Position numbers and translations under genes: made by a program. Source: a virus. Taken from it: a stretch of DNA of 36,495 nt. This document shows, piece by piece, positions 1 through 36,495 of this stretch. Where the stretch lies: the IMG/VR virus record IMGVR_UViG_3300009093_000086, positions 1-36,495 of that record; one strand, written 5' to 3'. Below the pieces are notes generated by a model. The model saw only the letters and a program-made list of their open reading frames with translations, was not told where the DNA came from and did not search any database. Every line of letters begins with the position of its first letter. The first letter of the stretch is position 1.

Positions 1-49
1 CTATTGATTTCGCCCCAGCCCATTCGTAGAGTACGACGAGAAACGTGAC

Positions 50-123
50 GGGCGATTAGCTCAGTTGGCTAGAGCGCAGGTATCACACACCTGAGGTCAC
101 AGGTTCGAGCCCTGTATCGCCCA
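50..123 (+). tRNA. tRNA-Val, anticodon CAC
   Basis: The sequence folds as a full cloverleaf. The acceptor stem is GGGCGAT (50-56) with ATCGCCC (116-122) and discriminator A123. The D stem is GCTC/GAGC (59-62/72-75). The anticodon stem is CAGGT/ACCTG (77-81/89-93) with loop ATCACAC, which places anticodon CAC at 84-86 and reads GTG valine codons. The T stem is ACAGG/CCTGT with loop TTCGAGC. No CCA is encoded. The 3' half, starting at the first base of the anticodon loop, serves as the attachment site of the provirus and is repeated at 33686. The gene stays intact because the element supplied or matched its 3' end. Confidence 0.97.
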
Positions 124-154
124 TTTTCCTTAACTCATTTCAGGAACGCCGCTC
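82..154 (+). other. attL: left attachment site in tRNA-Val
   Basis: Bases 82-131 match 33686-33735 exactly (50 bp, constant offset 33604). After three mismatches among the next bases, 136-154 again matches 33740-33758. Identity begins exactly at the anticodon loop, a common crossover subsite for tyrosine recombinases that use tRNA genes. The integrase gene begins 85 bp further in. Confidence 0.93.
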
Positions 155-199
155 GTGACCGTGTTCGCGTTGGACATGGGATGGCTAATTTCCGCTGCC

Positions 200-217
200 A
201 AACCGGTAGAAACCGGT
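200..217. repeat. Paired AAACCGGT motif before integrase
   Basis: AAACCGGT occurs at 200-207 and again at 210-217, followed by TT, so the pair also reads as the inverted repeat AACCGGTNNNAACCGGTT. It lies between attL and the integrase start at 240. It could be an arm-type integrase/excisionase site or an operator for the integrase gene. The role is inferred from position only. Confidence 0.4.
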
Positions 218-239
218 TTGCGAATTTGGCGGAGATGTC

Positions 240-1490
240 ATGCCCAAGCTCCTGCATCGGAATCCGGCATATCGAAAGCACCGTGCCTCTGGACAAGCGA
301 TCGTAACAATCGACGGACACGATCATTACCTTGGACCATATGGCACCCGCGCCAGCCGGGGTGAATATGACCGCGTCATCGCAGAATGGCTGGCCGCTGG
401 CCGCCATTCCCCTGTCCCGATCTCCGATTTGACAATCGCTGAGTTGATGGTTCTCTACCTCGAGCATTGCCGGACGTATTATCGCCGGCCCGACGGCACC
501 CCGACAAATGAAACGGATTGTATCATTCAGGCTTTGCGTCCGCTCAAAGAGCTATACAGCCGAACCCGCGCTGCCGACTTCGGACCGCTGGCGCTGAAAA
601 CCGTTCGCCAGCGGATGATCGAAAAGAATTGGGCGCGGACTCGCATCAATATGAACGTCGGGAGAATCAAACGATTCTTCCGATGGGCCACTGAAAACGA
701 AAAAGTGCCGGCATCGGTACTCCACGGCCTACAAGCGGTCCAAGGTCTTCGCGCCGGGCGATCGGAAGCTAAAGAATCTGAGCCAGTCACCGCCGTGGCG
801 GAAAGTTCCGTCGGCTCCGTGATCCCATTCATGCATAAGCCGATCGATAGCATGGTTCGGCTGCAGCTCCTGACCGGCATGCGGCCGGGCGAGATCTGCG
901 GCATGCGCGGATGCGATTTGGACACGACCGGCAGCCTCTGGCTCTATAAGCCTGGTGATCACAAGACTCGCCATCATGGCCATGAGAGGATCGTATATCT
1001 GGGCGCCAAGGCTCAGGCGCTGATCAATGATTTCCTAAAAACCGATCTGAATGCCTATCTCTTTTCGCCTTCTGAAGCTCAAGCTGATCGGCTGGAGGCT
1101 ATGCATGCAGCGCGCAGGACGCCTATCAGTTGCGGCAATCGGCCAGGCTCAAATCGGAAGCGCCGACCGAAGCGCCGACCCGGGGACCGCTATGAAGTCA
1201 CTGCATACAACCGGGCTGTGAGTCGCGCATGCGAGAAGGCGTTCCCACCGCCTGAAGACCTTGGTGCTGGCCTCGATGAAACTGAGAAAGAGGCCAAGCT
1301 CCGGGACTGGCGCGCGGCTCACCATTTCCACGTTCATCAACTAAGACATACCGCCGCGACGATGATGAGGAAATCGTGGGGCCTCGAAGCGGCTCAAGTG
1401 CTCCTTGGTCACCGTAACGTCCGCATCACGGAAACTTATGCGGAAAAAAATATTGAACTAGCCAAACGATTCATGTCGGAATTTGGATGA
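240..1490 (+). CDS. int: Tyrosine-family integrase
   Basis: This 416-residue tyrosine recombinase catalyses integration into the adjacent tRNA-Val and, with an excisionase, excision. Residues about 60-160 form the SAM-like core-binding domain. The catalytic domain shows Arg215 (TGMRPGE), a candidate Lys242, the HxxR box His366-Gln-Leu-Arg369, His391 (LLGHRN) and nucleophile Tyr400 (ITETYAEK). A basic insertion around residues 300-330 with GDRYEVTAYNRA before the HxxR box is typical of integrases I associate with planctomycetes. It starts 85 bp from attL and reads away from the tRNA. The ATG at 240 follows GGAG with short spacing. A decayed relative lies just outside attR. Confidence 0.95.
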   Translation: MPKLLHRNPAYRKHRASGQAIVTIDGHDHYLGPYGTRASRGEYDRVIAEWLAAGRHSPVPISDLTIAELMVLYLEHCRTYYRRPDGTPTNETDCIIQALRPLKELYSRTRAADFGPLALKTVRQRMIEKNWARTRINMNVGRIKRFFRWATENEKVPASVLHGLQAVQGLRAGRSEAKESEPVTAVAESSVGSVIPFMHKPIDSMVRLQLLTGMRPGEICGMRGCDLDTTGSLWLYKPGDHKTRHHGHERIVYLGAKAQALINDFLKTDLNAYLFSPSEAQADRLEAMHAARRTPISCGNRPGSNRKRRPKRRPGDRYEVTAYNRAVSRACEKAFPPPEDLGAGLDETEKEAKLRDWRAAHHFHVHQLRHTAATMMRKSWGLEAAQVLLGHRNVRITETYAEKNIELAKRFMSEFG

Positions 1491-1598
1491 GCTGGTGAAT
1501 AGGTTGTCCCTAACGATGCGACCGTGCGCGCATCACCAATAACCCTGCTATGACATAGGAATGTGTAAGAAGAAACTCTAAACAAAAGGAGATCAAAA

Positions 1599-1850
1599 AT
1601 GGATGCAGAACTCACCCATGACGACATTGACCAATATGTCCAAACCTCGATTGATTGGACCGAGCGGCTGTTGAAGCGACGGCTGACGTTAGAAGAGCGT
1701 CAATGCCTTGAACCTCACGTTAGAAACAATGGAGATGTTGTAATTATCTTCAGTGAACCGCTCATCAGCAGGTTGATCGCCCAGAAGCCGGACAGGTCCA
1801 TTAGCCCAAAAGATGGAAAGTGGACGGTCCGCGTTTCGGAACTCAATTGA
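1599..1850 (+). CDS. Small acidic protein of unknown function
   Basis: This is an 83-residue protein. The start is well supported by AAAGGAG about 8 bases upstream of the ATG. The N-terminal half is acidic (MDAELTHDDIDQYV) and predicted mostly helical; the C-terminal half is short strands. No Cys pair, signal or membrane segment is seen. It lies 108 bp after the integrase and may be transcribed with the next small gene. I do not recognise the family. Position beside the integrase would fit an accessory or excision-control protein, but nothing in the sequence shows this. Confidence 0.65.
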   Translation: MDAELTHDDIDQYVQTSIDWTERLLKRRLTLEERQCLEPHVRNNGDVVIIFSEPLISRLIAQKPDRSISPKDGKWTVRVSELN

Positions 1851-1858
1851 GCATCCTT

Positions 1859-2065
1859 ATGACTGCCATCGACCATGCCGTTATCGATCAAACGGATTCC
1901 AAGTCCGATCATATCGAAGCTTTGTTATTGGATTTGCAAACGGCCCAAATCGACGGCGACGCCGAGGCAGCCGCCCAGGCACATAGGATGCTTGGGCGGC
2001 TGGGCATTGTCGCGCGCTACCGCCGACTCCGCATTCCGGCCGGCAGTGTTCAATCCGAGCAATGA
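1859..2065 (+). CDS. Small helical protein of unknown function
   Basis: This is a 68-residue protein starting at ATG 1859, eight bases after the previous stop; the frame is open further upstream but would overlap that gene. It is acidic at the N-terminus and has an Ala/Gln-rich helix (DAEAAAQAHRMLGRLGIVARY) in the middle. No clear ribosome site precedes the start, so translation may be coupled to the gene before it. The function is unknown, and it could be a chance reading frame. Confidence 0.4.
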   Translation: MTAIDHAVIDQTDSKSDHIEALLLDLQTAQIDGDAEAAAQAHRMLGRLGIVARYRRLRIPAGSVQSEQ

Positions 2066-2145
2066 TCGGTTCCCGATCGCCGCGACATTCCACGAACATG
2101 CTCCCCCTTTAGGCTGGCATTGACCGTTGCATCTCCGTCCTTATC

Positions 2146-2181
2146 AATGTAACGTGGCGTTATTATGTAATGTGGCGTTAT
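2146..2181. promoter_or_regulatory. Tandem 18-bp operator repeats before PadR-like gene
   Basis: Two directly abutting 18-bp units (2146-2163 and 2164-2181) match at 16 of 18 positions. The core of the first is the perfect palindrome TAACG-TGG-CGTTA (2150-2162). The second is TAATG-TGG-CGTTA. A third copy, TAACG-CGG-CATTA, lies at 2484-2496 inside the gene. The array directly precedes the TTG start of the PadR-like gene. This fits binding sites of a dimeric winged-helix regulator, probably autoregulation. Binding itself is inferred. Confidence 0.6.
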
Positions 2182-2182
2182 A

Positions 2183-2560
2183 TTGCTGCTCAGCGTGGTT
2201 CCAAAAATCACACATCTTCAGTTCCTCGTGATTCGCATCCTGGGCGCCAAGCCGCGGCTCGGCCGGGAGATTCGGGAAATGCTAGCGGCTGAAGGCGAGT
2301 CCAGGAGCCTGCCAGGCTTCTATCAGATGATGGGCCGGCTGGAAAAGGATGGCTTGGTCGAAGGATCTGATCGCATCGCGATCGAAGGCCAGACGGCCAC
2401 CGAACGGCGATACCGGGCAACCGAGACCGGCATCAAGCAAGCTAACGAAGCATTTGATTTTTACGCATCGCGCCCCAGCAATATAACGCGGCATTATCAG
2501 CGTCGTAAATCACGTCCAGATAAAGAGTCGCATCCAAGCCTCTACAATTCTCAAGACTGA
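2183..2560 (+). CDS. PadR-like winged-helix transcription regulator
   Basis: This protein of about 125 residues has the PadR-type winged helix in residues 8-90. A helix begins THLQFLVIRILG, followed by GREIREMLAAEG, then LPGFYQMMGRLEKDGLVEG (recognition helix and turn) and a wing ending ERRYRATETG. PadR proteins are dimeric repressors that act near the promoters of themselves or neighbours. The C-terminal extension of about 35 residues is basic and not typical of the family. The start is uncertain: TTG 2183 or GTG 2195, both without a good ribosome site. Palindromes TAAYG-N3-CRTTA lie just upstream and once inside the 3' part of the gene. Confidence 0.7.
   Translation: MLLSVVPKITHLQFLVIRILGAKPRLGREIREMLAAEGESRSLPGFYQMMGRLEKDGLVEGSDRIAIEGQTATERRYRATETGIKQANEAFDFYASRPSNITRHYQRRKSRPDKESHPSLYNSQD
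2484..2496. promoter_or_regulatory. Third TAAYG-N3-CRTTA palindrome, inside the PadR-like gene
   Basis: TAACGCGGCATTA matches the two upstream operator cores with one arm mismatch. Read in reverse complement, the surrounding bases also match the second upstream copy, TAATGnnGCGTTATATTGCTG, over 19 of 21 positions. So this copy is inverted with respect to that one. It could act as a downstream operator for looping or for road-blocking. Confidence 0.45.
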
Positions 2561-2687
2561 TTTTGCACTGCACCTCTTGGCGCAATCGCGCGCTCATTCT
2601 CTCCAAAAATCAGGCTCGTTCACTTTCATCCTGTCTATATACGCGACCGTTCGTCATTAACGGCGAACACTCGCAAAGGAGAAATAG

Positions 2688-2915
2688 ATGAGCGCGCCAG
2701 CTTCCGCAGTTTTGGACCCGGCCAACACACGATTCATCAAACTCAAAGAGTGGATGACAAGATGGGGCGTGTCGCGGACATATCTCTACGAACATCAGCG
2801 CGACGCCGGCTTCCCGAAAATTGTTCGTCTGGGCAAATGCGCCAGGGTGAGGATCGAAGAGATTGAAGCCTACGAGCGCACCCAGGCTGGTTTCACCGAT
2901 CAACCACGTCAATAA
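2688..2915 (+). CDS. AlpA/excisionase-like DNA-binding protein
   Basis: This 75-residue protein resembles the MerR-type helix-turn-helix fold of AlpA and excisionase proteins. Residues 17-60 read FIKLKEWMTRWGVSRTYLYE, then FPKIVRLGKCARVRIEEIEAYE, the usual 'choose helix, then wing with K/R' pattern. Such proteins bend DNA during excision or regulate early phage genes. The start is well supported by AAAGGAG seven bases upstream. It lies immediately before the replication gene and may control it. A second protein of this general type, DUF1580-like, sits at the other end of the element, so which one is the excisionase is open. Confidence 0.75.
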   Translation: MSAPASAVLDPANTRFIKLKEWMTRWGVSRTYLYEHQRDAGFPKIVRLGKCARVRIEEIEAYERTQAGFTDQPRQ

Positions 2916-2926
2916 AAACGCGCTGT

Positions 2927-4243
2927 ATGCCCATGGTTTTCCAGACAGTGGGCAGCCAGCGCGATGGAGGGAACGTGCGCGATCATAATAAAGACGGAAC
3001 ATCATCGAACACGGGCGCTGAGAATAAATTCAAACTTCATTCGGTGATGGTGCGCGGCGGTCGCTTCGCGCGTTTGTCCAGAACCGAGATGATTGTTTGG
3101 CAAGCCTACTGGGACCACGCAGATACAACTCTGCTGTCTTGGCCCAGCCCGAAGACAATCGCAGGCTATTTGGGCCATTCAAACGATTGCCATGTTCGAC
3201 AGGCGATCAAGTCGCTTGAAGACGCGGGGCTGCTGGAGCGTCTTCCCGGCGCCGGCGGCAACCACGACAACACCCTGCGTGTCAGGCTGCTATTCCCGGG
3301 TCAAAAATCGCCGACCCACAACGCTACTCAAGATCGGAGTACACCACTCGAAATCAGAGTACCGTTAGACGCTACTCCAGTTCAGAGTACGGTGCTCGGA
3401 AGTGGAATGACACACTACTCCGAATCGGATGCCGACACTACTCCAGTTCAGATGAGCATATATAAGGAAGAACAGATCAATGAAGAGATCAATGATGAAC
3501 AGATCATAAATCCCCCCATTGCCCCCCAGGGGGCCCAGGTCGAGAACGAGCGAAGTTTAAAAGAGCCATCTTTCCCAGGCTTCGATCGATTCTGGGACTC
3601 GTGGCCCAAGCATCGACGGAAATACAACCGTGATGGGTGTTTGAAGATCTGGAAGAATAAGAATCTCGAGGCACTAGCGGACGAAATTCTAGCATCGCTT
3701 GAAAGATCGAAGACATGCCACGACTGGCAAAAGGAGGCTGGAAATTACATCCCCGCTCCAGCGGTTTGGCTCAATCAAAAGCGATGGGAAGCGCCATTAA
3801 CTGACGATATTCCAGTCGGCGCAAGAGTCTACGGAGCCGAAGCGGGCCGCCACGCAGGCGAGTTCAAATCAACACAGCGCGGACCCATCCCTTGCGAAAA
3901 GTTCGGTCCGGACGAAATGGAAGCATCTCCTCATTCGGACGAAGATGAGATCCCGGAATCTCTTCGGACCGAGCCATTCATTTCAACATGGCCAAAGTGG
4001 AAAAAGTATCACGAGGAGATGGGACGTCCGTTGAGGACATCGACGATTAAAGCACAGCTCGTCCAGCTTGAAAAGGTGGGCGTTTCGTCTGCGGTGCAAA
4101 CCATCGAGAACTCAATTTGCCAAGGATATACAGGGCTCGTTCCACCAACACTCAAAGGGAAAGATGATAAATACGACCACCGTGCCGCAAAGCGCGCTCG
4201 TGAATATCCTCAGACCTGCAACGTCGAAGTCTTCCGATGCTGA
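2927..4243 (+). CDS. Phage replication initiator, lambda O-like, with winged-helix domain
   Basis: This 438-residue protein has the architecture of phage replication initiators. A winged helix at about residues 38-125 (LSRTEMIVWQAYWDHAD, then SPKTIAGYLGHSNDCHVRQA) would bind the origin. A low-complexity linker spans residues 130-205. A domain at about 215-285 has FWDSWPKHRRKYNRDGCLKIW and NYIPAPAVWLNQKRW, a pattern common in phage O/DnaD-like loaders that recruit helicase. The linker DNA carries iteron-like repeats and an AT-rich stretch, as in lambda O. ATG 2927 has no ribosome site; GTG 2975, after GGAGGG, is an alternative. The DnaB-type helicase lies next door on the other strand. Confidence 0.7.
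   Translation: MPMVFQTVGSQRDGGNVRDHNKDGTSSNTGAENKFKLHSVMVRGGRFARLSRTEMIVWQAYWDHADTTLLSWPSPKTIAGYLGHSNDCHVRQAIKSLEDAGLLERLPGAGGNHDNTLRVRLLFPGQKSPTHNATQDRSTPLEIRVPLDATPVQSTVLGSGMTHYSESDADTTPVQMSIYKEEQINEEINDEQIINPPIAPQGAQVENERSLKEPSFPGFDRFWDSWPKHRRKYNRDGCLKIWKNKNLEALADEILASLERSKTCHDWQKEAGNYIPAPAVWLNQKRWEAPLTDDIPVGARVYGAEAGRHAGEFKSTQRGPIPCEKFGPDEMEASPHSDEDEIPESLRTEPFISTWPKWKKYHEEMGRPLRTSTIKAQLVQLEKVGVSSAVQTIENSICQGYTGLVPPTLKGKDDKYDHRAAKRAREYPQTCNVEVFRC
3323..3510. repeat. Iteron-like 20-bp repeats plus AT-rich stretch: candidate origin
   Basis: Five related 20-bp units lie at 3323-3342, 3343-3362, 3371-3390, 3414-3433 and 3437-3456. The consensus is close to RCTACTCNAGTTCAGAGTAC; most carry ACTC-N8-GAGT, so each is itself an inverted repeat. 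The first two abut. Immediately after them, about 3457-3510 is AT-rich and contains GAACAGATCA twice (3470, 3497) and GATCAATGA repeats. Iterons followed by an AT-rich unwinding region inside the initiator gene is the layout of lambda ori within O. Origin function is inferred. Confidence 0.6.
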
Positions 4244-4385
4244 ACCTCAAGTTCCACCGTCGCCAGCAGCTCCGTGCGCTCGCAGTTGCACATCGCAATG
4301 AAACTGCGGCTGCCCGAGTTCTGCCGTCTACAGGATACATCTTCATCCACGGCACTCCCAATTACACGCCGTGGCGCATTCTCCG

Positions 4386-4422
4386 GCCCGCCAGACCACC
4401 CGTACTGGCGGGCTTTTTATTT
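4386..4422 (+). terminator. Rho-independent terminator after replication gene
   Basis: A 9-bp perfect stem, GCCCGCCAG (4386-4394) with CTGGCGGGC (4405-4413) and a 10-base loop, is followed by TTTTTATTT. It ends rightward transcription from the replication gene. The preceding 140 bp (4244-4385) hold no gene I can support. On the opposite strand, the helicase gene ends at 4417, so its 3' end meets this hairpin. Confidence 0.85.
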
Positions 4423-5310
4423 GCCAATATTCTTGAATCGCATGCACTGCTCATAAAACGCCAAGACGATCTCTCCAGTAGAGCCGTTTCGCTGTTTTAT
4501 GAGCGTGACGTTGGCTAAATGATCGGGCTCGTATCTTGGCTCATGGCTACGATAGCCATCGTCACGATGGAGCAAAATGACGACGTCCGCATCCTCTTCT
4601 ATTGCGCCTGAGCCTCTCAAATCGCATATCCTCGGTCTCAAACCATTGCTTCCATCGCTAGCCCGATTGAGTTGCGAGAGGCAAACAATTGGTATGTCTA
4701 GTTCCCGCGCCAGGGCTTTAATGTTGCGGGATATATCAGCGAGTTCCTCTTCCCGGTTATCGCGCGGCACTGGACTAACCATGAGCTGAATATAGTCAAT
4801 CACCAGAAGCTTGATGTCATGCTCCTTTTTTAGCTTCTTGGCTCTGAGGCACAGCTCATTGATCGTGAGGCCCGGGGAATCATCAATCCAAATCTGAGCC
4901 TTGGCTAAACTTGCGATGGTATTGGCCAAGTGAGCGAATTCATGCGACAAGAGCAACCCTTTGCGCATTTTGTAAAACGCAATTTCTGCGCGGCTGCCTA
5001 GAATGCGCTCCATCAGAGTTGTCGCCTTTGTTTCAAGCGAAAAAACAGCACATGGTTGATGATCATCGACTGAAACATGCTCGATGATGTTCATAGCAAA
5101 GGCGGTCTTCCCCATTGATGGCCTGCCCGCAACGACAATCACCTCTCCATTCTGCAGACCACCAGCGAGAATCGCATCGAGTTCAACGAATCCGGTATCC
5201 ATCCCTTTCGACTCGCAGTTATCAATTATCTCAAATACCTTGTGCAGCACAGCGTTTGAATCAATCGGATCATTCTTCTTCCAACCGATTTCGGAATTGT
5301 CTGAATCCAT
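4417..5310 (-). CDS. DnaB-type replicative helicase, C-terminal domain only
   Basis: This 297-residue protein matches the RecA-like motor domain of DnaB hexameric helicases. Walker A is GRPSMGKT (62-69), the catalytic Glu follows in SLET (91-94), Walker B is LLVIDYIQLM (168-177), the sensor loop is LSQLNRAS (211-218), and the distal motif is LRGSGAIEEDADVVILLHR (about 229-247). Full DnaB proteins are about 450 residues. Here the N-terminal primase-interaction domain is missing; only a 35-residue lead remains. It would unwind DNA at the fork. It is on the opposite strand to the initiator gene, paired with the downstream-facing Trypco2-like gene 23 bp upstream. Confidence 0.9.
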   Translation of the reverse strand: MDSDNSEIGWKKNDPIDSNAVLHKVFEIIDNCESKGMDTGFVELDAILAGGLQNGEVIVVAGRPSMGKTAFAMNIIEHVSVDDHQPCAVFSLETKATTLMERILGSRAEIAFYKMRKGLLLSHEFAHLANTIASLAKAQIWIDDSPGLTINELCLRAKKLKKEHDIKLLVIDYIQLMVSPVPRDNREEELADISRNIKALARELDIPIVCLSQLNRASDGSNGLRPRICDLRGSGAIEEDADVVILLHRDDGYRSHEPRYEPDHLANVTLIKQRNGSTGEIVLAFYEQCMRFKNIGK

Positions 5311-5333
5311 TGGTTATCGCCTTATCAATCCAT

Positions 5334-5723
5334 CTACCCAGCCATGACAACCGCCGTGCCCGTCATAGGTTTCGATTTCGGCATTTCCTCTGACATGGGC
5401 AGCATGACCGGTACGCTAAACTTCACTCGTGAAACGGTTTGATTTTGTTGCTCCTTCTGCCTGGAGTGCCCAACTCCCACCACCGCAGCCACGGTGAGCG
5501 CCCCGCCAGTTTTGTTATTGGTGCCTTCGGTGACCGTGACAGCAATGTCGAATTCCACGACCTGCACCGGCTGGTCATTTAAAGCTGAATAGGATGTTTC
5601 CTTTGAGTAATTGCGCAGCGGTGGACAGATCGTTGCTCTTTGGCGCTTCATCGATTCCTGAGCGGCTTCGACGCCGGATACTATTTTCCGCAATGTCTGA
5701 TGAATGAATTGCTCAACATCCAT
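5334..5723 (-). CDS. Trypco2-like small protein
   Basis: The 129-residue protein begins with an amphipathic helix (residues 1-30, MDVEQFIHQTLRKIVSGVEAAQ). A beta-rich core follows with VVEFDIAVTVTEG (about 54-66), a Gly/Ala-rich turn, and TVSRVKFSVPVMLP. This pattern resembles the Trypco2 family (trypsin-co-occurring domain 2) and related small bacterial proteins whose biochemical role is not established. No protease is next to it here. It precedes the helicase gene in the same direction by 23 bp, so the two are probably one transcript. The family assignment rests on pattern only. Confidence 0.5.
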   Translation of the reverse strand: MDVEQFIHQTLRKIVSGVEAAQESMKRQRATICPPLRNYSKETSYSALNDQPVQVVEFDIAVTVTEGTNNKTGGALTVAAVVGVGHSRQKEQQNQTVSRVKFSVPVMLPMSEEMPKSKPMTGTAVVMAG

Positions 5724-5895
5724 GTTCCGACCTCACGTTTCCTTGGGCTGACTTCCCGGACTTGGTTCGCGCTCTCTACTCCGCGAGCATGCTCTCCATT
5801 TGATTCTACCGCGTCTGGCTTATTTGTCCGAGATGCACCGAGCAGCCTCAGTCTCGTCTAAAGCTCACCCCCACTCGACCGGCTTTGCGCTGTCG

Positions 5896-6453
5896 ATGAG
5901 TCGCGGCGTTGAAACGATGAGTAAGCGAAAGACCAATCTTCGGGAAATGACCGGTCGATGGTGGCTGATTCAGACCCGGCCGCAGTTTGAGCGACGATTC
6001 GCCACTGATCTTGAGCAGGCCAATGTTGACCACTTCCTGCCTCTGACCAAAGTTCGATGCACGCGGCAGGACCGCGGCAGGACTCGATCCATCGTGCAGG
6101 TCAAGCCGCTGTTCCCAACGTACCTGTTTGTGAATTTCCCGAAAGGTGATCGGCCAAGCGCCATCACCGCACGATCAATCGCCAATCCCAAGCTGATTAA
6201 CGTTGCCGATCAGCAGGGACTCGCGATGGACCTGGCCAATCTCCAAATCGCCCTTGACAGCGATAACACGCTAACCGCCCGCCCCACCATCCAGCATGGC
6301 CAACGCGTCCGAGTAATCGAAGGCGCATGCATGGGCATGGAAGGGGAAGCGGTCCGGCAGGACGATCACCACATCCGCATACAGCTATCTGTCTGCATGT
6401 TGGGCCAAGCAGTCGATGTAGATGTTCCCATTGAAAAGGTCGAAGCCTGCTGA
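5896..6453 (+). CDS. NusG/RfaH-like transcription elongation or antitermination factor
   Basis: This protein of about 185 residues (178 if ATG 5917 is used) has the NGN fold: RWWLIQTRPQFERRFATDL at the start, then VDHFLPLTKVRC, KPLFPTYLFVNF and an ISNP-like region ARSIANPKLINVAD. The C-terminal KOW segment reads IQHGQRVRVIEGACMGMEG. NusG paralogues bind RNA polymerase clamp helices and suppress pausing and termination. It is the first gene of a 20-kb late unit, the place held by Q antiterminators in lambda-like phages, so a late-gene antiterminator role is likely. The frame is open back to 5800, but the family match begins near residue 20. Confidence 0.8.
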   Translation: MSRGVETMSKRKTNLREMTGRWWLIQTRPQFERRFATDLEQANVDHFLPLTKVRCTRQDRGRTRSIVQVKPLFPTYLFVNFPKGDRPSAITARSIANPKLINVADQQGLAMDLANLQIALDSDNTLTARPTIQHGQRVRVIEGACMGMEGEAVRQDDHHIRIQLSVCMLGQAVDVDVPIEKVEAC

Positions 6454-6647
6454 TGCAACGAAATGACGCATGCCAAATCGGCAGGATTTTTCGGGTGAAA
6501 AGCACTTTGAGCGAGGTTGTACGTGATCATCGATCCATTGGGCGGGTCCCTTCTGCGGTCTTGAAGTTTCCTGACCGCAACGGGAACAGCCCAAATACGC
6601 AGCACACTAGCGCAACCGCTGTGATTCAGGCTCTTAAAAATATTTAG
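6453..6647 (+). CDS. Possible small protein overlapping the NusG-like stop
   Basis: The 64-residue reading frame starts in the TGATG overlap with the preceding stop, so it could be translated by coupling. The sequence (MQRNDACQIGRIFRVKSTLS...) is basic and matches nothing I recognise. A hairpin, TGCGGTC (6554-6560) with GACCGCA (6573-6579), lies inside it. The region may therefore be an untranslated leader for the structural genes rather than a gene. Confidence 0.3.
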   Translation: MQRNDACQIGRIFRVKSTLSEVVRDHRSIGRVPSAVLKFPDRNGNSPNTQHTSATAVIQALKNI

Positions 6648-6661
6648 GCCCAATCCTTCCC

Positions 6662-7309
6662 ATGTCGAGTGTTTCCCCCAATACGCGAATTCAGCTCTCA
6701 GCCGCCTCAGGGCTGACCCTGTACGGCTTTGTGATTACGCCGATGGGAAGCTTGCCGGCATCTGATGCGTGGGCTAGCTCTGCGCTGGCGCTGCAGGAAA
6801 CAATCCCCAACAGCTCCGAGTATTTCGGCACGTTCCCCAATGAATCACAGGCCGGCCTCTATCTGCTACCGATTTTCGTTCAGAGCGGAGTCGCCCCAGC
6901 CAATACCGATTTGCAGCTTGGTGTGTGGCAGCCGCAAGCAACCGATGGAAACACACCGCCGCCATTGCCGTGCAATGGGGCCGTAACGCTGGCGATCGAC
7001 TGGGACACGACCTGCGGCATCCGAAGTTTGAGCAGGCTTGGCGCCGCACCAGGTGGGCCGCGTCCCGAAGTGTTACCGCAGCCTCAGAACAGCGCACTTA
7101 CCGCACAGCGGATCGTCTCAGAGCTCTACAAGGCGCGTGAGCAAATCGCGAGCGGCGGCAGCTTTGCCACGGTGAATATCGACGGCCAGGCGTTCAGCTA
7201 CACCAGCGTAGCGCAGCTCGATCAGACGATCCTGTTCTGGGAGCGAAAAGTTGCCCGCCTCACTGGGCGCCGCCCGCGCGTCACGACCCTACGCCTCGAC
7301 CGCTTCTAA
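6662..7309 (+). CDS. Neck protein with gpW-like C-terminal domain
   Basis: The last 75 or so of 215 residues match the lambda gpW head-completion family: QRIVSELYKAREQIASGGSF, then ATVNIDGQAFSYTSVAQLD and a closing helix LFWERKVARLTGRR. gpW closes the head channel below the portal. gpW alone is about 68 residues. Here about 135 extra residues precede it, rich in strands (RIQLSAASGLTLYGFVITP) and ending in a Pro-rich linker, of unknown role. The portal gene follows directly. The start at 6662 lacks a strong ribosome site. The function of the C-terminal part is fairly secure; the N-terminal domain is unassigned. Confidence 0.65.
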   Translation: MSSVSPNTRIQLSAASGLTLYGFVITPMGSLPASDAWASSALALQETIPNSSEYFGTFPNESQAGLYLLPIFVQSGVAPANTDLQLGVWQPQATDGNTPPPLPCNGAVTLAIDWDTTCGIRSLSRLGAAPGGPRPEVLPQPQNSALTAQRIVSELYKAREQIASGGSFATVNIDGQAFSYTSVAQLDQTILFWERKVARLTGRRPRVTTLRLDRF

Positions 7310-7322
7310 GCCATCAATCAAC

Positions 7323-8876
7323 GTGAGTCGATTACAAGCCATTAAAAACGGACTGCGAACGATGTTCGCACCGCTGCCGAAGTCGACACCCGGAAATAAG
7401 CCGGGCAGACAGGGCAACTATGAAGCGCCACCGCATGTTGGAATCGGCTATGACGCGATCAAGCGCCGTGGCCGCCGCGCTTCTCCGCCAGCGAACACGT
7501 TCTCAGAAGATCTGCAGTTGCGCGACTTGGCCCGCCGGCAGTTGCTAAGCAACCTGCGCGACCTCGACCGCAATTTCAGTTTGGCCGGCTGGATGGTCCG
7601 CCGCCACCTCGATTATGTCGCGACGTTCAATTTCCGCTCCAAGACGGGAATCAAGGACCTCGATGACGACATCAACCGCTTCCATCGCTGGTGGAGCCTG
7701 CCAAACAACTGTGATCCGGCCAGCCGTCACAGCTTGCAGGGTCTGACTCGCTTGTGGGAAGCGCGGCGCGTCCTCGATGGTGACATCCTTACCAACCGGC
7801 TGGCAGACGGGCGAGTGCAGACGATCGAAGGCGACCGAATCATGACGTTCGGGGGGCCAGCGATTCCATTCGATGAGTTGGGCATCAAGGATCCGGAAAA
7901 CGTCATCAACGGCGTGTATGTCAACCAGAACGGCCGGCCCAAGGCCTACATGGTGTTTAAGCGCCACCCGCTGTGGACGGGCTTGCGGTGGGATAAGGCA
8001 GTACCGGCGAAATTCGCTGACCTGCTTGGAACCTTTGGCCGCTATGACCAGGTGCGCGGCATCGCACAACTGGCCAGCGCCGCCAACTCGATGCGCGATG
8101 TTTATGAATCGCTCGATTATGCGGCCGTCAAGGGGAAGATCGCTCAGTTCTTTGCGTTGGCGGTTACGCGCGCTGCTTCTGATCGATACGAAGGGGAAGA
8201 GGAACGCGAGGGAGAAAGCAATCCCGACGCCGATCCAGACAAGCCACGCTATGACCTCGATATCAGCGGACCCGGCGCGATCGTTGATATGGACCCTGGC
8301 GACAAGATGGAGGTTATCGAGTCGAACACGCCCAGCACGGAATTTCAGGCCTTCACTAAACTCGAAATTGCACTCGCACTGAAGGCCCTCGACATCCCGT
8401 ATTCGTTTTTCGATGAGTCCAACGCCAACTACAGCAGCAGCCGCATGGCGGGGATGCAATACCTTGAAGCGTGCAAAGCACCGCAGCACGAGATTCGGCT
8501 TTTGTTGGACAAAATTACCCGCTGGCGACTGGGGCTTGCTGTGGTGGATGGGGATATCACCCTGCCGGGCAAAATGACCGTCCGCGATTTGCAGTTTGAA
8601 TACACCCACGCCGGCGCGCCGCTTTATGACCCGATGCGAGAGATCGGCGCCAGCGTCATCGCGATCAACGCGGGACTGTCCAGCGAAATTCGAGAAGCCA
8701 AAAAACTTGGCGTCGATGTATTCGAGCTGATCGACGAGCGAGCCGCCGTTAAGGAATACGCCAATAAGAAAGGCGTCATCCTATCCACCGCCCTGCCGTC
8801 CAACGCACTGTTGGATCCGAATAACGAGACCGCCCAAAAGCAGCACGCCAACGAGCAACAGAGCCAGAACAACTGA
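7323..8876 (+). CDS. Phage portal protein, lambda gpB type
   Basis: The protein has about 517 residues. It forms the dodecameric ring through which DNA enters the capsid and binds terminase and neck proteins. Family features include SNLRDLDRNFSLAGWMVRRH near the N-terminus, FHRWWSLPNNCD, SLQGLTRLWEARRVLDGDIL and an EGDRI segment, then a C-terminal SSSRMAGMQYLEACKAPQ helix. The length suits lambda-type portals (about 530). The frame is open to 7251, which would overlap the gpW-like gene. GTG 7323 lies 14 bases after that stop and ATG 7362 is another option. The acidic loop around EGEEEREGESNPDADPD is variable in portals. Confidence 0.9.
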   Translation: MSRLQAIKNGLRTMFAPLPKSTPGNKPGRQGNYEAPPHVGIGYDAIKRRGRRASPPANTFSEDLQLRDLARRQLLSNLRDLDRNFSLAGWMVRRHLDYVATFNFRSKTGIKDLDDDINRFHRWWSLPNNCDPASRHSLQGLTRLWEARRVLDGDILTNRLADGRVQTIEGDRIMTFGGPAIPFDELGIKDPENVINGVYVNQNGRPKAYMVFKRHPLWTGLRWDKAVPAKFADLLGTFGRYDQVRGIAQLASAANSMRDVYESLDYAAVKGKIAQFFALAVTRAASDRYEGEEEREGESNPDADPDKPRYDLDISGPGAIVDMDPGDKMEVIESNTPSTEFQAFTKLEIALALKALDIPYSFFDESNANYSSSRMAGMQYLEACKAPQHEIRLLLDKITRWRLGLAVVDGDITLPGKMTVRDLQFEYTHAGAPLYDPMREIGASVIAINAGLSSEIREAKKLGVDVFELIDERAAVKEYANKKGVILSTALPSNALLDPNNETAQKQHANEQQSQNN

Positions 8877-8884
8877 GGAAAACT

Positions 8885-9151
8885 ATGTCCGATCAATTCC
8901 AGAGCGCAAAACCTGAACTCGACAGCCCGGCAAGCGGCGCATTTGCCGTCACCCCGGACGACGACAACGACCTGCCTTTTGTGACGCGAGCCATCTACGT
9001 GGGCGGTGCAGGTGACATCGTCATGATCATGGCCGGCGATTCTGCCCCGGTTACTCGAAAGAACGTGCCCGCGGGCGGTGAGTATCCGTGGCGCATTAAG
9101 CGAATCCTCCAATCCGGGACAACGGCCACTCTCATTGTTGGCGATTACTAG
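8885..9151 (+). CDS. Small virion protein, spike-base/decoration-like
   Basis: This 88-residue protein has the pattern DLPFVTRAIYVGGAGDIVMI, then APVTRKNVPAGGEYPWRIKR and a closing RILQSGTTATLIVGDY. The same three-part strand pattern occurs in small phage proteins annotated as spike base (Rcc01079-like), usually placed among head genes. It probably folds as a small beta barrel exposed on the virion. It sits between portal and protease, with AGGAAA before the ATG. The family match is from memory and moderate. Confidence 0.55.
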   Translation: MSDQFQSAKPELDSPASGAFAVTPDDDNDLPFVTRAIYVGGAGDIVMIMAGDSAPVTRKNVPAGGEYPWRIKRILQSGTTATLIVGDY

Positions 9152-9163
9152 GACCCTCAGGCT

Positions 9164-10735
9164 ATGGAAATGCAATCCTTTACCGCTGTCGCCGCGCTTT
9201 CACAGATCTTCTCTGATCGTGCGGTTCTCTTGTCCGAGGCGCACGCCAGGTCACTCTTGACCAAGGCCGCCCAGGCAATTCGCATCGGTGCGCACAAGGC
9301 AGAGAACAACAACGGCGATCCAGTCGACGGGGCCGGAGCCGTCGAAACCGTCAGTGAAATCGCGGTGATTCCTGTCAACGGGATCCTGACCAAAACCCCG
9401 ACGTGGGCAGATGAGTATTTTGGCCTTTGCCCCGCTTATGGCGTCATGGACCAATTGGCCAGCGCGATGGGCGACGGGAACGTGAAGGCCATTGTCCTCG
9501 ACATCGATACGCCCGGTGGATTCGTCAACGGAACTGTGGAGCTGGCCGACTACATCGCCACCGCCAGGGAAACCAAGCCAATTATGGCCGTGATCCGCGG
9601 CCTTTGCTGCTCCGGCGGTTATTGGCTCGCTTCGCAATGCACCAAGATCATCGCCAGGCCAGAATCCGAAGTGGGCAACATCGGTGTGTATTCCGTTCTC
9701 ACGGATGTATCGAAGTTCTACAGCGAAATCGGCATTGACCTCACCTTGATTGCTTCTGGCCAGTTCAAAGGGCTGGGGGCCGATGGCAAGGTGAGCGAGG
9801 ATTACGTTTCCGACACACGCCGCATCATCACCGGCCTCTATCAGCAATTCGTTTCAGCCGTGGCCAAAGGGCGCGGCCTTTCTCCCGAGGAAGCCCAGAC
9901 CGTTTCGGACGGCAAGGCCTATCTCGGTCCACAAGCATTGAAACTCGGTCTGATCGACGAGGTTGCGACATCGTTTGACGCAGCGATTCAGACCGTATCC
10001 ACCGCGGCGACCGCCGCAAAAAGGAGCTCGACCATGAGCAAGTCCGCAAGCACGGCGGTGAAAGCCGCGACCGAAGAAACCACCGGCACATCTGCCGACG
10101 ACCTCAAGTCCGAAATGAATTCCACCATCAGCAGCGCCAACGATCATAAGGATCAATCGCGAAAGATGCTGGATGCGTACACCGCCAAGACGGACGATCT
10201 TGACGACGACACCAAGTCGTTGGCCAAGCAGACGGTGACCGCGCTGCGCGCCGCCAGCGAAGAGGCCGAACGATGTGCCGATGCCATCGACGGCGATACT
10301 GACGACGATGAGGACGAAAACGATACGTCCGATACAGGCGAGGACCAGGGCGACGAAGAATCAGCCAATAAGGGCAAAGGGGGCAAGCCACAGGCCTTTA
10401 AGGCATCGGATTACATCGCCGCATTCGGCGACACCGGTGCGCGCTGGTTCTACGAAAGGAAGCCCTTTACCGTCGCAACCGCCGAGTACGTCACGCAACT
10501 GAAGGCTGAGCACAAGAGCCAGATCGACGCGCTGACTGCGGAGCGCGATTCTCTCAAGCAAAAGCTCGAGTCCATGGATCGTGGCAACGAGGCGGCCAGC
10601 TTTTCGGTCAGTGGCGCGGACCAAACCGCCGCCAAAGGCAAGCAGAAGCTCAATGGCATGACGCCGGGCGTACAGAGCTACGCCAACAGCATCAAGCTGC
10701 CGACCGCTCCACCCGCCTTGCCCGCCACCAAGTAA
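9164..10735 (+). CDS. S49/SppA-like prohead protease fused to scaffold (gpC-like)
   Basis: This 523-residue protein combines two head-assembly functions. Residues about 65-275 are an S49 ClpP-fold peptidase like lambda gpC. LDIDTPGG precedes catalytic Ser150 in GLCCSGGYW, and Lys202 lies in SGQFKGLG, giving the Ser-Lys dyad. It matures the prohead. Residues 291-523 are charged and coiled-coil-like (DDLDDDTKSLAKQTVTALRAA, then an Asp-rich run), ending in TAERDSLKQKLESM, typical of a scaffold. A strong internal ribosome site and in-frame ATG at 10034 indicate that the scaffold is also made separately. The capsid gene follows. Confidence 0.9.
   Translation: MEMQSFTAVAALSQIFSDRAVLLSEAHARSLLTKAAQAIRIGAHKAENNNGDPVDGAGAVETVSEIAVIPVNGILTKTPTWADEYFGLCPAYGVMDQLASAMGDGNVKAIVLDIDTPGGFVNGTVELADYIATARETKPIMAVIRGLCCSGGYWLASQCTKIIARPESEVGNIGVYSVLTDVSKFYSEIGIDLTLIASGQFKGLGADGKVSEDYVSDTRRIITGLYQQFVSAVAKGRGLSPEEAQTVSDGKAYLGPQALKLGLIDEVATSFDAAIQTVSTAATAAKRSSTMSKSASTAVKAATEETTGTSADDLKSEMNSTISSANDHKDQSRKMLDAYTAKTDDLDDDTKSLAKQTVTALRAASEEAERCADAIDGDTDDDEDENDTSDTGEDQGDEESANKGKGGKPQAFKASDYIAAFGDTGARWFYERKPFTVATAEYVTQLKAEHKSQIDALTAERDSLKQKLESMDRGNEAASFSVSGADQTAAKGKQKLNGMTPGVQSYANSIKLPTAPPALPATK
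10034..10735 (+). CDS. Nested scaffold protein from an internal start (Nu3-like)
   Basis: Inside the protease gene and in the same frame, AAAAAGGAG ends eight bases before ATG 10034, which encodes a 233-residue protein starting MSKSASTAVK. The product is the acidic, helical C-terminal half of the protease fusion. This reproduces the lambda C/Nu3 arrangement, in which the scaffold is translated from within the protease gene and removed by it. The ribosome site is better than that of the full-length gene at 9164. Expression is inferred from this site and from the analogy. Confidence 0.7.
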   Translation: MSKSASTAVKAATEETTGTSADDLKSEMNSTISSANDHKDQSRKMLDAYTAKTDDLDDDTKSLAKQTVTALRAASEEAERCADAIDGDTDDDEDENDTSDTGEDQGDEESANKGKGGKPQAFKASDYIAAFGDTGARWFYERKPFTVATAEYVTQLKAEHKSQIDALTAERDSLKQKLESMDRGNEAASFSVSGADQTAAKGKQKLNGMTPGVQSYANSIKLPTAPPALPATK

Positions 10736-10776
10736 CCCGACAGTCAACTGAATTGATTTGCCTCACGACGGGAACC

Positions 10777-10823
10777 GCGCTCGCGCTTCCAAGCTGCCAA
10801 ATGGCGATTAGAAGCGCGAGCGC
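10777..10823 (+). promoter_or_regulatory. Stable 13-bp hairpin before the capsid gene
   Basis: A perfect stem pairs 10777-10789 (GCGCTCGCGCTTC) with 10811-10823 (GAAGCGCGAGCGC) around a 21-base loop. No U run follows, so it is not an ordinary terminator. It lies in the 139-bp gap before the major capsid gene, upstream of AAAGGAG. It may mark an mRNA processing or stabilising point that raises capsid output. Confidence 0.5.
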
Positions 10824-10874
10824 CCGTCTAATTCCGCGAAGCAGTCTCTAATTCTGCAAAGGAGTCTCTGAACC

Positions 10875-11825
10875 ATGTTAACGATGCTCGATATCATCAA
10901 GCAGAACGGGGCCGATCCCGTGACAGGCTTGATCGACGAAACCGTACTGGCTCACCCAGAAATCACGAGCATCGCAGCTCGCACGATCAAGGGGGAGAAG
11001 TACAAGACCATGGTGCGCACCGCGCTGCCGGTCACCGGTTTCCGCAGTGCCAACCAGGGCATGGACCTCAACTCTTCGAAGTATGAAGAGCGAGAAGTGG
11101 AGACGTTCATCTACAACGCTCCGATCCAGGCCGACAAGGCTGTTGCGGACAAGAGTGAGGACGGTGCAACCGCTTTCATCGCGCGTGAAGCCAAGGGTGT
11201 TTTGGAATCCTGTTTCCAGACCCTCTCCCGATGCTTTTATTACGGCAGGAATGTGACGTACGGCGGCGACGCCAAGGCATATGGCGGGCTGCTGGATTTC
11301 TACGATCCGGTCAACTACGTCGTGGACGCCGGCGGGACCAGCGCTAACACCAGCACATCGGTCTGGGCCATCCGCACCGATCCGGAGCACGTGCAGTGGG
11401 TCATGGGCGTCGATGGTCAATTCCAGATCAGCGACCTCACGCTGCAGCGCGTGCTGGACAGCAACAACAAGCCTTACATGGCTTACTACCAGGAACTGCT
11501 GTCCTATCCCGGTGTGCAGCACGGCAGCGTCAGGGGTGTCAGCCGCATCAAGAAAATCACCAATGATGCGGGCCACACGCTCAATGACGACCTGTTGGCA
11601 CAGCTCGTGGCGCTTCACCCACTCAGCGATCAGCCCAACATGATCCTGATGAATCGCCGTGGCCGCGCTCAGCTCCAGCGCTCGCGCACTGTCACCTTGT
11701 TCGGCAACGCCGCCAACCAGGTGAATGGCATGATTGCCAACGTGGCGCCGCTGCCGACCGAGCACAACGGGATCCCGATCTTCGTCACGGACGGAATCTC
11801 CAACGTGGAATCACTCACGCTGTAA
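10875..11825 (+). CDS. Major capsid protein
   Basis: The 316-residue protein sits directly after protease and scaffold, where capsid genes normally lie, and fits the HK97 fold in size. It has ANQGMDLNSSKYEEREVETF (the extended-loop region), TAFIAREAKGVLESCFQTLS (spine helix), SVWAIRTDPEHVQWVMG, and a C-terminal NDDLLAQLVALHPLSDQPNM followed by MNRRGRAQLQRSRTVT, a pattern seen in a subgroup of siphovirus capsid proteins. The start has AAAGGAG 11 bases upstream. The gene is preceded by a strong hairpin. It probably assembles into the icosahedral shell with the small proteins downstream as decoration. Confidence 0.85.
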   Translation: MLTMLDIIKQNGADPVTGLIDETVLAHPEITSIAARTIKGEKYKTMVRTALPVTGFRSANQGMDLNSSKYEEREVETFIYNAPIQADKAVADKSEDGATAFIAREAKGVLESCFQTLSRCFYYGRNVTYGGDAKAYGGLLDFYDPVNYVVDAGGTSANTSTSVWAIRTDPEHVQWVMGVDGQFQISDLTLQRVLDSNNKPYMAYYQELLSYPGVQHGSVRGVSRIKKITNDAGHTLNDDLLAQLVALHPLSDQPNMILMNRRGRAQLQRSRTVTLFGNAANQVNGMIANVAPLPTEHNGIPIFVTDGISNVESLTL

Positions 11826-11893
11826 TTCCCGGCCGCCAAATCGTGGCCGTTCAACCGCGTTTCCCGCTCCCGCAACAATCAACGGAGTTTCCG

Positions 11894-12175
11894 ATGTCCG
11901 CACCCAGCGTGAAAAAGGGCAGCAAAGTGAATTTGGTTCTGGCCAATGGTGAGCGCGCCGAGGCCAAAATCATTTCGGATGGTGCCGACGACGCCGGCCG
12001 CGTCGACCTCTCGGTGGCAAAGCACCCAAAGCACGGTGATTTCACCATCACCCGCGCTCCGCACGATCCGACGGGAGCCAAGGCCGATTCGTGGCATCTT
12101 CCGAACAAGGCGCCCGCCCAGGAGGCCGCCGCAACGACGTGCGAAACCCCTGCCGACCCAGATCAAGAAAAATAA
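11894..12175 (+). CDS. Small head-associated protein
   Basis: This 93-residue protein from ATG 11894 is preceded by GGAG. The frame is open to 11843, but that would leave no ribosome site. The first 60 residues read like a small beta barrel (KKGSKVNLVLANGERAEAKI, then GRVDLSVAKHPKHGDFTITR). The tail is Ala/Pro-rich and acidic. Position right after the capsid suggests a head decoration or head-fibre base, or a folding factor. I do not recognise a named family. Confidence 0.6.
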   Translation: MSAPSVKKGSKVNLVLANGERAEAKIISDGADDAGRVDLSVAKHPKHGDFTITRAPHDPTGAKADSWHLPNKAPAQEAAATTCETPADPDQEK

Positions 12176-12233
12176 CGGCCAGTGGCCGGTGGAGCGTCCT
12201 TTCAACTCCATTCATTGAACGAGGAATTCAGCC

Positions 12234-12656
12234 ATGCGACCAAACCTCAGCGATGCATCCCTTTCCGTGTCTGGCGCGCTTCCCAACGGCGCGACTAGCT
12301 CGACGATTGTCTTCGACACCGCCAACTCCAATCGCGCGGATCAACCCGGCCGAATGGAGTACGAGATTCAGGCCCCCGCTCTCACGACCGGCCAGCTTGC
12401 TGACGCCGCAACGATGACCTACGCCGTGCTGATGTCGGCCAACGCGGACGGCTCAAGCCCCACGCTCATCTATGACAAGGTTCTTGTGCAGACGGGTGCA
12501 GGCGGCGCTGGCGCCGGCGCAAACACCGCTCGGTTCCGGCTGCCCTACCAGCCGGGCGGCGCGAATGCCAACCTGCGCTACCTCGTCATTCGTGCGACCA
12601 ATAGCGGCGCTGGCAATGCCAGTCCCGTGAACATGACCCTGCAACCCTACTTCTAA
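12234..12656 (+). CDS. Probable capsid cement/decoration protein
   Basis: This 140-residue, strand-rich protein (SVSGALPNGATSSTIVFDT, then GRMEYEIQAPALTTGQL and NLRYLVIRATNSGAG) ends PVNMTLQPYF. It shows the jelly-roll-like pattern of small capsid-stabilising proteins such as the Bbp16 cement group. A start ribosome site (AACGAGGAATTC) is present. It follows the capsid gene by one small gene. The assignment is from layout and strand pattern, not from a firm family match. Confidence 0.5.
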   Translation: MRPNLSDASLSVSGALPNGATSSTIVFDTANSNRADQPGRMEYEIQAPALTTGQLADAATMTYAVLMSANADGSSPTLIYDKVLVQTGAGGAGAGANTARFRLPYQPGGANANLRYLVIRATNSGAGNASPVNMTLQPYF

Positions 12657-12658
12657 CC

Positions 12659-13054
12659 GTGATTGGCCAGCAGCTACAGCGCGCCGCGCAAGCGCTGCAA
12701 AGCGCTATGCAGAAGGTTTCCGGCGCTTCCGTGACTTACACGCGAGGCAACCTGTCGGCAACCATCGACGCGGTGCGAGCGCGATCGACGTTCGTCACGG
12801 ATGACCAGGCGTCGGGCATGCAGGTCCAGGCGTCGAGCCAGGACTTTATCATTGAAGTTGATGCGCTGGTTTTAGGGGACGTGTACAACAGGCCACAAGC
12901 CGGGGACAGGATCAGCTTGCAGATCGACCAGCCGGTGATCGGCAGCAATTCCTGCCAGCTCGTTACTCAGATCTTCGAAGTAATCGACCCGCCTTATAGC
13001 CCTGCAGATTCAGTTGGCCAGCGTTATCGCGTTCACACTAAGCAGGTTGCCTGA
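12659..13054 (+). CDS. Head-tail connector/stopper protein
   Basis: The 131-residue protein starts at GTG 12659, three bases after the preceding stop. An N-terminal helix (QQLQRAAQALQSAMQKV) is followed by strands with SQDFIIEVDALVLGDVYNRP and QAGDRISLQI. This is the pattern of gpFII/head-tail-adaptor proteins, in which a DFII strand and a 'P..GD.I' turn recur. Such proteins form the hexameric ring between neck and tail. Its position between head proteins and tail completion protein agrees. Confidence 0.6.
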   Translation: MIGQQLQRAAQALQSAMQKVSGASVTYTRGNLSATIDAVRARSTFVTDDQASGMQVQASSQDFIIEVDALVLGDVYNRPQAGDRISLQIDQPVIGSNSCQLVTQIFEVIDPPYSPADSVGQRYRVHTKQVA

Positions 13055-13494
13055 TGCCGGTTATCGCCAGCCAATTGCGCGACGCGATCGTGCAACAGAT
13101 CAATAGCGCCGGCTTGCAGCCGAGCATCAAGGCGCTCGCGACCTACGACCTTGCCGCCGACATCAAGGATCTGACGGGCGGCCGAATACTGGTCATTCCG
13201 CAGACGCGAACCATTGAAGCGATCCGACGGCAGGGTGATCAAAAAGCTTCCTTTTCGATCGATGTAGGAACGCAATTCAAAGGCAAAGACATTCTGCCGG
13301 CCACGCTCGATCCGTACCTGTCGCTGTCCGAGCAGATCGCCGTGATGTTCTTGGGGCAGTCGATCAATTCAAAGACTGTCCCAGCCGCAACCTGCGTCGA
13401 AGCGTCTTGGCCACATGGATTGTTCATCCAGCAGCACATGAGTGAGTTTCGGACCCTCACGTCCGTCGTCACTCTCAAATTTCTCGTCAATTAG
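13054..13494 (+). CDS. Tail completion/minor tail protein
   Basis: The 146-residue protein overlaps the preceding stop (TGATG), implying coupled translation. It has an N-terminal helix (SQLRDAIVQQINSAG), a central PQTRTIEAIRRQGDQKASFS segment and a C-terminal strand region ending TLTSVVTLKFLVN. Its size and place between the connector and the tail-tube gene fit tail-terminator proteins (gpU/gpZ role), which cap the tail tube and join it to the head. No exact family motif is recognised. Confidence 0.55.
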   Translation: MPVIASQLRDAIVQQINSAGLQPSIKALATYDLAADIKDLTGGRILVIPQTRTIEAIRRQGDQKASFSIDVGTQFKGKDILPATLDPYLSLSEQIAVMFLGQSINSKTVPAATCVEASWPHGLFIQQHMSEFRTLTSVVTLKFLVN

Positions 13495-13504
13495 GAGGTC
13501 TGTC

Positions 13505-13987
13505 ATGATTCAGATTGGCTTCAATTGCCACGCGTACTACCTGAACACCACACGTGCATCGTGGTCTGGTAGCGCAACAAACGGCATCTACGTTGGAGCC
13601 GCGCCGGGCGGCCTCATTGAACTGTCGTCGATCCGCAATGCAACCGCGACGATCGACAACGGCGAAGCGGATGTGAGCACGCGCGCCAGCAAGGGATTTG
13701 AGCTGTCGGCTCAGGCTCTATTCAAGTGGTCGGTTGACCTTGAAATCCCGTGGGATCCAACCGATTCATCTTTCACGGCGCTGCTTGGCGCATATCTGCA
13801 GCGCCAATCGTTGGCGGCTGTTCTGCTGGATGGTGACAAGGCCACCAGTGGTTCACAAGGTCCGTGGGCCGACTGGGCCGTGATGAAATTTGCTCGCGAC
13901 GAGAACTTGGACAAGGAAGTTATTGCCCAGGTGACTCTGAAACCCACGCAAAGCGCTGTTCCGCCTCAGTGGGTCAAGGTCGGGTAA
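13505..13987 (+). CDS. Major tail tube protein
   Basis: This 160-residue protein has one of the strongest ribosome sites in the element (TTAGGAGGTCTG before ATG 13505), as expected for an abundant product. The sequence contains NGIYVGAAPGGLIELSSIRN, ATIDNGEADVSTRASKGFEL, and KWSVDLEIPWDPTDSSFTALL, the tube-protein pattern of a beta sandwich with a 'D..T.R...G' motif. It should stack as hexamers around the tape-measure protein. Gene order (connector, terminator, tube, chaperones, tape measure) agrees. Confidence 0.75.
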   Translation: MIQIGFNCHAYYLNTTRASWSGSATNGIYVGAAPGGLIELSSIRNATATIDNGEADVSTRASKGFELSAQALFKWSVDLEIPWDPTDSSFTALLGAYLQRQSLAAVLLDGDKATSGSQGPWADWAVMKFARDENLDKEVIAQVTLKPTQSAVPPQWVKVG

Positions 13988-14002
13988 TCGGCTGGGAATC
14001 CG

Positions 14003-14596
14003 ATGAGCTACCGCAGGGGCGATGAGGAACTTGCGGCCCAGCCCATCCATCTTGAAGCAGACGAGGATTTTGCAAACATGTTGAATAACACGACATTCTC
14101 GGCTTCGCTCCAATCGGGCGAAACAAACTCGTTTGGCGCAGTGACCGCCACGGCCAATTTCACGCATCAATCGGCATCGATTGCCGCGCCCATCACCGAT
14201 GGAACCGGCAGCGGCCAGGCCAATCACGCAATGGAAGTGACCGGCAACGCCGGGACCGGCGGTGTCACCATTGATTTGTCCGCCGTTACCGGCGGCCTTG
14301 ATGGGAAAACGAGGGACTTCACAAACGGCGGCGCTGGCGGCGCGATCAAGGACTTCATCATCGAGAACCTTGATCCAACCAATACCATCACTATCACCCA
14401 GCCTGTTTCCAATGGCTGGACTGGCTTCAGTGGAGCCGCCACCGGTTTCGATTACCCGATTGAGCCAGGCGGAGTGCTGGCGCTGCATTCGCCAGTGAAC
14501 GGCCGCGCTGTCGGTTCTACCAATAAGCTTTTCACGCTCACCGGATCGGCCGGTTCACCTCAGTACAAGATGAGCATCGCCGGTATCGGTGCCTGA
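14003..14596 (+). CDS. Beta-rich tail-associated protein
   Basis: This protein of 197 residues from ATG 14003, or 172 from ATG 14078 (which has GAGG upstream), is rich in Gly, Thr and Asn. Strand patterns recur, such as TGNAGTGGVTIDLSAVTGG, AIKDFIIENLDPTNTITITQ and NKLFTLTGSAGSPQYKMSIAG. It resembles tail decoration or second tube-domain proteins. It sits between tube and gp10-like genes. No Cys. The family is not recognised; a virion role is inferred from location and composition. Confidence 0.6.
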   Translation: MSYRRGDEELAAQPIHLEADEDFANMLNNTTFSASLQSGETNSFGAVTATANFTHQSASIAAPITDGTGSGQANHAMEVTGNAGTGGVTIDLSAVTGGLDGKTRDFTNGGAGGAIKDFIIENLDPTNTITITQPVSNGWTGFSGAATGFDYPIEPGGVLALHSPVNGRAVGSTNKLFTLTGSAGSPQYKMSIAGIGA

Positions 14597-14601
14597 TTCC
14601 C

Positions 14602-15030
14602 ATGCCCGCCGGCTTCCAAGTCAAAAGTCTTTTCTTCGACCGCCGGCCCATCATCGAATCGCTGGGCCGCGCAACCGCTGCCGCCCTATCCAAAGCCGGC
14701 GCCTTTGTTCGAACGCGTGGCCGATCCAAGCTCCGCAAGCGCCGGGCCAGCGCCGCGGCCAACCAGCCGCCGTCATCGCATGTTGGCTCACTCAAAAACA
14801 AAACGTTTTTCTCATTCGATCCCAGCACGCGATCGGTGGTGGTCGGGCCCGAGAAATTCAACAAGGGTGCCGCTGACACGATCGAAAAAGGCGGAGAAGA
14901 AACATTGACCGACAAGCACGGTCATAGCCGGCGAGTGACCTATCCGCCCCACCCGTGGATGGGTCCAGCTTTGGCTGAGGAAATCCGGGCCGGGACGATT
15001 CCGGGCCCATGGCACGATTCCGTCAAATAG
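14602..15030 (+). CDS. HK97 gp10-like minor tail protein
   Basis: The 142-residue protein has a basic N-terminal half (IESLGRATAAALSKAGAFVR, then RSKLRKRRASAAA) and PPSSHVGSLKNKTFFSFDPS, followed by TRSVVVGPEKF. The 'PPSSH.G.LK' segment with strands after it is characteristic of gp10-like/tail-completion proteins of siphoviruses. The C-terminus ends in a charged loop and a WMGPALAEEI helix. It may join the tail terminator or neck. The start follows the previous stop by a few bases without a strong ribosome site, so coupling is likely. Confidence 0.65.
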   Translation: MPAGFQVKSLFFDRRPIIESLGRATAAALSKAGAFVRTRGRSKLRKRRASAAANQPPSSHVGSLKNKTFFSFDPSTRSVVVGPEKFNKGAADTIEKGGEETLTDKHGHSRRVTYPPHPWMGPALAEEIRAGTIPGPWHDSVK

Positions 15031-15041
15031 GACGCAGACCC

Positions 15042-15545
15042 ATGAAGATTTTTAAGGACGCAAACGGACGCGATTGGGCGCTCGATATCAATCTGGATGC
15101 TCGCAACCAGGTCAAGGAGCGAGTGAAGATCGAGATCGACGGCCAGGAGGTCCCTTTTGACCTGCTGGACGTGAAGGCCGCGCAGCGCATCGCCGTGATC
15201 GGCGATATGCAGGAGGCGGCCACAGTTGGTCAGGTGCTATGGGCTCTGTGCCGAGAACAGGCTGAAAAAGCCAACATCGACGAACGGAGCTTCTACAAGG
15301 CGATCAAGGGCGACGTCTGGGACGCGGCCTGTGATGCACTTAAGAGGGAGCTTGTCGATTTTTTCCCGAAAGATCGTCGCACGTTGCTGGCCAGTGCGAT
15401 GGAAAAGGCGGAGCAGATAAGGGCCATGCTGATCGAACAATCGACCGCGCGATTGAGCAGCGGGGAAATCGAAACGCAGGTCAAAGCGGAAATGGAGCGG
15501 ATGTTGAGCGAGCTATCTATAAGCTCGCAGGGCTCATCGGAGTAG
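15042..15545 (+). CDS. Tail assembly chaperone, upstream frame (gpG-like)
   Basis: This 167-residue protein matches first-frame tail chaperones: LDARNQVKERVKIEIDG, GQVLWALCREQAEKANIDER, then FYKAIKGDVWDAACDALKRE and LVDFFPKDRRTLLASAM, ending LSISSQGSSE. These proteins coat the tape-measure protein before tube assembly. The second frame continues without a usable start codon (see the next entry), so a fraction of ribosomes should shift to -1. The frame contains the slippery heptamer TTTTTTC at 15359-15365 in register. The tape-measure gene follows. Confidence 0.75.
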   Translation: MKIFKDANGRDWALDINLDARNQVKERVKIEIDGQEVPFDLLDVKAAQRIAVIGDMQEAATVGQVLWALCREQAEKANIDERSFYKAIKGDVWDAACDALKRELVDFFPKDRRTLLASAMEKAEQIRAMLIEQSTARLSSGEIETQVKAEMERMLSELSISSQGSSE

Positions 15546-15832
15546 ATCCGGGCCCGCTCACACCGCGCAAGCTGGCATGGATGGCCGAGGGCATGCGCGA
15601 AGAGTGGTGGAACCACACCAGCCACTTGATGGCCGCGCTTCACAATTCCAACCCCTATCGAAAAGGCGACGTCAAGGCTTCAGATTTCAATCCGACGCTT
15701 CGAAGCAGCCGCAGTGAGCCCGACATCATGCTGCCGCTGTCACAACTGTCTGGCCTGATCGTCAAAGAGCATCGTACGCCCGGGAAACTCATTGGCGGCG
15801 GGACTCAGCCGATCATTCCACCAAAGAAGTAA
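15512..15832 (+). CDS. Tail assembly chaperone, -1 frame extension (gpT-like)
   Basis: In the -1 frame relative to the upstream chaperone, a conserved-looking stretch begins AIYKLAGLIGVDPGPLTPRK and continues LAWMAEGMREEWWNHTSHL. This is the standard opening of second-frame tail chaperones. From 15359 to the ATG at 15581 this frame has no ATG, GTG or TTG, so the conserved part before 15581 can only be made by frameshifting. If no shift occurs, ATG 15581 would give an 83-residue protein lacking this N-terminus. The end abuts the tape-measure gene by three bases. The left limit given is the start of the conserved part, not a start codon. Confidence 0.65.
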   Translation, partial: AIYKLAGLIGVDPGPLTPRKLAWMAEGMREEWWNHTSHLMAALHNSNPYRKGDVKASDFNPTLRSSRSEPDIMLPLSQLSGLIVKEHRTPGKLIGGGTQPIIPPKK

Positions 15833-15835
15833 GCC

Positions 15836-17869
15836 ATGTCATCCCAAGCCATTCGAGCCGGCGGCGCATTCGTCGAAATCTTTGCCGACGATTCAAAACT
15901 CATGCGCTCGCTGGCCAAGAACCAGGTTGCCTTGAAGAAATGGGGCAAGACTGCATCGGCCGCCGGTACCAAGCTCATTGCCGCCGGAACGGCGATGCTC
16001 GCCCCCTTGCTGGCGGCCACGCGGGCCTATGCGTCTATGGGAGCCGAGATGGCGCGTGGTGCACAAAAAACCGGTATGGCCGTCGAGTCGCTGTCGCAAC
16101 TCAAATATGCCGCCAATCAGAGCGGCGTGGAGTTCGAAAAGCTCGAGACCGGCATCGCTAGGATGAATCGATCGATACTCAATGCCGCACAGGGCAGCCA
16201 GCAATCGCAGGAAGCCTTTGCCCATTTGGGCCTGTCGGTCGCTCAGCTTTCGCGCATGAAGCCCGAGGAACAATTCCGCGCGATCGCCGAGGCTCTGTCG
16301 AAGATCAAAAACCCCACGCTCCGCAGCGGGCTTGTGCAGCAGATCTTTGGACGCAGCGGCACAGAGCTATTGCCATTGCTCAACCAGGGAGCCGCCGGCA
16401 TCGACAAGATGATGAAGCGCGCCGATGAACTGGGCTTGACCATGAGCACCAGCGCAGCAAACGGGGCGCTGGCGTTCGACCAAAAGCTCAATGACCTGTG
16501 GCAAGTGGTCAAAATGGGCGTGTTCCAGATCGGCGGCGCGCTTGCCCCGGTGCTCGATACGGTCACCGGTTACATGATCAAGGGCATCGGCGTGGTGCGC
16601 GATTTCATCAGCCAGCACCAGGGCCTGATCATCGCCGCGGCCGGATCTGGCGCTGCACTACTCGCTGGCGGAATAATTCTTAAAGGCGTTGGCGCGGTGC
16701 TCAGCATCGCGTCGGGAGCTGTCGGCATCTTCAGCACCGGGCTGGCCATTGCCGGTGCCGTGATGGGTGCCGCGCTGTCGCCACTGGGGCTTATGACGGT
16801 CGGGCTGCTGGGCGGCGCCGCTGCATTCCTGTATCTCACGAAGGCCGGTGCAGCCACGCGAGAGTACCTGTCGGGTGTATTTAGCGACCTGCGCGACGAG
16901 ACCGTGACAGCCTTCCAAGGCATCCGCAATGCCATGGCCGCCGGCGATTGGGGCCTGGCTGCAAAAATCCTCTGGACCTACGTCAAGCTCGAATCGCTCA
17001 AGGGCAAGACTTTCCTGCGCTCGACATGGATCAGCATCAAAGCGGAGACATTGGACATTTGGTCCAGCACCGTCGAAGGCATCGAAAAGCTCTGGTCCTA
17101 TGCCAAGGAATATCTGTCCAACTGGGATGGTGTGCGGACAGCGATAACGAAGGTCACCAATTGGTTCAAATCCACTTGGGAAAACGTCATCGACTACGTT
17201 GCCGACAAGTTTGCCAATCTCATGATCGAGCGCGACTTCGCCAAGCGCGAGAAGGAGATCAGAGCTCAGGGCAAACGACGTGGATTGTCTGAGACCGACA
17301 TTCAAAAGCAGGTGGACGACGAACGGAAGTTTCAACTTCAGCAGCGGGATTCAAATCGCGCCGATAGGGACCGGCAGAAGGAAGCTGAATACAACGCAAA
17401 GCAGCGCGCTGCAGATGATGCCTACAAGGCCGCACATCCCGAGCTCGTTCAGCAGGAAGAAGCCGCTCGCAAACGCATTGAGGATGAGCAGAAGGCCCGC
17501 CGCGGTGCCAATGACGATGAAGCCGCGAAGGCACGTCAGGACGCGATCGACCAGGCATCACAGGAGCTTTCCGATCTGAAGAAGCAGCTCGCGGCCGGCG
17601 CCCAGCAGGCCCAGGCCGAAGCCGGCAAGAGCCGCACATTCAATACACCAACGTTCGATCAGAACGCCGCCGCCGATGGGCTTGAAGGGATGATGAAGTC
17701 CACCGTCGCCGGCACCTTCAGTGCCGCGGGCGCTTTTGGTCTGGGCAGCGGCAATACAACCGAGCGCATCGCCAAGGCGACTGAGAAAACCGCCCAATTC
17801 GTCGAGATGATTCTGAAAGAGGGCAAAGGCGGCGCGAAAAGTGCCGCTGGCCTCAGCTTTGGGAGTTAG
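15836..17869 (+). CDS. Tail tape-measure protein
   Basis: At 677 residues this is one of the longest structural proteins of the late unit. It opens with a tape-measure pattern: SKLMRSLAKNQVALKKWGKT, ARGAQKTGMAVESLSQLKYA, FAHLGLSVAQLSRM, and KNPTLRSGLVQQIFGRSG. A hydrophobic Gly/Ala-rich block lies at about 262-340 (LIIAAAGSGAALLAGGIILK onward), as in tape-measure proteins that insert into membranes on DNA delivery. A charged coiled coil spans 455-600. By the usual rule of about 0.15 nm per residue, the tail would be near 100 nm. It follows the chaperones, as expected. Confidence 0.88.
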   Translation: MSSQAIRAGGAFVEIFADDSKLMRSLAKNQVALKKWGKTASAAGTKLIAAGTAMLAPLLAATRAYASMGAEMARGAQKTGMAVESLSQLKYAANQSGVEFEKLETGIARMNRSILNAAQGSQQSQEAFAHLGLSVAQLSRMKPEEQFRAIAEALSKIKNPTLRSGLVQQIFGRSGTELLPLLNQGAAGIDKMMKRADELGLTMSTSAANGALAFDQKLNDLWQVVKMGVFQIGGALAPVLDTVTGYMIKGIGVVRDFISQHQGLIIAAAGSGAALLAGGIILKGVGAVLSIASGAVGIFSTGLAIAGAVMGAALSPLGLMTVGLLGGAAAFLYLTKAGAATREYLSGVFSDLRDETVTAFQGIRNAMAAGDWGLAAKILWTYVKLESLKGKTFLRSTWISIKAETLDIWSSTVEGIEKLWSYAKEYLSNWDGVRTAITKVTNWFKSTWENVIDYVADKFANLMIERDFAKREKEIRAQGKRRGLSETDIQKQVDDERKFQLQQRDSNRADRDRQKEAEYNAKQRAADDAYKAAHPELVQQEEAARKRIEDEQKARRGANDDEAAKARQDAIDQASQELSDLKKQLAAGAQQAQAEAGKSRTFNTPTFDQNAAADGLEGMMKSTVAGTFSAAGAFGLGSGNTTERIAKATEKTAQFVEMILKEGKGGAKSAAGLSFGS

Positions 17870-17872
17870 CCA

Positions 17873-18763
17873 ATGCTCTTCATCGAAGAATTATGGAAAT
17901 CGGGTGAGGGCTCGCTTGGGCGCAGCAGCAACGACGTGTATCGCGCGATCGTGTCTGGCGACCCGGACGCAGACAATGCGGATGATCCAGCAACTGTGAT
18001 GTTGTTCGCCATGCCGCATTTCAGCGGCGCGTCAGCTCTCGGAAACATCATCCACACCTTTGATCGAGAGCGCATCGCTCCGGGCAAATGGATCATTACC
18101 GCCAATTATCAAAGCCCAACACTCGACAGGCAGACGAACGATTCGGCATTTTCGTTTTCGACCGGGGGCGGGACTCAGCACATCACCCATAGCCGAAAGA
18201 CTGTGGGCAGCTATTCCGCTTCACAGGATCAGAAACCGCCCGACCATCAGGGCGCGATTGGCGTGACGGACACCGGCATCGACGGTGTCGATATCAAGGT
18301 GCCCGCCGCGCAGTACAGGACCACGTTCTACCTGCCGACCATTTCCCAGGCCTACGTGCAGCAACTGCACAGCCTTACAGCCAACGTCAACTCCGACACT
18401 GTCAACATGAATATTGACGGGGTGAAATTCACCTTCAAATCCGGCGAACTGATGCTTGAAGGTGCCGAGGGATCGAAGCGAAACGGTTTTAGCGATTGGG
18501 AACTGACGCTCAATTGGGCTGCCCAGGCCAACGCGATTGACCTCAGCGTAGGGCCCATCACAGGGATCATCAAAAACGGCTGGGACTATATGTGGGTCCG
18601 GTACCAGACCACGGCCGACGACGACACCAGCGCATTGATTCAGACACCGGCATTTGTGTACGTCGAACAGGTTTACGCCTACTCGCCGCTTGGCGGACTT
18701 ATTCCAGCCAGCGCCTTCACGGTGCCATGGCTGTCTCCCAGCGCTGGCGGCGCACCTATTTAA
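17873..18763 (+). CDS. Tail protein, probably distal/tip component
   Basis: The 296-residue protein begins three bases after the tape-measure stop. It is strand-rich, with NIIHTFDRERIAPGKWIITA, GGGTQHITHSRKTVGSYSAS and GVDIKVPAAQYRTTFYLPTI. The 'YV..LHSLT..VNSD' region and the final SDWELTLNWAAQAN strand resemble proteins that follow the tape measure and form the tail-tip ring in other siphoviruses. No catalytic motif is seen. Its place suits the distal tail protein; the family is not named with confidence. Confidence 0.55.
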   Translation: MLFIEELWKSGEGSLGRSSNDVYRAIVSGDPDADNADDPATVMLFAMPHFSGASALGNIIHTFDRERIAPGKWIITANYQSPTLDRQTNDSAFSFSTGGGTQHITHSRKTVGSYSASQDQKPPDHQGAIGVTDTGIDGVDIKVPAAQYRTTFYLPTISQAYVQQLHSLTANVNSDTVNMNIDGVKFTFKSGELMLEGAEGSKRNGFSDWELTLNWAAQANAIDLSVGPITGIIKNGWDYMWVRYQTTADDDTSALIQTPAFVYVEQVYAYSPLGGLIPASAFTVPWLSPSAGGAPI

Positions 18764-18778
18764 TAGAAGAGGACGAAC

Positions 18779-19216
18779 ATGGCCAATCGTTACATTCGTT
18801 ACGACGACGTTGCAATCAACGGTGACAATGCCGCCACGCCCGTTACGGTGATGGAGCGAGACAACACCGGCAGCTCTGCCGCCGTCAGCTTTACCGCCAC
18901 CAATCTGACTGCTTTGGCATCGCTCTTTCTGGGAGGCGGAACCAAGTCCACCAGCGCGACAATCGACACGTCGGCGGTGATTTGGAAGATCAACGCGGCC
19001 AGCGGCGCTCTCACCGAAACCCTTCCGCCCGCCAGCACGGTTCCGAATCTGGTGTACGCGTACATCAAAACCGACAACAGCACGAACGCCGTGACGATCA
19101 AGGGCAGCGGCTCAGAGAACATCAACGGTGCCAACACTTTCAATCTCACCGCTCAGTACAAGGTGGTGATCATTTGGAGTGATGGGACGCAGTGGTACAT
19201 CCTGTTTAGCAACTAA
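18779..19216 (+). CDS. Tail fibre/spike-like small protein
   Basis: This 145-residue protein ends in a segment common at fibre C-termini: GALTETLPPASTVPNLVYAY, then NAVTIKGSGSENINGA and YKVVIIWSDGTQWYILFSN. Such modules are short beta prisms used for trimer formation or receptor contact. The ribosome site GAAGAGGA precedes the ATG. It follows the tail-tip gene. It may attach to the tip or to the longer proteins after the terminase. Confidence 0.6.
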   Translation: MANRYIRYDDVAINGDNAATPVTVMERDNTGSSAAVSFTATNLTALASLFLGGGTKSTSATIDTSAVIWKINAASGALTETLPPASTVPNLVYAYIKTDNSTNAVTIKGSGSENINGANTFNLTAQYKVVIIWSDGTQWYILFSN

Positions 19217-19217
19217 C

Positions 19218-19862
19218 TTGCCCCTCCAACTTTCCGTCAATCCGCTGCTCCATGCCACCGGCGCGGGATCGATCGAAGATCAATTGCGCCGCCTGCCTCA
19301 CCTGCAGGGCGATCGCCAGCAGGTCATACACCGCGTCCGGCGCGATTTTCGCGATGTGCGCAAGGCGAAAGACGCGGCCGAGGCCATCGGCCATATCCCA
19401 AGACCCGACGAAGCGATTCATTTGGCAGTATCAGGCCGCTTCGCCCTTTGGCATGTTGTGCCGGCCGTGCTGAAACTATCCGGCCAGCCGATCGACGAGC
19501 TGATCATCGCCACGCTTGGATTCAGCAAACGCAATATCTCTGCCGTATGCGAGCTGCTTGATGCGGGCCAGATAGGTAGCGTCCACCTTCTGGCCTCGCA
19601 TTATTTCAAGGGTACTTCGAACGAGATCTACACCCACGCCGAGAAGCTTTTCGCCGATCGACCGGACAAGGCCCATTTCCGCAGTCTCAGGACGCATGCC
19701 AAGGTACTGCTCTTTCGCCTGTCGGACCAGCGCACCATCACTGTTGAATCGTCCGCGAATCTCCGATCCTGCAAAAACATTGAGCAAATGACACTGATCG
19801 GTGATCCAGGCCTGCATGCCTTTCATCGTGGCTGGATTCTCGACCTGTTTAACAGCAAATGA
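19218..19862 (+). CDS. PLD-like protein with single HKD-type motif
   Basis: This protein has about 214 residues from TTG 19218; ATG 19179 would overlap the fibre gene. Residues 160-181 read HAKVLLFRLSDQ... with His160-x-Lys162, Asp170 and ESSAN (177-181). That equals HxK-x7-D-x6-ESxxN, close to HxK-x4-D-x6-GSxxN of phospholipase D-type nucleases and lipases. Helix-rich parts before it include AAEAIGHIPRPDEAIHLAVS and IDELIIATLGFSKRNISAVC. Only one motif is present, so a dimer would be needed, as in Nuc. It precedes the small terminase with an ATGA overlap. A packaging or DNA-processing role is possible but not shown. Confidence 0.55.
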   Translation: MPLQLSVNPLLHATGAGSIEDQLRRLPHLQGDRQQVIHRVRRDFRDVRKAKDAAEAIGHIPRPDEAIHLAVSGRFALWHVVPAVLKLSGQPIDELIIATLGFSKRNISAVCELLDAGQIGSVHLLASHYFKGTSNEIYTHAEKLFADRPDKAHFRSLRTHAKVLLFRLSDQRTITVESSANLRSCKNIEQMTLIGDPGLHAFHRGWILDLFNSK

Positions 19863-20173
19863 AAAAGTCCACCGCACTAGCCATCGCCGCGCTGTCGCCC
19901 GAGCAGGTCAATCAGGTATTCAACTGGATCGTTGCCGGTGGTTCCGAGCACGATATTACCGAAGCGATTGCCCTGAATTATGAAGGCGCGCAGCCCAAAC
20001 CCCTGATCGTGGCAGCGATGCAGCGCATCGCAAAATCGGCCGACGCAGAACCGGACGTCATTCGTGGCTGGTGCATCGAAGCGACCCGACACGTCTACCA
20101 GAGAGCAATCGAGCTTGGCGACTTGGCCACGGCGCTAAGAGCCGTCAAGCAGCTTCATTCCATGGCGACATGA
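19859..20173 (+). CDS. Probable small terminase subunit
   Basis: This 104-residue helical protein overlaps the PLD-like stop (ATGA) and the start of the large terminase. It contains a helix-turn-helix-like stretch, SPEQVNQVFNWIVAGGSEHD followed by ITEAIALNYEG, which resembles the DNA-binding end of small terminases and other phage HTH proteins. Small subunits recognise the packaging site and load the large subunit. The assignment rests on position and fold pattern. Confidence 0.6.
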   Translation: MKKSTALAIAALSPEQVNQVFNWIVAGGSEHDITEAIALNYEGAQPKPLIVAAMQRIAKSADAEPDVIRGWCIEATRHVYQRAIELGDLATALRAVKQLHSMAT

Positions 20174-22224
20174 TGTTCTCCGTCAAAACCAAGCGAGGAC
20201 AGAAGGAACGGCAGCGCAAAGCCGCCTACGCCGCTAAAAGAGCGCGGGGAATTCGCGACGTAGCGGATTCTCGGCCAGATTGTGCCGATCCCGACCGCCG
20301 CGCCGCTGCTCAAGACCTCGAGTGCTTTTTGCGTACCTATCTGCCTCGCACTTTCAACCTGCCATGGTCGGCAGATCATCGGACGGTCATTCAAAAGCTC
20401 GAAACCGTGATGCACGAAGGCGGCCAGTCCGCCTATGCTATGCCCCGCGGCAGTGGCAAGACTTCGATCGTCGAAGGTGCGGTGCTGTTTGCCATCCTGC
20501 ATGGTTTGCGTCGTTTTGTGTCTCTGATTGGAAGTGAAGAAACAGCGGCGGTAGAGATGCTCAAGAGCATTAAAACCGAGCTCGAGACCAACGATCTGCT
20601 GGACGAGGACTTTCACTTCACATGCGGACCCATCCGCGCGCTGGAAGGCATCTCAAATCGGTGTAACGGGCAGCTTTGGAACGCAAAGCGGACGCGAATT
20701 GTTTGGACAGAGAAAAGAATCGTTCTGCCTACCGTCGATGGGAGCCTGTCCAGTGGCATCGTTCTTGATGTAGCTGGCCTCACAGGTCGGATCCGCGGCA
20801 GGAAAGCCAAGCTCGCAAATGGCCAGTCGATTCGCCCAGATCTGGCGTTGCTGGACGATCCACAGACCGATGAATCGGCGCGCAGTCCATCCCAGGTTGC
20901 CCAGCGCGAACGGCTCGTAACCGGTGCCGTGTTGGGGCTCGCAGGGCCCGGCAAAAAGATAGCGGCTGTGATGCCATGCACCGTCATCGCGCCCGATGAC
21001 TTGGCCGATCGGATGCTCAACCGGAAGAAGCACCCGGAGTGGCAAGGCGAGCGGGCCAAGCTCATGAAGAGCATGCCGACCGATACCCAGATGTGGGATC
21101 AATACGCGCAGCTCCGCGCCGACAGCTTGCGCGCTGGCAACAAGGGCCAGGAGGCCACGGAGTTTTATCGAGCCAATCGAGAGGCGATGGACGCGGGCGC
21201 TGAGCCATCATGGCCAGCCCGATTCAACCATGATGAGCTCTCCGCGATTCAGCACGCAATGAATTTGCGGATTGACCACGGCGAAGCAGTATTTGCCGCG
21301 GAGTATCAGAACGAGCCCCTTGCCGAGCAGCTTGGCGAGCAGCAACTAACCGCCGATGAAATCTGCGCCAAGGTGAACAACCTTGAGCGCCGGGCCGTTC
21401 CAATCGGCTGCGAACACATCACATGCTTTATCGATGTGCAAGGCAGCATCCTCTTTTATCTTGTCGCAGCGTGGGCCGACGGATTCACGGGATACATCAT
21501 CGACCGCGGCACTTATCCAGATCAGAAGCGCGACTATTTCACGCTGAACGATATCCAGTACACTCTTGCAAAAGAATTCCCAGGTGGGGAAGAGGCACAG
21601 ATTTACGCGGGACTCGGCAAACTTACCGATCAGCTTTTGGGACGGACGTGGTTGCGCAATGACACCGAAATGAAAATCGGCAAGTTGTTAATCGACGCGG
21701 GCTATAAGACCGACACCATCTACCAATTCTGCCGCCAGTCGAAGCACGCCGCTATCGTGATGCCGAGCCACGGCCGCTACGTCGGTGCCAGCGGGACGCC
21801 ATGGGAACAGTTTAAAGCCGCCCCAGGTGAGAAGATCGGCCATCACTGGCTTACCAAGCCGAGCGAACGGGGAATCAGGCATATCGCGTACGACACTAAC
21901 TTTTTCAAATCGTTCGTCCAAGGGCGCCTGCGCGTGCCCATGGGCGATAAAAGTTGCCTGTCTCTTTTTGGAAAAGCGCCGGCAGCCCATCGAATGCTTG
22001 CCGACCACTTCGCCGCAGAATATGGCGTGAAGACCGAAGGACGCGGCCGAACCGTCATCGAGTTTAAATGCCTGCCCGGCCGTGACAATCACTACTTCGA
22101 CTGCATGGTAGGAGCCACCGCCGCCGCATCGTTGCTTGGCGTGACACTCGACACCGACAAGCCCCTGAAGTCCAAACCCATCCGACGCAGGTATCCACGA
22201 GTCAGCCAGATGAAGGGCTGGTGA
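20170..22224 (+). CDS. Terminase large subunit, gpA-like
   Basis: The 684-residue DNA-packaging motor has Walker A at residues 92-99 (PRGSGKTS) and Walker B with acidic residues LLDDPQTDE (227-235). After the ATPase domain, HITCFIDVQG (Asp422) opens an RNase-H-like nuclease domain, and GRDNHYFDCMVGATAAASLL lies near the C-terminus, as in lambda gpA-type terminases, which suggests cos packaging. An upstream in-frame start (20071) lies inside the small-subunit gene; ATG 20170 overlaps its stop and fits better. The gene lies after the tail genes, not before the portal, which is unusual for a phage of this type. Confidence 0.9.
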   Translation: MMFSVKTKRGQKERQRKAAYAAKRARGIRDVADSRPDCADPDRRAAAQDLECFLRTYLPRTFNLPWSADHRTVIQKLETVMHEGGQSAYAMPRGSGKTSIVEGAVLFAILHGLRRFVSLIGSEETAAVEMLKSIKTELETNDLLDEDFHFTCGPIRALEGISNRCNGQLWNAKRTRIVWTEKRIVLPTVDGSLSSGIVLDVAGLTGRIRGRKAKLANGQSIRPDLALLDDPQTDESARSPSQVAQRERLVTGAVLGLAGPGKKIAAVMPCTVIAPDDLADRMLNRKKHPEWQGERAKLMKSMPTDTQMWDQYAQLRADSLRAGNKGQEATEFYRANREAMDAGAEPSWPARFNHDELSAIQHAMNLRIDHGEAVFAAEYQNEPLAEQLGEQQLTADEICAKVNNLERRAVPIGCEHITCFIDVQGSILFYLVAAWADGFTGYIIDRGTYPDQKRDYFTLNDIQYTLAKEFPGGEEAQIYAGLGKLTDQLLGRTWLRNDTEMKIGKLLIDAGYKTDTIYQFCRQSKHAAIVMPSHGRYVGASGTPWEQFKAAPGEKIGHHWLTKPSERGIRHIAYDTNFFKSFVQGRLRVPMGDKSCLSLFGKAPAAHRMLADHFAAEYGVKTEGRGRTVIEFKCLPGRDNHYFDCMVGATAAASLLGVTLDTDKPLKSKPIRRRYPRVSQMKGW

Positions 22225-22227
22225 TCA

Positions 22228-23208
22228 ATGCCCGGCGATGTGATGAAAACCGTCGCGAACGGTTCGCCCGTTCGACCCTCAGCCCAGTGGCAGAACCGCG
22301 CAAACCGAGCCATCAAAAAGAGCGAGGCAGATGGAAACTCGCTGAGTGCTGGCCAGCCCGGCGTCCGCCAGCCACTCATCACGATCTATGTCCAGAACAA
22401 CAGCGGAGAGGACCGCAAACGCTTCGAAGTTTTGGGGATCGACGGAATTTTGTATGGGCCGGACGACAACAAGGCAGAGTTTGAGAACAACGCAGCTCTC
22501 ACCGGTGTGACACCGGTCGAAAGTCAGCATTTCGGCAACTTCGTTATCTGCGCCGAGCCTATCGCCGATGGCGCCGTTGGCCGCGCTTGGATCATTGGCG
22601 TTTGTTCAGTCCAGATCGATATTCAGAACGTCGGTGATGGATTTGCCGACGTGGAGGATAACGAGCCTGGCCAGCTCAAGAGCGGGCAGCAAGGTGCCGC
22701 ACAGATCCTATGGACCGAGAACGACGAAAACGGGACAGACGACACCGGCATTATGTGGGCGCTGGTGAGATTGACCGGGCCCGGCCCGCTCATCTGCATC
22801 ACCGCGGAACTTACCGGCAAATCGGGCACGCGCTACAGCTGGGAGCAAGCCGCGCCGGACAGTGGCACGGGCGCATGGAGTGTGGTCACCGACGGCAAGA
22901 CCGGATCATTTACAGACAAGCCCGCGATCGATCTCGACGCGTCCGATACCACCGATCTTACGGGTAAATTTGTCGCGCTTGTCCCAGTCACCGGCAGTGA
23001 CGGAAAACTCTGCTATGTCATCGCGGGCGGGCCCGGCGCTGGCGGCGGCATCACCAATGAATTCACCGTGCTCACCAACTTCGTGATCAGTGGAACAACC
23101 GTAGTTGCTTCGACACTGACTGTGACCGTTACGAATGGCCGCATCACCGCCATTGCCGAAGGCGATGAGATCGACCTGGCGGGCAAAGACTGCACTGGCC
23201 TTACCTGA
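22228..23208 (+). CDS. Virion structural protein, unknown family
   Basis: The 326-residue protein starts three bases after the terminase stop. It contains LITIYVQNNSGEDRKRFEVL, GIDGILYGPDDNKAEFENN, and TPVESQHFGNFVICAEPIAD, a pattern I associate with proteins in other planctomycete proviruses. The second half is Gly/Thr-rich with short strands (SDTTDLTGKFVALVPVTGSD) and ends in a beta-solenoid-like stretch. It may be a tail-fibre or baseplate protein. No enzyme motif is visible. Confidence 0.55.
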   Translation: MPGDVMKTVANGSPVRPSAQWQNRANRAIKKSEADGNSLSAGQPGVRQPLITIYVQNNSGEDRKRFEVLGIDGILYGPDDNKAEFENNAALTGVTPVESQHFGNFVICAEPIADGAVGRAWIIGVCSVQIDIQNVGDGFADVEDNEPGQLKSGQQGAAQILWTENDENGTDDTGIMWALVRLTGPGPLICITAELTGKSGTRYSWEQAAPDSGTGAWSVVTDGKTGSFTDKPAIDLDASDTTDLTGKFVALVPVTGSDGKLCYVIAGGPGAGGGITNEFTVLTNFVISGTTVVASTLTVTVTNGRITAIAEGDEIDLAGKDCTGLT

Positions 23209-23219
23209 TCGGGGGGAGC

Positions 23220-24020
23220 ATGGCATTCAAACTTGCGTTCTCCGGTGGGAAGCTGGTCTTTAAAGACGGCGTTCTTGGGATGACAGAGGCGGCCGATACG
23301 AACGGTTTGTGTTATTGCTGCTCCTGTCCCCCAACCATCAATTGCCTCTATCCGGACGGTTCCCCACAGACCTGTTCCAACGGCAAGAACATCGCGTTGC
23401 CGAGCTTTCTAAAAGTGAGCTTGAGCGGAATTGTCGTGCAGGCATGCGTGACAAACTTTCCAGATTGGGCTTCGATCAATGATGGTTGCACATGCCCGCG
23501 CGCCTCTGGCGCTGGAACATGTGGCGCTTCCTACCAATGGTATAACACGGATTTGGATTTCTCGGATTTAACGCCCAATCCGATCAACGATTCACCTTGC
23601 AACTACACGATTGACTTCGATTATAGAACGCCGGGAACCATCGCCATGGCGCTGGGGGATAAATGCTGCACAATCCAGGACGAAGGTATCTTCCCGGTCG
23701 GCTTTAGCTGGCGGGCATCATACGACGCATCAACCCAACTTCTGACGGTCATCGTAATTGCCGGTGACCACGCAGAGACGACCCAAGTCGGTGGGACGAT
23801 TGATGTCATTCCGATTTTCTTTGCCGGTAGGGCAACCGTCCCTTGTGGCACATGGAAGCCGACAGACGTTATCACCATCACCAACTCGCTGACTGTCGGA
23901 CAGGAAATCACCAGCGGGTGGCCTTTGGCCGGCGGTGGCGTGGAACTGTGGGCCATGGCCAGCGGCGGGACTTGCACAATTCAATGTCTCAAAAACGACC
24001 CCGGAACTTATGCCCCTTGA
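23220..24020 (+). CDS. Cys-rich structural protein
   Basis: This 266-residue protein contains about 16 cysteines, including CYCCSC (31-36), CTCP, KCC and CTIQC near the C-terminus. That density is rare in cytoplasmic virion proteins. The rest is strand-rich, with FKLAFSGGKLVFKDGVLGM at the start. GGGGG precedes the ATG. It overlaps the next gene, whose product carries an ERV/ALR thiol-oxidase domain. The pairing suggests disulfide bonds in this protein, perhaps a fibre or adhesin. No signal peptide is present, so the oxidase would need to act without export. Confidence 0.55.
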   Translation: MAFKLAFSGGKLVFKDGVLGMTEAADTNGLCYCCSCPPTINCLYPDGSPQTCSNGKNIALPSFLKVSLSGIVVQACVTNFPDWASINDGCTCPRASGAGTCGASYQWYNTDLDFSDLTPNPINDSPCNYTIDFDYRTPGTIAMALGDKCCTIQDEGIFPVGFSWRASYDASTQLLTVIVIAGDHAETTQVGGTIDVIPIFFAGRATVPCGTWKPTDVITITNSLTVGQEITSGWPLAGGGVELWAMASGGTCTIQCLKNDPGTYAP

Positions 24021-26124
24021 ACTTCGCCAACGTCAGATGATTTGCTGGAAGTGCGCCCAGCGCGACCGCACAAGCCCCAACCGCGATTCATGCAGGGCCG
24101 GCGGCTTGTCCAGCGAGCATGCGCAGAAAGATACTTGCCCGCTTGGCTTGCATGTTCCACCACCGCCGCCAGCGCCGGAACTGGTGTGGAATCACATCAA
24201 GGGGCCGTGGAAAAGATTAAAAGTATATTGGGCGCAATACCCGGAAGTGCAGGCAGTATATCGCCGGGCCATGGCCGACGCCGCCAACGCGATTCCAGCC
24301 TACCACGACGACGCCCAGGGCCGCGGCATTCTGATTTGCGGGGGCGGATCTTATGCTTTCTCCGCGCTGATAACGCTGGCCATGATCCGACACACCGGCT
24401 GTACGTTGCCGGTTGAGATTTGGGGATTCGATGCCAGCGAGTTTCCCGACTGGTTTGCGCAGGAAACAGCGAAGCTTGGCGCCACGCTCCATCGAGCAGA
24501 CGAATTTTATTCAATCGATCCGGTGCGCGGCATCTATGACCGCGACAAGGGCTGGACGCTCAAAGCCTACGCCATCCTTCATTCCCGCTTCCGCGAGATT
24601 CTTTACCTTGACGCCGACTCTTACCCCGTCCGCGATCCGTCTGACTTGTTTGAGCGCCCCGAGTATATAGAGCACGGCGCGATCTTCTGGCCCGACACCC
24701 CAGACACCGGCGGGACCGACTTCCCCGAATCAGTGTGGCAGACGATCGGCATCACGCCCAGGTCGGAGCCGGAGTTTGAGGCCGGCCAATTCATCATCGA
24801 TAAGGCGCGCTGCTGGACGGCGCTGCGCCTCTTGAACTGGATGAACCAGCACAGCGACTTTTACTATTGGTTCGATCGGCAACACGCCTACGGAGATAAA
24901 TCGGTCACACATTTAGCTTGGCGATATTTGGGCATGGATTATGGAATGCCCGCGAAGCGCCCCGATTATCTTGAACCCGCGATGGTTCAGTACGACTTTG
25001 CCGACAAGCCCATTTTCGTTCACCGAGTCAAAGGAAAATTCACGCCGATCGAGAGTCTCGACCAATACGCAGTTTTCAAAACGACGCACCAATTGCCCGA
25101 CCGATACAACTCCGCTCTACCACTTGAGGAAGTGGCTTGGGAGATTGAAGGGCGATATCTGCCGCTGGTGCCCAAGCCCGAGCCGAAAAAGAAAGTAGTC
25201 CTGCCGCCCTCATCATCGTGGGGAACAGCGCTCTGGGATATGCTTCACCGCCGGCCGATCAGTTGCGACGACTTGGCCAGGGAGAAAACTTGGCTCAGGT
25301 TGTTTGCCCGAAAGATTCCGTGCGGCGACTGCCAGGGGCATTGGAATAAGATCGTTGAGGCGCACCCGCCCGACCTTTCCAGCCACTTCGCTTATGCCCA
25401 CTGGACGCACGATCGGCAAAACGATGTGAATACCAGCATCGGCAAACCGATTAAGAACTGGTTTGACGCCGCGATGGAGCGCGAGTGGTGGAAGGTCACA
25501 GATGGGATGCCCACGCGCCTTGCGATTGCCACGCTTTGGACCGAAAGCATTGTTGACGTTACACGCATCACCTTGCCCACCAAGCGCCGCTATGCCGTCA
25601 AATGGGGCTTGCCCTACATCGAGCACTATGGCGTGATCCGATTGGAACGCCCGCCGGCATGGAGCAAGCTGTCGCTGCTGATCAACCACTTGCCGAAATA
25701 TGACTGGATTTTCTGGACGGACGCCGATGCTCTGTTTATGCAGGATCAAACCGACCTGCGCGACATGCTGGACGACAGCGCGGACCTGATTTGGACTGAG
25801 GACCACAACGGGCCGAACACCGGTGCATTTTACATCCGAAATACGCCAGCCAGCATCGACCTGTTGACGCGAGCGGATGCGCTATTCAATCAGCTTTCAC
25901 AGACCGACCGCCAGGGACGTTTCCGGGGCTTGTGGGAACAAGGAGCCATCCGCTATGTGATTGAGGAACAGCTTGCGGCCGTGAAGGTCAAGACGCTGCC
26001 GAAGCGATCTATCAACGCCTACGAAGTGGACTACGAAACCGGGGACTTGATTGTGCATTTCCCGGCACACGACAAGATGGAACGCATTAAGAAATTTCTT
26101 GATGCCCGCGCAGCCGCTGCCTAA
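24010..26124 (+). CDS. Fusion: GT71-like glycosyltransferase, ERV/ALR thiol oxidase, GT34-like glycosyltransferase
   Basis: The 704-residue protein has four parts. Residues 12-43 hold a Cys cluster (C12-x2-C15-x12-C28-x14-C43). Residues about 100-350 resemble MNN1-type mannosyltransferases, with GILICGGG (106-113) and D201-A-D203 in ILYLDADSYP. Residues about 400-485 match ERV/ALR FAD-dependent sulfhydryl oxidases: W404-GTALW, C438-GDC-441 in KIPCGDCQGHW, and H467/N471/VN474 in HDRQNDVNTSIGKP. Residues about 510-690 resemble GMA12/MNN10-type transferases, with D571-A-D573 in WIFWTDADALF. No signal or membrane segment is seen. The usual second structural Cys pair of ERV proteins is absent; the N-terminal CxxC might be the shuttle. 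Confidence 0.75.
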   Translation: MPLELRQRQMICWKCAQRDRTSPNRDSCRAGGLSSEHAQKDTCPLGLHVPPPPPAPELVWNHIKGPWKRLKVYWAQYPEVQAVYRRAMADAANAIPAYHDDAQGRGILICGGGSYAFSALITLAMIRHTGCTLPVEIWGFDASEFPDWFAQETAKLGATLHRADEFYSIDPVRGIYDRDKGWTLKAYAILHSRFREILYLDADSYPVRDPSDLFERPEYIEHGAIFWPDTPDTGGTDFPESVWQTIGITPRSEPEFEAGQFIIDKARCWTALRLLNWMNQHSDFYYWFDRQHAYGDKSVTHLAWRYLGMDYGMPAKRPDYLEPAMVQYDFADKPIFVHRVKGKFTPIESLDQYAVFKTTHQLPDRYNSALPLEEVAWEIEGRYLPLVPKPEPKKKVVLPPSSSWGTALWDMLHRRPISCDDLAREKTWLRLFARKIPCGDCQGHWNKIVEAHPPDLSSHFAYAHWTHDRQNDVNTSIGKPIKNWFDAAMEREWWKVTDGMPTRLAIATLWTESIVDVTRITLPTKRRYAVKWGLPYIEHYGVIRLERPPAWSKLSLLINHLPKYDWIFWTDADALFMQDQTDLRDMLDDSADLIWTEDHNGPNTGAFYIRNTPASIDLLTRADALFNQLSQTDRQGRFRGLWEQGAIRYVIEEQLAAVKVKTLPKRSINAYEVDYETGDLIVHFPAHDKMERIKKFLDARAAAA

Positions 26125-26169
26125 TCTGCCACTTCTTGCGTTCGATAAATCAATCGATAGTATTCGTGC

Positions 26170-26225
26170 GTCGGCGGTTCCCCGGTGAAGTTCCCCCCCC
26201 TTCTTCACCACCCGCCGACTTTTTT
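26170..26225 (+). terminator. Strong terminator closing the late unit
   Basis: The outer stem GTCGGCGG (26170-26177) pairs with CCGCCGAC (26212-26219). The inner stem GGTGAA (26184-26189) pairs with TTCACC (26204-26209) around a C-rich loop. TTTTTT (26220-26225) follows. It lies 45 bp after the fusion gene and separates the structural genes from the next unit. Confidence 0.88.
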
Positions 26226-26268
26226 ATTGCGCCTCAGAAACACGTCTAAAGGCGCGCCTAGCTTAAAA

Positions 26269-27102
26269 ATGTCGATCGCTCTGGAAAAAGTTTGCCCATG
26301 GGATGCGATGCTTCCCGTTTGGACTAATGAGTCCCCGGTGGAGCTCTTCGCGCTCTTCCAGCGCCATCAAGCTCGCACCCTCGACGGCCCAGGCCTTGAA
26401 CGATACAGCCAGCTCCTGATGGGGGTGATTTCTTTGCAGTTCGCGCGCTATAAATGGCGAAAGAGTCTCCGATACGTATCTCTTGATGCCAGGGACGTTG
26501 CCCAGGATACGCTCGTTCATCTCCTCCGAAAAACGGGAGTGATGCAGATCCAGCACCCATGCTGGCGCGTGCTGATAAAAGTCCTCAACCAGGCCATTTA
26601 TTGGCATGTGATGTCGGCGGTTCAAGGGAAGCAACGCGGTAAAGTTAAGGTGCTGACAGCTTCCGACTACTACAAGGACAACGGACGCCCACCGGATGAA
26701 CCCGATCCCCGATCGATTGTTGAACATGAACCTGAATTCGACGCACACGCCTTCAAACGTGATTTAGTTGGGCTGCTCTCGAGCCCACAGATGCTCCGCC
26801 AAATGGTGCGAGGCATCCATGGTGCCAAAAGGCTCAGGCAAAAGATTCGACAGGCCTACCCCGAGATCATCATTGAAATACTCCGGACGAAATGGTGCTC
26901 TGACAAATTGAGTCGTCTAAATCTGGATGCTGAAATCCACGCGATCATCAAAGCCCGTCTTCGCCGGCAAATCGAAGCTCACATCAAAGCGCAAGCTAGC
27001 TCCCCAACTCAGTCCATACAAGCGGGGCCGGATCGTCCTTCAGATGCTTACCGAATGGTTTGCCCAGCAAGGATCCATCCGGCCGCGGCATTCTGCCATT
27101 GA
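26269..27102 (+). CDS. Sigma-70-like protein
   Basis: This protein of about 277 residues starts from ATG 26269; the frame is open to 26185, but that part lies in the terminator. Residues 45-110 fit sigma region 2: LERYSQLLMGVISLQFARYK, then LDARDVAQDTLVHLLRKTG and LNQAIYWHVMSAVQGKQRG. 'DVAQD.L..LL' is the helix pattern of ECF-type sigma factors. The C-terminal half (LRRQIEAHIKAQ at its end) could be a degenerate region 4. It may redirect RNA polymerase to a subset of genes. It heads a unit of three genes after the terminator. A non-sigma HTH role remains possible. Confidence 0.5.
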   Translation: MSIALEKVCPWDAMLPVWTNESPVELFALFQRHQARTLDGPGLERYSQLLMGVISLQFARYKWRKSLRYVSLDARDVAQDTLVHLLRKTGVMQIQHPCWRVLIKVLNQAIYWHVMSAVQGKQRGKVKVLTASDYYKDNGRPPDEPDPRSIVEHEPEFDAHAFKRDLVGLLSSPQMLRQMVRGIHGAKRLRQKIRQAYPEIIIEILRTKWCSDKLSRLNLDAEIHAIIKARLRRQIEAHIKAQASSPTQSIQAGPDRPSDAYRMVCPARIHPAAAFCH

Positions 27103-27298
27103 GTTTATGCGCGCACACGCCGGTTGCCTCATCGTGATCCCGCCGAGCCCAATCATCGAAACGCTGGTCATCAGTCACCAGAGCGAAGCTGTACCGCCCG
27201 GTCCGAGGCGAGGCGCCAATCATCGAAGGCTCGCGGAACTGCACAACAAGAATCCCCAGGATTTGAGAAAAGCCATCAGCGCGTCTAATGCTCCATGA
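27044..27298 (+). CDS. Small protein between sigma-like and exported protein genes
   Basis: The 84-residue frame starts inside the end of the sigma-like gene and ends in an ATGA overlap with the start of the next gene. Both overlaps suit coupled translation and are the main support. The sequence has a short helix (TEWFAQQGSIRPRHSAIEFM), a hydrophobic strand (CLIVIPPSPIIETLVIS) and a basic end. The family is unknown. Confidence 0.4.
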   Translation: MLTEWFAQQGSIRPRHSAIEFMRAHAGCLIVIPPSPIIETLVISHQSEAVPPGPRRGANHRRLAELHNKNPQDLRKAISASNAP

Positions 27299-30027
27299 AT
27301 TGGAAATTCAAAGTCGGCTTCGCCGCCGTCCTGATCGGCTGTCTGTCTGCGCTGAGTTTTGGCGCAACCGGCGACATCACCCAAGCGATCATCGACCCCA
27401 ATGCGTTCGTAGCTCACATCAAGATCTCCGGTGAAGCTCCGGGCGGTACTTACTCATTTGGCACCGCGCCCGGCTCAGCCAAGGCAGTCTTCACCGTCGT
27501 CTCTAAAGGTTTCGATAGCGCGGGCAATGCGACCACAAAGACGCGCACGCTCTACGCCACGCGCCAAATGCTCCAGCCGACCGGCAGCGGCTCAATTGCC
27601 ATGTCGGCCGTGCAAATTGGCCCGGTCACTGGCGGCGGCATCTTTGCTGACGGCGACAGTATCAGCCAGCCCAGCACCGGCGCAACCGCCGTTGTCGATT
27701 CAAATTGCCCCTGCTCCCCGCTCTTAATCAGGAATATCACCGGCTCCCCCAGCAGCTCCGGCCCCTGGACTGATGGAACGACAGGCGCGACTGCCACGCC
27801 GACAACCGCGCCGACCGTCTACACCGGCTCACCCGTTCGCGAGGGCATCGACGGCTCAGACGTTTGGATTGCCGTCAGCCTATCCGATTTCGTATACAGC
27901 AAGGACAACACGGGGGCGGGCAATTCTGGAACCGCCCCAACCGTCACGATTGCCAGCGGCATCTACACCAATGGCACTGCGAGTAATGCTGTTACCGGCC
28001 TCGTTTGCACGAATGAATCGACCCTCAGTTATCCGCAGTGTGTGGGTCAGTGGTGCATTGAAGGCGGCTCGCCTTTTGGTGGTGCGCTCGACTTGGAAAT
28101 GTTCGGCGTGCATCGCAGCGCCGGCAATGGCCAACCGCTCGCATGCGTGATCTTCAGCGCCGCCGACTCGCACGCCCATACCGTCACGGCCACGGTAACG
28201 GCAATGGCCAAGTCGGCGGCCGCCGATGCCACGCCAGTCTACAAGACGACGATCAACGCCAGCAGCTTCACGCAGGGCGATGACGTTGTCTGCAATTGGA
28301 AAGCTTTTCCAAATGTCGGCGACTCAGGCAGTGTTTTGGACACGAGCGCGGGCCCCGCCTGGCCGCAGTTCAACGCGAGCGGCGCGCCGAGTTTGGGCCC
28401 GGTCAACTTCAAAGCGAACGCCGCCGGCACTTACAGCCAGCCGGTTGTAGTCGTCGATCCGAACTCGAGTATCGCCGGTGCGGTAACTGGCACATTCGCC
28501 GATCATGACGTACTCACGCAAGGCACCACTGGCGCGACCTGTCACGTAACCGGCAATCAGAATGCTTCGCCAGTGAAGGTGTCGCTCGTCGTCGGCTCGC
28601 CAGATGCGATTGCGGCGCACGTCTGGACAGGCCCAAATGGAACTATCGCACCATCTGCCGTGCCGGTTTCCAATGCGTCCGGCGGCACGGTCTACAGCGA
28701 CTCCAATCACACTCCCGGCATCGGCGTAGGCGGCAGCCCTGGCACCTATTCGACGGTGAGTGTGGCGATTGCAAATGGGGTCAATTACAACAACGCCAAC
28801 AATGGGCGCAACAATGCCGATGGCTTGACGGTCTACATTCTCGGTGGCGACTACGCGACCGGCGATCAGACCGCGACCACTATCAGCACAACTTATTGCA
28901 CCGTCGCACCATTTCCTGGCGTGCCAAATGGCGAATGCCGAATCGTCGGCGAACTGGCTCTCAATCCATTTGGTCCGACCTTGATGAAATTCAAGGGCTT
29001 GGACCTTGATCCGATCTCCGATTACATTTTCTCGGACAATTGGGGACTCTGGATTGATGGATGCCGGATCAACGGCACCGCGAAGCCCGGCTCACTGATT
29101 TCATGGGAAGCGGCCCGACTCACAGCGACAAACAACACGTCGGCGAATCTCAATTATCCAATCATCCCTTTTGGCGGATCGAATTTCCCTAATTTACTCC
29201 GCGGCAACAGCTTTACCGGCATCACCGCCAGCGGGTCCGGTCAATGCGTGGTCGGAAACACGTTCGACCAAGCTTCCAGCGCCAACAGCCAAGTAGCCAG
29301 CCCCGGCATCGGCGACGGCAGCCTGTTCGCCTACAACAAAGTTCAAGCATACGGGACTGCATACATCGCCCAGGCAGCATGTACGCAGGGCGTGGCGGTT
29401 TGCTGCAATCTGTTTGAGATCCTCGGCACCGCCAACCCGGCCGGCACTTCGATCTTTGCCGACGGCAATACCGCAGCATCGAACAACTTCCTTTTCATCG
29501 ACAACACCGTAGCCGGCACGAGGAGCAATACCGGATACAACGATGAACTGCCGCCCGCGCTCCGCATCAATTTCTACTTCAACAGCAATAGCTGCTTCTG
29601 GTTGCCGGTCAAAACCGACACTTTCAATCAAACCGCAGCGTCAGAAGGCTTAAACCCGACACGCATCAAAAATTGGAGCGTGTACTACGGCGCGGGATTC
29701 CTTCACAACAATTCAGAGGACGTTACCGATAACGGCAGCTTCGCACCGGCCTATTTCGGCATCGACGGCACGAGGGCCACGGCCGCGGGATACGCCAGCG
29801 ACAAGAGCGGGACCGGAGGCGGGAATGGAAACTATGTGCCCGCCGTCGGATCCACATTGATCGGCCGGGTTCCTTTGGCAGACCAGGCATTCACTTACGA
29901 CCTTGCTGGCAATGCGAGAGGATCGACCACGGCTATCGGCGCATTTGCAGCCGCCAATGAAGCCGCGGCCACAGGAAACCAACCTAGAAATAACCGGATC
30001 AACATTGGTGTTCGAATTGGATTGTGA
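27295..30027 (+). CDS. Exported fibre-like protein with Cys residues
   Basis: The 910-residue protein opens with a basic tip and hydrophobic core (MNWKFKVGFAAVLIGCLSAL) followed by SFGA-TGD, a likely signal peptide. L-I-G-Cys16 is also a possible lipobox. The remainder is strand-rich and Gly/Ser/Thr/Asn-rich. Two repeat modules (GIFADGDSISQPSTGATA and GTFADHDVLTQGTTGATC) recur. The C-terminal half (LTVYILGGDYATGDQTATTI, then NGTAKPGS, GNTFDQ and NNFLFIDNTV) looks like a right-handed beta helix. It has about 17 Cys, including NCPC and a VCCN pair. Export is unusual for a phage virion protein. It may be a surface protein made by the lysogen, or a spike. Confidence 0.6.
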   Translation: MNWKFKVGFAAVLIGCLSALSFGATGDITQAIIDPNAFVAHIKISGEAPGGTYSFGTAPGSAKAVFTVVSKGFDSAGNATTKTRTLYATRQMLQPTGSGSIAMSAVQIGPVTGGGIFADGDSISQPSTGATAVVDSNCPCSPLLIRNITGSPSSSGPWTDGTTGATATPTTAPTVYTGSPVREGIDGSDVWIAVSLSDFVYSKDNTGAGNSGTAPTVTIASGIYTNGTASNAVTGLVCTNESTLSYPQCVGQWCIEGGSPFGGALDLEMFGVHRSAGNGQPLACVIFSAADSHAHTVTATVTAMAKSAAADATPVYKTTINASSFTQGDDVVCNWKAFPNVGDSGSVLDTSAGPAWPQFNASGAPSLGPVNFKANAAGTYSQPVVVVDPNSSIAGAVTGTFADHDVLTQGTTGATCHVTGNQNASPVKVSLVVGSPDAIAAHVWTGPNGTIAPSAVPVSNASGGTVYSDSNHTPGIGVGGSPGTYSTVSVAIANGVNYNNANNGRNNADGLTVYILGGDYATGDQTATTISTTYCTVAPFPGVPNGECRIVGELALNPFGPTLMKFKGLDLDPISDYIFSDNWGLWIDGCRINGTAKPGSLISWEAARLTATNNTSANLNYPIIPFGGSNFPNLLRGNSFTGITASGSGQCVVGNTFDQASSANSQVASPGIGDGSLFAYNKVQAYGTAYIAQAACTQGVAVCCNLFEILGTANPAGTSIFADGNTAASNNFLFIDNTVAGTRSNTGYNDELPPALRINFYFNSNSCFWLPVKTDTFNQTAASEGLNPTRIKNWSVYYGAGFLHNNSEDVTDNGSFAPAYFGIDGTRATAAGYASDKSGTGGGNGNYVPAVGSTLIGRVPLADQAFTYDLAGNARGSTTAIGAFAAANEAAATGNQPRNNRINIGVRIGL

Positions 30028-30092
30028 TGTAAACATCATCACGTCGCCCCACGCTCCCGGTCACTGGCAGCTTCTCTTCACTGATCAAAACA

Positions 30093-30124
30093 AAAACGCC
30101 TCTCCAATTTTGGAAAGGCGTTTT
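30093..30124. terminator. Bidirectional terminator between convergent units
   Basis: AAAACGCC (30093-30100) pairs with GGCGTTTT (30117-30124), with an inner partial stem around CCAATTTTGG. T-rich flanks occur on both strands. It sits 65 bp past the exported-protein gene and 23 bp before the end of the leftward annealing-protein gene, so it would stop transcripts from both sides. Confidence 0.85.
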
Positions 30125-30146
30125 CGCTAGACTGAATCAGTCTCCA

Positions 30147-31091
30147 TCAGGGGGCTTCGCTCCCGTCGGGGCGGTTAAAGTATTCATTGATCCAAGGCTG
30201 CATGGGATTGTGCTGTTCCAGCAGATCGTCGATTGCTTTCGAGTAGAAGCCTTCAGTGTTCTTTGCATAAAGCATTGGATATTTCTCTCTGAAGTGTTCT
30301 ATGAGCTGGTTTCGCCGGCCAGGATCATGGAACCCCAATTTAATCAGTTGCTGGCGGAACCATCGTGCCCCAGACGATGACGCTTTTTCATCGATCGCTT
30401 GGGGTGAGAGAACCGGCCCTTTAGGCCGATCGTTCTTCGGATCGCGCGCGTCAAACAGATCGGCAAACGCACGGCGAATCAAATGACGCTCCGCACGAGC
30501 CGCCATCGCCGCAGCCGACTCCCGTTCACCCCGCCGATATGCGATTGAATACAAAGGGCCTTCCATGCCCCGGCGCACGACCCCAACGCGCGCGGCCGCG
30601 GGGTCGGTCGCATTACCCCAGAAATTCACCCATTTCCCGTCCTCACCCGCCCATTCAGGTGCGGTCATTTTCAGCAATTCGCCAGATTTTATCGCGATAG
30701 CCAGCCTTCCACGGGGGCTCACCTTCACGCGAATCGAATCACCATCCAACGTGGCAGACACGTATTGGCTGAAGGGGTCCAGCGCGCGCTCGCGGCAAAT
30801 TGCCAGGAATTCCTCGAATTGAACCACATTCAGATGGGGGAATCGGCTGCGTAGTCGTTCTCTCGCCGTCGCCGCGGTGTCAGATGCTTGGATCCCGTTG
30901 CCAACTTCTTGCAAGAACACGCTGTAGGCCTCATGCAGGGCCGCATCCGGTACTCCGGTGGAGTTCGCGACATCCGCTATTGAGAAGTAATGCACTTGGT
31001 CAATCTCCCGATCTTTAAGTTCCGGATCGACTGGAAGGATGGGAGTGAAAAAGCCGCCGACGCAAAGAAAGGTTGCTCTGATTTCTGACAT
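30147..31091 (-). CDS. Redbeta/Bet-like single-strand annealing protein
   Basis: This 314-residue protein from ATG 31091 (AAGGA upstream) matches the phage Bet/RecT superfamily: FEEFLAICRERALDPFSQYV, SIRVKVSPRGRLAIAIKSGE, APEWAGEDGKWVNFW, and ARVGVVRRGMEGPLYSIAYR, with AERHLIRRAFADLFD after them. Such proteins anneal single strands and support recombination and replication of phage DNA. The frame is open upstream to 31571, but that part is translation of the adjacent gene's antisense and unlike coding sequence. No exonuclease partner is seen next to it. It is the second gene of the leftward early operon, after the HTH protein. Confidence 0.8.
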   Translation of the reverse strand: MSEIRATFLCVGGFFTPILPVDPELKDREIDQVHYFSIADVANSTGVPDAALHEAYSVFLQEVGNGIQASDTAATARERLRSRFPHLNVVQFEEFLAICRERALDPFSQYVSATLDGDSIRVKVSPRGRLAIAIKSGELLKMTAPEWAGEDGKWVNFWGNATDPAAARVGVVRRGMEGPLYSIAYRRGERESAAAMAARAERHLIRRAFADLFDARDPKNDRPKGPVLSPQAIDEKASSSGARWFRQQLIKLGFHDPGRRNQLIEHFREKYPMLYAKNTEGFYSKAIDDLLEQHNPMQPWINEYFNRPDGSEAP

Positions 31092-31121
31092 GGTTGTGGT
31101 CCTTTTTGTGAATCCTGGAAT

Positions 31122-31160
31122 CGCGCGCGGCGCGCTCACCGCAAGCGCGCCGCCGCGCGC
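31122..31160 (-). promoter_or_regulatory. Very GC-rich hairpin between two early genes
   Basis: GCGCGCGGCGCGC pairs, with a three-base bulge, with GCGCGCCGCCGCGCGC around a short loop. It starts two bases after the HTH gene and ends about 30 bp before the Bet start. No U run follows. It may slow the polymerase or act as a processing site that separates expression of the two genes. Confidence 0.45.
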
Positions 31161-31161
31161 T

Positions 31162-31785
31162 CTACGCCACCGACACGGCCGTTTCGATGTATTGCCGAAG
31201 TGCGGCCACTTGAACGCAGCGGCGCACGCCAGAAATCTGGAAGATCGGGACGGTTGGAATCTCAGAACGCGCGATGATCTTATGCATGGTCCGTTGGGCC
31301 ATGCCGCTGATCTTGGCGGCGTAGGACACATCGACGATCGCCGTCGGCTCCAACGTTGCCAGTATCCCCTTTCGCAGTCGCGCCTTGAGGATGCTTGCTT
31401 TGGCGATGATATTTGGATGAACGGCTTTTGCTCCGGGAGCTGGGCGCCGCTTCTCGCGCTGGACCTTCTCTTCACGCGTCGTGATGTGCATGCGGCTGGG
31501 TGGGATGGGCCGGCCGGCTTCGATCGCATCCACGATTTCCAGCCAGCGCCGCACCGCCGCCATTCGAGCATAAGGCGTGCGAGGCCTGGTCAACCGCAAC
31601 CCCCGCCGCTCGGCCTCTGCCGCCTCGTCGCGCGCAAAGTCGATCGCCGTGCGAGGCGCTGGCTGGTCCAGTTCGTTCTCAAACCACTGGAGAGCCAACC
31701 CTTCAGCTTCTGCCGCTGCGTCGATCGACAGGCGATATAAAGAAGTTGATGCCCCTTTCGCGGGGCCCGCTAAAGTAGATACCAT
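31162..31785 (-). CDS. Early HTH protein, probable phage regulator
   Basis: This 207-residue protein from ATG 31785 has a clear ribosome site (AAGGAG, six bases). Its C-terminal part, about residues 145-200, has AAKISGMAQRTMHKIIARSE, then VPIFQISGVRRCVQVAALRQ, the pattern of a MerR/excisionase-type HTH with wing. The N-terminal half is helical and charged, with a basic middle (TTREEKVQREKRRPAPGAKA). It is the first gene behind the leftward early promoter, the position of Cro or N in lambda. Its exact role is unknown. GC-rich repeats around its start may form alternative hairpins. Confidence 0.65.
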   Translation of the reverse strand: MVSTLAGPAKGASTSLYRLSIDAAAEAEGLALQWFENELDQPAPRTAIDFARDEAAEAERRGLRLTRPRTPYARMAAVRRWLEIVDAIEAGRPIPPSRMHITTREEKVQREKRRPAPGAKAVHPNIIAKASILKARLRKGILATLEPTAIVDVSYAAKISGMAQRTMHKIIARSEIPTVPIFQISGVRRCVQVAALRQYIETAVSVA

Positions 31786-31841
31786 GGGGACTCCTTGTTG
31801 GCCCCGCGTCGGCTGTCTGCCAAGATTCACCTTCGCGGGGC
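31759..31841 (-). promoter_or_regulatory. Alternative hairpins around the early HTH start
   Basis: CGCGGGGC occurs at 31759-31766 and 31834-31841, with its complement GCCCCGCG at 31801-31808 between them. In the leftward message, the middle copy can pair with the upstream copy, leaving the ribosome site free, or with the downstream copy, closing the ribosome site and ATG in a loop. This would be a simple translation switch. It is inferred from base pairing alone. Confidence 0.45.
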
Positions 31842-31859
31842 TGACTTTATTTGAGCTCC

Positions 31860-31887
31860 ATTGTAAAAATACATTTTGACAAGTCAA
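31860..31887 (-). promoter_or_regulatory. Leftward early promoter
   Basis: On the minus strand, TTGACT (31887-31882) is followed after 16 bases by TACAAT (31865-31860), close to sigma-70 consensus. Transcription would start near 31853 and run into the HTH and Bet genes. The -35 box lies in the right arm of the central palindrome, so the repressor should block it. Confidence 0.75.
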
Positions 31888-31897
31888 GTTGTATTTT
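31866..31897. promoter_or_regulatory. 32-bp imperfect palindrome: central operator
   Basis: AAAATACA (31866-31873) pairs with TGTATTTT (31890-31897), and TTGAC (31876-31880) pairs with GTCAA (31883-31887) around AA; two bases per arm do not match. The site covers the -35 boxes of both divergent promoters. It is the best candidate operator for the small repressor encoded to the right. Confidence 0.7.
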
Positions 31898-31924
31898 GAC
31901 AAAAATATGGACCTTCGATATAAT
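31896..31924 (+). promoter_or_regulatory. Repressor promoter, perfect consensus
   Basis: TTGACA (31896-31901), a 17-base spacer and TATAAT (31919-31924) give an exact sigma-70 consensus. The expected start point, about seven bases past the -10 box, coincides with GTG 31931 of the repressor. Confidence 0.85.
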
Positions 31925-31930
31925 TCACCC

Positions 31931-32128
31931 GTGCTCGATATCCAAAAGATCAAATCATTGCGCGAGGATCTGGGGCTGACTCAGGAGGAAGCCGCGACGA
32001 AAGCCGGGCTTTCCAGCCGCCAGGCATGGCACAGCATCGAAGGCGGACGACAGCCAAAGCTTCAACTGGATATTCTCGAGCGCGTCGCCAAGGCGCTGGG
32101 TGTGAAGGCCAAAGATCTGCTGAAATAG
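31931..32128 (+). CDS. Small XRE/Cro-CI-like repressor, probably leaderless
   Basis: This 65-residue protein is a single XRE-type HTH: IKSLREDLGLTQEEAATKAG, then LSSRQAWHSIEGGRQPKLQL and ILERVAKALGVKAKDLLK. It lacks the C-terminal peptidase/dimer domain of CI, so it is not an SOS-cleaved repressor. The frame is open to ATG 31889, but that start and ATG 31907 lie upstream of the -10 box. GTG 31931 coincides with the predicted transcription start, giving a leaderless message like that of lambda cI from PRM. It diverges from the early HTH gene and probably binds the palindrome at 31866-31897. Confidence 0.8.
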   Translation: MLDIQKIKSLREDLGLTQEEAATKAGLSSRQAWHSIEGGRQPKLQLDILERVAKALGVKAKDLLK

Positions 32129-32182
32129 CCGAGTCGGAATATCGATGGTTTTAACGCACGGCGCCGAGCCGGAAGGAAAGAA

Positions 32183-32767
32183 ATGATGGCAGTTAAACGG
32201 TTAGGCGGTCATGATGTTGAATGGTCGAAAGTCTATGCGGCCACGGGGGACCGCGGCCCTCTCGGGGAGATGATGACGGTTCAATTGTGGATCGGTGATC
32301 AAGCAGACCCGATTCCATTGTACGGCAAAGAGGCAAAAGAGGCTTGGGATTTGATCGAGAGTGATAGGTCTCGGTTTGGCATGATCGACTACTTCGGCTT
32401 CGACAAATCGAAGATACGCGCTGTTGAGTTTAACGTGCCGATCGGCAATAGCCGGATTGTCTTCGAGGACCAAAACGCGTTTCTTAAAATGAGTGGCGAG
32501 ATCTTTCATCTCCTGCTTGGACAATTAAGGGGACATTTGACCGGTGGAACTTCGGAAATCTTCAGTCGGATCGACGACGCTTCACTGCGCGGAGAGATTT
32601 TCCAATGGACGATGTCTCATCGGATCTATAAGGACGTCTTAAAGGCAGCCGCAGGCCAATATAAAGATGACAGGCTCAAGGCAGCAATGAATGAGATTAT
32701 CTCTGGCGAGGGACTGAATCAATTCATCGAGGACAGGAAAACCTTGAGGATTGCCGTCTCGTTCTGA
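32183..32767 (+). CDS. Protein of unknown function behind the repressor
   Basis: The 194-residue protein has a good ribosome site (GGAAGGAAAG) before ATG 32183. The first half is strand-rich (MTVQLWIGDQADPIPLYGKE); the second is helical (NAFLKMSGEIFHLLLGQLRG, then KDVLKAAAGQYKDDRLKAAM). No signal, Cys pair or catalytic motif is seen. Transcription with the repressor would make it a lysogen-expressed gene, so immunity or superinfection exclusion is a reasonable guess, not shown. Confidence 0.6.
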   Translation: MMAVKRLGGHDVEWSKVYAATGDRGPLGEMMTVQLWIGDQADPIPLYGKEAKEAWDLIESDRSRFGMIDYFGFDKSKIRAVEFNVPIGNSRIVFEDQNAFLKMSGEIFHLLLGQLRGHLTGGTSEIFSRIDDASLRGEIFQWTMSHRIYKDVLKAAAGQYKDDRLKAAMNEIISGEGLNQFIEDRKTLRIAVSF

Positions 32768-32851
32768 CGATTCTTGGCGGCTGGTAAGTCGCACTATCCG
32801 CCGGGCGGAAGAAACTCAAGCCATCACGCGCCTGTCGCCGATAATCAGGTC

Positions 32852-33154
32852 ATGCCTACCGACACGTCATCACTTGCGCTATTCACTTCAAGCGGGAAAC
32901 AGATTGCAGCGATCGCGGACTACATCGAGCAAGAGCCTTATGAGAAGGATGGAGCGAAGTTTCAGGACTTCACGGTTACGACCGAGCTTGTTGTGCCGCC
33001 GGAACTCGGAACCGTGCTGGTTGTGCGCGACACCAAGCAAAACATGGATATGAGACGGTTTACTTGCGTCGGTGTGCAGTTTCGCATGCAGCCCGAAGCA
33101 TTCTTAATGATCCAGGGACGGGTGATCATCCGCCGCGCGCCGATGCCGCAGTAG
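32852..33154 (+). CDS. Small protein of unknown function
   Basis: This 100-residue protein runs from ATG 32852; the frame is open to 32774. It has one helix (GKQIAAIADYIEQEP) and strands (FQDFTVTTELVVPPELGTVL, then RVIIRRAP). No recognisable family. It lies 84 bp after the previous gene, probably on the same lysogenic transcript. Confidence 0.5.
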   Translation: MPTDTSSLALFTSSGKQIAAIADYIEQEPYEKDGAKFQDFTVTTELVVPPELGTVLVVRDTKQNMDMRRFTCVGVQFRMQPEAFLMIQGRVIIRRAPMPQ

Positions 33155-33178
33155 CCGTTTGACTAGTCCAGGAGTCAA

Positions 33179-33496
33179 TCAGATTCCGCTCGCTTCCAGC
33201 TCCCGCTCCGCGCGATCAATGGCCTTCTCGCGATCCGACATCGACCGCGGTGCCTCTTTGCCCGGCACGTTCCCCGCCATAGCATCAAAGAATTCCATGA
33301 GCCAAGTAACAGTCGTGCAAAGACCGCCGCACCATGTCGTGCGCAGCTTCACCCCGCGCCGGCCCGTTTTGGCCCAGGCGTAGATGCTGCTCAAGTGCCA
33401 CTTTTGTCCGCCAGCACGCTCTGGCAACCAATCGAGTTTCGGAACATCAGCCAGGCGAATCAACTTTTCTGGTTGCGTCTTATCCATTCCCGCCAT
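33179..33496 (-). CDS. DUF1580-like HTH protein, possible excisionase
   Basis: This 105-residue protein (ATG 33496 or 33487) has EKLIRLADVPKLDWLPERAG, then QKWHLSSIYAWAKTGRRGVK and LRTTWCGGLCTTVTWLMEFF. This is the pattern of DUF1580, a MerR/excisionase-type HTH family known mainly from planctomycetes. It lies 190 bp inside attR and reads leftward. Location and fold suit a directionality factor, though the AlpA-like gene at 2688 is a rival. The region 33497-33685 beyond it contains no gene and may hold integrase arm sites. Confidence 0.7.
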   Translation of the reverse strand: MAGMDKTQPEKLIRLADVPKLDWLPERAGGQKWHLSSIYAWAKTGRRGVKLRTTWCGGLCTTVTWLMEFFDAMAGNVPGKEAPRSMSDREKAIDRAERELEASGI

Positions 33497-33685
33497 TTAG
33501 CACGGTCAATAGTTGCGGCGCGCAGGGTCACATCCTGATTTTCCTCTACCGTTTTGCGCGCCTCGTACCCTCGAAATTCAATGAAAAAGACACGAATCCA
33601 TAAGAAAGTTGAAACGCCCCGGAAAGTCGCTAAATTGCATGAAATCAGCGGAGTTTTAAGCTATTTGCGGCGTTGGCGGGCCCGA

Positions 33686-33758
33686 ATCACACACCTGAGG
33701 TCACAGGTTCGAGCCCTGTATCGCCCATTTTCCTTCAGACATTTCAGGAACGCCGCTC
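33686..33758 (+). other. attR: right attachment site
   Basis: Bases 33686-33735 equal 82-131 exactly; 33740-33758 equal 136-154. Only the 3' half of the tRNA is present, so this is not a tRNA gene. The match beyond the tRNA sequence suggests that the host flank here already came from a related element. Confidence 0.92.
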
Positions 33759-33775
33759 CAGACCCGAGTTCGTGA

Positions 33776-33960
33776 TGGATACGGTGCGCGCGCATGCAGA
33801 GATGGAGCGACGCGTTGTACGCGGCCCGTAAAGACCAGTTAGTTGCAGAAATCGACCCGTATCACAAATCGAAAACGCCGCCCAGGCGATCGCTACGACG
33901 TGACGGCATACAACCGCGCCATGCGACGCGACGAAGCTCATCTGCAGGCCAGTCGTTTCA
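33776..33960 (+). pseudogene. Decayed fragment of a second integrase
   Basis: Reading frames just outside attR resemble residues about 285-320 of the resident integrase. One frame gives RPVSCRNRPVS (resident: RTPISCGNRPGS). After a shift, NRKRRPGDRYDVTAYNRAMR follows (resident: KRRPGDRYEVTAYNRAV). The N-terminal part and the catalytic HxxR/Tyr part are missing, and stops interrupt it. It is best read as the remains of an earlier related element at the same tRNA. Confidence 0.7.
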
Positions 33961-34100
33961 CTCTCCATCTCGCGAATCAGCAGCGGAACGAACGCATAGA
34001 GGCTGCGCCGCTACGATTGCCATTCGTGGGCGGTGGATGAACATGCTGGTGGCGTGCAAGTTGCGATCAAGGCACCCGCGAAATCGAGTGGCCGGCCCGT

Positions 34101-35057
34101 CTAGCTTTTTGGCCGGGTGAATCCGTGCATACCGAGCCACTTGACGTAGGCGTCGAACCAGCCGGTGCTGGTGGTTGGTTTGTTGTACATGCCGAAGCCG
34201 TGGCCACCTTGTTCGTAGTAGTGGAACTCGACGGGCCGCCCGGCCTTGCGCCAATTCTCAATCAGCCCGAAGTTCGGGGCACCAAGGAGCGGGTCATCGG
34301 CGGCGACTGCCGCGAAAAGCGGAGGAGCGTCCGGCGGGACTTCCACGGGAGAGAGGCCGCCATAGATGTTGCCGATGAACGCAGGCTTGGCCTGGTGACT
34401 GTTGAGGGTGGTGGCCATAGTGAGCATTCCGCCGGCGGAGAACCCCATCATGCCGATCCGGTCAGGATCGACGTGCCACTTGGCCGCGTTGGCCCGGATG
34501 AGGGAAAAGGCGGCTTCGGCGTCGGCGATCTGGGGCGCCAGTCGCGTGGCCATGTCACCGGGGGATGGGCGCGCCGCCGGCGCGGCCCCAGCAGGAGTCC
34601 TCGGGCGGGCGGGCGTCCGCGCGAAGGCGTCGAGGTCGGCCGGCGTCTGGTTGAGACGGTATTTGAGCACAAACGCCGCGACGCCCTTGTCGGCCAGCGC
34701 GCGAGCGACGTTCCACCCCTCGTTTTCCATCGACAGCGTGCGGAAGCCTCCGCCGGGCGCCACGATCACCGCAGCGCCGCTGGCCTTCGACGGGTCCGGA
34801 AGGAAGGGCCTGAGAGTGGCGATGGTGACATTCCGCGCAAATTTGCTGCCGTACTGGCTGTGCCACGTCTCAGGCGTGACCGCGCCCGGCAACGGGCCCG
34901 TGCCGAGTTCTATCGCGTCGGGCTGCGCGGGGATGTCGATGGGCACCATTTTGTCGTTCGGAATTCTCGGGGTGCGAGCTTGGCTGGACGACTGCGCCAT
35001 AACGGGCCGTAGGAGCAGGTGAGTGGTCAAAACAGCGACCAGGGTCAGAAGCTTCAT
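34101..35057 (-). CDS. Secreted alpha/beta-hydrolase, esterase-like
   Basis: The 318-residue protein from ATG 35057 begins with a signal peptide (MKLLTLVAVLTTHLLLRPVMAQ). The hydrolase fold follows: an oxyanion motif APGGGFRTL, nucleophile Ser in GFSAGG, acid in AVAADDPLLG and His in EQGGHGFG. The family includes acetyl-xylan and feruloyl-type esterases that remove side groups from plant polysaccharide. An upstream ATG at 35108 would place a basic stretch before the signal. It lies next to a GH51 gene on the same strand, so both may serve hemicellulose use. This is host sequence. Confidence 0.82.
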   Translation of the reverse strand: MKLLTLVAVLTTHLLLRPVMAQSSSQARTPRIPNDKMVPIDIPAQPDAIELGTGPLPGAVTPETWHSQYGSKFARNVTIATLRPFLPDPSKASGAAVIVAPGGGFRTLSMENEGWNVARALADKGVAAFVLKYRLNQTPADLDAFARTPARPRTPAGAAPAARPSPGDMATRLAPQIADAEAAFSLIRANAAKWHVDPDRIGMMGFSAGGMLTMATTLNSHQAKPAFIGNIYGGLSPVEVPPDAPPLFAAVAADDPLLGAPNFGLIENWRKAGRPVEFHYYEQGGHGFGMYNKPTTSTGWFDAYVKWLGMHGFTRPKS

Positions 35058-35235
35058 ACGGCTCGAGATGAGTTGGTGGGCTGGTATTCGGCGCGTGGTC
35101 GATGTCATCGCTGCACTCCCGGTTGTTTTTGGGTTTTCGGTTTTCTGAGTTCACGTTCCAGGCCGTTCCCGCGATGAGCACTGCCAGCGCGCCACACAGG
35201 AGCCTATAAACTAAACTATCAGCTTAAATGCCAGA

Positions 35236-36495
35236 TCACGGGATTACCACCCCTCTGATTTCTACCACTGCAACGGTATAGGGCGGCAGTTTGAACGCCA
35301 TGTCGCGCGCGTATGGCATCGTAGTCGACTCGGGATGAATCTTGTTCGGCTCCGCCAGCGAATTCTCGTCTTCCGGCCTGGCAGTCACGGAGTTGATCGT
35401 AACAGTCGCCTTCGCCGGGGCGTGCTTCCCTTGCAGACGGGCCAGAAGCGTATTGGTGTTTGCCGCATAGTTGACGGCCTTGATGATGATGCGGTGGCCA
35501 TCCGCCGTGCCGGTGGCGATGGCATCAACGGTGTCAGGGGTCCACGCCTCCGGCTTCATCTGGGAAATGTCGTCAAAGAAATCAGATCGTTTGGGGATGT
35601 CGCGGAAGGTGCCGGAGGTCGAGGCAAAGCGGATCGGCGCGTAGTGTTCGCGAAAGAGTTTCTCCGCCACATACCCGGACCCGGCGAACCATGAAACATG
35701 ATCGTGATAGATCCAGGCCCGCCACTCCGGGTCATCGGTGGTGTTGCGCATGAGCAGCGCGGGACAGCTCATATCCAGCCCCGGGCTGAGATTTTCGAAC
35801 GCGATGAGCATCCCCGCCGCATGCATTCCGGCCCGCCAGTCGTACGTGCGGCACAGCCCCCATTCGAGCACGGCCAGCTTGATATTCGCATGCGAGGACA
35901 TGCGAATATAGTTGCTGACCTTTTGCAGGTAATCCTCGATCCGGCGAATGCCGGTCGCATAATTTTGCGGCTCATATTCGTAATTGTGGCAGCCGAGGAT
36001 GTCGAAATTACCGCCGGCAAGATCAATGAGCTTCTGGCTCCAGTTAACGTCGTTGGAACGCTTCTGCCCGCAGGCGACGATCTTTGATTGCGGTGCGATC
36101 TCGCGCAGCCGTTTGCCATACAGGTTGACGATGACCGCGTACTCTTCGGCCTTCAATCCGTGGTTCATTGGCTCATTGTCGATCTGGAAGTACGGAACGT
36201 GGTATGGCTCCGCATGTCCATTCGCTGCGCGCAGGCGACCCCATTGTGTGGTGGCCGGGTCGAGCAGGTAGTGGACCCATTCCATCGCATATTCAAACTG
36301 CGCTGGATCGGTGTTGGTTGCGCTCAACACAACCATCGGCTCGGAACCAAGCTGGCGGCAGAGTTCCATGAATTCGTCGGTGCCGAAGCCGTAGTAGTCG
36401 GAATAGCCGCCCCAGATGGTGTTCGGATTAAACTTGCGTTTTACTGCCGGGCCGATGCCGTCCTTCCATTTATAGATCGACGCGAACGATCCGCC
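35236..36495 (-). CDS. GH51-like alpha-L-arabinofuranosidase (5' end outside window)
   Basis: The last 419 residues of the protein are present; the start lies beyond the right edge. GGSFASIYKWKDGIGP and NTIWGGYSDYYGFGTDEFME open the visible part. The acid/base Glu is in PYFQIDNEPMNHG and the nucleophile Glu in LAVLEWGL, and a C-terminal beta-sandwich domain follows, as in GH51 enzymes. These release arabinose from arabinoxylan or arabinan. The substrate is inferred. The gene before the esterase on the same strand suggests a small hemicellulose cluster; 35058-35235 between them holds no gene. Confidence 0.82.
   Translation of the reverse strand, partial: GGSFASIYKWKDGIGPAVKRKFNPNTIWGGYSDYYGFGTDEFMELCRQLGSEPMVVLSATNTDPAQFEYAMEWVHYLLDPATTQWGRLRAANGHAEPYHVPYFQIDNEPMNHGLKAEEYAVIVNLYGKRLREIAPQSKIVACGQKRSNDVNWSQKLIDLAGGNFDILGCHNYEYEPQNYATGIRRIEDYLQKVSNYIRMSSHANIKLAVLEWGLCRTYDWRAGMHAAGMLIAFENLSPGLDMSCPALLMRNTTDDPEWRAWIYHDHVSWFAGSGYVAEKLFREHYAPIRFASTSGTFRDIPKRSDFFDDISQMKPEAWTPDTVDAIATGTADGHRIIIKAVNYAANTNTLLARLQGKHAPAKATVTINSVTARPEDENSLAEPNKIHPESTTMPYARDMAFKLPPYTVAVVEIRGVVIP

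Follow-up and report, generated by a model that had tools for sequence, protein, structure and literature searches.

ERV enzymes pass electrons from substrate cysteines, often via a second, shuttle cysteine pair, to a CxxC motif, from there to FAD and finally to oxygen. In bacteria, oxidative folding is assigned to the periplasm. The late proteins of phages are synthesized in the cytosol, out of reach of the Dsb enzymes, and a cysteine-rich virion part would therefore need an oxidase of its own. For large DNA viruses, PMC10598087 describes virus-encoded ERV enzymes that serve virion disulfides, and it counts Pirellula as one of the few bacterial groups that possess members of the family. A phage ERV protein was not reported in the literature searched. 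Here, we describe such a protein, encoded in a 36,495-nt stretch of virus DNA (positions 1 to 36,495 of IMG/VR record IMGVR_UViG_3300009093_000086, hereafter the window).

The window holds the prophage of a temperate tailed phage, as a sequence-only reading of this DNA had already proposed. The prophage spans 33.6 kb and is bounded by 79-nt att repeats associated with a tRNA-Val gene, the integration site (50..123); the left repeat (82..160) shares its first 50 nt with the right one (33686..33764), past which lie host-like genes, a hydrolase and an arabinofuranosidase. On the plus strand, as are all window features with coordinates given as features here, it encodes a tyrosine integrase (240..1490), a portal protein (7251..8876, start codon provisional), a head maturation protease (9164..10735), a major head protein (10875..11825), a tape measure protein (15836..17869) and the large terminase subunit (20170..22224). 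We infer that the virus was integrated in a planctomycete-type bacterium, because the relatives of its terminase in genomes are mostly from Planctomycetota. The large terminase gene is placed downstream of the genes for the tape measure and the tail and not first in the structural operon, and a NusG-like gene (5800-6453) is found where the late region begins. Behind the late genes, 27295-30027 encodes a 910-aa protein whose N terminus resembles a signal peptide and for which no Pfam or PHROG match was found. A partial terminase 95% identical to that of the window is present on contig IMGVR_UViG_3300013104_000131 (L076), which ends before the ERV region. Downstream of the terminase follow a 326-aa late protein (22228..23208), which has no family match and parts of which resemble ORFs in other planctomycete phage loci, a cysteine-rich late protein of 266 aa with 16 Cys (23220..24020), and the ERV gene.

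The ERV gene is a reading frame open throughout (24010..26124) that encodes 704 aa, in which an N-terminal cysteine cluster (C12, C15, C28 and C43; 24043..24138) precedes a GT71-type (Mannosyl_trans3) domain (residues ~104-345; 24319..25044), an ERV/ALR domain (residues ~402-490; 25213..25479) and a GT34-type domain (residues ~500-692; 25507..26085). Its start codon is uncertain, the candidates being ATG 24010, ATG 24037 and GTG 23935, and no clear Shine-Dalgarno sequence was seen at any of them. Judged by the Pfam curated cut-offs, all three domains were recognized, namely PF11051 (Mannosyl_trans3, GT71) with 3e-24 and 86.2 bits (cut-off 22), PF05637 (Glyco_transf_34) with 2e-15 and 57.5 bits (cut-off 23), and PF04777 (Evr1_Alr) with 5e-9 and 36.9 bits (cut-off 27.6). 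When searched alone, the ERV part reached 42.8 bits against PF04777, and the GT71 and GT34 parts likewise scored higher. Among solved structures, the ERV part matched yeast Erv2 (1e-7), the viral ERV protein 3gwl (1e-6) and ALR, and the GT34 part weakly matched xyloglucan xylosyltransferases. The three domains named from the sequence alone, including the placement of the middle one within ERV/ALR, are thus borne out by profile and structure matches. PHROGs and NCBIfam searches assigned the 704-aa protein to no family, its Pfam matches with E values of up to 1 included no thioredoxin family, and neither a signal peptide nor a membrane helix was noticed upon inspection by eye. From shallow alignments of window and related-locus sequences, AlphaFold modelled the full protein with low confidence and the ERV domain, likewise with low confidence, as helical with a mean pLDDT of 44. 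The GT34 part alone gave a usable model, and a fold search with it returned 6bsu, a xyloglucan xylosyltransferase, as the best match (3e-8) and 2p73, the PBCV-1 capsid glycosyltransferase, as the second.

The single relative found for the whole protein, 85% identical, is encoded by the phage IMGVR_UViG_3300010373_001375 (L002), and comparison of the two refines the motif assignments. Both DxD motifs pointed out in the sequence-only reading are in place, ILYLDADS with DAD at residues 201-203 (24610-24618) in the GT71-type domain and WTDADALF with DAD at residues 571-573 (25720-25728) in the GT34-type domain, as are W404 and the CxxC motif C438-G-D-C441 (25321-25332), the latter being the same in L002. 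Among the further ERV residues that had been named, N471 and V-N474 stand and H467 does not. The motif in solved ERV domains such as Erv2 and ALR is W-x(4)-H-N-x-V-N and the window protein reads W465-THDR-Q470-N471-D-V-N474 (Q470 to N474, 25417-25431), so that the canonical His corresponds to Gln470, while the neighbouring H467 aligns with a cysteine of Erv2 and ALR. The L002 protein retains H-N-D-V-N at this site. The N-terminal cysteine cluster, which had also been recognized before, is kept in L002, together with C419. This cluster could represent either shuttle cysteines or a metal site, and C12/C15, C28, C43 and C419 are candidates for the shuttle pair.

The L002 phage and the window share a collinear stretch that runs from the tape measure gene through the end of the ERV fusion gene, and the fusion protein is under purifying selection in this pair, with a dN/dS of 0.13 overall and of 0.07, 0.20 and 0.22 for the GT71, ERV and GT34 parts, respectively. 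Scans of viral contigs with these three parts and a diverse ERV alignment recovered the whole protein in L002 only, and nothing was found when genome contigs were scanned with the full-length fusion-protein pair. GT71 alone was detected in a related phage, directly after a tail-region gene, and in a few planctomycete genomes, and GT34 alone in L004 (a 430-kb contig), L005 and the 484-kb phage record LR756508. The two transferases, each found alone in phages, are therefore phage-carried parts, and ERV is the rare part. The sequence-only reading could not place the combination in any described system; its transferase domains are less isolated than had been supposed there. In Planctomycetota, GT71-like genes (L180 4752-10768; L181 1379-7360) adjoin genes for Ser-rich low-complexity, heptosyltransferase-like and FkbM-/radical-SAM-like proteins, with two GT71-like stretches in one 915-aa ORF in L181, and such loci may serve protein glycosylation.

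ERV genes recur in the family Pirellulaceae and are located in prophages wherever their context is clear. A tblastn search of 50,697 phage records with the ERV parts gave chance matches only or none, and plasmids gave no match of note. Genomes were sampled rather than exhaustively searched: PF04777 had no match in 392 Planctomycetota genomes sampled evenly, and within Pirellulaceae it matched in 7 of 241 genomes, four of these above the cut-off, which agrees with the statement on Pirellula in PMC10598087. True ERV loci according to PF04777 are those in G483 (two), G549 (three), G574, G488 and G496. A profile built from true Pirellulaceae ERVs (A5) revealed two further loci, in G564 and G549, and gave no match in 372 genomes sampled evenly across the phylum. 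The PF04777 matches in G052 and G527 were judged false, and the weak ERV matches L171 and L190 were discarded by eye as large dehydrogenase-type proteins. As the A5 profile matches solved ERV domains down to 6e-15, and QSOX weakly, we regard the Pirellulaceae genes as ERV homologues; as single proteins, L200 and L201 narrowly miss the Pfam cut-off, L205 misses it by a wide margin, and L209 gives no Pfam match at all. The contigs that carry the ERV loci of G483 and G549 measure 8.4 and 6.5 Mb, which makes eukaryotic contamination unlikely there.

Each of the 12 ERV loci (the window, L002 and ten from Pirellulaceae genomes, about nine lineages in total) has a cysteine-rich gene directly upstream of the ERV gene and on the same strand, in most cases overlapping it. 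In the window, the overlap with the gene for the 266-aa protein is 11 nt, given the start at ATG 24010; all 16 cysteines of this protein are kept in L002, the dN/dS of the gene is 0.08, and its position suggests that the product is probably a virion component. The upstream partners contain 11 to 24 Cys in 222 to 560 residues. The pairing was noticed on the window together with the eight Pirellulaceae loci known at first, and it also held for both loci that were found afterwards. Ranked by cysteine fraction among local ORFs of at least 150 aa, the upstream gene came first in ten of the 11 scored loci and second in the remaining one. The product of the rank fractions, with one locus taken for each of nine lineages, is ~3e-10, a hand-worked figure that is rough because the pattern was first seen on most of the same loci. 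In 159 related-phage loci that lack ERV, only 12 of 1725 ORFs passed a comparable threshold for cysteine content, among them several that plainly do not encode virion proteins. Partners of different lineages showed no clear similarity to each other in phmmer searches, and, within the reach of this method, a functional link between ERV and the cysteine-rich protein therefore appears more likely than the spread of a single gene pair.

We consider it rather probable that the ERV domain is a phage FAD thiol oxidase and that the cysteine-rich protein encoded directly upstream is its substrate. The 704-aa protein would then supply the enzyme in a late module that planctomycete phages encode with two genes. 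Acting in the host cytosol, as the lack of an evident signal peptide suggests, the ERV domain would oxidise cysteine pairs of its partner, from which the electrons would go to oxygen, and the fused GT71 and GT34 domains would transfer sugars to the same protein or to neighbouring late proteins. Glycosylation of the partner is the part against which it counts that several ERV genes come without any transferase. The wider proposal is that tailed phages of Planctomycetota own a cytosolic disulfide pathway, in which an ERV enzyme is dedicated to one cysteine-rich virion protein and, in some lineages, is fused to transferases that decorate this protein; here, we see the chances as evenly balanced.

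The anatomy of the ERV modules varies across lineages. ERV is fused to GT71 and GT34 in the window and L002 and to GT2 in L194 and L195 (a fusion seen in G483), the ERV protein of L199 has an unassigned C-terminal part that is GT-A-like by eye, and a fusion partner is missing in L196, L197, L198, L200, L201 and L209. At L205 1354-2676 (L210 9068-10387), ERV is combined with a weak phosphoribosyltransferase/HAD_SAK_2 part, again behind a cysteine-rich gene. The redox motif varies as well: CxC replaces CxxC in L199 (5347-6372), L200 (8617-9249) and L209 (1477-1905), and H-N-x-V-N has decayed in L200 and L209. These CxC copies, together with Gln470 of the window protein, leave room for a loss of activity in some copies and would also be expected if the ERV domain were no longer an oxidase at all, having degenerated into a helical module for binding the partner or keeping the transferases in place, with glycosylation as the main activity. 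We regard this explanation as unlikely, as the window protein and L002 have kept CGDC, the L194-L198 and L201 types also have CxxC, and the partners are cysteine-rich in every case, for which a binding module would have no need.

The location of the ERV modules bears on a second explanation, host conversion, in which the lysogen would have its surface glycans or its envelope proteins altered and the ERV domain would stabilise that machinery. Phage transferases often change host surfaces, and planctomycete GT71-like genes are found near heptosyltransferase-like and Ser-rich genes, both of which would fit such a role. However, the ERV fusion gene is part of the late structural region, where it overlaps the cysteine-rich gene, and nearly all other ERV loci are likewise situated among head or tail genes, with portal, tape measure and integrase genes among the neighbours. 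In L194, L195 and L201 the ERV module sits between the portal and the major head gene, and in L196, L197, L198, L210 and L211 it follows the tape measure and tail genes. The prophage context is weaker in L200 and in L199, which has a serine integrase nearby. The ERV pair of L199, from G574, is flanked by a YD-repeat-like large ORF (4-3960) and this integrase (10548-12134). Given also that inspection by eye gave no sign of export or membrane anchoring, host conversion seems quite unlikely to us. The sequence-only reading had envisaged glycosylation and disulfide bonding of virion or cell-surface proteins; the idea of virion-protein disulfides gains strong context from the cysteine-rich gene upstream in 12 of 12 loci, and modification of the cell surface is less favoured because the gene sits in the late structural region.

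That the partners instead bind metal, with the ERV protein aiding metal loading or redox control and not forming disulfides, would agree with the N-terminal CC, CxC and CxxC clusters of several partners and with the N termini of four ERV lineages (zinc-ribbon-like in G483, G488 and G496, with more loosely clustered cysteines in the window type), but is very improbable, as cysteines are distributed over the full length of most partners and an oxidase next to a thiolate metal protein would counteract it. If disulfide formation by a dedicated phage oxidase is the correct reading, some phages, like giant viruses, use the cytosol to build parts that disulfides stabilise, and the giant-virus pathway for virion disulfides has a parallel in bacteriophages. 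The gene pair would then also be a small, naturally occurring module for making disulfides in the cytosol. The findings bear on the spread of ERV enzymes among eukaryotes, large viruses and bacteria, and they provide a search rule for further cases, namely to inspect the genes behind cysteine-rich late genes.

Compared with described systems, the phage ERV domain is homologous over its length to Erv1, Erv2, ALR and 3gwl of eukaryotes and nucleocytoplasmic large DNA viruses, with which it has the CxxC, the W and N-x-V-N in common. It differs from known ERV/ALR proteins in being encoded by a tailed bacteriophage, in its position between two glycosyltransferases, in its tie to one upstream gene, and, in the window protein, in the Gln that stands for the motif His and the absence of Cys at the W-x-C position. 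ERV enzymes of large DNA viruses are also virus-encoded and serve virion disulfides, according to PMC10598087. QSOX likewise contains an ERV part among several domains, and the ERV profile matches it weakly; in contrast to this thioredoxin-ERV fusion, the phage protein has transferases in place of a thioredoxin match. Its transferase domains exceed the Pfam cut-offs for the GT71 (MNN1-type) and GT34 (MNN10/GMA12, xyloglucan xylosyltransferase) families and carry DxD-type motifs, yet they belong to a predicted cytosolic phage protein without a Golgi anchor and are joined to ERV. The PBCV-1 enzyme 2p73, to which the phage GT34 model has a fold match, is a viral transferase for a virion protein, but it is an algal-virus enzyme without an ERV domain, and glycosylation by the phage protein is predicted. 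The bacterial ERVs of Pirellula and few other groups treated in PMC10598087 belong to the same Pfam family as the Pirellulaceae members described here, and the available part of that paper draws no link between them and prophages, cysteine-rich neighbours or transferases.
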